Source: an uncultured Clostridia bacterium (lineage in GTDB: Bacteria > Bacillota > Clostridia > Christensenellales > Borkfalkiaceae). Taken from it: a DNA stretch of 64,000 bases. Shown piece by piece: positions 1-64,000 of the stretch (its first letter is position 1; each line of letters opens with the position of its first letter). A program made the translations under genes and the position numbers. Where the stretch lies: positions 1 through 64,000 of the forward strand of contig CANQOY010000002.1 of the NCBI GenBank assembly GCA_947625605.1, given 5' to 3'. Under the pieces are notes generated by a model. The model was not told where the DNA came from. It saw only the letters and a list, made by a program, of their open reading frames with translations, and ran no database searches.

Positions 1-1590
1 AATGTCGTACAGGCCGTAGTACGCCTCATAGGTGTTGTAGTCCGCAAGGATCGCACCGCCCACGCCGTCGAGCGAGAGGGTGAGGTCGCTGTCCAAAGAG
101 AAATAGCCATCCGCGCTCAGGATGATGCCGTGCGGGTAGCTCCCGGCCGCAATGTCAAAGAAGGAGAACGCGGGCGTCCCTTCGGCTTCGCCGAGAATAA
201 AGGTATAGGCTACCTCCTCCAATTCGAGAACGTATTCGCCGTTCGAGTCACCGGGATAGTAAACGCCGTTCTCGGTCACGCTCTCGCCGTCCTCATCAAG
301 ATAAGTATAGGTCGCGTTGAGGTATCCGTCGAGCACAAGGGTATCCGTTTCGATGAGGGGATGCTCCGCATCGCTCAGATATCCACTGTAATAGGTATAC
401 GTGCCCGCAAGCGCGGCGCGGTGGTAAGCAAAGGAGCGGCCGATGACCTTGCCTTCGAGCACTTCGCCTTGCTCGGGCTCGAAACGGAAGGTGTCGCCGT
501 CGCGCACACCCTCGAACTCCAAGCCGTCGCGGTTGAGATAGGCAACTTGATCGTCTACCGCAGAGAAATAGATGACGTCGAGGCCGCCAAACAGATCCGT
601 GTAGCCCTTGCTCCAAATGGCATAGAGGAGAATGTCGTCCTCCACGACCACCTCTTGGCCGGGCGTGTGCATAACTTGGCCGTCGCTCGAAGAGGACCAG
701 CCCTCAAAGCGGTAATTCTCCGCGTCAAAGGGATTTTGTTCAATGGTGATGGTCGCCCCGTAATACTCGCTGGAAATGATCTCGTCCGCATCGATATCTT
801 CATTGTTGGGAAGATAGAGCACGGTGTGCGATTCGCGGTCGAGATAGACGGTGAACGAATCGGCCTTGCCGAGGTGCTCCGTCGTGCGCGTCCCGAGGTC
901 GTCGTTTACAAAGAAGTGCGCGGGAACGGTGACGAGCGTGGCAGCGTCGAGCGCCTCGCCGTAGATCGCGGCATGCGTCTCGGGCTCCCCCGCCACATGG
1001 GCGCCATTTACGTCCATCGTATACACGGTGACCGTAACGGGCGCGTTGTATTTTGCCGTCAGTGTGAGGTCATTCGCGGGCATGGTAGCCCCGTCCGCGA
1101 TCTTCTCGGTTCCGTTGTACCAGCCCTCAAAGGTGAGGCCGTCAACTCCCTCCGCGGGGTGCGCAGCCAAGAGATCCGCGAGCGCGTCGCCGGAATGGAC
1201 CGTCACCTCCTCATTATGAATGCCGTCGTCCACGCCGGAAACCAGCGTCAGCTTGACTTCCACGGCGGAAAGCGTCCACTGCGCGAAATATTTCGCGTCC
1301 GCTTCGGGCAGCTTTTCGGGCAGATCGACCGCGTCTCCGTCCGCAGAGAGCGCCCAGCCCGCAAAATCGTGTCCATCCCAAGCAGGCGTGGGAGCGGTAT
1401 ATGCGTCACCCGCCTTGCCCTCCACCGTCACTTCCGTTTCATCGTCCTCGAATACGCCGCCGTTGGCGTCAAACGTCAAGGTGACGTTATCCGTGGCGTC
1501 CGTCGTGCAAGCAGCGACGGAAACCGCGAGGGCGAGAACAAACAGAAGGCTGAGCAAGGAAATGCACAACTTTTTCACTGTTTTTGCCAT
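1..1590 (-). CDS. InlB B-repeat-containing lipoprotein, 3' end beyond window (partial)
   Basis: Absent from the ORF track because it runs off the window edge. Reverse strand reads MAKTVKKLCISLLSLLFVLALAVSVAACTTDATDNVTLTFDANGGVFEDDETEVTVEG...; lipobox VAAC, several 'FDANGGVF/GWALSADG/FEGWYNGTEKI' InlB-type repeats; SD aaaggagt upstream of ATG at 1590. Confidence 0.85.
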   Translation of the reverse strand, partial: MAKTVKKLCISLLSLLFVLALAVSVAACTTDATDNVTLTFDANGGVFEDDETEVTVEGKAGDAYTAPTPAWDGHDFAGWALSADGDAVDLPEKLPEADAKYFAQWTLSAVEVKLTLVSGVDDGIHNEEVTVHSGDALADLLAAHPAEGVDGLTFEGWYNGTEKIADGATMPANDLTLTAKYNAPVTVTVYTMDVNGAHVAGEPETHAAIYGEALDAATLVTVPAHFFVNDDLGTRTTEHLGKADSFTVYLDRESHTVLYLPNNEDIDADEIISSEYYGATITIEQNPFDAENYRFEGWSSSSDGQVMHTPGQEVVVEDDILLYAIWSKGYTDLFGGLDVIYFSAVDDQVAYLNRDGLEFEGVRDGDTFRFEPEQGEVLEGKVIGRSFAYHRAALAGTYTYYSGYLSDAEHPLIETDTLVLDGYLNATYTYLDEDGESVTENGVYYPGDSNGEYVLELEEVAYTFILGEAEGTPAFSFFDIAAGSYPHGIILSADGYFSLDSDLTLSLDGVGGAILADYNTYEAYYGLYDI

Positions 1591-1704
1591 ATCTGTTACT
1601 CCTTTCAAAATTTCTCCCGATGACCGATCGCACTTCCTTACGCTTTATGTCGGAAAATATGCGCATAAATACAACAATTATGCGACCATATCGGGTTATT
1701 CATT

Positions 1705-1733
1705 ATATTATATCACACGCGCGGGATTGTCAA
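1705..1733 (-). promoter_or_regulatory. Sigma-70-type promoter of the InlB lipoprotein gene
   Basis: Reverse strand TTGACA-N17-TAATAT (-35 at 1728-1733, -10 at 1705-1710). Confidence 0.55.
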
Positions 1734-1789
1734 GTAAAATGAGAAACGCTGAAATTTTTTTCGGAAATGGTAGTTTGTGACTGAAAATG

Positions 1790-1838
1790 TGAAAAAATAC
1801 AACTTTTGCTCCGCGGGCGGCGGAGCAAAAGTTGTAAA
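1790..1838 (-). terminator. Bidirectional-looking intrinsic terminator
   Basis: Inverted repeat acaacttttgctccg...cggagcaaaagttgt; reverse-strand side followed by attttttc; lies after the 1908-4653 operon. Confidence 0.7.
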
Positions 1839-1907
1839 ATCAAACCGTATAATTCAGTGCAAATATGCAAACTTTATGCCGACCGCAAAAAAAGACGGTG
1901 CGGGGTC

Positions 1908-2375
1908 TCAGCCGAGCGGCACGATCACGGGCGTGGCCTTCCCGCTGTGCAGCGCGAGATAGCAGTAGCTCGGCGACGCGTAGTCCCCGAGGGAACCGGG
2001 GTTGACGCAGAGCACGCCCTCTTCCGTCTCCACGGCGGCGCGGTGCGTGTGTCCGTACAGCGCGACGGTACAGCCGAGTTCGCGGGCGCGCGCGGCGAGC
2101 CTTCCAAGCCCCCATTTCACCCCGTATCGGTCCCCGTGGCAGCAGAGCATGCGCACGCCCTCCTCTTCGAGGACGATCTCGCTCTCGCCGCCCGAAAAAT
2201 CGCAGTTCCCGCGGCAGACGTACGTCTTTTCGGGAAACTCGCGCTGCACGAGCTGCATGTCCGCCGCGCCGTCGCCGAGGTGCACGATGTAGTCGTTTTC
2301 GGCAAAGAGCGGGCGGAGCTTCTCCAAAGCGCTCCGCCTTCCGTGGGAATCCGAGAGAACGAGAAAGGTTTTCAT
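1908..2375 (-). CDS. YfcE/MJ0936-family metallophosphoesterase
   Basis: MKTFLVLSDSHGRRSALEKL...DYIVHLGDGAADMQ...CRGNCDF...CCHGDRYG...ALYGHTHRA...NPGSLG: metallophosphoesterase motifs. Confidence 0.9.
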   Translation of the reverse strand: MKTFLVLSDSHGRRSALEKLRPLFAENDYIVHLGDGAADMQLVQREFPEKTYVCRGNCDFSGGESEIVLEEEGVRMLCCHGDRYGVKWGLGRLAARARELGCTVALYGHTHRAAVETEEGVLCVNPGSLGDYASPSYCYLALHSGKATPVIVPLG

Positions 2376-2932
2376 AGCTGCTCCTCCAATGCGCGGAGCG
2401 CCCTCCCGCGGTGCGAGACGGCGTTTTTTTCCTCCTCGTCCGCTTCGGCGAACGTTTTCTTCAAGTCATAGCTGAAAAAGAGCGGATCGTAGCCGAAGCC
2501 GTTCGTCCCCCGCTCCTCATGCAGGATCTCGCCGTACGTCCTCCCCTCGGCGGTGAATACCCTGCCGTCCGCGAGCACGAGGGCGACCGCACAGCAGAAG
2601 TGCGCCGTACGGCTCTCGCAGCCCTCCAAATTTTGCAGGAGCAGGGCGCGGTTGTCTGCGTCCCCGCCCCCGGAGTAGCGCGCGCTGAAAACGCCGGGAG
2701 CCCCGCCCAAGGCGTCCACGCAAAGGCCGCTGTCATCGGCGATCGCGGACATGCCCGTGGCCTTTGCGACGGCGCGGGCCTTCAACAGGGCGTTTCCGAG
2801 GAAAGTGTTCTCCGTCTCCTCGACGCTTCCGGTAAACCCGGCTTCGCGCTCGGAGAGGATCTCGAATCCTGTGAGAATGCTGCGGATCTCCTTCAATTTG
2901 TGGAGATTTCCGGTCGCTGCAACGAGTTTCAT
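2372..2932 (-). CDS. rdgB: XTP/dITP diphosphatase (RdgB/HAM1 family)
   Basis: MKLVAATGNLHKLKEI...DDSGLCVDALGGAPGVFSARY...GTNGFGYDPLF; start moved from the track's 3052 to ATG 2932 with SD ggaggaagt. Confidence 0.92.
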   Translation of the reverse strand: MKLVAATGNLHKLKEIRSILTGFEILSEREAGFTGSVEETENTFLGNALLKARAVAKATGMSAIADDSGLCVDALGGAPGVFSARYSGGGDADNRALLLQNLEGCESRTAHFCCAVALVLADGRVFTAEGRTYGEILHEERGTNGFGYDPLFFSYDLKKTFAEADEEEKNAVSHRGRALRALEEQL

Positions 2933-4653
2933 ACTTCCTCCAAGGGGACAAAACTGTGTTTTTTGAGGTTGAAAAGTCCCCGGTCCGTGAGTTTGAGTTC
3001 GGGAATGACCGCGAGGGAGAGGAACGCGAGGGTCATGAATGGCTCGTAGCACTCCTTCACGCCCATGCCTCTCGCCCTTTCGCGGAGCTCTCCCGTGCGG
3101 CGGATGACTTCGCCCGCGTCGGCGGCGCTCATGAGCCCCGCGATTTCGAGGGGAAAGACGCGCTCTTCGGCGTCCGAGACAAGCGCCATGCCCCCGCCCG
3201 CCTCGGTCAAAAGCGCCGCGACCCTGGACATGGCTGCGTCGTCGTCGCCGAGAATGACGAGATTGTGGCTGTCATGCGAGACGGTGATCCCGATGGCTCC
3301 TCCATGCAATCCGTACCCCTCCACGAGCCCCAGCCCGAGGTTGCCCGTGGCGCGGTGGCGCTCCACGACGGCGAGTTTCGTCAGGTCGGTCCCCTTCACC
3401 CGCAATTCTCCCTGCGGCGCATCGACGAACACCTCCTCCGTGTACAGGCTGTACGGTCTGATGCGTATGGCGCGGAATTTCCCGCCATGGCCGAAAATGC
3501 GGAAGTCCTCCGCCTTGACGGGGCGGACGTGCACCGTGCCGAGAACGCTCGCGGGCAGGTATCGTTCGGCGCAGGCGAAGAGCGGCTTGCCGTCCTCCGC
3601 CACGAGGACGCCGCGCTTGAACACGGCGGAAACGCGGAAGTCTTTGAGGTCGTCCACGAGTACCATGTCCGCGAAGTAGCGTGGAGCAAGCGCCCCAACG
3701 TCGCGGATCCCATAGCACTCCGCAACGTTGATCGTCGCCATGGCAATGGCATATTTTGCGGGGAGTCCGTCCGCAACGAGACGGCGGAGCGCGTCGTCGA
3801 GATGGCCGCATGCGGCCAGATCTTTTGCCGTTTTGTCGTCCGAGCACAGCAGGAAGCGGCGGAAGTTGAAGGCGTCGATCGCCTCCTTCGCGTCGGAGAC
3901 ATTGTTCACAGAAGAGCCACAGCGGATCTGCACATACAGCCCCCGCGCGACCTTCTCGCGGCACTCCTTCGGATCGAGCGATTCGTGATCGGTGAGGATG
4001 CCCGCGCAGCGGTATGCGTTGCATGCATCACCGAAAACGGCGGGGGCATGTCCGTCAATGGGCTTTCCGAAACGGTGCGCCGCCTCGATTTTTTTGAGAA
4101 CTTCCTCCTCGCCCGAGAGCACGGCGGGGAAGTTCATCATCTCCCCGAGCCCGAAGAAGAGATCCCTGCCGAGTTCGTGCTCCGTCTCCCTTGCGTCCAG
4201 CGCGGCGCCGCTCGTCTCAAAGGAGGTCGCGGGCACGCAGGAGGGAAGTTGGAGGTACACGTCGAGCGGTTCAACCCCGCCCGCACGCAGGCGTGAAAAG
4301 GCCTCTTTGATATACTCGGCGCCCCCCACGCCGCACACATTGACGATCTCATGCGGGTCCGCGATGACCGCCGTCGTCCCGTGCGGCACTGCGGCCGAGG
4401 CCCATTCCTCGGGGGAGAGCATGGAGCTCTCGATATGGATATGCGCGTCCATGAGCCCGGGCAGCACGATCCTCCCCCTTGCGTCATAGACGGCCTTGCC
4501 CTCATAGCCTCTGCCGATCCCGACGATCCTGCCTTCCGCGACGGCGAGCTCCCCCTCTTCGAGTTCCCCCGTAAACACGTTGAAGATGCGGGCGTTTTTG
4601 AGCACCAGATCGCACGCCTCTCTCTTCATTGCACAGTCGATCAAGCGTTTCAT
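2929..4653 (-). CDS. ade: Adenine deaminase
   Basis: DLVLKNARIFNVFTGELEEGELAVAEGRIVGIG...GLMDAHIHIESSMLSPEEWA...HGTTAVIADPHEIVNVCG; ATGA overlap with rdgB; start at ATG 4653 inferred from promoter position. Confidence 0.93.
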   Translation of the reverse strand: MKRLIDCAMKREACDLVLKNARIFNVFTGELEEGELAVAEGRIVGIGRGYEGKAVYDARGRIVLPGLMDAHIHIESSMLSPEEWASAAVPHGTTAVIADPHEIVNVCGVGGAEYIKEAFSRLRAGGVEPLDVYLQLPSCVPATSFETSGAALDARETEHELGRDLFFGLGEMMNFPAVLSGEEEVLKKIEAAHRFGKPIDGHAPAVFGDACNAYRCAGILTDHESLDPKECREKVARGLYVQIRCGSSVNNVSDAKEAIDAFNFRRFLLCSDDKTAKDLAACGHLDDALRRLVADGLPAKYAIAMATINVAECYGIRDVGALAPRYFADMVLVDDLKDFRVSAVFKRGVLVAEDGKPLFACAERYLPASVLGTVHVRPVKAEDFRIFGHGGKFRAIRIRPYSLYTEEVFVDAPQGELRVKGTDLTKLAVVERHRATGNLGLGLVEGYGLHGGAIGITVSHDSHNLVILGDDDAAMSRVAALLTEAGGGMALVSDAEERVFPLEIAGLMSAADAGEVIRRTGELRERARGMGVKECYEPFMTLAFLSLAVIPELKLTDRGLFNLKKHSFVPLEEV

Positions 4654-4659
4654 ACCGAG

Positions 4660-4688
4660 AGTATAACACAAAAGCCGCCTGATTTCAA
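4660..4688 (-). promoter_or_regulatory. Promoter of ade, apparently leaderless
   Basis: TTGAAA-N17-TATACT with extended -10 TGt; 6 nt from -10 to ATG 4653. Confidence 0.65.
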
Positions 4689-4719
4689 GCGGCTTTTCCC
4701 ATTTCGTCTGTGCGGCGCG

Positions 4720-6093
4720 TCATAATTTTTCCATGATGTCCTCTGCGACGTGCACGCCGCTCGCCGAGGCGTGGGAGAGGGAGTGCGTGATCCCGCTTCC
4801 GTCGCCGATGATATACAGCCCCTCGTAGCGGGATTGCAGCTTTTCATCCACCTCCACCTCCATGTTGTAGAACTTCACTTCCACGCCGTAGAGGAGCGTG
4901 TCGTCGTTCGCCGTCCCCGGAGCGACCTTGTCGAGCGCGTAGATCATCTCGATGATGCCGTCGAGGATGCGCTTGGGCAAAACAAGGCTCAGATCGCCCG
5001 GCGTCGCTTTGAGGGAAGGGGTGATGAAGGCCTCCTCGATCCTGCTCTGGGTGGAGCGCCGCCCGCGGATGAGATCGCCGAAGCGCTGCACGATGACGCC
5101 GCCGCCGAGCATGTTGCTCAGCCGTGCGATGGATTCGCCGTACCCGTTGGAATCCTTGAACGGCTCCGAAAAGTGCTTTGCGACGAGGAGCGCGAAGTTG
5201 GTATTCGCCGTGTGTTTGGAAGGATCCTCGTAGCTGTGACCGTTCACCGTGATGATGCCGTTGGTATTCTCGTTGACGACGATCCCCCGCGGGTTCATGC
5301 AGAAGGTGCGCACTTTGTCGCCGTACTTTTGCGTGCAATACACGATCTTGCTCTCGTACAGTTCATCCGTCAGATGCGCGAAAACTTCGGCGGGCAGTTC
5401 GACGCGCACGCCGATGTCCACGCGGTTGGATCTCGTCGGAATTGCGAGCTCCTTGCAGACATGTTCCATCCATTTGCTGCCGCTGCGCCCCACGGAGATG
5501 ACGCAGTTGCGGCAGGTCCGCAGGCCGTCTGCGCACTTGATCTCGTACCCTCCCTCGACGGCGCGGAGGGACTCGACGGGGGTGTCGAAGTAAAAATCCA
5601 CCTTGTCCTTCAAATCGAGATAGAGGTTTTGCAGCACGACATGGTTGATATCCGTGCCGAGATGGCGGACGGAAGCGTCGAGCAGGTGCAGGTCGTGGCG
5701 GATGCACTCCTTTTTCAGCGCCGTCCCGGCGGTGGAGTAGAGCTTGGTCCCCTGTCCGCCGTAGCGCATGTTGATCTCGTCCACATAGCGCATGAGTTCG
5801 AGGGCCCGCTTCTTGCCGATGTGCTCGTGAAGGGTCCCGCCGAAATCGTTGGTAATGTTGTATTTGCCGTCCGAAAAGGCGCCCGCGCCGCCGAATCCGC
5901 TCATGATGGAGCATGTCTTGCAGCCGATGCAGCTCTTGACCTTCTCCCCGTCGATGGGGCACTTGCGCCGTTCGAGCGCATGGCCCGCCTCGAATACGGC
6001 CACGTTCAGCTCGGGCCTCTTGTGCGCGATCTCGTAAGCGGTAAAGATGCCTCCGGGGCCCGCGCCCACGATGATGACGTCGTAGTCTTTCAT
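4720..6093 (-). CDS. FAD-dependent oxidoreductase (COG2509-like)
   Basis: MKDYDVIIVGAGPGGIFTAYEIA (GxGxxG), C-terminal YIIGDGSGITHSLSHASASGVHVAEDI; Cys cluster CPIDGEKVKSCIGCKTC. Confidence 0.85.
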   Translation of the reverse strand: MKDYDVIIVGAGPGGIFTAYEIAHKRPELNVAVFEAGHALERRKCPIDGEKVKSCIGCKTCSIMSGFGGAGAFSDGKYNITNDFGGTLHEHIGKKRALELMRYVDEINMRYGGQGTKLYSTAGTALKKECIRHDLHLLDASVRHLGTDINHVVLQNLYLDLKDKVDFYFDTPVESLRAVEGGYEIKCADGLRTCRNCVISVGRSGSKWMEHVCKELAIPTRSNRVDIGVRVELPAEVFAHLTDELYESKIVYCTQKYGDKVRTFCMNPRGIVVNENTNGIITVNGHSYEDPSKHTANTNFALLVAKHFSEPFKDSNGYGESIARLSNMLGGGVIVQRFGDLIRGRRSTQSRIEEAFITPSLKATPGDLSLVLPKRILDGIIEMIYALDKVAPGTANDDTLLYGVEVKFYNMEVEVDEKLQSRYEGLYIIGDGSGITHSLSHASASGVHVAEDIMEKL

Positions 6094-6234
6094 GATGTTC
6101 TCCGTTGCGTTTCTCCAAAGAGAATATAGCACAAAACCCGCGCGATTTCAAGCCTTTTCGGAAGAATTCCTCGTTTTTCCCGCGAAGATGTCCCGCAAAG
6201 GACGGCCTTCCGCGGCCGCGCGCGCCCCGTTCGG

Positions 6235-8298
6235 TCAGCGGGAGAGCTTGGCGCGCATGCGCATGGAGTTGAGCACGGCCAGCAGCATCACGCCCACATC
6301 CCCGAACACGGCCGCCCAGAGCGGGATCAGCCCGAAGAGGGAGAGCGCCATGAGCGCGACTTTGATCGCGATCGAGCCGACGATGTTCTCAAAGACGATC
6401 TTGCGCGTCTTTTTCGCGCCCCGCACCGCGAGAGGCAGCGCGCTCAGATCGCTGTCGGCGAGGACGAAATCGCTTGCCTCGATGGCGGCGTCCGACGCGA
6501 GCCCGCCCATCGCCACCGAGACGTCGGAGGCGGCCATGACGGGCGTATCGTTGATGCCGTCGCCCACATATAGGAGCGCGCCCTCCCCTTTGAGCGCCTC
6601 CGCGCAGACGGGCTTCTCCTCGGGCAGAAGATCCGCGCGGATCTCGTCTACGGGAAGCCCCGCCAGAGCGGCGCGGGCACGGGGTTCGCTGTCCCCCGTC
6701 AGCACGGCGATTTTCCGAACGCCCGCACGTTTGAGCGCGGAGAGCGCGTCCCCCGCCTCCTGCCGCACGCGGTCCACGATCTCGACATGGCCGAGGAGGA
6801 CCCCCTCTTCGGCGACGTAGACGGTGAGGTTCGCCGTCTCCACGGGGCTCGCCGCAACGCCGTACGTCTGCATGAGCCTGAGGCTCCCCACGAGGACGCG
6901 CTTCCCCGCGACCGTGCACAGGATACCCATGCCCGCAATCTCCTCACACATTTCCGCATCGGGGGCACCCATGTCCGCGAATGCCGCCGCAAGCGGATGC
7001 GAAGAGCCCTTTTCGGCCGCGGCAGCCAGTTCAAGGACATGGTCCCCTCCTTTCACGTCTGCAATGGAAAATTTGCCCTCCGTCAGCGTGCCCGTCTTGT
7101 CGAAGGCGGCGACCTTCGTCTTGGCGAGAAGATCGAGCCCCACGGCGCCCTTGGCGAGCACGCCGCAGCGCGCGAGCGTGCCGACGCCCGAAAAGTAGGT
7201 GAGCGGGACGGAGATGATGAGCGCGCAGGGGCAGGAGATGACGAGGAAATTGAGCGCGCGGCCGATCCACTCCGCAAAGCGGTAGCCGTCCCAGAGCGGC
7301 GGCAAAACGGCGATGAGCAGGGCCGCCAGAACAACGACGGGCGTGTAGATGCGCGCAAACTTCGTGATAAATTTTTCGGGTTTCGCCTTCTTTTCCGAGG
7401 CGTTTTCCACCATTTCGAGGATCTTTGCCACCGCACTCTGGGCGGCGGGGCGCACGACTTCCGCCTTGACGACGCCGCCCTCGTTCACGCACCCCGCGAG
7501 CACTTCGTCCCCGACAGCCGCCTCCCGGTAATACGCCTCGCCCGTGAGCGACTTCGTATCGAAGGAAGTCGTCCCCTCGACGAGCCTGCAATCCGCGGGG
7601 ACGCGATCTCCCCTGCGGAGGAGAATGACGTCGCCCGCACTTAGCTCCTCGGGATCGACCTCGCGCTGTGCGCCGTCCGAGACGAGGATGGCCGTGTCGC
7701 TCTGCAACGACATGAGTTTGGCGATCGCCCCGCGCGAGGATCCGACGGCGATCCCCTGCAAAAGTTCTCCGATCTGGTAGAGGATCATGACGGCCGCGCC
7801 CTCCATGCTCTCCCCGATCGCGAACGCGCCGACGGCGGCGACCGTCATCAGCAGGTTTTCATCGAGCAGAACGGAGAGATGAAACCCGCCCTTGAAGATG
7901 CGCGGGAAGTTGCCGATCACCGTCCATACGACAGACCACCCCGCGGCGAGAGCAGCTCCGAGGAAGAGCCCGAAGCTCACCCACGGCTCCAAGTTGAGGA
8001 TCCGAAGGACGAGCGCGGGAACGAAGAGCAGGACGGAGACGGCAATGGAGATGACCTCTTTCAGGTGCAGATCCCTCTTGACGGGCGCGTTTGCGTCCAC
8101 GATCTCCACCTCCTCGAAGCGCGAGATGAGGCGGATGGCGCTTTGAAGCGCTTCCTCTTTCGCATAGTCGAGCGAGACGCGCTGGTTGATGAAATCGGCA
8201 TGCGCGTTCTCAATGCCGTCCAAGCAGTTGAGCTCCTCCGAGAGCTCCAACGCGCAGTTGGCGCAGTCGAGATTTTTGATTCGTATCACTTTGTGCAT
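6235..8298 (-). CDS. Heavy-metal-translocating P-type ATPase (CadA/ZntA-like)
   Basis: N-terminal HMA-like domain (LDCANCALEL), SCPCALIISVP, DKTGTLTEG, HPLAAA, GDGINDTPVMAASDVSVAMG. Confidence 0.93.
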   Translation of the reverse strand: MHKVIRIKNLDCANCALELSEELNCLDGIENAHADFINQRVSLDYAKEEALQSAIRLISRFEEVEIVDANAPVKRDLHLKEVISIAVSVLLFVPALVLRILNLEPWVSFGLFLGAALAAGWSVVWTVIGNFPRIFKGGFHLSVLLDENLLMTVAAVGAFAIGESMEGAAVMILYQIGELLQGIAVGSSRGAIAKLMSLQSDTAILVSDGAQREVDPEELSAGDVILLRRGDRVPADCRLVEGTTSFDTKSLTGEAYYREAAVGDEVLAGCVNEGGVVKAEVVRPAAQSAVAKILEMVENASEKKAKPEKFITKFARIYTPVVVLAALLIAVLPPLWDGYRFAEWIGRALNFLVISCPCALIISVPLTYFSGVGTLARCGVLAKGAVGLDLLAKTKVAAFDKTGTLTEGKFSIADVKGGDHVLELAAAAEKGSSHPLAAAFADMGAPDAEMCEEIAGMGILCTVAGKRVLVGSLRLMQTYGVAASPVETANLTVYVAEEGVLLGHVEIVDRVRQEAGDALSALKRAGVRKIAVLTGDSEPRARAALAGLPVDEIRADLLPEEKPVCAEALKGEGALLYVGDGINDTPVMAASDVSVAMGGLASDAAIEASDFVLADSDLSALPLAVRGAKKTRKIVFENIVGSIAIKVALMALSLFGLIPLWAAVFGDVGVMLLAVLNSMRMRAKLSR

Positions 8299-8328
8299 GG
8301 AAACTCCTTTTCCGTGAGCGGACTTCGC

Positions 8329-8670
8329 TCACAGCTTGCATTTCAAATGGGTGCAGGCGAGTTCGAGGACGGCGACAACGTGCTCGTCCGCAAGGGAATA
8401 GAGGATGTTCTGCCCCTCGCGGCGCGTCTTGACGATCCCGCCCGCGCGCAGGATGCGCAGCTGGTGAGAGACCGCGCTCTGCGTGCTGCCCACCGCCGCG
8501 ACGATGTGATAGACGCACATCTCCCCGTGGCGGAGCGCAAAGAGGATTTTGAGGCGGGAAGGCTCCGAGATCGCCTTGAAACTCGCCGCAACTTTTTCCA
8601 CCTCCTCCTCCGAAGGCATGTTCTCCGCCGCCCGCTTTGCCGCAGACGCGTGTTCGCTTTCATGATCGCA
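8329..8670 (-). CDS. ArsR/SmtB-family metal-responsive repressor
   Basis: ArsR wHTH (PSRLKILFALRHGEMCVYHIVAAVGSTQSAVSHQLRILRAGGIVKTRREGQNILYSL). Start approximate: ATG 8676 or 8715 also possible. Confidence 0.88.
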   Translation of the reverse strand, partial: CDHESEHASAAKRAAENMPSEEEVEKVAASFKAISEPSRLKILFALRHGEMCVYHIVAAVGSTQSAVSHQLRILRAGGIVKTRREGQNILYSLADEHVVAVLELACTHLKCKL

Positions 8671-8694
8671 CTGCATGAGGGTTCCTCCTATATC

Positions 8695-8720
8695 AATATA
8701 TGAATAACTGTTCATATATT
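8695..8720. promoter_or_regulatory. 12-2-12 ArsR/SmtB operator overlapping the -10
   Basis: AATATATGAATA-AC-TGTTCATATATT, near-perfect inverted repeat; -10 (reverse TAATAT) at 8716-8721, -35 (reverse TTGACA) at 8739-8744, spacer 17. Confidence 0.85.
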
Positions 8721-8779
8721 ACCACAAACAAAAAACGCTGTCAAGCGTTTTTGCATTTTTTTTGGAAAAATTTCGGCGG

Positions 8780-9604
8780 CTACCTCGGATTCGTGCTCCG
8801 CTGAGAGACGAACTTCTTCCCGTTCAGGTACGCGAGTTCGCCGCGGCTGTCGAGCGTCAATTCCTTGGCGAGAAGGCGCTGGCGCGTCGCGTGAAGGCGC
8901 TTGTTCATGGCGCTGTCGCCGTACTTCTCGTCGCCCACTACGGGGTGCCCGCAAGAGGCAAGGTGCGCGCGGATCTGATGCGTCTTTCCCGTATGCAGGG
9001 TGATCCGCAAAAGGCTGGTCTCCCCGCGCTCTTCGAGGACTTCATACTCGGTAACAATAGGAACGCCCCCGCGCGCGTGCGATGCGACCCTGACGCGGGA
9101 ATTTGCCCCGTCCTTTTGGAGAAAACCTTTAAGGATCTCGTGCCGCTTGGGCATTGTGCCGAATACGAGCGCTTCGTAAATTTTTCGAACGCGACGCTCC
9201 CTGAAACAGCAAATCAGCTCCTCACTCGCGGACATGGTACGGCCGAAGATCATCAGGCCTTCGGTGTTGCGGTCTAAACGGTGGATAAAATACACCTCGC
9301 CGAACGTGCGGGAAAGCTCTGCAAAGACCGCCTCCGAATTGACGCCGCTCTCCTTATCCGTGACGATCACATTTGCGTCCTCATAGACGATGCGAAACGC
9401 CTCCCTCGCCTCCTGCGCGGGCGTCATGTAGTAGCACACCTCGTCTCCCCGATCCAAGGGGCAGTTCTCCCCCACCCTTCGGCCGTTGACGCGGATCTCC
9501 CTCTGTTTGAGCAGCGTGCGGAAGCACATCGAGGCCTGCGCGCAGGTCGCGTCTGTGAAATCTTTGAGAGAGTTTGGTTGTCCGACGACGAATTTTTTCA
9601 CGGT
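8780..9604 (-). CDS. RluA-family pseudouridine synthase
   Basis: HRLDRNTEGLMIFGRT, LHTGKTHQIRAHLASCGHPVVGDEKYG; GTG start near 9604 inferred (VKKFVVGQPN). Confidence 0.88.
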   Translation of the reverse strand, partial: TVKKFVVGQPNSLKDFTDATCAQASMCFRTLLKQREIRVNGRRVGENCPLDRGDEVCYYMTPAQEAREAFRIVYEDANVIVTDKESGVNSEAVFAELSRTFGEVYFIHRLDRNTEGLMIFGRTMSASEELICCFRERRVRKIYEALVFGTMPKRHEILKGFLQKDGANSRVRVASHARGGVPIVTEYEVLEERGETSLLRITLHTGKTHQIRAHLASCGHPVVGDEKYGDSAMNKRLHATRQRLLAKELTLDSRGELAYLNGKKFVSQRSTNPR

Positions 9605-11321
9605 TTTTCCCCACAAGGAAGATCGCGGCAAGCAGGGCGGCGGCAAGGCCGACGTAGAGCGCCCCGCCCGTCAGACAGAAGTAGACGGCGTAGCAGAGCA
9701 GGAGAGCGGAGACCGTCTGCCCGAGGGCGTACAGAGCGGCGCGCTTCCAGCCGAGTTCACGTGCCGAAGCGGAGATCGCGGAGACGCAGGGCGAGCAGGC
9801 GAGGATAAAGACGGCGAAAGAGAACGCGCTCGCACCCGCGTACGGGAACGTGCCGTACAGCAGCGCGATCGCTCCCGCAACGTTCTCCTTTGCGATCAGC
9901 CCGGAGAGAGCGGCATACGCGATGCGCCAATCGTGCATGCCGATGGGCGCAAACATCCATTTGAGCGCACCGCAGATGCGGGCGAGCATGCTGTCCTCCA
10001 CCGCGCAGAGCGCAAAGGTAAAATCGAAGGAGGAGAGCAGCCACGACGCCAAAAAGAAGGCGAGGATGACCGTACCCACCTTTATTATAAACTGTTTTAT
10101 CTGAAAGAGCAAGGATTTGAGCAGGAAAATCGGGCGCGGGACCTGTAACGGCGCAAGTTCCATCACGAAGGAGGGCATCCGTTCCCTTAAAAGAAGCGCG
10201 GCGATCACGGAGAGCCCCACGCCCAACGCGTAGAGGAGCAGGACCGCGAGGAAGGGATTCTGAAAGAAGGAAGCGGAGAGCGCGAGATAGACGGGCAGCT
10301 TGGCGCTGCACGAGATATACGGGAGACAGAGGATGACCCGTCTCTGCATCCTCTTGTCGTCGAGGCCGCGCGTCGTGAGGATGGCGGCGGCCGTACACCC
10401 GAACCCCATGAGCAGGGAAAAGACGGCCCGCCCCGAGAGGCCGACCTTGGAAAAGAAACCGTCCGTGAGAACGGCGAGGCGGGAGAGCAGGCCGCTCTCT
10501 TCGAGCAGTACGAGAAAGAGATGCAGGAGCGCGATCTGCGGGAGGAAGGAGAGCACGCTCGAAAGGCTTTTGAGGATCCCGTCCTGCACGAGGCTGCGCA
10601 CGACGGGAGAGGATATGCCCGCGGCGATCCCGCCGAGATATTCCGAGAACAGCCATTCCACGCCCGATTTCATGAGATCCCCGGGCATGCCCCCCGCAAA
10701 CGTCAGAAAGAAGGCCGCAACGAGCAGCAGGAAAAAGAACGCGATCCCCCATCCGCTCAGCAGGAACCGGTCCGCCTTGGAGAGCCCTTCCCGCACGGGA
10801 TGGAAGAGATCGGAGATGTCGGCGGAGGGAACGGCCGCCGCGGGCGCTCCGAGCGCGCGGGCAAGCGACTGTTTGAGCCCCCTCTCTTCGGCGGATAACA
10901 CGGGGATCCCGAGGCGTGCGGAGAGCGCGGCGGCGTTCAGCTTTCCTCCCGCCCGCTCGAAGAGTTTGCGCTTGGTGAGGACGAGCGCCGCCCGCCGTTT
11001 CCCCTTGGTCAGCTCCGCCATGAGGGGCAGAAAGCGCTCCACCGTGGCGTATTCGGAGACAAAGAGCAGGAAGTCCCCGCCGTGCTCGGCGACGTAGCGG
11101 CAGGCGAATTTCTCCTCCATGCTCCGCCCTTCCGCGGTGTAGATGCCGGGAAGATCGACGAACGCGACCTCCTTCCCCGCGAGCGTCGCGTGCCCCTCGC
11201 GCGCGTCCACCGTGACGCCGTGCCAATTCCCAACGCGGGCATGCCCCCCTGTAAGGCGGTTGAAGAGGGTGCTCTTCCCCGCATTCGGGTTGCCGACGAG
11301 AAGGACCCTCACGTCCGCCAC
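9381..11321 (-). CDS. feoB: Ferrous iron transporter FeoB
   Basis: GTPase GNPNAGKST, DLPGIY, plus FeoB core (LLMGFGCTAAAILTTRGL, SGLIAKENVAGAIALLYG). GTG start 11321 inferred; C-terminal ~75 aa overlap the RluA-family gene in another frame. Confidence 0.9.
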   Translation of the reverse strand: MADVRVLLVGNPNAGKSTLFNRLTGGHARVGNWHGVTVDAREGHATLAGKEVAFVDLPGIYTAEGRSMEEKFACRYVAEHGGDFLLFVSEYATVERFLPLMAELTKGKRRAALVLTKRKLFERAGGKLNAAALSARLGIPVLSAEERGLKQSLARALGAPAAAVPSADISDLFHPVREGLSKADRFLLSGWGIAFFFLLLVAAFFLTFAGGMPGDLMKSGVEWLFSEYLGGIAAGISSPVVRSLVQDGILKSLSSVLSFLPQIALLHLFLVLLEESGLLSRLAVLTDGFFSKVGLSGRAVFSLLMGFGCTAAAILTTRGLDDKRMQRRVILCLPYISCSAKLPVYLALSASFFQNPFLAVLLLYALGVGLSVIAALLLRERMPSFVMELAPLQVPRPIFLLKSLLFQIKQFIIKVGTVILAFFLASWLLSSFDFTFALCAVEDSMLARICGALKWMFAPIGMHDWRIAYAALSGLIAKENVAGAIALLYGTFPYAGASAFSFAVFILACSPCVSAISASARELGWKRAALYALGQTVSALLLCYAVYFCLTGGALYVGLAAALLAAIFLVGKNREKIRRRTTKLSQRFHRRDLRAGLDVLPHAAQTEGDPRQRPKGGGELPLGSGRRGVLLHDARAGGEGGVSHRL

Positions 11322-11533
11322 ACGCGCACACCCTGCGCCGTCTCGCGGTCCATGGCGATCTTCCCGCTCCCCGCCTGTACGATCCACACCCGACGGAATG
11401 GGGAGACTTTGAGCACGAGCAGTTTGGCGCCCGCATGGATCTGCAAGGAAAGCAGGCGTTCGCGGAGCTCGCGTTCCAGCTCTACTTTGAGGACGACCGC
11501 CCGTTCCCCGCGCTTTAAGTCCGAGATGTTCAT
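11309..11533 (-). CDS. feoA: FeoA family protein
   Basis: 74 aa, MNISDLKRGERAVVLKVELERELRERLLSLQIHAGAKLLVLKVSPF...: FeoA SH3-like fold pattern; directly upstream of feoB. Confidence 0.85.
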   Translation of the reverse strand: MNISDLKRGERAVVLKVELERELRERLLSLQIHAGAKLLVLKVSPFRRVWIVQAGSGKIAMDRETAQGVRVWRT

Positions 11534-11537
11534 ATCA

Positions 11538-11577
11538 ATAAAAAATGCGGACCCGACCGTGAATATGCCGGATCCGC
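11538..11577 (-). terminator. Hairpin + U-tract directly upstream of the feoA start (attenuator-like)
   Basis: Reverse strand GCGGATCC...GGGTCCGC (8-bp stem with one G-U) followed by ATTTTTTATT, ending about 4 nt before the feoA ATG. Confidence 0.5.
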
Positions 11578-11617
11578 CCGAAAATTCCCCTTTCTCCCGC
11601 TTGGGCGGGAGAGGCGT

Positions 11618-11854
11618 TTACCCCTCGCGGACCACGCGGTTCCCGCGCAGTTTGAGCGCGCCGTTCGTGATGATGGGCGAAATGATGAGCCAGATCGCCG
11701 CCAGCGTGATGAGCGAATAAATGATGATCGAACCGACCGCTCTGGGGCCCATGAAGATCGCCGAGACGAGGTTGAAGTTGAAGATCCCGAAGAGCCCCCA
11801 ATTCAGGGCGCCGAGCAGGACCAAGACGTAAGAGATCAGATTTGCAATGACCAT
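11618..11854 (-). CDS. DUF378 domain-containing small membrane protein
   Basis: MVIANLISYVLVLLGALNWGLFGIFNFNLVSAIFMG...: DUF378 hallmark 'GALNWGL'. Confidence 0.85.
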   Translation of the reverse strand: MVIANLISYVLVLLGALNWGLFGIFNFNLVSAIFMGPRAVGSIIIYSLITLAAIWLIISPIITNGALKLRGNRVVREG

Positions 11855-11932
11855 TGTAATTCCTCCTATCGGCAGATTGTGCAAAGGGCGAAAGGTTATA
11901 CATAGTGCAAAGAAAGCGGGCCGATCCCCACG

Positions 11933-11960
11933 AAAAAAGCTCCCCGCTAGGGGGAGCTTA
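11933..11960 (-). terminator. Intrinsic terminator after the 794-aa surface protein gene
   Basis: Reverse strand agctccccctagcggggagctttttt. Confidence 0.8.
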
Positions 11961-11973
11961 TAAGGCGTTCAAA

Positions 11974-14358
11974 TCATTCTTTTCTGTTCTTCTTGCCTTT
12001 GAGCTTGGAGAGATCGACCTCTTCCACGCCCTTTTCGGAGGGCTTGATGACGAAGAGCAGGATGACGGCGATGAGCAGGACCGCGGCGATGGAGAAGAAG
12101 ATGATCGCGAGGCGGTTGTTCTGCAACCACTTGCTCTGCCCGGGGATGGTATCCAGCGGGTTGGTGATGTTGATGACCGTCCATGCCTCTTCTTTGAGAT
12201 TCTTGATCTTGCCGTCGCTGACCACGACCTTGACGAGATAGAACCCGCTCTTCTGGGGACGGAAACTCAACTTCGAATCAGGATCCCACTCATAATCGTT
12301 GAACGTCAAATCCCATTCTTCATCGTCCTCGGAGACCTCGTCGTTGTAGGGCTCGATCTCGGTGAGCGCCTCCCACTCCTCGAACTTGGGGATATAGTCG
12401 TCGAGCTCGTCGAAGAGCTTGCCGTATTCGGGGACCCCGCCCTCGGGCGCCTTGTCGGTGTCGAGATAGTACAGGGTGTATTCCTTCGTGTATCCTTCGA
12501 GCGCAACGATGTCGAAATCGCTGATGGTGTAGGTCTGGTCGCGGAAGCCGTCCGTCGGCTTCTTCACGTCCTCGATGGAGGGGCCGTCGTAACGGATGGT
12601 GAACGTGAATTCGGGGATCCCCTCGATCTTCCAGACGTTGGAGGAGGTCACCTTGACGGGAAGGTCGCCGTTTTCCTCATAGTACTCCATGGCGTTCCCG
12701 GCTGCGTCCTGCGCGACGATGCGCATCTTGTAGTCGCCATCTTGATCCACTTCGATGCGGAGGTTGTTGTATTTGAGGGAAGTCGCGCTCGAAGCGGTGG
12801 CGCCGACCGCCGCCTGCGGCTTTTGATAGTAGATGCTGAAACTGAGGTTGCGGTAGTCCGCATACTTGCTGGTGATCAGGTTGCGGAGCGAGGGAAGATA
12901 CAGATACGCCCCGTCGCCCGCGCTGACGGCGCTTGCCGCCTCGGTGAGAGCATCCTGATAGGCGCCCAGAACTTCGTTGTAATGTTCTTCGCCATCCGTC
13001 GGGACATTGGTCTTGGTGGCCTCATCCGCGGTCAGAATGGTAAAGACGGGGCCCTTCGCTTCGAGATCTGCCACGAGGTAGTCATAGGCATTTTCGCCCT
13101 CGCCCAGCTTCTCCACGACGGTAACGTCGGGATCCTTGGCCGCATACCAAGAGAGATAGGCATAGGTATCGTCGAACGTCTGGTCTTTCAGGAGGAAGCG
13201 GATGGAGAGATGGGTGACCTCGCTCTCGCTGCCGTCGTTCGGGGGCGTGATATAGTCGTTTGCGGCGAGCTTCTTGTAGTTGTGCGCCTCATCCTCCGCA
13301 ACGTCCTTGCGGTTGGGCTTCACATAGCCGACGCCCTCTTCCTCATTCGCGAAATAGTAGCTGCGTTCCACCTGAACGGAGTCGCGGATGACGTCGATCG
13401 CCTGATAGGAGGGGCTGAACTGCTTGCCGAGGCGGAGCGAATAGAGCGCCTCGTTGAGCACGAGGACGGGACGCGCGTCGTCCTCCACCCGCCCGCTCTC
13501 GTTGACTTTGAGGGACTGCCCGTTCAAGTCGTGCAGGAGCACTTCCTGCTTTACGTCGCTCGCGGGATCGGATGCGGGCAGATCGGGAAGATCGGCCTCG
13601 AACGTGATGGGCGTGGAGGGCACGGTGGCGCTGGCGCTGTAATATTGCAGGAAGTAGCCGCCGATGTTGGTGAACTTCCCGACAAGGACGGGATCCGCCT
13701 CGCCGCTTGCGAGGTAGACGTTGAACTCGCCGATCCCGCAATCCGCGTCGTCGATGCTGAGGGTGAACACGGCGGTCTTGTCCGCAAGCGGCTTTTTTTC
13801 CGCTTTAAGGCCTTCGCGATCGTAGGAATCGTGCACCGCGACCGCGAAACCGTCCTCCTCACTGTTCGTAAAGACGAGAGCGTTCGTCGTCTTGCCGTCC
13901 TTGGTGATGTTCTCCTCCGCACTGTCGAAGGAGATCGTGAGCGTCGTGAAGCGGACTTCGGGGAAAGAGAAGCTCATGTGGAAGAACTTCGCAACGCCGG
14001 GATCGACAAGCCCTTCCGCCGTCTCTGCGGCCGCAGCGGCCTCTCCGCCCTCTTCTTCCTCCTCTGCGGGAAGCGAGGACTCAAACCATTTGAGCGCAAG
14101 ATTGCGGTGGAAGTGCGCCTTCCCGCCGTCCGCAAGGTTGAGGCGGACATAGTACGTCTCGTTCTCGTCCGCACCCTGGCTCGGCCTGTTCGTGTCTACG
14201 GTGCCGCCTGTGCCCGCCCAAAAGACGGAAGTGGGGGCAACCGCCGCCGCGTCGGCGGAAACGCCGGCGGGCAAAAAGCCGATCGCAAGGCTCAGAGAGA
14301 GTGCAAACAGCAAGATGAGGGAGACGATTGTAATCAAACGAAGCTTTATTTTACTCAT
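11974..14358 (-). CDS. Large secreted, C-terminally membrane-anchored protein of unknown function
   Basis: N-terminal signal peptide (LILLFALSLSLAIGFLPAGVSADA), ~750-aa ectodomain, C-terminal TM helix (LAIIFFSIAAVLLIAVILLFVI) and basic tail KGKKNRKE. Confidence 0.85.
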   Translation of the reverse strand: MSKIKLRLITIVSLILLFALSLSLAIGFLPAGVSADAAAVAPTSVFWAGTGGTVDTNRPSQGADENETYYVRLNLADGGKAHFHRNLALKWFESSLPAEEEEEGGEAAAAAETAEGLVDPGVAKFFHMSFSFPEVRFTTLTISFDSAEENITKDGKTTNALVFTNSEEDGFAVAVHDSYDREGLKAEKKPLADKTAVFTLSIDDADCGIGEFNVYLASGEADPVLVGKFTNIGGYFLQYYSASATVPSTPITFEADLPDLPASDPASDVKQEVLLHDLNGQSLKVNESGRVEDDARPVLVLNEALYSLRLGKQFSPSYQAIDVIRDSVQVERSYYFANEEEGVGYVKPNRKDVAEDEAHNYKKLAANDYITPPNDGSESEVTHLSIRFLLKDQTFDDTYAYLSWYAAKDPDVTVVEKLGEGENAYDYLVADLEAKGPVFTILTADEATKTNVPTDGEEHYNEVLGAYQDALTEAASAVSAGDGAYLYLPSLRNLITSKYADYRNLSFSIYYQKPQAAVGATASSATSLKYNNLRIEVDQDGDYKMRIVAQDAAGNAMEYYEENGDLPVKVTSSNVWKIEGIPEFTFTIRYDGPSIEDVKKPTDGFRDQTYTISDFDIVALEGYTKEYTLYYLDTDKAPEGGVPEYGKLFDELDDYIPKFEEWEALTEIEPYNDEVSEDDEEWDLTFNDYEWDPDSKLSFRPQKSGFYLVKVVVSDGKIKNLKEEAWTVINITNPLDTIPGQSKWLQNNRLAIIFFSIAAVLLIAVILLFVIKPSEKGVEEVDLSKLKGKKNRKE

Positions 14359-14517
14359 GTGCTCGCTCCAATCGGGCCGTGACCCGAATTTTATCGTTTT
14401 GATATCTGTTTTATTTTACACGTTTTTTTCCCTTCCGTCAAGCGGTAATGCTTGATTTCGGAAGATTTTTCAAATTTCACGCGATTTTTACCTTTATGGA
14501 CGTGCCCGCGCCCGCGC

Positions 14518-15225
14518 CTATTGCGGCTTGACCGCCCGCGCGACGTCGAACAGCTTCCACGGCGTCTCCTCCTTGGGCGGCTCCGCCATGAAGCGCATGC
14601 GCTCTTTGAGAATGGGGTGGGTGAAGGAGAGCGAATAGGCCCACAGCGCAAGTTTGCCCTTCTGCGCGCGCTCCCCGCCGTAGCGCATGTCCCCGTACAC
14701 GGGGTGCGCGATGCCCGCCGTCTGCACGCGGATCTGGTGGCTCCTGCCCGTGTGCAGTTCGATCTCGGCGAGGGCAAGCCCCCGCTGTTCTTCGAGGATC
14801 CGATAGTCAAGCACGGCGAGCTTTGCGCCGTCCGTGCCGGGCGTGGAGAGGTACACCGTGTTGTTGACGGGGTTCTTTTTCAGCCAATTCGTGAGCCGCC
14901 CCTCCTTCTCGTGGGGCGCGCCGTTGAGCACGGCGAGATACTTCTTGCTGAAATCCCCCTGCCGCATCTGTTCGGAGAGCCGCGCCGCCGCCTTGCTCGT
15001 CTTGGCGAACACCATCACGCCGCCCGTGGGGCGGTCCAGCCGGTGCACGAGGCCGAGAAAGACGTTGCCCTTCTTGCCGTACTTCACGCGAAGATATTCT
15101 TTGAGAAGATCGAGAAGATTTTCGTCCCCGCTCTCGTCGGGGCAGGACGCAAGGTTCTGCTCCTTCAATACGACGAGGAGATGGTTGTCCTCGAAGAGGA
15201 CGGTGGGTTCAAAGGGTTCGCTCAT
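14518..15225 (-). CDS. RluA-family pseudouridine synthase
   Basis: MSEPFEPTVLFEDNHLLVVLKEQNLASCPDE...VHRLDRPTGGVMVFAKTSKAA...LHTGRSHQIRVQTA; start trimmed from 15480 to ATG 15225. Confidence 0.9.
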   Translation of the reverse strand: MSEPFEPTVLFEDNHLLVVLKEQNLASCPDESGDENLLDLLKEYLRVKYGKKGNVFLGLVHRLDRPTGGVMVFAKTSKAAARLSEQMRQGDFSKKYLAVLNGAPHEKEGRLTNWLKKNPVNNTVYLSTPGTDGAKLAVLDYRILEEQRGLALAEIELHTGRSHQIRVQTAGIAHPVYGDMRYGGERAQKGKLALWAYSLSFTHPILKERMRFMAEPPKEETPWKLFDVARAVKPQ

Positions 15226-16078
15226 GAATGTAAATACCTCCGGCGCCGCAGGGAAGCGGGATGCCCTCCTCCGTGGGAAGGCCCACCTCGTACGATTCGA
15301 TCGTGCCCTTGCGCCCTTTGAGGCACAGGGTGAGAAGATTGGAGAGCACGGCGGGTTGCAGGCCCGTCGTGTAGCTGTTGATGAGGAAGAAGAGCGGATC
15401 GTCCGAGAGAAGCTGCGCGCAGAGGGAGACAAAGGGGTAGATCTCCGTCTCGATCTTCCACATTTCCCCGCCGGGGCCACGGCCGTAGGAGGGCGGGTCC
15501 ATGACGATCGCGTCGTAGCGGTTGCCCCGCCTCAACTCGCGGAGGACGAACTTTTTGCAGTCGTCCACGAGATAGCGGATGCCGCCCGAGATCCCCGAAA
15601 GCCGCGCGTTTTTTCCCGCGCGCTCAACCATGCCCTTGGCGGCGTCCACATGCACGACCTCCGCCCCCGCCTTCGCCAGAGCGACCGTCGCGCCGCCCGT
15701 ATAGGCGAAGAGGTTGAGGACTTTCACGGGACGGCCCGCATTGCGGACGAGCGCGCCCATCCTCTCCCAGTTGACGGCCTGCTCGGGGAAGAGGCCCGTG
15801 TGCTTGAACCCCATGGGCCGGACGCGGAAAGTCAGGTCCTTGTAGGAGATCTTCCAGCTCTCGGGGAGGGGCTTTCTGTACTCCCAGCTCCCGCCCCCCT
15901 TTTCGCTGCGGCGGTACACGGCGGCGAGATCCTTGCGGGCGAAGAGATCGGTCTGCGCCCCCCAGATGACCTGCGGATCGGGCCTGAGCAGGACGATCTC
16001 GCCCCAACGTTCGAGTTTATACCCGTCTCCCGTCGCTATGACGCTGTAATCCTTCCATTCGTCCGCCAAACGTATCAT
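15209..16078 (-). CDS. Class I SAM-dependent methyltransferase (RlmI/RlmK-like)
   Basis: VLNLFAYTGGATVALAKAGAEVVHVDAAKGMVERA, DAIVMDPPSYGRGP; start ATG 16078 placed from promoter. Confidence 0.87.
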   Translation of the reverse strand: MIRLADEWKDYSVIATGDGYKLERWGEIVLLRPDPQVIWGAQTDLFARKDLAAVYRRSEKGGGSWEYRKPLPESWKISYKDLTFRVRPMGFKHTGLFPEQAVNWERMGALVRNAGRPVKVLNLFAYTGGATVALAKAGAEVVHVDAAKGMVERAGKNARLSGISGGIRYLVDDCKKFVLRELRRGNRYDAIVMDPPSYGRGPGGEMWKIETEIYPFVSLCAQLLSDDPLFFLINSYTTGLQPAVLSNLLTLCLKGRKGTIESYEVGLPTEEGIPLPCGAGGIYIHERTL

Positions 16079-16084
16079 GTAGCT

Positions 16085-16113
16085 ATTATAAAGGTTTGCG
16101 CGCGGATTGTAAA
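16085..16113 (-). promoter_or_regulatory. Promoter of the methyltransferase gene, apparently leaderless
   Basis: TTTACA-N17-TATAAT; 6 nt from -10 to ATG 16078. Confidence 0.65.
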
Positions 16114-16162
16114 GTAAAACCGCGCGCAATTCCGAAATTTTCCGGGGAAACCCTCCGCTTCC

Positions 16163-17833
16163 CTATTTTGCGTTGCCCTTTCCCTGCCTTCTGAACACCA
16201 AAACGGTGAAGCTGTGCGGCGGGAGCGCCGCCGTGCGCGGCGCCGTGGGAGCGATCTCCCTCGGCACGATGCGATCGGGCGCCTCAGGCGTGTTCGCGGC
16301 GTCGAGCGGCGCATCCATGCAGATGACGCGGGTGAGCTCTCCGAAGTCGAAGTCCCCCTCCGCCTCGGCCGCGATCTCCGCGCCGCCGGAATTGATGATG
16401 CGCACGAAAGTGAACCCCTCGCGCGAGGAGGCGGAAACGCGAACGCTCTCGTCGTCCGCAGAGGCATTCAAGACGAAGTCTCCCGCGGATTGACGGCATA
16501 GCTTTTGGACATGGTACTGCCCGGAAGCGTAGGCGTGCGCCGCGTCAAAGGAGACGAGGGCGGGCAGACGCTGTGTGCGCCCCAGCCGCGCAAAGAGGGC
16601 CGCGTCCGCAGGAGACGGGTAGAGATCCGCGCCCTGCCCGCATTCTGTGAGGCGGACGGCCTCCCCGAGCGCATGGGCCCATGCGTCCGCCTGCGGGTCG
16701 GAAGCGCGCTCCGCGGGAGCGCGGAACGGGATGAGTTCGACGGAGGCGTCCCTTTCGCGGATCTCCCCCGCAAACCGCACGAAGCGCGCAGCGCGGGCGT
16801 CGTCGGTCGGGACGGCGATCGCTTTGAGCCCGAAGGCCGCGGGGTGCCCCAGCTCGGCGCGGATCTTCCCCCACATGGTGTCCGTGCCGCTGTTCGCAAA
16901 TTCGATCAGATCGAGCGCGTCCTGCACATAGGGCTCCAAGTCCTCTTCGAGGTCTTTTGAGCCACCCATGCCCAAGACAGGCACGGCAGTTGCGCCGAGA
17001 TACTCCGACAGGCGGAAGCATTCGAAGAACCCGATGCGCAGCGTCTGCCCGTCATGCGGATCGCCCCCTCGGAGCGCGTAGACGTTCCACCGATACGGCC
17101 TGCGCAGGGGCTCCCCCACCGAATCCTTCCAGCGGAAGCGGTTTTCCGCGCTGTCTGCGGCCGCCGCCCCCGGGAAGTACAGAACGTCCGGTTTGAGCTC
17201 GGTGAGCATCGACGCGAGGTCGCGGCGGAAGTACCCCAAAATCGCGTCCTCGGGCGTCACGGAGAAGCAATCGGCGTGTACCATGCCCGCCTTCGCGAGC
17301 GTAAAATGAAATTCCGCGCCCGAAACGTCCGCCTTGCTCTTGCACTTGAAGGAGTAGCGGCGCCACTTGCCGTCCGGCTTGACTTTCACCTTGCCCTCGA
17401 TGGCCGCGTTCTCTCCGTACAGCCCCGCATAGGCCGCACCGCGGTAGTCATACGAGCGCAGAAAGAAGGAGATCCTGTACTCCGTGCCCCGTTTGAGGGA
17501 GACGCCTCCGAACGCGCGGTTGCAGATCCCCGCGCCGTCCTCTGCGGCGACGACGCGCAGATAGTGCGGGTTCTCCGCATGCAGGGGGCGGTCCGTTTTG
17601 ACCTTTATCGCCGCGGCCGCCGCGTCCGGGAAGGGCACCCACGCGTATCCGTCCGGGGGCAAGACGACGCATCTTCCGTTCTCCGCGCGCACCTCCCGCC
17701 CCTCGAAGGCGGGATTCTCCAACAGCTCGGCGCAGAGGCCGCCGTCTATGGCGCAGTTCACGTCCTCCAAAACGACACCCGTCCCCCGCTTCGGGGAGGG
17801 CTGCCTTCCGTTTTCCGAAATAAAAATTTTCAT
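16163..17833 (-). CDS. GH51 alpha-L-arabinofuranosidase-like protein, probably catalytically degenerate
   Basis: 'VLGMGGSKDLEEDLEPYVQDALDLIEFANSGTDTMWGKIRAELGHPAAFGLK' and 'YASGQYHVQKLCRQSAGDFVL' match GH51 architecture, but GNE and nucleophile segments are missing (see findings). Confidence 0.75.
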   Translation of the reverse strand: MKIFISENGRQPSPKRGTGVVLEDVNCAIDGGLCAELLENPAFEGREVRAENGRCVVLPPDGYAWVPFPDAAAAAIKVKTDRPLHAENPHYLRVVAAEDGAGICNRAFGGVSLKRGTEYRISFFLRSYDYRGAAYAGLYGENAAIEGKVKVKPDGKWRRYSFKCKSKADVSGAEFHFTLAKAGMVHADCFSVTPEDAILGYFRRDLASMLTELKPDVLYFPGAAAADSAENRFRWKDSVGEPLRRPYRWNVYALRGGDPHDGQTLRIGFFECFRLSEYLGATAVPVLGMGGSKDLEEDLEPYVQDALDLIEFANSGTDTMWGKIRAELGHPAAFGLKAIAVPTDDARAARFVRFAGEIRERDASVELIPFRAPAERASDPQADAWAHALGEAVRLTECGQGADLYPSPADAALFARLGRTQRLPALVSFDAAHAYASGQYHVQKLCRQSAGDFVLNASADDESVRVSASSREGFTFVRIINSGGAEIAAEAEGDFDFGELTRVICMDAPLDAANTPEAPDRIVPREIAPTAPRTAALPPHSFTVLVFRRQGKGNAK

Positions 17834-17904
17834 CGTCGATCCTCCGTTTTCCGTCCATGGTCCGCCTCTCCGGCGGGAGCGGACGAAACTCATTCAGACG
17901 AAAC

Positions 17905-19587
17905 TCAATCAATGGAATGCGCGATATAGGTGATGTGGTCCGCGGCGCGTTCGAGATTGCCGACGAGGTTGATGAACACGCCCGAATTCTGCGGCTGGCA
18001 CTTGCCCTCGTTGAGGCGCTTGATGTGCCGCTCGACGAGCGTCTTTCTGTCGGCGTCGATCTCGTCCTCGTAGGCGTCCACGGCCGCAAGAGAGGACTTA
18101 TCCCGTTCGAGAAACGCTTTCAGCGCGGCGGCGTACAGCTTCCCGATGCGGGCATACATCCCCTTGATCATCCCGATAAATTCGTCGGAGAACACGAGCG
18201 CGTCCTCCACATAGTGATAGGTATACTTCGTCACGTTGTCGGCGAGCTCCGCGATCCTCATGATGTCGTTGAGCACATAGTGCAGGGTGGAGACCGTCTT
18301 TTCCTCCTCCAAGGAGAGGGAGGAGCCCGAAAGTTTTACGAGATAGGAGACGCCGCGCTTGTTCGCCTCCGCAAGTTCGCCGATCATGGCGCGGATGCGC
18401 TCGTTTGCGGATTCGTCCTTGGCGAGGAAGGCGGCAAAGGAGGCGTCCAGCGTGTCCATGGAAAAGGCGAACACTTTGCCCGTCTCCTGATAGAGATATT
18501 CGAGGGCGACGGTCGGGCTGCGCATGAGGCGGTCGTCGAGATCCTCGAAGAGCGCGCTCGCCGCGGCGGCCGTCCCCTTCTCGGGCACGAGCCGCTCCGC
18601 GATCCACACGAACACCTTGACAAAGGGCAGAAAGAGCAGCGTATTGACGACGTTGAAGAGCGTGTGGAAGAAGGCGATCTGCATCCCCGGGGCCATGTCG
18701 AGCTCCCCGAGCTTCATGGAGCCCGCGGGGATCACGCCCGCGAGCACGGTATCGGCAAAGTCCCTCCACAGGACGAGGACGATCATGAAGATGACCGCGC
18801 CGAAGAGGTTGAACAGGAAGTGGATGAGCGCGGCGCGCTTGGCGTTGCGGGAGGCCCCGAGCGAAGAGATGAGCGCCGTGACGCAGGTGCCGATATTCGA
18901 GCCGATGATGATATAGAGCGCGGAGTTCCCGCCGCTCCCGATGACGAGCCCCGCCGAGACCATGGTGAGGATGATGGCGTTGACCGCCGTAGACGACTGC
19001 ACGAGCGCCGTCACCGCAATGCCGATGAGCAGGAGCAGCACGGGATTTTTAATGACTTGGAGCACCCCTTTGACGGCCTCGTATTCGGGGGTGCCCTTCC
19101 CGAACGTGAGCGCACCCGACATGAATTTGAGTCCGACGAAGATCAGCCCGAACGCAGCGATGATGTTGCCGACGGTGACGACCTTTTCCCGCTTGGAGAA
19201 CATCGTCATGAGCACGCCGACCGCCGCGAGGCAGACAAAGACGATCGTGAGGTCGGACCCGCCGAGCGCGATGACCCATGCGTTGAGCGTGGTCCCGATG
19301 TTCGCGCCCATGATGATGGCGGTCGCCTGAAAGAGCGTCATGATGCCCGCGTTGACGAGGCCGACGACCATGACGGTGGTGAATGCGGAACTCTGCCCGA
19401 GCACGGTGACGGCCGCCCCGATCCCGACGCCCGCAAAACGGCTCTTGGCCGTCCTGTTGAGCATCGTCTGCAACTTGCCGTGGGCGAGTTTCGTCATGTT
19501 TTCGGAGAGCATCCGCATGCCGACGAGGAAGGCGCCCATGCCCCCGAAGATCTGCAAGATGATTTTAACGATATCCCATGCGCTCAT
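17905..19587 (-). CDS. Na/Pi cotransporter family protein with C-terminal PhoU-like domain
   Basis: GMGAFLVGMRMLSENM, GQSSAFTTVMVVGLVNAG, VQSSTAVNAIILTMV inverted repeats; helical C-terminal region. Confidence 0.92.
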   Translation of the reverse strand: MSAWDIVKIILQIFGGMGAFLVGMRMLSENMTKLAHGKLQTMLNRTAKSRFAGVGIGAAVTVLGQSSAFTTVMVVGLVNAGIMTLFQATAIIMGANIGTTLNAWVIALGGSDLTIVFVCLAAVGVLMTMFSKREKVVTVGNIIAAFGLIFVGLKFMSGALTFGKGTPEYEAVKGVLQVIKNPVLLLLIGIAVTALVQSSTAVNAIILTMVSAGLVIGSGGNSALYIIIGSNIGTCVTALISSLGASRNAKRAALIHFLFNLFGAVIFMIVLVLWRDFADTVLAGVIPAGSMKLGELDMAPGMQIAFFHTLFNVVNTLLFLPFVKVFVWIAERLVPEKGTAAAASALFEDLDDRLMRSPTVALEYLYQETGKVFAFSMDTLDASFAAFLAKDESANERIRAMIGELAEANKRGVSYLVKLSGSSLSLEEEKTVSTLHYVLNDIMRIAELADNVTKYTYHYVEDALVFSDEFIGMIKGMYARIGKLYAAALKAFLERDKSSLAAVDAYEDEIDADRKTLVERHIKRLNEGKCQPQNSGVFINLVGNLERAADHITYIAHSID

Positions 19588-19675
19588 ACGGTTCTTCCAA
19601 CTTCATGTTCCATTATATCCCTGTCTGCGGACGGCCATGCGTATTCCGTAAAAACGGAGCGGCAAACGGCCCGAT

Positions 19676-22114
19676 CTATTCCTCGTACTCCCTGTACTTC
19701 ATGGCAAAGACTTCGACGGCTTCCCACTTGACGTTTTTGAGAGGCCGCCCGCGCGTGTTCGTCGCGTCGATGGGCACATCTTCGGTCGGGATCTCGACCA
19801 TGGTACCCTCGTTTGTCGTCACGGCCAGCATATACGGCGCGGTGACGTACTCCGCGAAGATCACCTTTTCGCCCTTTAAGGAGGCGATCTGAACGCCCTT
19901 TCTGTAACGGGGAAGGGTGTCTACCTGCGCCGCGATGACGCGCTTCCACCTGCCGCCGGAGATCGCCACGACGATCTCCCCCTCCCCGTCGATCTGCGAG
20001 GCGAAGAGGACCTCGTCGCCCTCGTTCAGGTTCATGCCCTTTACGCCGCCCGCCACGCGGCCCTGTTCGGGGATGTCGTCCTTGCGTGCGTTGAGGCACA
20101 TGCCGCCCCGCGTGACGAAGAACACGGTAACACCCTCCTCCGCCGAATCGATCTGCACTTCGAGGAGGCTGTCGCCCTCGTTGAGGCGGATGGCGGTAAA
20201 GCTCGACTTGGAGAGATTGTATTCGCTGCGCGGCGTCTTTTTGAGCATCCCGCGCTTCGTGACGAAGAGCAAATTCCCCTCCGGGAAGGCCTTCAAAACG
20301 GACACGGGCCGCTCGCCCTTTTCGGCGTCCTCGAAGAGGTCGGAGAGGGCGTATCCGCTCTCGCCGAACTTCTTCATGCAATCCATGCCAAAGATGCGGT
20401 AGCAATTTCCGCGGTCCGAGAAGATGAGGACGAGCTCATCCGACATCACTCTTGCGCTCCGCACGACGACGGCGCTCTTTTTGGAATTGGCGGAGATCGT
20501 CTTGTTGGAGGAGAGGTAGTTCTTCTCGTTCACGCACTTGATCTTGCCGTCCGCCGTGATGACCATGAGGCAGGGAACGCCGGGCTCGCGAATGTCGTTG
20601 CGCTCGGGATCCGCCTCCTCCTCCGTCTGCACGAAGGTGGATCTGCGAGGCGTCTTGTACTTCTTTTTGATTTCGAGAAGCTCCTCTTTGACGACATTCA
20701 GCTGCATCCGCTGGGAGTTGACGATCGCGGTGAGCTTTTCGATGAGGATTTTGAGCGCTTTGAGCTCCTCTTCGAGCTTGAACACTTCCAGCTTGGTCAG
20801 GCGGGCGAGGCGCAGATCGAGGATCGCCTGCGCCTGCCGCTCGGAAAGCTCGAACCGCGCGCACAGTTTTTCCCTCGCGTCCGACGTGGACTCCGCCTGC
20901 TTGATGATGCGGATCACCTCGTCGATATTGCGCACCGCGATGATGAGTCCTTCGAGGATATGGCAGCGCTCCTTGGCCTGCGCAAGATCGAATTTGGTGC
21001 GGCGGAGCACGACGTCCCGCTGGTAATCCACATAGTATTTGATGATGTCGAGGAGGCCGAGCTGGACGGGTTTGCCCTTTGCGATGGCCACCATGTTCAT
21101 GCCGAACGTGACTTCGAGGTCGGTGTATTTATAGAGCGCTTTGAGGAGGGCGGGGATATCGGTATCCCCCTTGACCTCCACGACGGCGCGCATGCCCACG
21201 CGGTCGGATTCGTCCGTCACGCGGACCACGCCCGCAAGCTGCTCCTTCTTCTCCTCCCGCAGTTCCGCGATCTTGCGCAGAAGAGCGGACTTGTTGACCT
21301 GATAGGGAAGCTCGTAGATGATGATGTTCTTCCGGTCGGCGTCACCGGGCTCCACGCGGATCTTCGCGCGCAGCGTAATTCGCCCTCTGCCCGTCTGGTA
21401 CGCCTGCATGAGCTCGCCCGCAATGATATATCCCCCCGTCGGAAAGTCGGGCGCGGGGATGTGCTTCATCATGGAGACGAGATCGATCCTCGGGTTGTCG
21501 ATATAGGCCACCACGCCGTCGATCGCCTCGGCAAGGTTATGCGGCGGGATGTTGGTCGCGAGCCCGACGGCGATGCCCGACGCGCCGTTGACGAGCAGGT
21601 TGGGGAAGCGCCCGGGCAGCATGTCCGGCTCTTTGAGGGAATCGTCGAAGTTGAGGGAGAAGGGAACGGTATTCTTGTCGATGTCGCGCAGAAGTTCCAG
21701 CGCGAGGGGTTCGAGGCGCGCCTCGGTATAGCGCATGGCGGCCGCGGGGTCGCCGTCCACCGAGCCGAAATTCCCGTGCCCGTTGACGAGGGTGCGCCCC
21801 ATGTTGAAGTCCTGCGCCATGCGGACCATGGCGTCGTACACCGAGGAATCGCCGTGCGGATGGTACTTGCCCATACAGTCGCCGACGATGCGCGCGGATT
21901 TCTTGTGCGGCTTATCCGGCGTGAGCCCCATCTCGGACATGGTATAGAGTATTCGCCTCTGAACGGGTTTCAGCCCGTCCTCCACGCGCGGCAGAGCGCG
22001 GTCGAGAATGACGAACTCCGCATAGGGCAGCATGGAGGCGGGGAGCACTTCTTCGAGGGGAGTTACGAACAGTTGGCCCTGCGGCTCTGCGGGCGGCGTA
22101 TCAGTCTTCTTCAT
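19676..22114 (-). CDS. DNA topoisomerase IIA subunit A (GyrA/ParC family)
   Basis: [76 protein letters not shown]. Confidence 0.93.
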
Positions 22115-24161
22115 CGTTCGTCTCCTTCTTGAATTTTACGCGCTCCATGAATGCGTCCTGCTTGTTGAAGTTCGCGTTGCGGTTGAGGAATTCCTTGCGC
22201 CCCTCCACCTTGTCGCCCATGAGCGTGGTGATCATATCCTCGGCAGCGACGGCGTCCTCCAACGTGACCTGCGTGAGGTTGCGCCGCGCGGGATCCATCG
22301 TCGTAGACCAGAGCTGTTCCGCGCTCATCTCGCCCAGCCCCTTGTAGCGCTGGATGAGGTATCCCCTCCCCACTTTCTCGATCTTCTTCTGCAATTCCGC
22401 GTCGTCATAGGCGTATTCCTCGATGCTCGTGTTCTGCTTATAGACCTTGTACAGGGGGGGCATGCCTATGTATACATGCCCCGCAGAGACGAGCGGGCGC
22501 ATATAGCGGAAGAAGAACGTGAGGAGGATGCAGCGGATATGGAACCCGTCCTGATCGGCATCCGAGAGGATGATGACTTTATGATAGTTGAGCTTGTCCG
22601 GGTTGAAATCGTTGCCGATCCCGGCGCCGAGCGCAGAAATGATGGTGCGGATCTCCTCGTTGGCGAGCACCTGATCGAGGCGCTTCTTCTCCACGTTGAG
22701 CGGCTTGCCGCGCAGGGGCAGAATGGATTGGAACTGCCGCACGCGGGCCTGTTTGGCGGTGCCGCCGGCCGAGTCGCCCTCCACGATGAAGAGCTCGTTG
22801 AGCTCGGGTTTCTTGCCCGAACAGGCCGCAAGTTTCCCGACGAGCTGCAAGCCGTCGATGCTGTTCTTGGCCCGCGCCGTCTCCTTGGCCTGCCTTGCCG
22901 CAACGCGCACGCGCATCGCGCCCTGCGCCTTCTTGATGATCTCCTCGAAGGCCTTGCGGTACTTGGCGTCCGCGGCGATCTTCCTGAGCCCCTCCACGAC
23001 GACGCTCTCGACGGGCGCACGCGCCTCGGGATTCCCGAGCTTGGTCTTGGTCTGCCCCTCGAACTGCACGTTCTTCATCTTGACGGAGAGTACCGCCGTG
23101 AGCCCCTCGCGGAAGTCGTCGCCGAGGAAATTGGGATCCTTCTCTTTGAGAAGTTTATTGTCGCGCGCGTAATCGTTGAGCATGCGGGTGAGGCCGCCGC
23201 GGAACCCCATCTCGTGGAATCCCCCCTCGGGCGTGGGGATGTTGTTGACAAAGGAGAAGAGGCTCTCCGTGAACTCCGAGGTGTGCTGGATGGAAAATTC
23301 GACGAGGATCCCGTCCTTTTCGGCACGGTAGTAGAGCGGCTTGGAATACAGCTTGTTCTTCCCCTCGTTGAGATAGGAGACGAAGTCGGAGATGCCCCCG
23401 TCGTAGCGGTACTTGACGGAGTGCGGCTGCGTGCCCATGAGGTCGAGCTGCACGTTCTCCTGTTCGCCGCCGCCCGCGGCGACATACTCGTTCTCGGTGA
23501 TCCGCTCGTCCGTGAGTGTGATGGTGACGCCGCGGTTGAGAAAGGCCAGCTCGTTGAGCCGCCGCTCGATGGTGCTCAAAGAAAACTCCGTCGTGGAGAA
23601 CACGGCGTCGTCCGGCATGAAGTGCACGAACGTACCGTGCCGCTTGGTCCGCTGCTTGGTGTTGACGAGCGGACCCGTCGGGATCCCCGATTCATACTTT
23701 TTCTTCGCCTTGTCGTAGTAGGAATGAAATTGCATCTCCCACGTGGTCCCGTCCCGCATGACGCGCACTTTGAGCCACTTGGAGAGCGCGTTGGTGACGG
23801 AGGCCCCCACGCCGTGCAGGCCGCCCGAGAAGGAATAGTTGTGTTCGTCGAACTTGCCGCCCGCATGGAGCTGGGTGAATACGACCTGTACGCCCGAGAC
23901 CTTCGTCTTGGGGTGGATGTCTGTGGGGATGCCGCGCCCGTTGTCCTCCACGGAGACGCTCCCGTCCCGGTAGAGATGCACGTCGATGGCGTCCGCATAG
24001 CCGTTCGCGGCCTCGTCGATGGCGTTGTCCACGATCTCCCAAAGAATGTGATGGAGCCCGCGCGGGCCCGTTGAGCCGATATACATGCCCGGGCGCAGCC
24101 GCACGGCGTCTAAGCCTTCGAGAATGGTCAGATCCCTCGCGTCATAATGATTCGCAGCCAT
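22101..24161 (-). CDS. DNA topoisomerase IIA subunit B (GyrB/ParE family)
   Basis: [51 protein letters not shown]...[34 protein letters not shown] gaggtagct; track start 24929 rejected. Confidence 0.94.
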
Positions 24162-24309
24162 AGCTACCTCGTAAAAGTTATAAACTTCCGAGTATATTGT
24201 ACCACAGGTTGTGGCCGAATGCAAGTATTTTCCCGCATTTTGCGGTACGTTGTCGATACGGCGGGGACGGGAACGCAAAAAATCGCGGGCGCGCGTTCGC
24301 GATTCCCTC

Positions 24310-24338
24310 TTGACAGACGCGCTTTTTTCTGCTACACT
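24310..24338 (+). promoter_or_regulatory. Promoter of the rubrerythrin gene
   Basis: TTGACA-N17-TACACT with extended TGc. Confidence 0.65.
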
Positions 24339-24380
24339 GTTCGCGCAGTCGTAAGAACTGACAAAAAAGGAGAATGCGGT

Positions 24381-24926
24381 ATGGAAAAGAGAAATCCCTA
24401 TGCGGGCACAAAGACGGAAAAGAACCTTTGGGAGGCCTTCGCGGGCGAATCGCAGGCGAGAAACAAGTATACATACTTTGCCTCGGTCGCAAAGAAAGCG
24501 GGCTATGAACAGATCGCCGAACTCTTTCTGAAAACGGCGGAAAACGAAAAGGAACACGCCAAGCTCTGGTTCAAGGCGCTCGGCGAACTCGGCACGACGG
24601 AGGAGAATCTGCTTGCCGCCGCCGAGGGAGAAAACGCAGAGTGGACGGACATGTACGACCGCATGGCGCGCGAGGCCGAAGAGGAGGGCTTCCACGCGCT
24701 CGCGGCGCAGTTCAGGGGGGTCGCCGCCATCGAAAAGGCGCATGAGGAGAGATACCGCGCCCTTCTGCACAACGTCGAGGCCAAGCAGGTCTTTGAGAAG
24801 AGCGGCGTTACGGTGTGGGAATGCAGAAACTGCGGGCACATCGTCGTCGGGACGAAGGCGCCCGAGGTCTGCCCCGTCTGCAATCATCCGCAGAGCTACT
24901 TCGAAGTGAAGAAAGAAAATTATTGA
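24381..24926 (+). CDS. Rubrerythrin
   Basis: [39 protein letters not shown]...EKEHAKLW...[32 protein letters not shown] (diiron ExxH plus rubredoxin CxxC...CxxC). Confidence 0.95.
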
Positions 24927-24940
24927 CACTTTTCATGAAG

Positions 24941-24976
24941 AGCTCCCCGCGTACCCCGCGGGGAGCTTTTCTTTTT
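24941..24976 (+). terminator. Intrinsic terminator of the rubrerythrin gene
   Basis: agctccccgcg-taccc-cgcggggagct followed by tttcttttt; 11-bp perfect stem. Confidence 0.85.
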
Positions 24977-25009
24977 ACGGCCGCGGCCGAAGAAAAAAGA
25001 CGGTGAAAT

Positions 25010-25684
25010 TCACCGCCCGATCAGCTGCATCGCCTCTTCGTAGTTGCGCGCAACGTCGCCGCGATAGCCCGTCGGCGCGCCCGAAGGCGCAAACAGGATA
25101 AAATCCACGCCCAGCACTTTTGCGCATACCATGTCCGAGGTCAAGCTGTCGCCGAGCCATACGGCGCGCTCCCGCCGAAAGGCGGGGATCTGCGAGGCGA
25201 CGCGGTCCGCAAAGGCCTTCGACGGCTTGTCGCACCCCATTTCTTCCGAAATGAACGTCCCCGCGAAATAGGGCCCGAAGCCCGCAAGGCGGATATGGCT
25301 GCGCTGGATCGCCGTCCCGCCGTTGGTGACGAGATATGCGCGGCCGCGCGCGGAGAGCTCTTTTAAGAACTCCGCCGCCCCGCGGTAGGGATAGCAGATC
25401 CCCTCAAACCCCGCAAGATACCGCTCGGAGACCGCACGGGCGTCCGCCTCGATCCCCTCCTCGGCAAAGAGCGTCTCAAAGCGTAGCACTTTCAGCCGCT
25501 CGCGGGAGAGCTCTCCCCGTTCGAGCGCCTGCCAGAGCGCGTCGTTGACGGCATGGAAGCGCCGCAGGATCTCTTCGCTTGCGGGGAGCGAGAAGGCGCG
25601 CAGCGTGGCAAGCAGGTTCTCCCGCTCCGCCGCGGAAAAGTCGAGCAGTGTTCCGTCCAAATCCAGAAGAAAGATCTCTTTCAT
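25010..25684 (-). CDS. HAD hydrolase, YjjG-like (noncanonical pyrimidine nucleotidase subfamily)
   Basis: MKEIFLLDLDGTLLDFSAAERENLLATL...YLVTNGGTAIQRSHI...MGCDKPSKAFAD...WLGDSLTSDM. Confidence 0.87.
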   Translation of the reverse strand: MKEIFLLDLDGTLLDFSAAERENLLATLRAFSLPASEEILRRFHAVNDALWQALERGELSRERLKVLRFETLFAEEGIEADARAVSERYLAGFEGICYPYRGAAEFLKELSARGRAYLVTNGGTAIQRSHIRLAGFGPYFAGTFISEEMGCDKPSKAFADRVASQIPAFRRERAVWLGDSLTSDMVCAKVLGVDFILFAPSGAPTGYRGDVARNYEEAMQLIGR

Positions 25685-25689
25685 CGCCG

Positions 25690-28068
25690 TCAATCCTCCA
25701 CGATCACGAGTTCGCGCAGCGCCCTCGTATACGAAATATAGCGTTCATTCTCGGACATGCCCCTATCGTAAACGGCCACACAGGAAAATTCGAGCCCCTT
25801 GCTCTCATAGACGCTCATCACGTTCACCCTGTCCCGCGAGAGCTTGCCGCCCGGAGAGAGACGGCGGAATCCCCGCCGCTCCAAAAGGGGCAGAAATTCT
25901 TCGCGGGCAATGACGGCTTTGAGCCCCTGCTTCCCGCGGAAAAAGCCCGAAAGTGCGCGCACCTTGACCGAGCCCACGGGCTCTCCGTGCAGGCCGATGG
26001 GCTGCATGCCGACGTCCACGATCTTCGCCACATACTCCACGATCTCGTTGGTGTTGCGGTAGTTTCGGCTCAGGGAATACACGGGAAAGCCCAGAAACTC
26101 CCAGCTCTTTACGCCGCGCCAGCCCGTAATGTTTTGTTTGAGGTCGCCGAAGATGTTGAAAGACGCGTCCTCATGGATGCGGCGGAGCAGCGCGTATTCC
26201 CCCTCCGCGAGGTCCTGCCCTTCGTCCACGAACACGAGCCCGTAGCGCGGCGTCAGCTTGCGCCCCGCCTCCGTGAGCACGAGGGCGAGCGCGTAGCCGT
26301 CGGAGGGGAAAACGCCTTTGAGGCCGAACTTCTTCTTGTACTTCTTCACCGTCTCCCGATACAGCCAGCGCGCGATATCCACGTCGTCCTTGCACTTGCC
26401 CAAAGCGGCGCAATATCCCGTGAGGCGCACGACGGAGAAAAATTCGCGCAAGAAGTCCGATCCCATACCCATGTCCGCGATGAGGCCGTCGATCCGCTCG
26501 ATCTCGGCGAGAAGTTCCCGCCTTCTTTCGATGCGTTCTGAGTAGGTGTAGACCTCCTCGTCTCCCCGTTTGAGGCGGTAGCGGCGGAGGTCTGCGATCT
26601 CCCGTTCCACCGTGGCGGAGAGCGCGGCGAGGTCCTCCCGCGCCCCCGAGAACACGCGTTCGCAGTGCTGCGCGGCATACTGCGCGCCCGCATAGAATTC
26701 GCGGAATTGGCGGAAGAAATAGTCCGGCGTGCGTGTGTGCTCCTTCAAGACGTATGTGAGGAAATCCTCGACCTGCGCAAAGGCGCTCATGAGTGCGCGG
26801 AAGGGCTTGGTAAAGCCGAAGCCGCCCTCCGGTCTCTCCTTCATTTCGCCGAGCACGGCGCGGCGCACGCGGGTGGAGGCGTTCTTGATCCGAACGAACT
26901 TTTCCCGCTTCTCCACGCATGCGGCGAGCAGTTTTTCCGCCACCTCGCGGCACTCTCTGCCCGCAAAGAGCCCGTGCATGCCCGCAAAGATCTTCCCGAT
27001 CTTCTTGCGCACGTCGGCGGGGAAGCGCGCGGAATAGAGATAGGAGAGATAGGCCTCCGGCTCCCGCTCTCCCGTGAGACGCGGTTTGAGGTCGATCCCC
27101 TCCCCTTCGAGGGCGCGGAAGTAATAATCGCGCAGCGTGACCGTGCGCACCCGTTCGAGCTCCAACACCTCGGAGAGCTCGTCGATGAACGCGTTGAAGG
27201 AGTCCGACGGGGTGATGACGAGCACGTCCGCGGCTTTCAGCGCCTCATTGTTGTACATGAGATAGCTCAGCCTGTGCAGGAGGATCATCGTCTTTCCGCT
27301 CCCCGCGCACCCTTGCAGCACAAAACTTTCGCGCTCGGGACGGGTGATGATGTCGAACTGCTGTTCCTGAATGGTGCGGATGATGTCGCGGATGCGGACG
27401 TCGTCCTTGCGGCTCTTGATGATGGAGCGCAGATAGGGATCGAAGAGGATCTCCTCGTCCCTCCCCGCGATCTCCTCCGGGGTGAGCACGTCGCGCACGG
27501 AGAGATATTCGTTCTTGAAGTCGAGCAGCTTTCCGTTCTTGACGGAGAGCGCGCGGCGCAGCACGGTGCGGTATTCGTACTCGTTGATGGTAAAGGAGAC
27601 GCGGCTCTTTTGGTAATAGCGCACGGCGAGGGGCGCACGCCAGTCCACGATTTCGAGATTGACGTCCCCTTTCTTCCCGATATAGTAGCTGTTGTAGCCC
27701 TCGACGTCGTCCACCACGTCCATGCGGGCGAAGTAGGGCTCCGAGAAGAAGCACTTGTATCCGTTGAGCTTCCTGATCTCCGCGGCGAGCTCCGCCTTCT
27801 TCTCCAACAGAAGGCGGTAATCCTCCGCAGAATAGCGGTCCCGCGCGCCGATCTCCGCAATCTCCCGTTCGAGCGCCTCGATCCGCCTCTTGTATTTCAG
27901 GATATAGAATTTCTTCAAGGAGAGAAGCACGGCCGCAAGATGCGCCTCCTCATAGGCGAACTGCTCCCCCTCGTCCAAAAGGGAGAGATACCAATCCCTG
28001 TCCGCCTGTTTCTGCGGGCGCATGAGCGCTTGCACGGACCGCGTTCCGCTCGTCGTTTCCCCTGCCAT
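25690..28068 (-). CDS. UvrD/HelD-like superfamily 1 helicase
   Basis: Walker A QGCAGSGKTMILLHRLSYLMYN, GLVFVDEGQDLAEGEYALLRRI, MSVYESKGLEFSCVAVYD, YISYTRALREL; start at ATG 28068 (or 28080). Confidence 0.87.
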   Translation of the reverse strand: MAGETTSGTRSVQALMRPQKQADRDWYLSLLDEGEQFAYEEAHLAAVLLSLKKFYILKYKRRIEALEREIAEIGARDRYSAEDYRLLLEKKAELAAEIRKLNGYKCFFSEPYFARMDVVDDVEGYNSYYIGKKGDVNLEIVDWRAPLAVRYYQKSRVSFTINEYEYRTVLRRALSVKNGKLLDFKNEYLSVRDVLTPEEIAGRDEEILFDPYLRSIIKSRKDDVRIRDIIRTIQEQQFDIITRPERESFVLQGCAGSGKTMILLHRLSYLMYNNEALKAADVLVITPSDSFNAFIDELSEVLELERVRTVTLRDYYFRALEGEGIDLKPRLTGEREPEAYLSYLYSARFPADVRKKIGKIFAGMHGLFAGRECREVAEKLLAACVEKREKFVRIKNASTRVRRAVLGEMKERPEGGFGFTKPFRALMSAFAQVEDFLTYVLKEHTRTPDYFFRQFREFYAGAQYAAQHCERVFSGAREDLAALSATVEREIADLRRYRLKRGDEEVYTYSERIERRRELLAEIERIDGLIADMGMGSDFLREFFSVVRLTGYCAALGKCKDDVDIARWLYRETVKKYKKKFGLKGVFPSDGYALALVLTEAGRKLTPRYGLVFVDEGQDLAEGEYALLRRIHEDASFNIFGDLKQNITGWRGVKSWEFLGFPVYSLSRNYRNTNEIVEYVAKIVDVGMQPIGLHGEPVGSVKVRALSGFFRGKQGLKAVIAREEFLPLLERRGFRRLSPGGKLSRDRVNVMSVYESKGLEFSCVAVYDRGMSENERYISYTRALRELVIVED

Positions 28069-28187
28069 ATCTCTTATCATACCATATTTTTTGCGTTTTG
28101 GAGTATCTCCCGACAAAAATTTTGCGCGGTTCGAGGAAAATTTTGTTATATTGCAAGAGCGCACCCTTTCGAAGTGCGCTCTGTGTT

Positions 28188-28445
28188 TCAGTCGAGAATG
28201 TCCTCTATTTTGCGGCGGAGAGCACGCAGCTCTTTGAGGTCGAGGGAGTAGATCAGCGTTTGCGCGCGGCGCGTCACGGTGACGATGCGGCTCTCCTTCA
28301 AGACGGAAAGATGATGGGAGACCGTGGCGGGCGAGAGGTCGAACTGGTCCGCGATCTCCCCGGCGGTGTGCGGACGGTTTTTTAGCAGCAGTATGATCTC
28401 ACGGCGCGTCTTATCCGCCATTGCGTCCCAAATGTCCTTCCTCAT
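28188..28445 (-). CDS. Small ArsR-family autorepressor (SdpR-like)
   Basis: 85 aa MRKDIWDAMADKTRREIILLLKNRPHTAGEIADQFDLSPATVSHHLSVLKESRIVTVTRRAQTLIYSL. Confidence 0.85.
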   Translation of the reverse strand: MRKDIWDAMADKTRREIILLLKNRPHTAGEIADQFDLSPATVSHHLSVLKESRIVTVTRRAQTLIYSLDLKELRALRRKIEDILD

Positions 28446-28462
28446 GCGTACTTCCCCCGTAA

Positions 28463-28507
28463 TTTGATTTTCATCAAAATAATATCATATTCCCAAAATC
28501 CTGTCAA
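28463..28507 (-). promoter_or_regulatory. SdpR-like gene promoter plus candidate operator
   Basis: Reverse TTGACA (28502-28507)-N17-TATTAT (28479-28484); inverted repeat TTTGAT-TTTC-ATCAAA at 28463-28478 just downstream of the -10. Confidence 0.6.
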
Positions 28508-28666
28508 GTATTTGAGAAAAATTCCCCAAAAATCAAAAAATATTCCATCTCCCCTACCGTGCCGCGCGAGACGCAAAAAAACAGCGGGGATCGCTCCCTC
28601 GCTGTCTTTCGCGCGCCCGAAGGCGCTTTCTCGTTCCTATTGGTTCCCCTGTGACGGGGCCCGCGC

Positions 28667-31600
28667 TCAGTGGAAGTCGAACTGCGGCACAACGCCGTTC
28701 TTCCCCTCCGAGATCTCCGCAAGCTGGCTCTCGTACGTGTTGGAGCTGTCGTTTCCGTACATGTAGAAACGGAAGTCCTGCGAGCCCGCGGCGAGAGGCA
28801 GGAGCCGACCGATGCCGCCCATATCCCCCTCCGCGTCCGAGATCTCGCTGATGTTGATCCGATACTCGTGCAGATCGCTGCGCTCTTGATTGATCCCGCC
28901 GAGCGAGACCTGCGCGTAGTTCCTGCCGCCGCCGTACAGCGCAATGCCGCCGTGGACGTACTCTTTATTGCCCGACTGCTCGATGATCGTCCCGAAGCGT
29001 GCGGGATCCTTCGTGCGCATATAGGTGAGCATCCCCGCGATATCCAGCTTGATCTGGGAAGAAGTGGAATCGATGAGCGTGCTGCTGTCCACGAGGGCGA
29101 GCTCCTTCCAATCGTACAGGCGCACGTCTCCTTCGAGGCGCAGGACGGTGGCGAAGGACGTCCCGCCCGTGCCGATCCAATCGCCGAACGTCTCGGAATA
29201 TCGGCTGCCCGGCGAGAGCACCTCGCCCGCAAAGTTGGATTCCACGCCCACGCAGAAGAGGCCGCTCCGTTCGAGCACGCTGTCTGCCAAGGTGACATCC
29301 GTCATGACGTACATGGTGTAGAAATAGTCGTCGTCGAGATAGTTGTTCGTCTGCGTGTCGTACGCCTTCCCGTTTCTGTCCACCAGAACGGGCTCTCTGC
29401 CGAGGGCCGCGCCCGCACGCAGCGCCCTGTTCGCGCCAGTTTTGAGGAGGAACTCCCTGCCCTGCGAGAGGATGCAGCCTTCGATGTGCACCGTGATGCG
29501 CTCTTCATCGCAGCCGTTGTTCTCGGAGAGCGAATCGATGAAGTATTTCTCGCCGCTTCTGTTCCCGCCGTACGCGCGGACGACGTTCCTGCCATTGCGG
29601 ATGCGGCAATTCAGGACATTCACGTCCGCATTGATTTCGAGCACGGTGCCGACGTTGTTGAGGCGGGTGAGGTCGTAACTGCCGTTCTGGGATTCGAGCG
29701 AGCTGTCACTGCAACCGAGCAGGACGGTGTTGTAGATGGTCACGCCGTCGGTACGGGCAAGGAAGGAGATGTTGTCCTGCCCCGCGACGGAGGCGATCCC
29801 GCCCAAGTTGACGAAGAAGAGCGGGCCCATGAAGATCTGGGGCGTGCCCGTGTTGTCCTGCGCGTGGGCGAAGAGTTCGGCGTTGATGGTGTATCCGTTC
29901 CCATAGACGTCGTTCTTGAACTCGATGACATAGTTGACGTTGGCCTGCGCCGCCGCGCCGATATTCTTATAGTATTCGACGTTGTAGGTGGAGCGCATGG
30001 TGTGGAGCATGTTCTTGCGCTCTCCGATGGGAAGCGGCGTCACGTTGTCGTCCAGTGTGCCGAGGAGAATGTCTCCGCCCAGCACAATGGGGCTACCCAT
30101 GTCCGTCTCGTTGAAGAGCTGGGTGCTCGTGCGGACCTCCACGGCGTCATTGTCAACGAGGAGGGTGATCGAGGCCGTAATGTTTTCGCCGTAATCCTCG
30201 TTCGCCTTCCACGAAGCGGTGATCGTGACCGTGCCCTTGCCGCGGACGTCGAGGAACGCACTGCCGTCCTCCACCACGGCGTTCTTGTCCGTGTCGTCGC
30301 GTACGACATCGGCGATCGCGGGATCGCTCGAAGCGAAGTCGAGATCCTCTGCGCCGTCGATGCGGTCCGCCACGCTGAAAGTGAGCATGTCGAGCGCATA
30401 CCTGTTCGCGATCTTTTGCCCGTCCGCTCCGTAGCGCCACCCCGCGACGGCGAGCTTGCGCGCAAGGCCGACGGAGGTGTTGTTCCCGAACTGCACCGCC
30501 GTGACCCGATTGACGACTTCCACTTCGATCTCCTGTTCGTCGATCAGCGTCGTATCGTCTTGAACATTCCCGTTGTACGCGCCGACCACGAGGATGAAGC
30601 CGGTCCGCTCCACCGCCGTAACGGTGCAGACCGCGCCGCCGTCCTCCCCCTCGGGATCGAATTCGCGGCGGATGGCGAGGTCGTCGTCCGCATTGATGAC
30701 GTCCCACTTGAACGTGATGCCGCGCGCGGAGACCCCGTCCGGCACCGCAAAGAAGGAGATCGGCGTATCCTTCAAGACGTTGATCTTGCCGCTCTCCGTC
30801 TGCGCAGGCAGATCGGTGTCGATATGGAAAGTAAAGCCTTCTCTGCAAACCATGAGCGTGCGTTCATCCTCGCCCGCGCGGATATCCACTGAATAATCCT
30901 GCCCGTCCGCGGGGAGCGTAAGCGTCACGGCATAGCCGTTCGCAACCCCATCCACGGGTTTGATATCAGCCCCAACGTCCTCCGAATCTGCACATGTGAC
31001 CTCGGGCATGGTATCGGCCTCCACGTAGAAGAACGCTTCGGTCTCGTCTTCGCCGATGACGATCTTATTCTGCGTGCCGCCGTTGACGGTGAGGGTTCCT
31101 GCGGGACGGGCAACCTCGATCTTGACCTGTTTTTCGATGGGCCCGAAGGCGCCGTCTTCGAGGCGGACCGTGAACTCCGTCGTGCCGCTGAACGGCAACA
31201 GCAGGGTGCCCGTGGCGCGGTCCACATCCACAAATCCGCTCGTCGCCGCCCCGATCTCCGGCCTCAGATAGCCGTTGGGGGAGAGCTTGGCCGCGTAGGT
31301 GTAGCGGCCCGTTCCCACTTGCGCCTGATAGCCGTCCCCATCTTCGGTCAACAGGTTGTTCTCGCGGCCCGCATCTTCGGCGGCGTAAAGGAACCAATCG
31401 AACGCATAGGGCTTGGAGGAGCCGACGATGACGGTGATCCCGTCCTCAAAACCCCCGTCGTGGCTCACGGCCACAACGCGCGTCACGCCGACGCTCTTGG
31501 GGTAGATCTTGCCGTCTGTCACCTCGATCTCCGCCTGTTGGTCGTTGCCCTCTATGGCGTCGAAGCGGTAATCGAAAGTGCGGTCGCTCGCGTTTGCGGG

Positions 31601-31801
31601 CTGGACGGAAGGCGTGATCTCATAGGGCGTCTCGTAGTCGGCAAGGTCGATGCTGATCGTATCCCCGGGGTAGCGTTCGAGGATCTCGATGCCGTTGGCG
31701 GAGATCTGCACGTCGAGGCTGGCCGCGTTGACGGCGCTGAACACGACGAACACAAAGAGCAGCGGAAGCACCAGGATCAGTGCGGTAATGTTTTTTCTCA
31801 A
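28667..31801 (-). CDS. Large secreted protein (1044 aa) of unknown function, Ig-like and probable beta-helix regions
   Basis: N-terminal MRKNITALILVLPLLFVFVVFSAVNAASLDVQISANGIEILERYPGDTISIDL; repeated Ig-like pattern; 'GNGYTINAELF...INADVNVLNCRIRNGRN'; start overlaps the permease stop (ATGA). Confidence 0.82.
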   Translation of the reverse strand: MRKNITALILVLPLLFVFVVFSAVNAASLDVQISANGIEILERYPGDTISIDLADYETPYEITPSVQPANASDRTFDYRFDAIEGNDQQAEIEVTDGKIYPKSVGVTRVVAVSHDGGFEDGITVIVGSSKPYAFDWFLYAAEDAGRENNLLTEDGDGYQAQVGTGRYTYAAKLSPNGYLRPEIGAATSGFVDVDRATGTLLLPFSGTTEFTVRLEDGAFGPIEKQVKIEVARPAGTLTVNGGTQNKIVIGEDETEAFFYVEADTMPEVTCADSEDVGADIKPVDGVANGYAVTLTLPADGQDYSVDIRAGEDERTLMVCREGFTFHIDTDLPAQTESGKINVLKDTPISFFAVPDGVSARGITFKWDVINADDDLAIRREFDPEGEDGGAVCTVTAVERTGFILVVGAYNGNVQDDTTLIDEQEIEVEVVNRVTAVQFGNNTSVGLARKLAVAGWRYGADGQKIANRYALDMLTFSVADRIDGAEDLDFASSDPAIADVVRDDTDKNAVVEDGSAFLDVRGKGTVTITASWKANEDYGENITASITLLVDNDAVEVRTSTQLFNETDMGSPIVLGGDILLGTLDDNVTPLPIGERKNMLHTMRSTYNVEYYKNIGAAAQANVNYVIEFKNDVYGNGYTINAELFAHAQDNTGTPQIFMGPLFFVNLGGIASVAGQDNISFLARTDGVTIYNTVLLGCSDSSLESQNGSYDLTRLNNVGTVLEINADVNVLNCRIRNGRNVVRAYGGNRSGEKYFIDSLSENNGCDEERITVHIEGCILSQGREFLLKTGANRALRAGAALGREPVLVDRNGKAYDTQTNNYLDDDYFYTMYVMTDVTLADSVLERSGLFCVGVESNFAGEVLSPGSRYSETFGDWIGTGGTSFATVLRLEGDVRLYDWKELALVDSSTLIDSTSSQIKLDIAGMLTYMRTKDPARFGTIIEQSGNKEYVHGGIALYGGGRNYAQVSLGGINQERSDLHEYRINISEISDAEGDMGGIGRLLPLAAGSQDFRFYMYGNDSSNTYESQLAEISEGKNGVVPQFDFH

Positions 31802-33483
31802 AGCTGACCTCCTCCGCTAAACTCATAGTATTTTTTCCCGAGTTTGCGCATCAGGTAATAGAATGCGAGCACCGCCGCGCACATGGAGACGACGCCCACG
31901 ATGAGATAGGTGAGGTAGCCGAGCCCCTCCACGAGGCGCAGCGAAAAGATGAGGCGAAGGAGCAAGACGCTCCCGCCGACCAAAAATGACACCACCATGC
32001 CCAAGACAATGATGACGCTGACGGTGTTTCCGGACTCCTTGATCTCCCCGTCCTCCTCGGTGGAAAACTTCGCGTGGTTGAAGTCGTACCGCGTGGCAAA
32101 GCAGATCTGGGCAAAGCTGCAAATCACCCCGCCGAGGAAGATGAAGCCCGCCGCCCACCAGACGACGTACCCCGTGCCGAGAAGGAGCACCGCGGAGATG
32201 AACTGCGAGAGCACCGAGACGATCATGCAAAGCAGCACTTTCGAGAAGAACACGGAGCGGTACGAGAGCGGATACGCCTTCAACGAGTAGAACATCGCGC
32301 CCTCGCGGCTGATATTCGTGGAGCAGAACACATTCGTGAGCGCGCCGAAGAGCAGCGTCAAAAAGATCGCAAGTTCGAGGTCGCAGTTGATGCCGATGAG
32401 CTTCGTGACGATGGAGGAACCGATCGTCATGCAGAAGTAGACCATGAGCGGCATCAGGACGGCCACGGAGAAGTAGGAGAACATGTATGCGGGCGTGCGG
32501 AAGATATGCAGAAAGTCCTTCTTCATGAGCGCATGGAAAGGACTGTGCTGCGGCTTGATCCGCTTCTCCTTGCGCATGAACTTCCACGAGCCCGCAATGC
32601 GGGACTGCAACACCCAGCGCATGAGGCTGCGGATGACGACCATGGCCAGCACAAGGCAGACGACAAGCACGATGAGGATCCCGATGCCGCTGTACAGCAG
32701 CTCCTTCCGCAGCATGAAGTTCGCGAACCATACGCCGGGATAGAGCGCCGCGGAGAAGCGCGTCAGGAAGTTCATAACGGGCTCGTTGAAGAAGTATTTG
32801 AGCGTGTCGCCGAGGAGCATGTCGCGCACGGCGCCCAACACGACGGAGTAGACGTAGAAGAGCACGGCCGTGAGCGCCGTCACGATGATGAAGTACAGCA
32901 CGAAGCGCTCTTTGAGGAATTGCTTCGCGGCATGGTAGGGCATTGCGAGCATGGCCGCGATCGCGAGCGAGATGAGCGGCAGCACAAAACACATGACGAC
33001 CGTCATGACGTAATACCACCAATCCTGCGGCGCCTGATAGACGACGGAGAAGTTGACGGCGAGCACGCACACCGCCGAGATGACCAACTGCCCGAAATAG
33101 ATGGAGACGAGCTTTGCAAGGAAGATCGTCTTCGCGCTCACGGGCATGCCCGTAAGCAACGTGATATCGTCCGCTTCAAAGAGCTGGCGGTTGATCTGCG
33201 AAACGCCTCCGATCACCATGAACACAAGGATGAGCGTGTACGCCATGGAGAGCAGTTCGTAGAGGCGCACCCCCGTGTTCTCCACCCCGTTCGTCCGCAC
33301 GGAGAGGTAGATGCCCGTAAACCTCGAAAAGAAGATCACGAACACCGCAAGGAACACGAGAATGAGGAACCATCTCAGGATAAACCCGAATGCGTCAAAG
33401 TTCCCCTTGCGGAAGCCGGCCGCCCGCTCCTGCCGCTGTTTGCGCAGAAGCGTTCCTATTTGTTTGAAATTGATCTTATCCTT
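31798..33483 (-). CDS. ABC transporter permease (ABC-2/putative exporter type)
   Basis: Multi-TM protein (e.g. FILRWFLILVFLAVFVIFFSRF, VMCFVLPLISLAIAAMLAMPYH); gene overlaps ATPase gene upstream and secreted-protein gene downstream. Start MKDKINFKQ at 33483. Confidence 0.87.
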   Translation of the reverse strand, partial: KDKINFKQIGTLLRKQRQERAAGFRKGNFDAFGFILRWFLILVFLAVFVIFFSRFTGIYLSVRTNGVENTGVRLYELLSMAYTLILVFMVIGGVSQINRQLFEADDITLLTGMPVSAKTIFLAKLVSIYFGQLVISAVCVLAVNFSVVYQAPQDWWYYVMTVVMCFVLPLISLAIAAMLAMPYHAAKQFLKERFVLYFIIVTALTAVLFYVYSVVLGAVRDMLLGDTLKYFFNEPVMNFLTRFSAALYPGVWFANFMLRKELLYSGIGILIVLVVCLVLAMVVIRSLMRWVLQSRIAGSWKFMRKEKRIKPQHSPFHALMKKDFLHIFRTPAYMFSYFSVAVLMPLMVYFCMTIGSSIVTKLIGINCDLELAIFLTLLFGALTNVFCSTNISREGAMFYSLKAYPLSYRSVFFSKVLLCMIVSVLSQFISAVLLLGTGYVVWWAAGFIFLGGVICSFAQICFATRYDFNHAKFSTEEDGEIKESGNTVSVIIVLGMVVSFLVGGSVLLLRLIFSLRLVEGLGYLTYLIVGVVSMCAAVLAFYYLMRKLGKKYYEFSGGGQL

Positions 33484-34516
33484 CATTGCGCAGGAAATAC
33501 TCCTCAAAATCAAATTGCGGATAGACCTTCATGATCCGCTTCACGTTGAGATCGTCAAGCTGCTCTCCCTTGCGGAGCAGCACGACGCGGTCGCACATCT
33601 TCGCCACGGTCGTCAATGCGTGCGAAGAGAAGATGATGCAGTTCCCCTTCGCCACATAATCGTGCATGTAGGCCTGCACCGCGTGCATGGTACGGGGATC
33701 GAGGCCCGTCATCGGCTCATCCAGCACCCACACCTTGGGCATGTGGATGAGCGAACCCATCATGCAGATCTTCTGCCGCATGCCGTGAGAATAGGAGGAA
33801 ATGAGGTTGTTGATGTCCTTCCCGAGCTGAAAGACCTCTTCCAGCTGCGCAAGGCGCTCATCCCGCACTTTCGTCGGGACCTTGTAAACATCCGCCATAA
33901 AGGTGATATACTGCTTGCCCGTCATCTTGACGAACGTCGCATGGTTGTCCGTCACAAACCCCATTTCCGCCTTCGCGTCGATGGGCTCCTTCTTGATGTC
34001 GTGGCCGCAGATGGAAATGTTCCCCTTTTCAAACGGCAGCATGCCTTCCAGACATTTGAGCGTCGTGGACTTCCCCGCGCCGTTGTGGCCGAGCAGCCCC
34101 ACGATCTCTCCCTCATAGCACGAGAAATTCGCGTTGGCGACCGCATAGTCCGCCTTCTTGGAATATCTCTTGTAGAGCCCCTGCACGCGCACCACCTCGG
34201 CACGGCCGTAGTGAATGGGCGGAACGCGCATGATCTCTTCGGCGATCGCCTCCGTGATCCTTGCGCCGGGCATGAGCCCGTGACTGCGGTAGATCTCCTC
34301 CGCCGTCTCTTCCTTTAAGGAAGCGGGAAGCCGTTCGTACTCCTTATCGACGGGCACGGGCGGGAGAGCCGCGGCGGCGTCCCCCTTCTTCTTTCCCCGT
34401 TTGCGCCGTACGATGAGAGCGACGTCCACGACCAAGAGGATCGCGACGACCGCCAACGACACGGCGAGTACGGCGATCTGCCAATTGCTGAGTGCGAGAA
34501 GTTGTGTTTGCATCAA
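33476..34516 (-). CDS. ABC transporter ATP-binding protein with N-terminal transmembrane helix
   Basis: GLLGHNGAGKSTTLKCLEG (Walker A), ISSYSHGMRQKICMMGSLIHMPKVWVLDEPMTGLDP; N-terminal NWQIAVLAVSLAVVAILLVVDVALIVRRKRGKKK. Confidence 0.92.
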   Translation of the reverse strand: MMQTQLLALSNWQIAVLAVSLAVVAILLVVDVALIVRRKRGKKKGDAAAALPPVPVDKEYERLPASLKEETAEEIYRSHGLMPGARITEAIAEEIMRVPPIHYGRAEVVRVQGLYKRYSKKADYAVANANFSCYEGEIVGLLGHNGAGKSTTLKCLEGMLPFEKGNISICGHDIKKEPIDAKAEMGFVTDNHATFVKMTGKQYITFMADVYKVPTKVRDERLAQLEEVFQLGKDINNLISSYSHGMRQKICMMGSLIHMPKVWVLDEPMTGLDPRTMHAVQAYMHDYVAKGNCIIFSSHALTTVAKMCDRVVLLRKGEQLDDLNVKRIMKVYPQFDFEEYFLRNEG

Positions 34517-34627
34517 TCATATCCTCCGTAGAGATTGTTTTTGAAATTTTTGTTTTTGCGCCCTTACCGAGCGCGCACCGTTCCCTCTCCCCCGAATCAG
34601 GGGGAGAGGAAAATCATCGGGCATTTG

Positions 34628-35335
34628 TTAGACCATGTTTGTTTCGTAAATATAATACAGAGTGTAAACAATTTCGTCCCAAGTAAGCAGTCCTTTGCCC
34701 ACCGCAACCTTGAAGTATGCCCACGGTGCAGCGTAGAACATCTCTTCGGGCATGAGGGCCTTGAAGTCCTCATAGGTGTAGAGACCGTACTTCTCAATGT
34801 CGGCTTGCATCTTCGCCTCGTCGTACTTCATGGTGCCTTCCTCGTACTCGAAGTAGTTCACGAAGCCCCTGCTCTGTCCGGGGAATGCGGTGAGCGCAAG
34901 TATACCCTCTGCAACCGTGTTGAGGTTGCCGATCGTAACGGGAGAATAGATCTTGACGATTTCTCTCTTTGCCGAACCGCCTACGAGAACCGTCGAACTC
35001 TCTACCGCTTCGCCGTTCACATACTCTACGCTTGCGAACCGATGGCCGATATAGTCCCCCAAATTCTTCGCGTTAATGAACACATAGCCGCCGACATCGA
35101 GGTCGAAGAACGCATGCTCGTTCGCAATCCGTAATTTCGTCCCGTTCGCAAAATGGAGCGTGATAACATCGGAGGGCTGTGCGGGCAGATTTGCATGCGC
35201 ATTAAAGAGAAGTTTTGCCCCCTCATACTTGCCGGTATAGTGATTGTAGACCAAGAGCACGTCGTCCATCGTCAGATCCTCGACCTTCTTCTGCGTGCCG
35301 TCGGCAAGATTGACGAGCGTTCCTTCGACAAGACA
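34628..35335 (-). other. Hint (hedgehog/intein) domain plus 82-aa C-terminal tail of the giant lipoprotein
   Basis: Cys1 after GW; block-A-like 'GTLVNLADGTQKKVEDLTMDDVLLVYN'; block-B-like 'LRIANEHAFFD'; block-F-like 'REIVKIYSPVTIGNLNTVAEGILAL'; no C-terminal His-Asn + Cys/Ser/Thr. Confidence 0.72.
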
Positions 35336-38300
35336 CCAACCTGTATCCTCAGTTTCGATCGAAATGGATACATCGCCCTCCGGCATAATGAATTCTTGGT
35401 CTTCGCTTGTGGCAACAAGTCCGTCCACATTCGAAGTCACGGAATTCAAAGCAGTATCTGTTTTTAAGGTTATCGTGAGCTTGACCGTCGCACCCGCGGG
35501 CACCTGGAATGAAGAACCCTGCTTAACCGCTTGTGTCTGACCGCTGAACGTAACGGAGGCCGTCGAGCCGTTTTCCAACGTCACCGGCGAGAAAGACAAA
35601 GTAAACGTCTTAACCTCCCATTGCGCATAGAGGTTGAGCGCACCCCCTGCGAAATCGGCTGCATTGAGCGTCGTTTTTTCGCCATTTCCGTTTGCATCCG
35701 TAGTCCAATGTGTGAAGTTGTAGTTTTTACGCTCGGGAACATATTCCGTGAGCTCAAATTCTTCGAGCCGATCGCTTCGGATATTGACGGTGAGAGTTTC
35801 TTCTCCTCTGATGACAGCCCCGTCTCCGTTCGCATGGAATACCACGGTATACGTTGTGACCTCTTCGGGCAATTTTTGGAATTTCCCGTAGAGCTTCAAT
35901 TTGCTGCCCACTTCGAGATACTTGCTGTATTCTTCTGCCGAGATATTTTTGATCTCCTGCGTACAGCTTTCATCGGTAAACCAACCCATAAACTCGAATC
36001 CATCGAGGGTGGCGTCTCGCAATTCCATGCCCTTCTTCGGGAAGGCGGAGGAATTGTTGGGATTGGGCGTACCCTCGGGGGTCACGGTCTCATCCCCCGT
36101 CTCATTCTTGTAGACGTAATCGAATTCAATACCAAACGTGGAATCGTCGGTGATCCAGCCGCCGTCCTTCGAGGTATACGTGCCTGCCGCAAACGGCTGA
36201 GGACCGGACAGGGAGCCATTGTTGCTCCATATCTTGCCCGAAGTCGATGCGGTATAAGACTTCCATTTGACGCTAACGGCAGTGATCAACTCATATGAGG
36301 TCGCTTTCGCCGTGGTCACGATCAACGTCGCGCCGTCCCCAGTCGTCTCGACAAGGCCACCGAGTTCTTCCGCTTCCAATGTGCCGTTGACGACAAGTTT
36401 GCCCGCCCCGAGCTTTTGTTTCGCACCGTTCTCTGTTTCATACTTGGGCGCAGCGACATCGCCTGTCGACGTAGCGGGATCGACAAATTTATCGTCATAG
36501 ACGAAAAGCTTCTTGATCTTAAACGTAACATCTTTATCAATGGTAATCGAGCCGCCGGGAAGGATCTTCATATCCTGCGAAGTTGAAGTTACCGTGGCAG
36601 GCGCTCCGTTGGTATGGAAAACAAAATTATGATACCACGACACGGGGAACATGAGTCCTGCCGTACCGACATCAACGCCGATAACGGTCAACGTTAACGC
36701 ATTGATCGTAATCGATCCATAGCAATCCCACTTCGTTACTTTTGACTTAACATCATACTTTACTGAAACATAAGAATCGCTGAGCAGTTGAACAAAATGC
36801 CTCGCTCCGCCGATGAACTTCACGTCTGCCGTATTGTCATGGCTGCTTGCATACATGTTAGCATGAGCCAACAGGGTAGCACCGCTGTGCACCTCGTAAG
36901 TGCTTGTGATGTTCTGCAAATAGAACCGATTGAACGGAGCCGCAACCATGTAGTCGTAAATCGCCGAGAACTTGGTGCCGCCGCGGTGCTCTACGACGAC
37001 GAAGGGAATCGTCGTTGTGCCGCTTTGGATCACGACCTTCGAGCCGTTGTCTGCCGACTCTTCCTCAATGAAACCGTAAATATTCATCGTGCCCGTCGAG
37101 GTGAGTTTTGCGTTTGCCCCCAAAACGAGCTGCGCATACCCGGAATTAGTCTGACCTGCGGGACTTGCTCCCCCGCCGCCACCCGACGTGATCCCGCCGA
37201 TGTTGAGCGTCCCCGCATTTGTGAGCTCGATCCCCGCCGGAACCGTCACGGTCAAGTCGCAAAGATTTTTATCTCCGAGGGAAGAATACGTCTTATTGAG
37301 CTGTGTCGTACCATTCAGACCGGTGGTGTTCGTCTCTGCCCCGCTCTCCCCTACTTTTCTTGCCGTATCTTGTGTCGTGTCATACGGCAAGAACAATGTC
37401 ACGCCTGCTTTTACGGTATAATGGCCGCCTTCTACGCTGTAACCCGCTTCTTCGGCAACTTCCTTGGTCGCAAACGCCGTATCGTTCTTGACGACAATTT
37501 CGCCGTCTGTCGCCGTTGCAAGCGCGTCCTCGATCGTATAGAGCACGCCACTGTACTCCACCGATTTGAGCTTATACACGATTGTGAAAGTCTCGTTTGC
37601 GAGCGTATAATAGCCGCCCTCATCATTCAAGGTGGGCTTGAAGACCGCGAGATAGGTGCCGCCCACGGTGAACTCAACGCCGTTCTGATAAACCGCGGAG
37701 ATATGACTCTTCACATACGCGAGTTCCTCCTCGGTGAGAACTCTGCCGTTCTCGCCCGTGAACGAGTACACAAGCTCCACGTCTGCAAGATTTTCTTTGG
37801 CCACGCCGAAATCCGCTTCCAGCGCTTCCGCACGGACGGTGATTTTCTCCGATCTTGCCGTAAACGTCACCGTAACGGGATCGCTGTTTTCATAGTTGGC
37901 CTCGTCCGGATTGTAATACACGCTAACAGAGTTTTGACCCGCATCCACCGAACGTTCGCCGTCCTCAGCCAAGTAATAGCCATCCGGCAGAGGTACTTCT
38001 TTGAGCTTCATATTCAGGAAGCGCGCGATTTCGCCGAGACTGCTCAATTCCGCAACCGCCTTGGCCTTGTTGATGGTGATCGTGAACGTTTCGGTCGCAC
38101 CATCGTAATTCGTCGTCCCCTCGACAGTGAGCGTGACCGTGTAGGTGTTGGCGTTCTTGATCTCCGTAGCATCGTTTGTGACTTCTCCGAAGTTGGAAGT
38201 CGCCTTGCTCCAATCGATATCGAACACCTCGGCCTTATACGTCGCACTGTAAGTGTGATCATCGCCGCCTTTCACAAGATCGTCAAAGGTGATCTTGCTT

Positions 38301-41300
38301 GTGTCGATGACCGCCTGCGCCTTATCAATGACGAATTGCAGGGTCACCGCATTTTCATTTTCATGATCTTTCCACTTGTAGTTAGCTCCTTCCCCTTCGG
38401 TGAGAGTGAGCGTGACAGGGTAGTTGTTCACATCCGTGCCGCCGTTATTTGCGGTAACCTCATAGATTTCGTTGCCCGTGACATCCGCGGTTTGCGGTTG
38501 ACCGTTATAAGTCTTATGCGCGATCTCAGGCAGCTCAACAACGGCCTTCTCGATCTTGATCGTGTATTCCAGACGTTCCGAGAGCCCGACGACTTCGTAG
38601 TTCTCGAACTGCTTGAATTGATAACTGACGAAATATGTCCCCGCATTCTTGAACGAAGGGCCATCATGCTCCATGGGCTCAAGGTTGGAATTATAATAAG
38701 TGTACGTGACCGCGTCTTTCGGCTGCTCGTCATTGAAAAATCCTTCGAGAACGATGCCGACGTTGTGCGCCGTCTTATCATAGGTCCAAGTCGTGGTCTC
38801 GGGAAGTTTCACGGTAAGCTTTGCCTTGTTGATGGTGATGGTGAACTCTTGCTTCGTGCCATTCCAATTCTCGGAATCAGCGACGGTGAGCGTGACCGTG
38901 TAGGTTTTGGCGTTCCTGATCTCCGCCGCATCGTTTGTGACGGTTCCGAAGTTGGAAGTCGCCTTGCTCCAATCGACCTCGTAGGCCGCGCCCTTATACG
39001 TCGCACTGTAAGTGTGATCATTGTCGCCCTGCACAAGTTCGCCGAAGGTGATCTTGCTTGTGTCGATGACCGCCTGCGCCTTGCCAATGACAAAGTTGAA
39101 TTTCAGAACGGAAGGAGTCGCCTCTTCCTCTTCGTCGCTCCAACGATAGTTCTCCGCGTTGGTAATGCTTACCTCAACAGGATGGGTGCCGGCATTCGTC
39201 TGCACGTTGTCCTTTATGGACATGGTAGTCGCGTCGAACGCGTTGGGCGTGTAAGTCTGCGCATTACCCGTGAATGTGAAGGAGGTCAAATTCTCGGTGG
39301 GCTTTGTGAGCGGCGCCTTGTCGATGACGAATTGCAGGGTCAGAGGTTCACTGTTGCCGTTCGACCAGCGGTAGTTGGCGCTGTCTTTGAGCGTGAGGAC
39401 GACGTCATAGCTGCCCGCATCCGTTCCGCCTTCGTTGGTTGTGACATTGTAATCATCGGTATCGGAAACGTTAGCCTTTTGCTCTGCCTTATTATAGGTC
39501 GCATGCGAGATCGTGGGAGCCGTCACCTGCGCCTTAGCGATGATGATATTATATTGCCCTTCCGCATCGTTATAGTTTTCGTTGCCCGTGACGCGGTAGT
39601 TGACGGTATGGGTGGCCGCATTCGAGAACTGCGCGACCGTCTCCGTATATTGGTCGCCATTCTCTTTTTCATTATAAAGAATGGTGAATCCGTCGTCGCC
39701 TATGGCATGCACGGTGATCTCCACGCCCTGATCGCCCTTGTTGTAGGTGTAGGACTGTTCGGGCGCCTGTACCGTAAAGTTGGCCTTTTCGACATTGATG
39801 TCGAAGTGTCTCTTGGCCGTCTCGCAGTTGGGTGCGCTGATCTGGACATACACGGTATACTTGCCCGCATTGCGGATGGTGTAAGTTTCCCCAAATACGC
39901 CGTGATCATCGCCGATGCGATAGAGACAGGTGATCTTCTCCGCGGTAACGCCCTCCGCCGTGGCCTTGACGGGGAAGAAGTGCTCCTGCGCGTCATAGAC
40001 AAACGAAGTTTCGCTCGCATCGGGAAGGGTGATATTGAAGTCGGAAGTATCCAAAATGAGCGAGATCTGATACACCAAGTTGAAATTAGCGGTGACATCC
40101 GTCCCGTCATGGAGGATCTTGTAGCTCCCCTCTTTCCATTGGAAAGTCTTTCCGAACTGTTCGACATTCTGCGCTGTATATTCATCCGCGGCAGCCGATT
40201 CGGCGTTTGCAAAGACGACCGTGCCCACAAACTTAAAGCCGAGGCCGTCGTCACCGAACGCGGGCGTGAAGCTCCAATTTGCGCGGTCCGCCCACTTATG
40301 GCTCCCGTTCAAGCTGAGGGAGAAGGGACGCGGCGAAACGGTGAAGGAATGGGTGATCGTGCCGCGCTCGCGCGTTCCGCCCGACACGGTCAACGCGTAG
40401 TCGCTGTTTTCTTCAAAGGTGATGACCGTCTCATATTTGCCCACGGAGAAGTAGGGCTCGTTCGTCTCATAGGCCTCGCCGTTCTTGCGCAGAGCAACCG
40501 CAAAGGTCAGTTCCTTATCGAGAATGGATTCGCCGCTGAGCGTATACCAATTATAGGGCTTCTTGTCTTCGGCATAAATGGACCAACCGCTCTCGACGGT
40601 GAGGGTCACCTGCCGTGCGGACACGGTAAACTCTGCCGTGGAGGCCTCCTTCCCGCCATAGACATAGGTGATATCATAGTTGGATGAAGTGAGCCCCGTA
40701 GCGGCGAGCGAATACTCGGCCGCATGCAGGCGCTCGGACTTCAAGCTCTCTTCGGTATAGCTCTGCCCGTTCACGGTGTAGGTGAGAGTGCCGAGGTCGG
40801 CCTCCTCATCGTTTGCAACAAGGCCTTCGAGTATATGGGAGAGCTCGACAAAGCGGTAGCCGTAGGTGAAATCGGCAAAATCCTCCACTTCGGTCACTTT
40901 GACGGTAAGCGCCGCCTTTGCGACCTCAAAGGAACCCTCGGAATAGCTGATGGTGTAGTCATCGGAGGTATATCCGCCCGCGACGACCGTATAACTGCCC
41001 GCCTCGAAGAAGTCGCGCGCTTCATATTCGGCGCCGTCTTTTTTATAATTAAATGTACGCGTACCGCCGAGCGCCGTTTCGCTCTCACTGTTCTTGAAGC
41101 CGTCGAACGTTACGACGGGCGTGACCTTGTCGCCATACGTCAGAGAAGATACCGCCACGGTCACGGTGAGGGGCGCCTTCTCGATGGTAAAGGAAGCGGA
41201 CTGTACGGTGATTTCATAGTTCTGCGCCGTCGCGGAAGCCGTCGCGGTGTACGTCCCCGCATGGAAGCCTTCGACGGGCTTTCCATCGTCTCTCGAATAG

Positions 41301-43576
41301 GAGATCGCGGGCATGGTATGCCCGAACACCGTCTCTGGCGTCTCATTATTGACAAAGCCCGCATATCCAATGGAAGCGGCGGGACGCTCGCCATAGACAA
41401 GCTCGCTGTCCTCGATCGACACCGTCAGCGTGAGCGGCGCTTTTGTGATCTCGAAGGAGGTAGAAGTATAGCTGAGTTCGTAATTCGCCGCACTGAGCGT
41501 GTTTGCCACGCTTACGGTGTAAGAGCCAACGACAAACGAGATGCGCTCGTATGCCGCGCCTTCTTCATCGAAATAAGTGAATCGTGGCGTACCCGTTACG
41601 GCGCTTTCATTGTCGCCGTCCACAAATCCTTCATAGGTGATCGTAACCTGAGGGCTGGTCCCGTAGACATAGCTTGCATCCGCGCGGTCGATAGAAACTC
41701 CCACGGTAAGCGCCTGCTTGCCCACGGTGAAAGGCGCGGGTGCGGAGGGCGCGATCTCATAATTCTGATTGTCTTTGAGTACGGCCGTTGCCGTGTAGCT
41801 GCCTGCGGGAAGCAAGCCCGCCTTTTCATAGGGAGCGCCCTCTTTGAGGAACGTATAAGTGACGCTCTCCGCAAAATATGCAAGGTCGCGTTCCAATACG
41901 TTCTCGGGCACATAGCCGAGCGTGGGTTCCCCGCCGTACGTGCAACCCTCGGCAGTCGTGCGCGCGGTGATGGCACGCTTTGCCACCGTAAAGGTAGCTG
42001 CCTCGGGCAGGATGATCTCATATTCGGTGGAAGCAAATCCCTCCACCGTGACGGCATGCGTGCCCGCATCGAACAGGTCACCCTCAGACACGGCTGCCCC
42101 GTCACGCTTGAAAGTATGCGCACCAAGGTCGCTCGCGCTGTCGTCGTAGGCAAATTCGTCATAGGACAAAACGGGAGCAAAGGCGTCGCCGTATGTCAGG
42201 CTCGCATCGGCCAGATAGACATGGAGCGGCCGCTTCGTGACGGAGAAAGGCAGGGCCTCGGGATCGGTCACGCTGTAATTCTGCAAGGTCGGGATGTGCG
42301 TCTCCACCGTGTAGCTGCCCACGGTGAGGTTGCCCGTCACGGGGTCGCTGCCGCGGTAATAGGTGTATTCGGGGTTGATCGAAAGGGACTGTGCCGTATC
42401 GTTGAGGACAAAGCCCGTGTAGGTCAGATCGACCTGAGGCGAGCCGCTGCCGTAGACGATCGAGCTTTCCCGCAGGCTTGCCGAGACCGTGAGCGCGGCC
42501 TGCGACACGGAGAAGTGAAATACTTCGGAACTCTCATTCTTCGCATCCGCTTCCGCCGTCAGAAGCCCGTCTTTGAAGTTGGCGTTGAGATGGACGGAGA
42601 CCTCATAATTGCCCGCATTGCGCAGGGAGAAGATGCGGTCTTTCACGGACTGCTGTCTGCCGTTCACCGTCCATGTGAAGGTGTAGACGAGCCCGGCTGC
42701 CTGCCGCATGCCGGAGACGTAGAGCGAATTGCTTTCGTCCCCATACGCCATGGTGCCCTCGGAGAGCACGGTCGCGGGACCGATATCAATGTGATATTTG
42801 GCATAAACGTCCAGATCGCCCGCGGGCATTTCGGCGAGATCTGCCTCTTCGCCGAAGCCTTCGTCGAGGTACCACCCATCAAAGACGAACGCGTCCGCTA
42901 CGCCTTCGACGGGATCCCATGTGAGGTCGCCCTTGTACTCGACGTCCTCGGTGATCTCTTCGCCGAGGTAGTGACGGGTGAGGCGGTAGTGATTCTTCGC
43001 GTACACGGCCGTCACGCGCAGGCGTCCGCGCACATTGTCAAACGACCGATCCCACTCCACAAAGTGGTACCCCGTGATCTCGGGGAACGTGCTGTGATCG
43101 GGTTCCTCCGCAGAGTCGCCGCGATTCACCCATATAGGCTTATCATTAAGAATCATGCCTGCGTAGTCACCGAAGATTTCGGGATCATTCGGAAGGACAA
43201 ATTCCACCAAATACTTGGCTTCGACGGGACCGTCTCCCTTTTTCTCGCGCGAAAACACGGAGTAAAGCACTTCGTCCTTGTAGACGGGGAACGTCTCCGT
43301 CACGAGTTCGTCGCGATACTCGTTGTAGTTTTCCGACGCAGTCCAACCCTCGAAGGTGTAGAGATACCCATCCTCGGGATCGGCGGGAAGGGGATCGTTT
43401 TCGGGGAACGAAAACTCATTCCCCCATTCCACGGTCTCCTCGTAAAAGACTTCGCCGCCGTTCAGGAATTTGACCGTGCGCGTTTCCTTCGCGGCCTCGG
43501 TGGTGCATCCGTACCCCAAAAACGCAAAGGCGCATACGACCAAGAGGGCCGCAAACCATTTCCACTTCCACTTCAT
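34628..43576 (-). CDS. Giant (2982 aa) lipoprotein with InlB-type and MBG repeats and C-terminal Hint domain
   Basis: Lipobox MKWKWKWFAALLVVCAFAFLGYGCTTE; many 'ALTVSV...VYGS.PQVDLTYTGFVNND' MBG-type repeats; InlB-like GWF/GW repeats; C-terminal Hint block starting at Cys codon 35333-35335 (WCLVEGTLVNLADGTQKKVEDLTMDDVLLVYN...IANEHAFFDL). Confidence 0.9.
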   Translation of the reverse strand: MKWKWKWFAALLVVCAFAFLGYGCTTEAAKETRTVKFLNGGEVFYEETVEWGNEFSFPENDPLPADPEDGYLYTFEGWTASENYNEYRDELVTETFPVYKDEVLYSVFSREKKGDGPVEAKYLVEFVLPNDPEIFGDYAGMILNDKPIWVNRGDSAEEPDHSTFPEITGYHFVEWDRSFDNVRGRLRVTAVYAKNHYRLTRHYLGEEITEDVEYKGDLTWDPVEGVADAFVFDGWYLDEGFGEEADLAEMPAGDLDVYAKYHIDIGPATVLSEGTMAYGDESNSLYVSGMRQAAGLVYTFTWTVNGRQQSVKDRIFSLRNAGNYEVSVHLNANFKDGLLTAEADAKNESSEVFHFSVSQAALTVSASLRESSIVYGSGSPQVDLTYTGFVLNDTAQSLSINPEYTYYRGSDPVTGNLTVGSYTVETHIPTLQNYSVTDPEALPFSVTKRPLHVYLADASLTYGDAFAPVLSYDEFAYDDSASDLGAHTFKRDGAAVSEGDLFDAGTHAVTVEGFASTEYEIILPEAATFTVAKRAITARTTAEGCTYGGEPTLGYVPENVLERDLAYFAESVTYTFLKEGAPYEKAGLLPAGSYTATAVLKDNQNYEIAPSAPAPFTVGKQALTVGVSIDRADASYVYGTSPQVTITYEGFVDGDNESAVTGTPRFTYFDEEGAAYERISFVVGSYTVSVANTLSAANYELSYTSTSFEITKAPLTLTVSIEDSELVYGERPAASIGYAGFVNNETPETVFGHTMPAISYSRDDGKPVEGFHAGTYTATASATAQNYEITVQSASFTIEKAPLTVTVAVSSLTYGDKVTPVVTFDGFKNSESETALGGTRTFNYKKDGAEYEARDFFEAGSYTVVAGGYTSDDYTISYSEGSFEVAKAALTVKVTEVEDFADFTYGYRFVELSHILEGLVANDEEADLGTLTYTVNGQSYTEESLKSERLHAAEYSLAATGLTSSNYDITYVYGGKEASTAEFTVSARQVTLTVESGWSIYAEDKKPYNWYTLSGESILDKELTFAVALRKNGEAYETNEPYFSVGKYETVITFEENSDYALTVSGGTRERGTITHSFTVSPRPFSLSLNGSHKWADRANWSFTPAFGDDGLGFKFVGTVVFANAESAAADEYTAQNVEQFGKTFQWKEGSYKILHDGTDVTANFNLVYQISLILDTSDFNITLPDASETSFVYDAQEHFFPVKATAEGVTAEKITCLYRIGDDHGVFGETYTIRNAGKYTVYVQISAPNCETAKRHFDINVEKANFTVQAPEQSYTYNKGDQGVEITVHAIGDDGFTILYNEKENGDQYTETVAQFSNAATHTVNYRVTGNENYNDAEGQYNIIIAKAQVTAPTISHATYNKAEQKANVSDTDDYNVTTNEGGTDAGSYDVVLTLKDSANYRWSNGNSEPLTLQFVIDKAPLTKPTENLTSFTFTGNAQTYTPNAFDATTMSIKDNVQTNAGTHPVEVSITNAENYRWSDEEEEATPSVLKFNFVIGKAQAVIDTSKITFGELVQGDNDHTYSATYKGAAYEVDWSKATSNFGTVTNDAAEIRNAKTYTVTLTVADSENWNGTKQEFTITINKAKLTVKLPETTTWTYDKTAHNVGIVLEGFFNDEQPKDAVTYTYYNSNLEPMEHDGPSFKNAGTYFVSYQFKQFENYEVVGLSERLEYTIKIEKAVVELPEIAHKTYNGQPQTADVTGNEIYEVTANNGGTDVNNYPVTLTLTEGEGANYKWKDHENENAVTLQFVIDKAQAVIDTSKITFDDLVKGGDDHTYSATYKAEVFDIDWSKATSNFGEVTNDATEIKNANTYTVTLTVEGTTNYDGATETFTITINKAKAVAELSSLGEIARFLNMKLKEVPLPDGYYLAEDGERSVDAGQNSVSVYYNPDEANYENSDPVTVTFTARSEKITVRAEALEADFGVAKENLADVELVYSFTGENGRVLTEEELAYVKSHISAVYQNGVEFTVGGTYLAVFKPTLNDEGGYYTLANETFTIVYKLKSVEYSGVLYTIEDALATATDGEIVVKNDTAFATKEVAEEAGYSVEGGHYTVKAGVTLFLPYDTTQDTARKVGESGAETNTTGLNGTTQLNKTYSSLGDKNLCDLTVTVPAGIELTNAGTLNIGGITSGGGGGASPAGQTNSGYAQLVLGANAKLTSTGTMNIYGFIEEESADNGSKVVIQSGTTTIPFVVVEHRGGTKFSAIYDYMVAAPFNRFYLQNITSTYEVHSGATLLAHANMYASSHDNTADVKFIGGARHFVQLLSDSYVSVKYDVKSKVTKWDCYGSITINALTLTVIGVDVGTAGLMFPVSWYHNFVFHTNGAPATVTSTSQDMKILPGGSITIDKDVTFKIKKLFVYDDKFVDPATSTGDVAAPKYETENGAKQKLGAGKLVVNGTLEAEELGGLVETTGDGATLIVTTAKATSYELITAVSVKWKSYTASTSGKIWSNNGSLSGPQPFAAGTYTSKDGGWITDDSTFGIEFDYVYKNETGDETVTPEGTPNPNNSSAFPKKGMELRDATLDGFEFMGWFTDESCTQEIKNISAEEYSKYLEVGSKLKLYGKFQKLPEEVTTYTVVFHANGDGAVIRGEETLTVNIRSDRLEEFELTEYVPERKNYNFTHWTTDANGNGEKTTLNAADFAGGALNLYAQWEVKTFTLSFSPVTLENGSTASVTFSGQTQAVKQGSSFQVPAGATVKLTITLKTDTALNSVTSNVDGLVATSEDQEFIMPEGDVSISIETEDTGWCLVEGTLVNLADGTQKKVEDLTMDDVLLVYNHYTGKYEGAKLLFNAHANLPAQPSDVITLHFANGTKLRIANEHAFFDLDVGGYVFINAKNLGDYIGHRFASVEYVNGEAVESSTVLVGGSAKREIVKIYSPVTIGNLNTVAEGILALTAFPGQSRGFVNYFEYEEGTMKYDEAKMQADIEKYGLYTYEDFKALMPEEMFYAAPWAYFKVAVGKGLLTWDEIVYTLYYIYETNMV
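38040..39085 (-). repeat. Intragenic duplicated segment of the giant gene, about 759 bp offset
   Basis: 'tgatcttgct' context at 38290 and 39049; protein copies AQAVIDTSKITFDDLVKGGDDHTYSATYK...FTITINKAK and AQAVIDTSKITFGELVQGDNDHTYSATYK...FTITINKAK; offset is a multiple of 3. Confidence 0.85.
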
Positions 43577-43849
43577 ACCTGTTTCTCCTTTTCAAGAGGT
43601 ATTTTTTCTGCGCAGAGAGCGCAAGGACCTGTCTTTTTTCTCCAAATATTAGTATTTTGAAGTTTGCTTCTATTATAACAAATCGGGTGCGATCCCCGCA
43701 AGAAAAAACCGCCACGATGCGCGCACTTTCGACATTTTATTTTAGAAAAAACGCAATTTTGTCAAATATTTTATAATGGATTCAATTTCTTGGATAAATT
43801 GATGGCGGGGTGGCGGGCTCCGAGAGCCCTCTTTTCGCCCGTTTTTTGC

Positions 43850-43884
43850 ATGAAAAAAGGCTGCGGCGCTCCGCAGCCAACGCA
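43850..43884 (-). terminator. Intrinsic terminator of rnpB
   Basis: Reverse strand ggctgcggagcgccgcagcc followed by tttttt. Confidence 0.8.
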
Positions 43885-43887
43885 TTC

Positions 43888-44287
43888 ACATCCTCCGAGA
43901 CGGGCCTGTAAGCCGGGTTCTGTCTGGCACGGCCATTTATCTAGGCCTACCGTCGCCGATAGGCTCGAGCGTTATTCACGGCTTCGCTCGGACGGGCAGC
44001 CCTCTGTGAACGAAGCCCAAACTTGCATCGGACGGGGTTTACATGGCACGGGGCGTTACCGTCCCGTCGGTGAGCTCTTACCTCGCCTTTCCATCCTTAC
44101 CCGCCGCCGCGGAGATCTCTCCCCGCGGGCACCCTGCAAAAACAGGGATTCGGCAGGCGGTCTATTTCTGTTGCACTTTCCTTGAAGTCGCCTTCACCTG
44201 ACGTTATCAGGCGTCCTGCCCTGTGATGCCCGGACTTTCCTCATCGTGCTCTGATCGCACGCCGCGGCCGCGCAGCCCGCTCGGATT
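43888..44287 (-). ncRNA. rnpB: RNase P RNA
   Basis: Reverse strand contains gaggaaagtccgggcatcacagggcag (CR-I), ggaaaggcgaggtaagagctcaccgacgg, acagaacccggcttacaggcccgtctcgg; extended -10 TATAAT at 44294-44299. Ends approximate. Confidence 0.95.
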
Positions 44288-44394
44288 GCCCCCATTATAG
44301 CACAAACGCAGAAAAATAGCTCGCTTTTTTGCCGCTCTGCGCAAAAAAATATTTCGGCAAAGGAAAACCCCCGCCGAAGGCCGCGCCAAGCGGC

Positions 44395-44424
44395 GCAAAA
44401 AAGGAGGCGCCGCTTGGCGTCTCC
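44395..44424 (-). terminator. Intrinsic terminator after the NarL/LuxR response regulator gene
   Basis: Reverse strand ggagacgccaagcggcgcctcc followed by tttttt. Confidence 0.7.
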
Positions 44425-44464
44425 TCTGCATCTTTGAGCTTGAATCGCGGTACCATGTCCGAGA

Positions 44465-45109
44465 TCAGGTGGTCAGAGCCGACCTCATCCGCTCCACCGC
44501 CTCGCTCCGCGAAGAGGTGCCGAGCTTCTCGTAGATGGAGGAGATGTAGTTCCGCGCCGTGCCGTCCGTGAGTTTGAGGGCGGAGGCGATCTGCTTGTTC
44601 GTGAACCCATCGTAGATCATGAGCGCGATCTCCACCTCGCGTTCCGAGAGGGCAAACTTGCGCCTCAAACGGATCTCCTTATCCGCGGTGACCATGCGCG
44701 CCGCGTCCGCGATGCGCTTTGCGATCTTCGCGGGGAGAATGGTGTCCCCCGCGTAGGCGTTCTTCACCGCGTCGATGAGCGCGGAGGCGGAGATGTCCTT
44801 CAAGAGGTACCCGCTCGCCCCGTAGTTGATCGCGTTCAGGATATAGTCGCTGTCGTCGAACGTCGTGAGGATGAGCACCTTGGTATCGGGATGCAGCCGC
44901 TTGATCTCCTGCGTCGCGAGCACGCCGTTCATGTTGGGCATGCGGATATCCATGAGAACGACGTCGGGCGCATATTTTTCCGTCGCCGCAACGGCCATGG
45001 TGCCGTCCGAAGCGACGCCCACCACTTCAAATTCGGGGCAGGAGGAAAGCACGCTGCGGATCCCGTCCGCAAGAATGGCTTGGTCGTCAACAATGAGTAC
45101 TTTGATCAT
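44465..45109 (-). CDS. NarL/FixJ-family response regulator (LuxR HTH)
   Basis: MIKVLIVDDQAILADGIRSVL...DVVLMDIRMPNMNG...LLKDISAS...LSEREVEIALMIYDGFTNKQIASALKLTDGTARNYISSIYEKLG. Confidence 0.93.
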   Translation of the reverse strand: MIKVLIVDDQAILADGIRSVLSSCPEFEVVGVASDGTMAVAATEKYAPDVVLMDIRMPNMNGVLATQEIKRLHPDTKVLILTTFDDSDYILNAINYGASGYLLKDISASALIDAVKNAYAGDTILPAKIAKRIADAARMVTADKEIRLRRKFALSEREVEIALMIYDGFTNKQIASALKLTDGTARNYISSIYEKLGTSSRSEAVERMRSALTT

Positions 45110-45110
45110 A

Positions 45111-46379
45111 TCATTCTCCCCTCTTGCCGTCGAGCGGCAAGATCAGATGGATTTCGAACCCTTCGTCCGGCTCCGTCTCGAACCAGACCTGCCCGCCGAG
45201 CGACTCCGCCCGCCGCTGCATGCCCGCAAGCCCGAATCCCTCTTTGAGTTCGGAGAGTTCGAGCCCGCTGCCGTTATCCGAAAGCAGGAAGCGGACGTGC
45301 CCGTCCTCCTCTTTCAGCTCGAAGTAAAAGGCGGTGGCGCTGCCGTGGCGCAGGCCGTTGGAGATGCCCTCCTTTAAGGTGTTCCGCAAAAAGCGCTGTT
45401 TTGCGTCGCACAGAGTGAGGTCGTCGATGTCCGCGCGCACGGCGATCCCCGTGCCGTCGGTGGAGTCGTGCACGATCTCCAAAAGAGCGTCTTTGAGCGT
45501 TTTTCCCGCATCCATGCCCGAAAGCAGGTGCACACTTTCGCGCAATTCTTCCAGCGCGTGCTTGGCTTGCAGGTTCGCCGCGGAGATCTTCCGCTTCGCC
45601 TCCTCGGGGTCGGTATCGACGACGAGCTTCGCCGCCTCCGTCTGCATGATAACGGTCGTGATGGCGTGCCCCGCGGTATCGTGGATGTCCTTGGCGATGC
45701 GCTGGCGCTCTTCGAGCGCGGTGAGCTCGCGCAGATCGCTGTAAGCCTTCTGCAACTTTTCGTTGCTCTCGTTGAGTTCGCTCAGCGTCTGGGTCAGTTC
45801 CCCGTTCTTCTTGTAGAAGAAGATGGCAAAATTGATGACGAGGAAGTGGAGCACGATGAGGATAAAGTCCCCCAGCATGTCCGAGGCAAGCGTGAGAAAA
45901 TTGGAAAAACTCAGGGTGCGGATAAACTCGGAAAAGGTAAAGGTGACAAAGATGACGCCGATGCAGGAGGCGCACATGGCGATGCTGCCCGAGAGCTGAT
46001 CCTGGCTCAGATAGAACTCCGTGAGAATGACGGCGTACAGGGTAGAGATCAGGCTGCGGTCGGAGAACAGGGTGAGGACGAGCAGGGCCAAGACGTCCAT
46101 GATGTAGAACGCGATCTTGGACTTGAATTCGTCCAGCGCCCACAGCTTGACGGCGTTCTCCGCGGCCAAAAAGATGGAGACGGGGAGGACGACGTACCAC
46201 GCGGGAAACAGGAAGCGCTCCTCCCCGCTCCGCCAGTTGTTGACGACGAGGAAGATCTCCGCGATGACGAGCACGCCGAAGATGAAGATCTTGGCATACT
46301 TATGAAAGACATTCAGGCGAAACGCCGTGTCTCCCCTGAACGACCATGAGGCATGTTTTTTTCCCTGTCTGCTCCTCAA
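45111..46379 (-). CDS. Sensor histidine kinase (HisKA_3 family)
   Basis: Multi-TM N-terminus; ALEERQRIAKDIHDTAGHAITTVIMQ; DNGSGLELSELKEGFGLAGMQRRAESLGG. TTG start 46379 inferred (overlaps radC TGA as TTGA, SD aaagga upstream). Confidence 0.88.
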   Translation of the reverse strand: MRSRQGKKHASWSFRGDTAFRLNVFHKYAKIFIFGVLVIAEIFLVVNNWRSGEERFLFPAWYVVLPVSIFLAAENAVKLWALDEFKSKIAFYIMDVLALLVLTLFSDRSLISTLYAVILTEFYLSQDQLSGSIAMCASCIGVIFVTFTFSEFIRTLSFSNFLTLASDMLGDFILIVLHFLVINFAIFFYKKNGELTQTLSELNESNEKLQKAYSDLRELTALEERQRIAKDIHDTAGHAITTVIMQTEAAKLVVDTDPEEAKRKISAANLQAKHALEELRESVHLLSGMDAGKTLKDALLEIVHDSTDGTGIAVRADIDDLTLCDAKQRFLRNTLKEGISNGLRHGSATAFYFELKEEDGHVRFLLSDNGSGLELSELKEGFGLAGMQRRAESLGGQVWFETEPDEGFEIHLILPLDGKRGE

Positions 46380-47095
46380 AACGACGCCATCCTTTTGACG
46401 ATTGCTTCCCGGCTGAAACAGTTCTTGATCTCTTCCAGCTTTCCGTCGCGCAGGTAGCTGTACGGCTCTCCCTCCCCGACGATGATGTGGTCGTAAAGTT
46501 CCACTCCGTCGCACGAACAGATGACCGCCATCTGCCGCGTGAAAAAGTCGTCCTCGCGGGAGGGCGTTGCGGGCGCGCCCGGATGGGTATGCACGATGAC
46601 GAGCCCGCGCGGCTTTTCGGCGGCGAAGAGATCGTTGATCTCCTGCGGTTCGAGTTCCGCCTCATGAAAGCTGTGCGTCGTATAGCGCTTGGCGAAGGTG
46701 ATGCGCTCCTGCGCGTCGAGACAAAAGAGTTCGATGATCTCCTCTCTGATGTTGCAATACCGCGCCATGCAGAATTGGCGAAAGGTGTGCGGGCTGAACA
46801 CCTGCGGCATGGGCAGCGCGCCGACTTGCAGGCGCGTGCAGACCTCCCCAATGGCGAGCAGGAGGGAAGCGGAACTCTCCCCGATGCCATGCACTTCGCA
46901 GAGGCGCTCGAAGGTTCCCGCGCAGAACACGTCTTTCAGGGTCCCGAAAGAGGAGATCAGGTCGTGCGCGGTCGGGTTGGTATTGGCGCGGGGAACAGAG
47001 AAAAAGAGCAGGATCTCCAAAAGTTCGTGGTCCTGCAATCCCGCGGGATCGCGCTTCAACCGATCGAGCATGCGTTTTCTGTGACCTTCGTGCAT
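46376..47095 (-). CDS. radC: RadC/JAB-domain protein
   Basis: LQDHELLEILLFF...GIGESSASLLLAIGEVCTRL...RGLVIVHTHPGAPATPSREDDFFT (JAMM HxHPG...S..D). Start MHEGHRKRM at 47095. Confidence 0.88.
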   Translation of the reverse strand: MHEGHRKRMLDRLKRDPAGLQDHELLEILLFFSVPRANTNPTAHDLISSFGTLKDVFCAGTFERLCEVHGIGESSASLLLAIGEVCTRLQVGALPMPQVFSPHTFRQFCMARYCNIREEIIELFCLDAQERITFAKRYTTHSFHEAELEPQEINDLFAAEKPRGLVIVHTHPGAPATPSREDDFFTRQMAVICSCDGVELYDHIIVGEGEPYSYLRDGKLEEIKNCFSREAIVKRMASF

Positions 47096-47202
47096 TTTTT
47101 CATCCTCTTTTAGACTATTGTAGCACATTTTCCGTGAATTTGCACGAAAATCAGAGCGGATTTGTAATTTTTTTTCTTTTACAGGCCCCAAAAGGGATTT
47201 CC

Positions 47203-47231
47203 TTGACACCGAGGCGCAATTTTGTTACAAT
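47203..47231 (+). promoter_or_regulatory. Promoter of the PepV-like dipeptidase gene
   Basis: TTGACA-N17-TACAAT with TGt; the -10 overlaps the track's ATG at 47230. Confidence 0.65.
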
Positions 47232-47253
47232 GGACAGAAAGGAGGGCACGGCT

Positions 47254-48528
47254 TTGCATCCTTACCTCGATGTCGCAGTCAAGAGCATTTCGGAGATGAT
47301 CCGCTTCGATTCGTCCCGGAAGAAACACAAACGCGGCGCTCCCTTCGGGCAGGGCGCCTATGAATGCCTGTGCCGTTTTCTCTCGGTCGCGGAGGAGCTC
47401 GGGTTCGAAACGCAAAACTACGACGGGTTTATCGGCGAAGTGACATTCGGCGAGGGTGAGGAGGAATTTGCCATCCTCTGCCACCTCGACGTCGTTCCCG
47501 CAGGCAGCGGATGGACAAAGGACCCCTTCGGCGGGATCGTGGAGGGCGGAAAGATCTGGGGACGCGGCGCCGTGGACGACAAGGGCCCCGCGGTGTGCTG
47601 CCTCTATGCGCTCAAAGCCCTCAAAGATTCGGGATTCGTCCCCTCCAAGAAGATCAAGCTCATCCTCGGCTGCAACGAGGAGGACGGCTGGGCATGTATC
47701 GACCACTACAATCAGGTGGCCGCCATGCCCGAGAGAGGCTTCTCCCCGGATGCAGACTTCCCCGTCATCTATGCGGAAAAGGGCATCCTCCATGTGCGGC
47801 TGCACTTCCCCACCAAGCGCCGCCCTCCCTTCCACTATCTCGAAGGCGGCACGAGCGCGAACATGGTGTGCGACTACTGCGAAGCGCGGCCCCGCGCCCT
47901 CACGGTGACGAAGGCGCAGGAACTCGGCTTAGAGATCGAGGGCAAAAAGCTCATCTCCCGCGGCAAGAGCGCGCACGGCTCTACCCCCGAAAAGGGCGTG
48001 AACGCCATCGAGCCCGTCTTTCGGTTCTTTATGGAAAAGAGCGAGGCGGTGCGGCGGGCGTACGAGTGCCTCTTCGAGGACATCTACGGCCTGAAAGGCC
48101 TTCACGACGAGACGGGCTACCTCACCCTCTCCCCCAACATCGTCAAGTTCCGCAAGCACGACCTGCAAGTCACCTGCGATATCCGCTACCCCGCGACGGC
48201 GGACGTGAACGACATCCACGCAACGCTGAGGAAGTTCGGCGTCCACTACGAGACGCTCCACCATCAGGCGCCGCTCATGCTCGGCAAGGACAGCGAGCTC
48301 GTGCAGACGCTGCTCGGCGTCTATGAAGAGTGCACGGGCAAGCGGGCGCAGCCCATCGCCATCGGCGGGGGGACGTATGCGCGGGCGCTCAAATACGGCG
48401 CGGCCTTCGGCCCCGAGATGGAGGGCGACGAGGCCGTCATCCATCAGGCGGACGAATACATCACCATCGAACGCGTCAACCTGCTCCTCGAAATCTATCA
48501 GAAGGCGATCGAAAAACTCACCGCCTGA
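47254..48528 (+). CDS. M20-family dipeptidase (PepV/Sapep-like)
   Basis: ILCHLDVVPAG...WGRGAVDDKGPAVCCLYALKAL...LILGCNEEDGW...SAHGSTPEKGVNAI. TTG start 47254 with AGGAGG SD inferred. Confidence 0.9.
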   Translation: MHPYLDVAVKSISEMIRFDSSRKKHKRGAPFGQGAYECLCRFLSVAEELGFETQNYDGFIGEVTFGEGEEEFAILCHLDVVPAGSGWTKDPFGGIVEGGKIWGRGAVDDKGPAVCCLYALKALKDSGFVPSKKIKLILGCNEEDGWACIDHYNQVAAMPERGFSPDADFPVIYAEKGILHVRLHFPTKRRPPFHYLEGGTSANMVCDYCEARPRALTVTKAQELGLEIEGKKLISRGKSAHGSTPEKGVNAIEPVFRFFMEKSEAVRRAYECLFEDIYGLKGLHDETGYLTLSPNIVKFRKHDLQVTCDIRYPATADVNDIHATLRKFGVHYETLHHQAPLMLGKDSELVQTLLGVYEECTGKRAQPIAIGGGTYARALKYGAAFGPEMEGDEAVIHQADEYITIERVNLLLEIYQKAIEKLTA

Positions 48529-48542
48529 TCTGCAAAACATTT

Positions 48543-48584
48543 ACGGCCCGCCGTGCGCTGCACGGCGGGCCGTATTCTCTTTTC
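48543..48584. terminator. Bidirectional terminator between dipeptidase (+) and ileS (-)
   Basis: 14-bp perfect stem acggcccgccgtgc-gct...gcacggcgggccgt, followed by attctctttt. Confidence 0.75.
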
Positions 48585-48608
48585 CGCATATTTTTTTCTT
48601 GCAAAGTT

Positions 48609-51600
48609 TTACAGCTTCACGAGCGTGACCGTGGCGGGATCGCCGTTGATATCGAGGGTGCGCGTAAAGCCTTCCGCCGTGCCCGCCTCAACTCTTTCGG
48701 CAAGGACGTCCTTGGCGAAAGCGGCGCGCTCCAACATCTTTTTCGCCCTCCCCTCTGCGACATGGTATACCGCAATGCGGTCTGTGACCTCGAATCCCGC
48801 GTCTTTCCGCATCGTCTGGATCTTGGAGACGAGCTCGCGCTCCGCCCCCTCGTCGAGCAGTTCCTCGGTGAGATGGGTATCGAGCGCGACGGTGATGCCG
48901 TAGCCCTGCGCCGTCGCGAATCCCTCGGCGGAAGAAGTGAAGATCTGCAAGTCCTCTTCGAGCAGCGTCACTTCGCCGTCGTCAAAGGTATACGAGCCGC
49001 CGTTGCGGATCGCTTCGACGACCTCCTTTGCGTTGCAGGTGCTCAAAAATTCCGTGATGCGGCGCAGTTTCTTCCCGTATTTGGGGCCGAGCGTGCGGAG
49101 CTGCGGTTTGAGCGTATAGCTGACGAGGTCCTCCGCCCCCGTGATCTTTTTGAGCTTCTTCACGTTGAGCTCGTCCAGCGTGACCGCTTCGAGTTCGCCT
49201 TCGATGGCAAGCGCGCGGTCGGAGGCGACGAGCATCTCCGCGAGCGGCTGGCGGTTTTTGAGGTTGCCCGCCGCACGGGCGCTCCTGCCGAGTTCCACCA
49301 CTTTCAGCACGTCCTCCATTCCCGCCTCCAAGGCCTCGTTGACCCATACCATGTCCGCGACAGGGTAGTCACAGAGGTGCACGGAGATGGGCGCGGCGGG
49401 GTAGAATGCGGGGACGAGGTTGCGGTACATCATCTCCGCCATGAACGGCGTGTAGGGCGCGATGAGCTTTGCGAGGGTGACGAGAACGGTATACAGCGTC
49501 GTATAGGCAGCCGCCTTGTCCTCCGTCATCCCCGACCCCCAATAGCGGTCGCGGCCGCGGCGGACGTACCAATTCGAGAGCTCGTCCGAGAAGTCCTGGA
49601 TCGCGCGCGCGCTGTCCGTGATATTGTACGCGGCGAGCAGGCGGTCCACTTCGCCCACGAGGGTGTTGAGTTTGGAGAGCACCCACCGATCCATGAGGGA
49701 GAGCTTGCAAGTGCGGATATCGTACCGCGAGGGGTCGTACCCATCGATCTCGGCGTAGAGCGTAAAGAACGCGTAGGTGTTCCAGAGCGTTCCCTGAAAC
49801 TTGCGCTGGCTCTCTGAGACGGCCTCTTCGCCGAAGCGCGAGGGCAGCCACGGGGCGCTGGTGGTGTAGAAGTACCACCTCACGGCGTCGGCGCCCTGCT
49901 TGTTGAGCACCGTCCACGGATCGACGACGTTGCCCTTGTGCTTCGACATCTTGATGCCGTTCTTATCGGTGACGAGCCCCAGACTGATGCAGTTTTTGAA
50001 GGGCGCGCGGTCGAAGAGAATGGTGGAGATGACGAGCAGGACATAGAACCAGCCCCGCGTCTGATCGACGGCCTCCGAGATGAAGTCGGCGGGGAAGGTC
50101 TCCTCGAAGAGATCCTTGTTCTCAAAGGGATAGTGGTACTGCGCAAAGGGCATGGAGCCCGAATCAAACCAACAGTCGATGACCTCGGGCGTGCGCTTCA
50201 TCTTGCCGCCGCACTTTTTGCAGGTGCAGAACAGCTGATCGACATAGGGACGGTGCAGTTCGGTATCCGCGGGCGCGCCCGTCTTTTCGCAGAGTTCCTG
50301 CCGCGAACCGATGACCTCGATCTCGCCGCAATCCTCGCATACCCACACGGGGAGGGGCGTGCCCCAATAGCGGTCGCGGGAGAGCCCCCAGTCGATGACG
50401 TTTTCGAGGAAGTTCCCCATCCTGCCCTCTTTGATGCTCTCGGGCATCCAATTCACCGAGCGGTTGGCGGCGATGAGCCTTTCCTTGACCTTGGTGACCT
50501 CGATGAACCAGCTCGCGCGGGCATAGTACAACAGGGGCGTATCGCACCGCCAGCAGTGGGGATAGCTGTGCTCGTAGGGCAATTTCTTGAAGAGCAGCCC
50601 CCGCCCTTTGAGCATGTCGAGAATGATCTTATCGGCGTCCTTTGCGAAGAGCCCGTCGAGTTCGGGGCAGCGCGCATCGAAGCGACCCCGTTCGTTGACG
50701 AGCTGGACGACGGGCAGACGATACTTCTTCCCGACGCGGTAGTCGTCCTCGCCGAATGCGGGCGCAATGTGCACGACGCCCGTGCCGTCGGTGAGCGTGA
50801 CATAGCCGTCGCAGACGACGTAGTAGGCCTTTTCTTTGAAGCTCCCTTTCGCCCAATCGAAGAGAGGCTCGTACATGGTACCCTCGTATTCGCTCCCCTT
50901 GCGGCGATCGACGACTTCAAAGTTCTCGAAGAACTTGCCCGCGAGCGCCTCGGCGAGGATATAGTGCGCGCCGTCCTCGGCGGCGATCTCCACATAGTCC
51001 TCGGCGGGATTCATGCAGAGGGCGACGTTGGAGGGAAGCGTCCACGGCGTCGTCGTCCATGCGAGGATGAAGGTGTTTTCCTTTCCCGCCACCTTGAAGC
51101 GGGCGATCGCGGAAGTCTCCTTCACATCCTTATAGCCCTGCGCGACCTCGTGCGACGAGAGCGCCGTGCCGCAGCGGGGGCAGTAGGGAACGATCTTGTG
51201 CCCCTTGTAGAGGAGCCCCTTCTTGTGCATCTCTTTGAGCGCCCACCAAACGGATTCGATGTAGTCGTTGTGATAGGTGACATAGGGATGCTCCATATCC
51301 ACCCAATAGCCGACGCGCTCGCTCATCTTTTCCCATTCGCTCTGGTACTTCCACACCGACTCCTTGCACTTCTTGTTGAAGGGCTCGATGCCGTACGTCT
51401 CGATCTGCTTCTTTCCGTCCAGCCCGAGCGACTTCTCCACTTCGAGTTCGACGGGAAGTCCGTGCGTATCCCAGCCCGCCTTGCGCAGGACATGGTAGCC
51501 CTTCATGGTGCGATAGCGGGGAATTGCGTCCTTTATCGAGCGCGTCAGAACGTGCCCGATATGGGGCTTGCCGTTCGCCGTGGGAGGGCCGTCGAAAAAG

Positions 51601-51725
51601 GAAAACTCCTCTCCCCCCTCGTTCTTCTCGACGGATCTTTCGAAGATATGATTCTCCTTCCAGAATGCAACGATCTCCTTCTCGCGCTCCACAAAATCAA
51701 GCGAAGTGTCTACCTTTTTGTACAT
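48609..51725 (-). CDS. ileS: Isoleucyl-tRNA synthetase
   Basis: FFDGPPTANGKPHIGHVLTRSIKDAIPRYRTMKGYHVLRKAGWDTHGLPVE; KMSKHKGNVVDPWTVL; QTRGWFYVLL; 1038 aa. Confidence 0.96.
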   Translation of the reverse strand: MYKKVDTSLDFVEREKEIVAFWKENHIFERSVEKNEGGEEFSFFDGPPTANGKPHIGHVLTRSIKDAIPRYRTMKGYHVLRKAGWDTHGLPVELEVEKSLGLDGKKQIETYGIEPFNKKCKESVWKYQSEWEKMSERVGYWVDMEHPYVTYHNDYIESVWWALKEMHKKGLLYKGHKIVPYCPRCGTALSSHEVAQGYKDVKETSAIARFKVAGKENTFILAWTTTPWTLPSNVALCMNPAEDYVEIAAEDGAHYILAEALAGKFFENFEVVDRRKGSEYEGTMYEPLFDWAKGSFKEKAYYVVCDGYVTLTDGTGVVHIAPAFGEDDYRVGKKYRLPVVQLVNERGRFDARCPELDGLFAKDADKIILDMLKGRGLLFKKLPYEHSYPHCWRCDTPLLYYARASWFIEVTKVKERLIAANRSVNWMPESIKEGRMGNFLENVIDWGLSRDRYWGTPLPVWVCEDCGEIEVIGSRQELCEKTGAPADTELHRPYVDQLFCTCKKCGGKMKRTPEVIDCWFDSGSMPFAQYHYPFENKDLFEETFPADFISEAVDQTRGWFYVLLVISTILFDRAPFKNCISLGLVTDKNGIKMSKHKGNVVDPWTVLNKQGADAVRWYFYTTSAPWLPSRFGEEAVSESQRKFQGTLWNTYAFFTLYAEIDGYDPSRYDIRTCKLSLMDRWVLSKLNTLVGEVDRLLAAYNITDSARAIQDFSDELSNWYVRRGRDRYWGSGMTEDKAAAYTTLYTVLVTLAKLIAPYTPFMAEMMYRNLVPAFYPAAPISVHLCDYPVADMVWVNEALEAGMEDVLKVVELGRSARAAGNLKNRQPLAEMLVASDRALAIEGELEAVTLDELNVKKLKKITGAEDLVSYTLKPQLRTLGPKYGKKLRRITEFLSTCNAKEVVEAIRNGGSYTFDDGEVTLLEEDLQIFTSSAEGFATAQGYGITVALDTHLTEELLDEGAERELVSKIQTMRKDAGFEVTDRIAVYHVAEGRAKKMLERAAFAKDVLAERVEAGTAEGFTRTLDINGDPATVTLVKL

Positions 51726-51934
51726 AAATTCTCCTTTTGCGGCCCGCCGCGTCCTTTCATCCGATTGCGAAGTTCTATTATAGCGGATTTTTCGTCAAAT
51801 GTAAAGCGTTTTCCCCGCAAGAGACGCCCCTGCTTGCAGAAAACGCATGGCACATTCCGCGTTCTTCTCCCGGCAAAGCGATCATATGAAAACGACGGGA
51901 TCGCTCCCGCCCGATTCCATGATAAATTACGATC

Positions 51935-52393
51935 TTAACTTTTTTTGGATGTACTCTTTATAGTGCGAATTGACCCGATCATTTCAATGATCGCTATGAT
52001 CAAAGTCACTCCTAAAAACATCGCGATTAAAATGGTATTCCAAATATTTGCATGAAACCCTGCCCCGTTCCCACCTGTTACATAGGCAAAATTAAAGACA
52101 TAATAATCGTTGTACAAATCAACAAGGTAAACGGAAATCAGCTTTATCAAAGAGAGACATAGCCCCGGGATTGCATACTTTTCTTTTGCCATGTGGAAAA
52201 GAAGTGCTTGTATCACCGTAACAATAAGAAAAACGCCCAGTGGGATGTACAGCCAGGTATCCGGAATTTTCATCCCGTTTGCCGAATGCGCAAATCCGCT
52301 CTGTGCTATTGAAATGATCGTGATTACGATCAGGAGTACATATAAAAGCGAAAGAATCACTTTTAGAGCAATTTTAGAGCGCAATTTCATCAA
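51935..52393 (-). CDS. Hypothetical membrane protein, ~4 TM helices
   Basis: MMKLRSKIALKVILSLLYVLLIVITIISIAQ...WLYIPLGVFLIVTVIQALLF...IWNTILIAMFLGVTLIIAIIEMIGSI; visibly lower GC than surroundings. Confidence 0.75.
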   Translation of the reverse strand: MMKLRSKIALKVILSLLYVLLIVITIISIAQSGFAHSANGMKIPDTWLYIPLGVFLIVTVIQALLFHMAKEKYAIPGLCLSLIKLISVYLVDLYNDYYVFNFAYVTGGNGAGFHANIWNTILIAMFLGVTLIIAIIEMIGSIRTIKSTSKKS

Positions 52394-52494
52394 GAAATCT
52401 CCTTTTTTTGAGTATCCCCCGAAAGAATTTGAGGCCCTCTATGCGGACATGGGTGCCCCGTAAGACCTCATACTGCCTGCGCTCCCGCTTGGGA

Positions 52495-52719
52495 TCACCC
52501 GAAGAGCCCTCTCCTCGGCCGCACGGTTTGAACATGAAACCCTGCGTCCGTCACGCAGGATGCGAGCGCCTCGTCGGGCAGGACGGTCTCCACAAATACC
52601 CAACCCTTCTTGAAATTCGCCTTCGCGCCCGTCACCCCGTCGAGGAGGAGCAACTTCCGCTCCACTCGTTCGGCACACTTCCTGCAACACAGATCCTCTA
52701 TCTCGATGACTTTCTTCAT
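52495..52719 (-). CDS. Heavy-metal-associated (HMA) domain protein with CCxxC motif
   Basis: MKKVIEIEDLCCRKCAERVERKLLLLDGVTGAKANFKKGWVFVETVLPDEALASCVTDAGFHVQTV; start trimmed from 52935. Confidence 0.78.
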   Translation of the reverse strand: MKKVIEIEDLCCRKCAERVERKLLLLDGVTGAKANFKKGWVFVETVLPDEALASCVTDAGFHVQTVRPRRGLFG

Positions 52720-52895
52720 AAGGACGATTATATCACCTTCCGCCACGTTTGTAAACGGATTCCGCCCCTTCGCCGCATTCCCCCGCGATTTTTCTTTCCG
52801 CACGAAAGCGCAAGCAGTGCGTTCGCCGTCCCGTCGCCGAGGGAGCGCCGCTTGCACGGCCCAAATAATTCCTGAGAAAAAATTTCGCCATACGG

Positions 52896-52924
52896 TTGCC
52901 ATTTGACGGACGGCTTGATATAAT
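52896..52924 (+). promoter_or_regulatory. Promoter of the 6S-like RNA
   Basis: TTGCCA-N17-TATAAT with extended TGa. Confidence 0.65.
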
Positions 52925-52930
52925 AAGAGT

Positions 52931-53113
52931 GACACCTGCGGTGTTCGGAGTTCGGGGAAACGTGATCCACAAAAAAACTTCGGGAGCTTCGGTCGGTCGG
53001 ACTATGCGAGGTCTGTACACGGTACGGAAAGTCTGATGCTCGGCCGCCGCGCACCCACCTGCGAGAAGCGGGTTAACTTTTTCCGAAGTGCGGCACAGGC
53101 GGATGTCTTTTTT
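52931..53113 (+). ncRNA. ssrS: Candidate 6S RNA
   Basis: ~183-nt noncoding transcript; complementary ends GACACCTGCGGTGTTCGGA / TCCGAAGTGCGGCACAGGCGGATGTC followed by tttttttatcttttttt; 5' GGUGUUCG and 3' GUGCGGCAC resemble 6S termini. Identity not confirmed by a covariance model. Confidence 0.6.
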
Positions 53114-53164
53114 TATCTTTTTTTCGCTCAAAAAAAATTTTTTGATGAAAGAGCGCAAAAACGG

Positions 53165-53193
53165 TTGCATGAATCGCGGCGTTATGGTATAAT
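53165..53193 (+). promoter_or_regulatory. Promoter upstream of the tRNA-Glu remnant and tRNA-Glu
   Basis: TTGCAT-N17-TATAAT with TGg. Confidence 0.65.
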
Positions 53194-53213
53194 CATTTGG
53201 CAATCGGAAATAC

Positions 53214-53303
53214 GGCCTTGTGATAAGGCGTAAGATAAGCGCCCTCTCACGGCGCAATCCAAGGTTCGCCCCGACCGAAGTTTCTATTGAGATCTAAGGT
53301 CGG
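53214..53303 (+). pseudogene. Degenerate tRNA-Glu copy
   Basis: ggccttgtgataaggcgtaagataagcgccctctcacggcgcaatccaaggttcg...taaggtcggca matches the intact tRNA-Glu through acceptor 5', D-arm and anticodon arm, but T-arm/acceptor 3' are disrupted. Confidence 0.7.
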
Positions 53304-53367
53304 CACAAGCGGGCATCGCCCGCGAAGTATTCCCGGCAACCGGGAATCGGTACAACAATTCAATTAC

Positions 53368-53442
53368 GGCCTTGTGGTCAAGCGGTTAAGACGGCGCCCT
53401 CTCACGGCGCAATCCCGGGTTCGATTCCCGGCAAGGTCACCA
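53368..53442 (+). tRNA. tRNA-Glu (anticodon CTC), CCA encoded
   Basis: GGCCTTGTGGTCAAGCGGTTAAGACGGCGCCCTCTCACGGCGCAATCCCGGGTTCGATTCCCGGCAAGGTCACCA; anticodon loop CTCTCAC. Confidence 0.95.
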
Positions 53443-53851
53443 TCAATAAATTGAGCGCCATTGCGGCGCTCTTTTTTTGTGCGTTTGGGAGGCGACTTTT
53501 TGGGCCTCTGGGAGGCGGGCGCGGGCGAGGATGAGCGAAAAGGACGGTACCATGTCCGAGAGCGGACGTTAAAAAAACGCTTGCAGGGAAGATTTTCAAT
53601 CAAACATTTTTTCGCAACCCGCGGACGTTTTGGAAAAAGATGTGTCCGCAGGTTTCATGGCGCACGCCGCTTTCAAAAACCGCGCGTCTCCGCCCTCCCC
53701 TTTCCGCCAAATCCCCCGCTTCCCGCCCGGCTCATCCTCTAAATCCCACATGAAAATGGGAATGCGGCGGTCTCCGCGGTTCGCACGGCATGCCCGAAAT
53801 ATAAGTTTAGGACAGATTTTGCAAGGTTACGCCATAAATCCCATGCCGCTC

Positions 53852-53880
53852 TTGTAATTATAATAGATTCATATTATAAT
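53852..53880 (+). promoter_or_regulatory. Promoter of the LytTR/AgrC-like operon
   Basis: TTGTAA-N17-TATAAT. Confidence 0.55.
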
Positions 53881-53902
53881 GTCGCGCAGGGGGAGAGCCA
53901 CT

Positions 53903-54613
53903 ATGAATATCGCAGTAATCGACGACGACGCTTCCACCGTGACCTATCTTACCGAGTACTTCGGGCGCTATGGCCAGCAGACGGATATGGAGTTTCGGGT
54001 CCGGCACTTTAAGGACGCCGAAAGTTTCCTCGCGAGCTATCGCGGGTCGGAATACTCCATCATCTTCATGGACATCGAGCTGCCCGGGATCAGCGGGATC
54101 GAGGCGGCGCACAGGCTGCGGTATAAAAACGACTCCGTCGTTCTGCTCTTCATCACGCGCATGGCGCAGTACGCGCAGAAAGGGTACGAGGTGAACGCGC
54201 TCGACTACATCGTAAAGCCGCTCCGCTATGCCGACTTCTGCCTCAAAGTGAAGAAGGCAATCAACGTATCGCGTGCGCTCGAGGCGCAGACGATCGCCGT
54301 CCAGACGGGGAACGGCGCGATCTGCATGACGACGGGAAAGATCATGTTCATCGAGGTGATGGGACATCAGCTGCGCTTCCACTCCGTGGACGACGTCATC
54401 GAGGTGCGCGGCACCCTCTCGGACATTGAAAAGCGGCTTGCGGGGCACGGATTTCTGCGCTGCAACAACTGCTATCTCGTCAACGTGCGTTTCGTAAACT
54501 GGGTGCGCGGCTACGACATCAACGTGGGCGGGCAGATCCTCAAAATCAGCCACCCGCGCCACAAACAGTTCATGAAGGACTTCATGGACCTCTACACGGG
54601 AGGGGGAAAATGA
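53903..54613 (+). CDS. LytTR-family response regulator (AgrA-like)
   Basis: MNIAVIDDDASTVTYLTEYFG...SIIFMDIELPGISGIEAAHRLR...ALDYIVKPL...HGFLRCNNCYLVNVRFVNWVRGYDINVGGQILKISHPRHKQF. Confidence 0.92.
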   Translation: MNIAVIDDDASTVTYLTEYFGRYGQQTDMEFRVRHFKDAESFLASYRGSEYSIIFMDIELPGISGIEAAHRLRYKNDSVVLLFITRMAQYAQKGYEVNALDYIVKPLRYADFCLKVKKAINVSRALEAQTIAVQTGNGAICMTTGKIMFIEVMGHQLRFHSVDDVIEVRGTLSDIEKRLAGHGFLRCNNCYLVNVRFVNWVRGYDINVGGQILKISHPRHKQFMKDFMDLYTGGGK

Positions 54614-55947
54614 GCGTAGAGACCGCCCTTTGGATGATGGCTTTCATGTACCCCGTCTTTCTCGCCGAGCTGTTGACGGCGGAGGGAATGCTCGTGAGCG
54701 CGAGCAAGCGGCGGCCGTATTTTTGGGTATTTCTCATCTCGGGCATTGTTCTGCTCGTCGCCGTGGTCTTTGCCGTATGTTGTTTCATGACGCTTTGCAA
54801 CGGGAACGCGATCGCGGGAGCCGTCGGCTACTTTCTCGTCTTTTTGTGCACGCTCGTCATCCTCAGGGTGTGTTTCGAAGTTCCGTTCAAGGTCCTCCTC
54901 TTCTTCGGTACGGGAGCGTACGCCTTCCAGAACCTCTGCTACCGCCTCGCCTCCGTCTTGGAGATCACGGGCGTCGTGGGGATGCTCGGCAATTACATCG
55001 GCTACGGTTGGGCGGACTTTGCGGTACACCTCGGCCTCTTCCTCGTCTCGGCCGTCCTCTTTTGGTTTCTCTTCGTGCGGAAGGTGCGCAGGCAGGGCAT
55101 GGAGAACCTATATAGCTGGAACGTGCTCCTCCTCTCCCTCGTCACCCTCATCATCACGATCGTGCTCTGCTCGGTGACGAACAGCTATTGGTGGATGAGC
55201 CCGCAGCTCAGCCTCGTCAACTACTGTTCCGCCATCGTGGGCAACGGGTTTATCCTCTGGATCCAATCGGGAATGCTCGAACGGGTGGCGCTCAAAAGCG
55301 ACATCGAGACGGTGCGCAACCTCTGGCAGCAGGACAAGCGGCAATACGAGATCGCGCGGGAGACCATCGACCTCATCAACATCAAGTGCCACGACATGAA
55401 GCACAAGATCCGCGCCCTGAACGCCGGGAGCGGGCTCTCCACGGAGGAAACGGCGGAGATCGAAAAGTGCATCTCCATCTACGACGCGAAAGTCTCCACG
55501 GGCTGCGAGCCCATCGACGTGCTCCTCACCGAAAAGGAACTCATCTGCAACGCCGCGGGCATCCGCCTCAGCTGCATGGTAGACGGCAAGCCGCTCGGCT
55601 ATATCCGCGACTACGACCTCTATTCCCTCTTCGGCAATCTCCTCTCCAACGCCATCGAGGCGGTGCGCGGCATACAGGATGAGGACCGCCGCTGCATCGA
55701 CCTCACCGTGCGCAACTGCGGAGGGATCACGGTCATCAACTGCTCGAACTATTACGAAGGCGAGCTCCGCCTCGAAAACGGGATCCCCGCGACGAGCAAG
55801 CGCGACATCGCGAACCACGGGTTCGGCATGAAGAGCATGGCGATGCTCGCCCAAAAGTACGGCGGGCAGCTCGATTTCTCGTACGACGGCGGCGTTTTTA
55901 CCGTCAATCTTGCCTTCCCCGTGAAGGAGAAAGCGCTCTCCGCATAG
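54610..55947 (+). CDS. GHKL-domain sensor histidine kinase (AgrC-like)
   Basis: Multi-TM N-terminus; INIKCHDMKHKIRAL; DYDLYSLFGNLLSNAIEAV; HGFGMKSMAMLAQKYGG; ATGA overlap with the regulator. Confidence 0.92.
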   Translation: MSVETALWMMAFMYPVFLAELLTAEGMLVSASKRRPYFWVFLISGIVLLVAVVFAVCCFMTLCNGNAIAGAVGYFLVFLCTLVILRVCFEVPFKVLLFFGTGAYAFQNLCYRLASVLEITGVVGMLGNYIGYGWADFAVHLGLFLVSAVLFWFLFVRKVRRQGMENLYSWNVLLLSLVTLIITIVLCSVTNSYWWMSPQLSLVNYCSAIVGNGFILWIQSGMLERVALKSDIETVRNLWQQDKRQYEIARETIDLINIKCHDMKHKIRALNAGSGLSTEETAEIEKCISIYDAKVSTGCEPIDVLLTEKELICNAAGIRLSCMVDGKPLGYIRDYDLYSLFGNLLSNAIEAVRGIQDEDRRCIDLTVRNCGGITVINCSNYYEGELRLENGIPATSKRDIANHGFGMKSMAMLAQKYGGQLDFSYDGGVFTVNLAFPVKEKALSA

Positions 55948-56012
55948 GGTCTGGCATAACAATGCAAAATTGAGTATCTCCGTGTAAGAATAGGACAAAA
56001 AATGAAAGATTA

Positions 56013-56051
56013 GGGCATCCCCATTGACGGGTGCCCTTTTCTTTTTATAAT
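56013..56051 (+). promoter_or_regulatory. Overlapping terminator-like hairpin and promoter before the esterase gene
   Basis: gggcatccccattgacgggtgccc + ttttcttttt; TTGACG (56024-56029)-N16-TATAAT (56046-56051). Confidence 0.55.
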
Positions 56052-56099
56052 GTCATACCGCAAGACAAAAAGCTCATATAAGAGCTTGGGAGGAAAACA

Positions 56100-58160
56100 A
56101 TGAAAAAGGTAACAGCTGCAATTTCCCTCGCGCTTGCGCTCTCCTTCGGAATGGGCGTTTTGGGCGCGTGCGGCGGCAACCCGGAGCAGCCCCACACCCC
56201 CGTATCCATCGAAGCGAGCAGCGTGCGCATCGTCGTGCACGGCTATGAGGGCGGCCCCACCGTGGACGGCGTCGTGCTCGGGCTCGGCGGGAACGTCTCG
56301 GGCGTCTCGAAGGACACCTTCACCGTCACGACGGGCAGAGACAGGCGCACCGTCACGGACGCATACGTCTCGAACGAAAAGGGCGAGCACACGGACGGGA
56401 GCTCTTCCTATGTCACCGTCACGATGAAGTACGAGGCTACCGCCTATAATTACGGCGGCTACAAGGGCGCGAACGTGCTCGGCAACCCGTTCACGTATAG
56501 CGGCATGAACACCTGGGCGCAGAGCATGCAGATCTCCGTAAAGGTCGCGGAAGGCAAGAGCTTCAAGGCGGGCGACAAGACGTATGAGGGAGGCGACTCG
56601 CTCTCCTACAACGCCAACATCGCACAGGACCGCATCGTCCCGCAGACGGCGAGCTGGACAAAGGACAGCGTGCACTACACGGAGGAAGAGAAGGACATCA
56701 CCTTGCAGCGCGCGAGCTGGACGCCCGAGGGCGCGGCGACGGACAGCGGCAAGAACCCGCTCGTCATCTGGCTGCATGGCGCGGGCGAGGGCGGCACGGA
56801 CATCGACATCGACCTGCTCGGCAATGAAGTGACCGCGCTCACGGATACGACCATCCAGAGCTATTTCAAACAGGACGGGCTCGCGGGCGCGTACGTGCTC
56901 GCGGTGCAGACCCCCACCATGTGGATGGATCGGGACGGCAACGGCAACTACAATCACACGGACGTCGGCGACGGTTCCCCGCAGGAGAGCTGGTACACCG
57001 AGGCGCTCTGGCAGGCGATCACGACGTATGTGGAGGGCAATGCCGACGTCGATACAAATCGCATCTATCTCGGCGGCTGCTCCAACGGCGGCTACATGAC
57101 GATGAACATGATGTTCCACTACGGCGAATACTTCGCGGCGTTCTACCCCACCTGCGAGGCGTATGTGAACGGCCGCATTTCGGACGAGATGATCGAACAG
57201 ATCAAGGACAACAAGATCTGGTTCGTCCTCTCCAATGACGACGGCACCGTCGCTCCCGACAACTTCGAGAAACCCACGTTCGACCGTCTCTTGAAGGCGG
57301 GCGCGAGCGACGTGCACATGACCCTCTTCGAGAGCGTTGTGGGCACCGACGCCCCCGGCGTCACCTACGACGGGCACTGGTCTTGGATCTATGTGTTCAA
57401 CGACGGCGTCAAGAAGGAATTCGACAACGAAAAGGTGACGGGCGTGGACTACCTCACCCCCGCGAACTGCACGAAGGACGCCAGCCTCTGGCAGTGGATG
57501 GCGGCGCAGAAGAAGAGCGGCGAAACGCCCACCCCTCCCCCCGCGATCGAAGGGACGGAGTACACGTTTGAGGCGGAAAAAGGCGTCATCACCAACGGCA
57601 AGACGACAGGGCAGACAAGCGAAGTGGAGCAGCCCGTCACCGTCGAAACGGGTACCGAATGGGGCGGCGACAAGGACACGGAAGGCCCCGAAGTGACCGC
57701 GCTCGGCTACTTCAACGGCGGCGCGACCGTCACCTTCACGATCACTTCGGATAAGGAATGCGACGCACTTCTCACCCTCCGCGCGGCCTCCACCGAGAAT
57801 GAATCGGACATGGGTTGGGGACCTTCTGGAATGACGCTGACACAGTTCACCGTGAAAGAAGCAGACCTCTCCAAGGGCGAACACGCGACGCTTGCCGTCA
57901 ACGGCACAAACGTCGCCCTCGCGGGCATCCTTCCCGGGCTCAACCTTACGGGGCTTACCCCCGATGACATGGGCTGGATCTACAGCGCGCCCCTCAAAAA
58001 CTTCGGCACGGGCACGGCGAACATCCACCTCGTTGCGGGCGAGAACACCATCGTTCTGACCGCGGCGAAGGGCTTCAACCTCGACAAGATCACCATCACC
58101 GCGGACGCGACCCTCACCTGGACGGAAACGGACAATTCGTCCCGTGTTCCGCAGGCGTAA
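56100..58160 (+). CDS. Lipoprotein esterase/peptidase (alpha/beta-hydrolase, CE1/PHB-depolymerase-like) with C-terminal CBM-like domain
   Basis: Lipobox LGACGG; PLVIWLHGAGEGG; YLGGCSNGGYMTMNM (GxSxG); candidate acid NDDGTVAPD and His YDGHWSW; C-terminal 'YTFEAEKGVI...LTWTETDNSSR'. Confidence 0.85.
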   Translation: MKKVTAAISLALALSFGMGVLGACGGNPEQPHTPVSIEASSVRIVVHGYEGGPTVDGVVLGLGGNVSGVSKDTFTVTTGRDRRTVTDAYVSNEKGEHTDGSSSYVTVTMKYEATAYNYGGYKGANVLGNPFTYSGMNTWAQSMQISVKVAEGKSFKAGDKTYEGGDSLSYNANIAQDRIVPQTASWTKDSVHYTEEEKDITLQRASWTPEGAATDSGKNPLVIWLHGAGEGGTDIDIDLLGNEVTALTDTTIQSYFKQDGLAGAYVLAVQTPTMWMDRDGNGNYNHTDVGDGSPQESWYTEALWQAITTYVEGNADVDTNRIYLGGCSNGGYMTMNMMFHYGEYFAAFYPTCEAYVNGRISDEMIEQIKDNKIWFVLSNDDGTVAPDNFEKPTFDRLLKAGASDVHMTLFESVVGTDAPGVTYDGHWSWIYVFNDGVKKEFDNEKVTGVDYLTPANCTKDASLWQWMAAQKKSGETPTPPPAIEGTEYTFEAEKGVITNGKTTGQTSEVEQPVTVETGTEWGGDKDTEGPEVTALGYFNGGATVTFTITSDKECDALLTLRAASTENESDMGWGPSGMTLTQFTVKEADLSKGEHATLAVNGTNVALAGILPGLNLTGLTPDDMGWIYSAPLKNFGTGTANIHLVAGENTIVLTAAKGFNLDKITITADATLTWTETDNSSRVPQA

Positions 58161-58267
58161 CTTTCGGCTATTTTGATAGCGGACGCTCCGCGCGGGGATG
58201 AGTCGTGATGGTAGTTCACGCGCGGACCGCCCTTATCAAAACAAATAAAAAAACCAAGGTAAGGAGA

Positions 58268-58987
58268 ATGAAAATGAAAATGTCCAAAAAGTTTTTGATC
58301 GCGGGAGCAGCGCTCTGCCTCGCATGCGGCATGACCGTCCTCGCAGCTTGCGGTGGCGGCGTCAGCGGTGAGAAGGTCACCTTCGAAGCAGAAAAGGCCC
58401 AGCTCTCGCAGAACGCGGACGGCGTTGCCGTCTATCAGAGCGCGACCGAATACAGCGCGACCGGCGAAGGCGATCTCGTCGAGCTCGTCGGCTACTTCAC
58501 CGCCGAAGGCGCGAACATCGTCTGGAAGATCAATGCAGACAAGGAATGCGACGCAGAGCTCACCCTCCGCGCGGCTTCCGCTTCCGCAGACGGCTCCGGA
58601 CTTTGGCAGGGCGGCCACGGATTCATCAAAGAGATGGATCTCGGTTCGGGCAAGTTCGTCAAGCTCGAAGTCAACGGCAAAGCGGCTTCCCTGAGCGGCA
58701 AGCTCCCCGGGCTTGAATTTACCCCTGCCGAAGATTTCTCCAACTTTGGGGATTTCTACGGTTCGTGCATGAACAACTACGGCACCGCGAAGGCGAAGAT
58801 CCACCTCGTCGCCGGTGAGAACACCATCACGCTCACGAGCCTCGGCTATGTCGAGACGCCCGAGGGTGAAGGCGCACAGCCCATCAGCTACGGCATCAAC
58901 GTAGACAACATCGTGATCCAGGCTCCCGCCACACTCACCTGGACGGAGACGGACAACAGCGGCCGTACGGCTCCTCAGTTCGGCTGA
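58268..58987 (+). CDS. Small lipoprotein consisting of a CBM-like beta-sandwich domain
   Basis: MKMKMSKKFLIAGAALCLACGMTVLAACGGG (lipobox); VTFEAEKAQLSQNADG...KIHLVAGENTITL...LTWTETDNSGR; paralogous to the esterase C-terminus. Confidence 0.83.
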   Translation: MKMKMSKKFLIAGAALCLACGMTVLAACGGGVSGEKVTFEAEKAQLSQNADGVAVYQSATEYSATGEGDLVELVGYFTAEGANIVWKINADKECDAELTLRAASASADGSGLWQGGHGFIKEMDLGSGKFVKLEVNGKAASLSGKLPGLEFTPAEDFSNFGDFYGSCMNNYGTAKAKIHLVAGENTITLTSLGYVETPEGEGAQPISYGINVDNIVIQAPATLTWTETDNSGRTAPQFG

Positions 58988-59079
58988 TCGGCTCTATCGC
59001 ACAACCCGGGCCTGCCGCACATCACGGCGGCGGGCTCTCTTTTTTGACGATCAAATTGGATTTTTAAGGAGAAAAAATT

Positions 59080-62000
59080 ATGGCAAGTGAAAAGAAACCC
59101 CGCAAGAAGCTGAGCGGAAAGGTGCTGACTTGTATCATCGCCCCCTTCCTCGTGATCCTCTGGGCGGTATCCATCGCGCTCCCCATCGTTTCCTATACCA
59201 TGTACGACGGCGTGTTCCGCACGATCTTCGGTGAAGCGGCCTCCTCCGCACATGGCACGGCGGACACCGACAGTGTGGATTCCACCTACTATAAGAGCGA
59301 CTTTACCGATATCAATGCGCTGGAAGCGGCCGAACAGAAGTACACCCGCGAGGGCGGCGCCGAAGGCTTCGTGCTCCTCACCAACACCGAAGGCAACAAG
59401 GGTCTCCCCCTTGCGGCCGCGAGCAAAGTCTCCCTCTTCTCCCAATCCTCCGTGGATCCCGTCGCGGGCGGCACGGGCTCGGGCGTGAGCACGATGTCCT
59501 CCGACCTCAAAACGGCCTTCACCGAACAGGGCTTCTCCGTCAACGAGGCGCTCTGGAACTTCTATAAGGGAACGGGCAGAAAGCGCGGCGGCGGCGCGAT
59601 CTCCTACGGCGGCGCGGAAAACTGGTCCATCAACGAGACCAAGATCGACGACATCCCCGCGGCTGCCAAGACGGAAGCGCAGGGCACCACGCCCATCTTC
59701 ATCTTCTCCCGCACGGGCGGCGAGGGCCGCGACCTCGGCAGATACATGGGCGACTGGACGAGCGTCGATGCGGACAAGACAAAGCACTATCTTGAACCCG
59801 ACTCCGTCGAACTCGGCGTCATCGACTACCTCAACCAGAACTTCGACAACGTCATCATCGTCGTCAACACCAACAATGCCTTCGAACTCGGCTGGGTGGA
59901 AGATTACGAGAACATCACGGCCGTCCTCTGGGCGCCCGGCGCGGGCGGCGACACCTGCCGTTCCATCGTAGACGTGCTCTCCGGCAGGATCACCCCTTCG
60001 GGCCGCCTCGTCGATACGTTCGCCTATGACGCGTTCTCCTCGCCCGCCATGCAGAACATGGGCGATATCGACCTCGTAAACGGCGGAAACGTCGTCGGCA
60101 ACGGCGTGTTCTACGACGAAGGCATCTATGTCGGCTACAAGTACTATGAGACCCGCTACTTCGACAAGCAGAGCGGCGCAGCCAAAGTGGGCGAGTACAA
60201 CTACGCCGAGACGGTGCAGTTCCCCTTCGGCTACGGCCTCTCCTACACCACCTTCGCGTGGAGCGAATTCAGCATGACCCAGCCCGACGCCAACGGCGAC
60301 ATCACCGTCTCCGTCAAGGTCGAGAACACGGGCGCCGTCTCCGGCAAGGAAGTCGTCGAGCTCTATCTGCAATCCCCCTACACGCAGTACGATAAGACGA
60401 ACTTCGTCGAAAAGTCCTCCGTCTCCCTCGTGGGATTCGGCAAGACGGCGACGCTCGCGGCAGGCGCAAGCGAGACCGTCGAGATCACCGTCAACGTGAA
60501 GGACTTCATCTCCTATGACGACGTGAACGCCAAGACGTATATCCTCGAAGCGGGCGACTACCTGCTCACCGCGGCCCGCAACGCTCACGAGGCGAACAAC
60601 AACTTCCTGCAATATGCAAATCAGGATACGGACGGCCTCTTCGGCGCGGGCGACAAGACCTTTGTTGACAAGTACACCTATACCTATGCCGAGAACGGCG
60701 GCGTCGATAAGACCACCTACTCCAAGTCGGCGGCGGGCGTGGACATCACCAACCAGTTCGACCACGCGCTCTGGGCAGGACATCAGAACATCACCGAACG
60801 CAGCAAGTATCTCACCCGTCAGGATTGGGAGGGCACCTTCCCCCAGACGCACGGCAACCAAGACGCCCAGAAGAAGTCGAGTTACAGCGAGAAGAACGGC
60901 TATGTCTGGCAGGTCGAAGTCGATCAGGCCACCGCAGACCAGCTCAAAAAGCAGGGCGCGGACGCTTCCCTCAACCCCATGACGGAAGAGGAAGCCGCCG
61001 CGAAAGCGGGCGAATTCGGCGTAGAGGGCGAACTCCAACTCATCGACGCCCGCGGCAAGGCGTTTGAGGACGTCGATTGGGACGCCTACATCAACCAGAT
61101 GACCACGACCGAGATCAGAAACATGATCCGTCAGGCAGGCTATAAGACCTACCGCGCGCAGAGCATCAACAAGCCCGAGGCCATCGACTACGACGGTCCC
61201 TCCGGCCTCAACGAGGGCGGCGTCACCCACTCCCCCTACTCCATCACCTATCCCTGCGCGGCGAACATCGCGGCGAGCTGGAACATCGAGAATTCCCGTC
61301 TCCACGGCTACTATGTCTCCGAGGACGCGCTCCATGCGAATGAGACGCACTTCGGCAGCCACCAGTACAAGGGGATCATCTCGGGCTGGTACGCACCCGC
61401 AATGAACATCCACCGCACCCCGTTCGCGGGCCGCAACTTCGAGTACTACTCCGAGGACGGCTTCATGTCCGGCGTGATGGCGCTCCAAGCCTCCCGCGAG
61501 ACCGCCAATAAGGGCGTCTACTCCTACATCAAGCACTTCGCCCTCAACGACCAAGAGGACCACAGAAGCAGCGTGGCGACCTTCTCCAACGAACAGGCCA
61601 TCCGCGAGATCTATCTCAAACCCTTCCAGACCTGTATCGAAGGCCGCGGCACGCAGAAGATCATGGTGCAGACCTACAATGAAGAGACGGGCGAGTACGT
61701 CAAGAGCGAGGCCGAGATCCCTGCGGTCATGGCCGTCATGACGGCGTTCAACCGCGTCGGCTGCACTTGGGCGGGCGGCAACTACCAGCTCATCACCAAG
61801 GTGCTCCGCGAGGAGTGGGCGTTCAACGGCTCCGTCATCACCGACTACGATAACGGCGGCTACATGGACACCGAGCAGTGCCTCCGTGCGGGCGGCGACC
61901 TCAAACTCACGAACTTTGCAACGAGCCAAGGGCCCAACATCAACAACAAGGCGACGCAGTACTTCGCACGTCAGGCGATGAAGCACGTCCTGTACACCAC

Positions 62001-62169
62001 CGTGAACTCCAACGCGATGAACGGCTATGTGCACGGCGTGGAGGTCTCCGCAACGCCGTTTGCGTACTATTGGCTCATCATCTTCGCAGTCTGGGCGATC
62101 ACGGCAGCGCTCACGGCATGGGGCGTCACGGCGATCGTGCTCCGCTTCCGCCGCCAGAAGAAAGGTTAA
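59080..62169 (+). CDS. GH3 beta-glucosidase-like protein, domain-permuted, TM helix at each end
   Basis: GH3 motifs APAMNIHRTPFAGRNFEYYSEDGFMSG, KHFALNDQEDHR, NGSVITDYDNGGYMDTEQCLRAGGD lie C-terminal to the sandwich/FnIII region (FGYGLSYTTFAWS...); N-terminal and C-terminal TM helices. Confidence 0.9.
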   Translation: MASEKKPRKKLSGKVLTCIIAPFLVILWAVSIALPIVSYTMYDGVFRTIFGEAASSAHGTADTDSVDSTYYKSDFTDINALEAAEQKYTREGGAEGFVLLTNTEGNKGLPLAAASKVSLFSQSSVDPVAGGTGSGVSTMSSDLKTAFTEQGFSVNEALWNFYKGTGRKRGGGAISYGGAENWSINETKIDDIPAAAKTEAQGTTPIFIFSRTGGEGRDLGRYMGDWTSVDADKTKHYLEPDSVELGVIDYLNQNFDNVIIVVNTNNAFELGWVEDYENITAVLWAPGAGGDTCRSIVDVLSGRITPSGRLVDTFAYDAFSSPAMQNMGDIDLVNGGNVVGNGVFYDEGIYVGYKYYETRYFDKQSGAAKVGEYNYAETVQFPFGYGLSYTTFAWSEFSMTQPDANGDITVSVKVENTGAVSGKEVVELYLQSPYTQYDKTNFVEKSSVSLVGFGKTATLAAGASETVEITVNVKDFISYDDVNAKTYILEAGDYLLTAARNAHEANNNFLQYANQDTDGLFGAGDKTFVDKYTYTYAENGGVDKTTYSKSAAGVDITNQFDHALWAGHQNITERSKYLTRQDWEGTFPQTHGNQDAQKKSSYSEKNGYVWQVEVDQATADQLKKQGADASLNPMTEEEAAAKAGEFGVEGELQLIDARGKAFEDVDWDAYINQMTTTEIRNMIRQAGYKTYRAQSINKPEAIDYDGPSGLNEGGVTHSPYSITYPCAANIAASWNIENSRLHGYYVSEDALHANETHFGSHQYKGIISGWYAPAMNIHRTPFAGRNFEYYSEDGFMSGVMALQASRETANKGVYSYIKHFALNDQEDHRSSVATFSNEQAIREIYLKPFQTCIEGRGTQKIMVQTYNEETGEYVKSEAEIPAVMAVMTAFNRVGCTWAGGNYQLITKVLREEWAFNGSVITDYDNGGYMDTEQCLRAGGDLKLTNFATSQGPNINNKATQYFARQAMKHVLYTTVNSNAMNGYVHGVEVSATPFAYYWLIIFAVWAITAALTAWGVTAIVLRFRRQKKG

Positions 62170-62213
62170 AGCTCACCCCGGAAAGACATTCATCTTTCCT
62201 CCTTCCTCATCCC

Positions 62214-62249
62214 GGAATACCTGCCCTTTCGCAGGTATTCCTTTTTTTT
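62214..62249 (+). terminator. Intrinsic terminator of the GH3 gene
   Basis: ggaatacctgc-cctttc-gcaggtattcc + tttttttt. Confidence 0.88.
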
Positions 62250-62260
62250 GCTCTGCGGGC

Positions 62261-62289
62261 TTGATTGTGCCAACGTTTTATGGTATCAT
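62261..62289 (+). promoter_or_regulatory. Promoter of tag, apparently leaderless
   Basis: TTGATT-N17-TATCAT with TGg; 6 nt to ATG 62296; no SD visible. Confidence 0.7.
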
Positions 62290-62295
62290 GCCTGT

Positions 62296-62868
62296 ATGGA
62301 TAAGAAACGGTGCAATTTCAGCTTCGGGGCAAGGGAGGCTCGTGTTTCCGAGAAGTCGCTGCTCTACCACGATACGCGGTGGTGCAAGCCCGAACATCGG
62401 GACGGAGAGCTCTTTGCCATGCTCGTGTTGGAGGGAATGCAGGCGGGCGTCAGCTGGAATCTGATCTTGAACAAAGAGGAGAACTTCCGCAGGGCGTTCG
62501 ACGGCTTCGACCCGAAAACCGTGGCGGCTTACGACGAGCGGAAGATTAGAGCGCTCATGCAGGACAAAGGCATCATCCGCAACCGCAGAAAGATCGAAGC
62601 GGCGATCGCGAATGCGCGTGCCTTCCTGCAAGTGCAGGAGGAGTTCGGGAGTTTCGACGCCTTCATCTGGAACTTTACGGACGGAAAGACAATCGACCAT
62701 CATTTAACGGACTTGAAGGACATGCCCGCCAAAGACGGGCTCTCGGAAAGGATCAGCGCGGAGCTCAAAAGGCGCGGGTTCCGGTTTGTGGGCCCCACCA
62801 TTGTGTACTCCTATTTGCAGGGGATCGGCGTCATCAACGACCATTGGGAATGCTGCGACTTCCGATAG
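62296..62868 (+). CDS. tag: DNA-3-methyladenine glycosylase I
   Basis: MDKKRCNFSFGAREARVSEKSLLYHDTRWCKPEHRDGELFAMLVLEGMQAGVSWNLILNKEENFRRAF...FRFVGPTIVYSYLQGIGVINDHWECC. Confidence 0.92.
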   Translation: MDKKRCNFSFGAREARVSEKSLLYHDTRWCKPEHRDGELFAMLVLEGMQAGVSWNLILNKEENFRRAFDGFDPKTVAAYDERKIRALMQDKGIIRNRRKIEAAIANARAFLQVQEEFGSFDAFIWNFTDGKTIDHHLTDLKDMPAKDGLSERISAELKRRGFRFVGPTIVYSYLQGIGVINDHWECCDFR

Positions 62869-62924
62869 ACGGCTTCGGCACAGTACATGTCCGAAAGTCT
62901 GCCCATAAAAATGTATTTTTTACA

Positions 62925-62958
62925 AAGCCCCCGAGCACATGCCAACGCTCGGGGGCTT
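62925..62958 (+). terminator. Hairpin between convergent tag and the YwaF-like gene
   Basis: 12-bp perfect stem aagcccccgagc...gctcgggggctt. Confidence 0.6.
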
Positions 62959-63016
62959 CAAAATAACAGAATAGATACGCGCTCGCGAAGAGCAAATGCG
63001 CCCGCGCAAGTGAGGT

Positions 63017-63865
63017 CTATTTGCGGCGTTCGGCGCGGCGCTTCATGAGAGCGCGGATCCAAAACGGCGACGAGACCACGGCGTAGGCGGGGATCAGGTA
63101 CACAAATGCGGGCACAATGAGCCACAGCACGGGAAAATGAAAGGGCGCTCCGCCATTGATATGGAAGGCGTCCGTCTTAAAGAAAACGGGCACGAGCGGA
63201 TCGAGCAGGCGAGACGCGATCGCAAAATCAGGCCGCACGCCGAACGCAAAGCCGAAGTTGCGGAATGCGGGGTCCAAAAGGTCGGAGAAGTCCGCATCCA
63301 CGAGCCCGATCCCTACGACGAACAGCTCGTTGAGGCAGATGAGCGCTTCATGCGCCAAAAACAGAAGCGGGATCGCCCAGAACTTTTTGAGCCGCGGGCG
63401 GTAGACGCCGACGATCGCAGCCGCCATGGGTACGGCAAAGAGGTTGATATGGCAAAAGTAGAACCGGATCGTCTCGAAGGCGAAGGGCGGGGCGCCGATC
63501 GCTGTGGGATAAAAGATCGCGGCGAGACCGCCGACCACGCCGATGAAGAATGTGTAATCGTGCAGGACGTTCTGTTTGCCGATCAAGTAGATGAACGGGA
63601 AAACGAGCGTCGAGACCGCGCAGATGTTTTCGGGCGTGATATGAACGGCGGACGCGGGGAGACCGTTTCGGTATGTCGGAAAGGCGAGCTTGAAAAAGTG
63701 CAGGGCGAGATTCAAAAACAGGATCGCGGCAAAAACGATGCGCGCCGTATTGCGCCGTCTCTTGTACAGGATCAAGGAGAGCACGACGAGGTACGCCGCC
63801 GCAATCGCGATATACAGGAAATAATATCCGTTTCCCAATCTGATAACGCCCATATTCTTTCTCAT
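63017..63865 (-). CDS. YwaF/TIGR02206-like integral membrane protein
   Basis: Multi-TM 282 aa; FFKLAFPTYRNGLPASAVHITPENICAVSTLVFPFIYLIGKQNVLHDYTFFIGVVGGLAAIFYP. Confidence 0.75.
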   Translation of the reverse strand: MRKNMGVIRLGNGYYFLYIAIAAAYLVVLSLILYKRRRNTARIVFAAILFLNLALHFFKLAFPTYRNGLPASAVHITPENICAVSTLVFPFIYLIGKQNVLHDYTFFIGVVGGLAAIFYPTAIGAPPFAFETIRFYFCHINLFAVPMAAAIVGVYRPRLKKFWAIPLLFLAHEALICLNELFVVGIGLVDADFSDLLDPAFRNFGFAFGVRPDFAIASRLLDPLVPVFFKTDAFHINGGAPFHFPVLWLIVPAFVYLIPAYAVVSSPFWIRALMKRRAERRK

Positions 63866-63888
63866 TTGCGTTTTTTGAGGTTTGAAGT

Positions 63889-63918
63889 CATCCGCCGCCG
63901 CAGCTGCGGCGGCGGATG
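63889..63918. repeat. 30-bp perfect palindrome
   Basis: catccgccgccgcag|ctgcggcggcggatg, 15-bp arms, no loop. Confidence 0.9.
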
Positions 63919-63960
63919 GAGAAAATCAAGCGGGGCACGGGCGGCCCGAGACGGGCCGCT

Positions 63961-64000
63961 TTAATCTTCTTTGCCGGGGATGACTGTCTCGGAGACCATT
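63961..64000 (-). CDS. 3' end of an upstream CDS entering from the right (partial)
   Basis: Reverse strand ends ...ATG GTC TCC GAG ACA GTC ATC CCC GGC AAA GAA GAT TAA (MVSETVIPGKED*). Too short to identify. Confidence 0.45.
   Translation of the reverse strand, partial: MVSETVIPGKED

Follow-up and report, generated by a model that had tools for sequence, protein, structure and literature searches.

Repeated loss of the active site in a GH51-type arabinofuranosidase orthologue retained across a genus of gut Clostridia

In the GH51 structure MgGH51 from Meripilus giganteus (PDB 6zps; PMC7604909), a CBM4-like sandwich is inserted after the first strand and is followed by the barrel and a C-terminal sandwich. 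Arabinose is contacted by Glu23, Asn231, Asn350, Glu351 (acid/base), Tyr402 and Glu429 (nucleophile) (PMC7604909). Retained homologues lacking catalysis have been described in other systems. Among the fungal Ssd1/Dis3L2 pseudonucleases (PMC8097288), an orthologue lost its active site repeatedly and independently, in part without any duplication, and its remaining domains were conserved; the ancestor was inferred to have been bifunctional, and a function other than nuclease activity is documented. Herbivorous beetles have plant-cell-wall-degrading pseudoenzymes (PMC6549527), which are glycoside-hydrolase-type pectinases retained without catalytic function and accumulate as paralogues within expanded multigene families. 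A search of the open-access literature returned no described GH51 pseudoenzyme. To our knowledge, the glycoside-hydrolase pseudoenzymes that are known are mostly duplicates.

The gene studied here lies at 16163..17833 (-) within a window of 64,000 nucleotides, the whole stretch of DNA analysed, from a gut bacterium. It encodes a GH51-type pseudoenzyme of 556 aa (MKIFISENG...RRQGKGNAK*), counted from the ATG at 17833, with a Shine-Dalgarno sequence (GGAGG, 17841..17845 (-)) approximately 7 nt 5' of this start. An alternative in-frame ATG at 17893, 20 codons upstream, finds no support in the orthologues, which nearly all start with MKI or MKV. No N-terminal hydrophobic signal was seen when the protein sequence was read by eye. 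A Na/Pi cotransporter gene with a PhoU-like C-terminus and conserved synteny is located upstream (17905..19587 (-)), while a SAM-dependent (rRNA-type) methyltransferase (15209..16129 (-)) and an RNA pseudouridylate synthase (14518..15303 (-)) follow downstream. The reading frames of these two downstream genes (14518-16129 (-)) adjoin and overlap in the ORF list. The preliminary description of this DNA, made from the letters alone, had reported a frame intact throughout and neighbours other than carbohydrate genes, and both statements agree with the uninterrupted frame and the neighbours listed above.

The GH51-like scaffold proposed in the same description was recovered by several approaches. 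Two Pfam matches were above cut-off, Alpha-L-AF_C (1.3e-8) and ASD1_dom (8.6e-16), the latter partial and covering positions 3-153 of 239 (residues 210-348), so that the protein carries both domains of the GH51 fold. The best solved relative by phmmer was MgGH51 (6zps, 2.8e-34). An AlphaFold model of the window protein was confident (pLDDT 89.1, pTM 0.90), and Foldseek aligned this predicted fold to MgGH51 with a TM-score of 0.85 (E 1.8e-42). Alignment to the orthologues and MgGH51 placed the first strand and linker at residues 1-46 (17696..17833 (-)), where Glu23 and a DGGL.AELLEN.(A)F motif are kept, followed as in MgGH51 by an N-terminal CBM4-like beta-sandwich at residues 47-198 (17240..17695 (-)). 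The first half of the (beta/alpha) barrel, residues 199-338 (16820..17239 (-)), overlaps the ASD1_dom match and strongly keeps FRRDL and E..Q..LD..EFA......WG..R...GH. The last barrel segment (ADAWAHALGEAVRLTECGQGAD...LVSFDAAHAYASG; 16511..16690 (-)) was placed by alignment, and the C-terminal beta-sandwich and tail (16163..16510 (-)) by the Alpha-L-AF_C match.

Between the two parts of the barrel, most of the catalytic machinery is missing. Alignment to MgGH51 and 68 full-length orthologues showed that the conserved V/L/I-G-N-E-Q-W is V-P-T-D-D-A in the window protein, and that the stretches SDEHFY and YAGEYAAH have been deleted, with approximately 100 residues gone. The acid/base site (V-P-T-D-D, residues 341-345, 16799..16813 (-); V-G-N-E-Q in active orthologues) reads PTD where all 68 full-length orthologues have GNE, the Asn350-Glu351 pair being replaced by Thr-Asp. 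What remains of the catalytic segment (16691..16819 (-)) has 43 residues versus 126 in active orthologues, and the catalytic His, Tyr402 and the nucleophile Glu429, found in a GEY/GEF context, are deleted with the rest. The column of Asn231 holds Asp, leaving Glu23 as the only one of the six arabinose contacts of MgGH51 that is kept. Because N, E, W, H, Y and E are invariant at these columns in 68 of 68 full-length orthologues, chance or misalignment is excluded as the source of the loss. The preliminary description was thus correct that both catalytic glutamates are gone, with the minor corrections that an Asp occupies the acid/base column (T343-D344) and that Glu23 of the -1 subsite is retained. 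With the catalytic half of the barrel removed, the window protein would be unable to hydrolyse arabinosides by the GH51 retaining mechanism, as judged from its sequence. As a homologue of an enzyme without the required catalytic residues it is a well-supported GH51 pseudoenzyme, and belongs to a set that arose more than once.

Of 103 genomes from the genus of the window bacterium, 95 had the gene. We extracted 90 orthologues, which fell into two sharply distinct sets, 71 with a complete active site and 19 without. The active set consisted of 68 full-length proteins of 641-660 aa and three cut by contig ends. The inactive set, which includes the window copy, ranged from 475 to 601 aa with the frame intact. 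Full-length orthologues (e.g. G034, 654 aa) share the locus, the domains and approximately 45-50% identity with the window protein; they differ in their complete active site and roughly 100 more residues, and most come from genomes that also encode arabinose isomerase and further GH51/GH43 proteins. All 19 inactive copies were without Asn350, the catalytic His and Tyr402. A Glu occupied the acid/base column in only two of the 19, where the GNE motif was absent, and persisted at the nucleophile column in four. One further orthologue, in genome G036 (L033:2160-3715), was frameshifted at approximately 2540-2585, which decay or an assembly error could explain. Among the best 80 homologues in named genomes, every sequence from outside the genus that covered the sites kept both glutamates. 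Shine-Dalgarno-like sites were retained equally often in inactive (16 of 19) and active (58 of 71) genes.

In both sets the gene usually adjoined the Na/Pi cotransporter gene, and often also the same methyltransferase and pseudouridine synthase genes. This shared neighbour indicates that the copies are orthologues in place and not a duplicated paralogue. No other GH51 copy was found in the window genome. In contrast to the paralogues of the beetle families, then, the orthologue itself was inactivated. The named relatives of these loci were Clostridia MAGs, many with isolate names containing 'Lapin'; from these names the hosts of the relatives appear to be rabbit and, in one case, bank vole.

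The single sequence read for the preliminary description could not reveal that sister species have repeatedly lost the active site along with arabinose catabolism. We used IleS as an unlinked marker (over 30 kb away from the gene within the window, and in relatives frequently on a different contig). On the IleS tree the inactive state needs seven changes, at least five of them forced by well-supported branches, and placing the inactive genomes in a single clade was rejected (p_AU 6e-59). The tree of the neighbouring Na/Pi gene needs ten changes, at least seven forced, and likewise rejected a single clade (p 2e-58). A single origin of the inactive form is therefore not tenable. The inactive lineages comprised a main clade including the window, G105, G025, G091/G120/G036, G019/G082, G069 and, on the Na/Pi tree only, G124. 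The two trees differ in places, for example in the active pair G012/G095, which falls inside the main clade with IleS only, and this disagreement leaves the exact count of losses uncertain. The GH51 gene tree groups the inactive copies near one another, a grouping that we read as long-branch attraction since both the unlinked and the linked marker reject one clade.

The loss of the active site tracked that of arabinose genes. L-arabinose isomerase was present in four of the 20 genomes whose copy is inactive or broken versus 61 of the 70 whose copy is active (Fisher 2.8e-8, shared ancestry ignored). Genomes of the inactive set had 0-2 ASD1 matches to other GH51 genes versus a median of 3, and 0-2 GH43 genes versus a median of 5 (p 2.7e-10 for GH43, shared ancestry ignored). 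Phylogenetically independent pairs changed in the same direction in about three of five cases on the IleS tree, with none opposite, and in about five of seven on the Na/Pi tree, pairs too few on either tree for formal significance. From this association we conclude that catalysis was lost in lineages that had largely stopped using arabinose. All 26 genomes without the isomerase AraA retain the GH51-type gene, while all eight genomes without the gene have AraA; no gene remnant was found in the latter where the Na/Pi locus could be read.

The preliminary description had considered the gene maintained rather than decaying, and the dN/dS values bear this out. Pairs of inactive copies gave 0.13 (G114-G118), 0.19 (G114-G009 and G019-G082), 0.21 (G002-G122) and up to 0.31 (G009-G092), compared with 0.07-0.28 for active pairs and 0.05-0.19 for neighbouring genes in the same inactive pairs, consistent with purifying selection after the loss of catalysis. 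Values were higher (0.31-0.39) in comparisons with the window copy and in the distant pair G025-G105. No indels were observed in 581 codons among G114, G118, G009 and G092, and neutral simulation over such distances predicted approximately 8-16 stop codons. Regional constraint was inverted, with values mostly of 0.04-0.39 in the shell and up to about 1 in the former catalytic segment. Of the positions invariant in the genus, inactive copies kept 28 of 38 in the N-terminal sandwich and 16 of 19 in the C-terminal sandwich, versus one of 40 in the catalytic segment. The two sandwiches and the first half-barrel thus stay constrained, and the catalytic segment is near-neutral and shrunken. The window branch had an omega of 0.47 (0.32-0.65) overall, faster than its sisters, with 0.31 (0.16-0.54) in the N-terminal domain (first 199 columns) and barrel parts indistinguishable from 1; erosion of the window copy may have advanced further than that of its sisters. 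On most of the evidence, the inactive gene is maintained by selection.

We consider it likely that the gene is an orthologue of a cytoplasmic GH51 alpha-L-arabinofuranosidase that lost catalysis in step with arabinose catabolism and is still selected for a non-catalytic function of its shell. The ancestral enzyme would have been genus-wide and bifunctional, and the catalytic half of its barrel would have been removed through in-frame deletions and substitutions as arabinose catabolism disappeared. The outer shell (CBM4-like N-terminal sandwich, first half-barrel and C-terminal sandwich) would carry the remaining function, which was probably present already in the active enzyme, because the same shell survived several independent losses. 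The logic is that applied to the fungal Dis3L2/Ssd1 proteins (PMC8097288), which differ in being unrelated eukaryotic RNA-binding nucleases with a demonstrated second function. Of the forms that the function of the shell could take here, the likeliest is cytoplasmic binding to a glycan or a partner protein; the binding or regulatory role that the preliminary description suggested for the window protein is likewise one that we infer. Since the gene has been wholly lost in eight genomes, it is not essential.

The main rival to selection for a shell function is that the gene is on its way out, under weak selection only (e.g. against misfolding or for operon structure) since the loss of arabinose use and shrinking by in-frame deletions. 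Gradual loss would fit the window and other inactive copies evolving approximately twice as fast as active orthologues, the progressive fall in length from 601 to 475 aa, and the frameshift in one relative. We nevertheless regard it as unlikely, as the frame is kept in 19 of 20 inactive copies at divergences where neutral drift would have introduced the stop codons given above, omega in the shell is well below 1 and near the levels of the active enzymes' own sandwiches, and the gene is never missing from lineages without arabinose isomerase.

We assign very low probability to two further explanations. The protein could be a new enzyme, with a remodelled pocket performing other chemistry with different residues; the well-folded prediction for the window protein and the persistence of Glu23 and of an Asp in the acid/base column of this copy are in keeping with this idea. 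However, constraint is lowest in the former catalytic segment, which also varies from lineage to lineage, so that no new pocket residues common to the lineages can be made out in it. Equally improbable is a single origin of the inactive form followed by horizontal transfer between species. The closeness of inactive copies in the GH51 gene tree speaks for such a transfer, but long branches would be expected to produce such joining, the deletions are not the same in different lineages, and the inactive copies adjoin each host's own Na/Pi gene, the tree of which rejects one clade.

If selection for a shell function is the correct reading, an ordinary enzyme acting on plant polysaccharides would have a second role in the cell, and the kept shell shows which parts carry it. 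We see an even chance that, in a single-copy bacterial glycoside hydrolase, a hidden second function in the cytoplasm, non-catalytic in nature, long predated the loss of catalysis; the genus would then offer at least five independent natural experiments that removed catalysis alone and spared that function. There is also a consequence for annotation: as the C-terminal and ASD1 matches pass the Pfam cut-offs, family assignment credits arabinofuranosidase activity to genomes apparently unable to use arabinose.

The Na/Pi neighbour was considered as a functional link to phosphate uptake. Although the pair is kept in most genomes, a block of approximately 2.2 kb intervenes between the two genes in about 20 relatives (L057, L041, L064, L068 and others) and, in those of them that were read, contains a PhoR-like sensor kinase; in other genomes the GH51-type gene is absent beside the Na/Pi gene. 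We therefore do not claim the link, and the neighbour may be incidental. In L250-L252, PstB/PhoU-like ORFs and/or a response regulator with a sensor kinase flank the Na/Pi gene, which suggests a phosphate-regulon locus.

Other reading frames of the window, all (-), were also examined. Those at 9757-11436, 11974-14358, 28667-31801 and 58975-62034 (559-1044 aa) had no Pfam or NCBIfam match at 1e-3; the one at 11974-14358 has, by eye, a signal-like start and a C-terminal transmembrane segment. A 2982-aa ORF at 34628-43576 contains MBG (YGX type) and Listeria-Bacteroides (Flg_new) repeat domains and is likely a large surface protein. The IleS of the window (48609-51725) matched the mupirocin-resistant MupA/MupB models at approximately 1000 bits, below their cut-offs of 1900, and probably belongs to the eukaryote-like IleS class.
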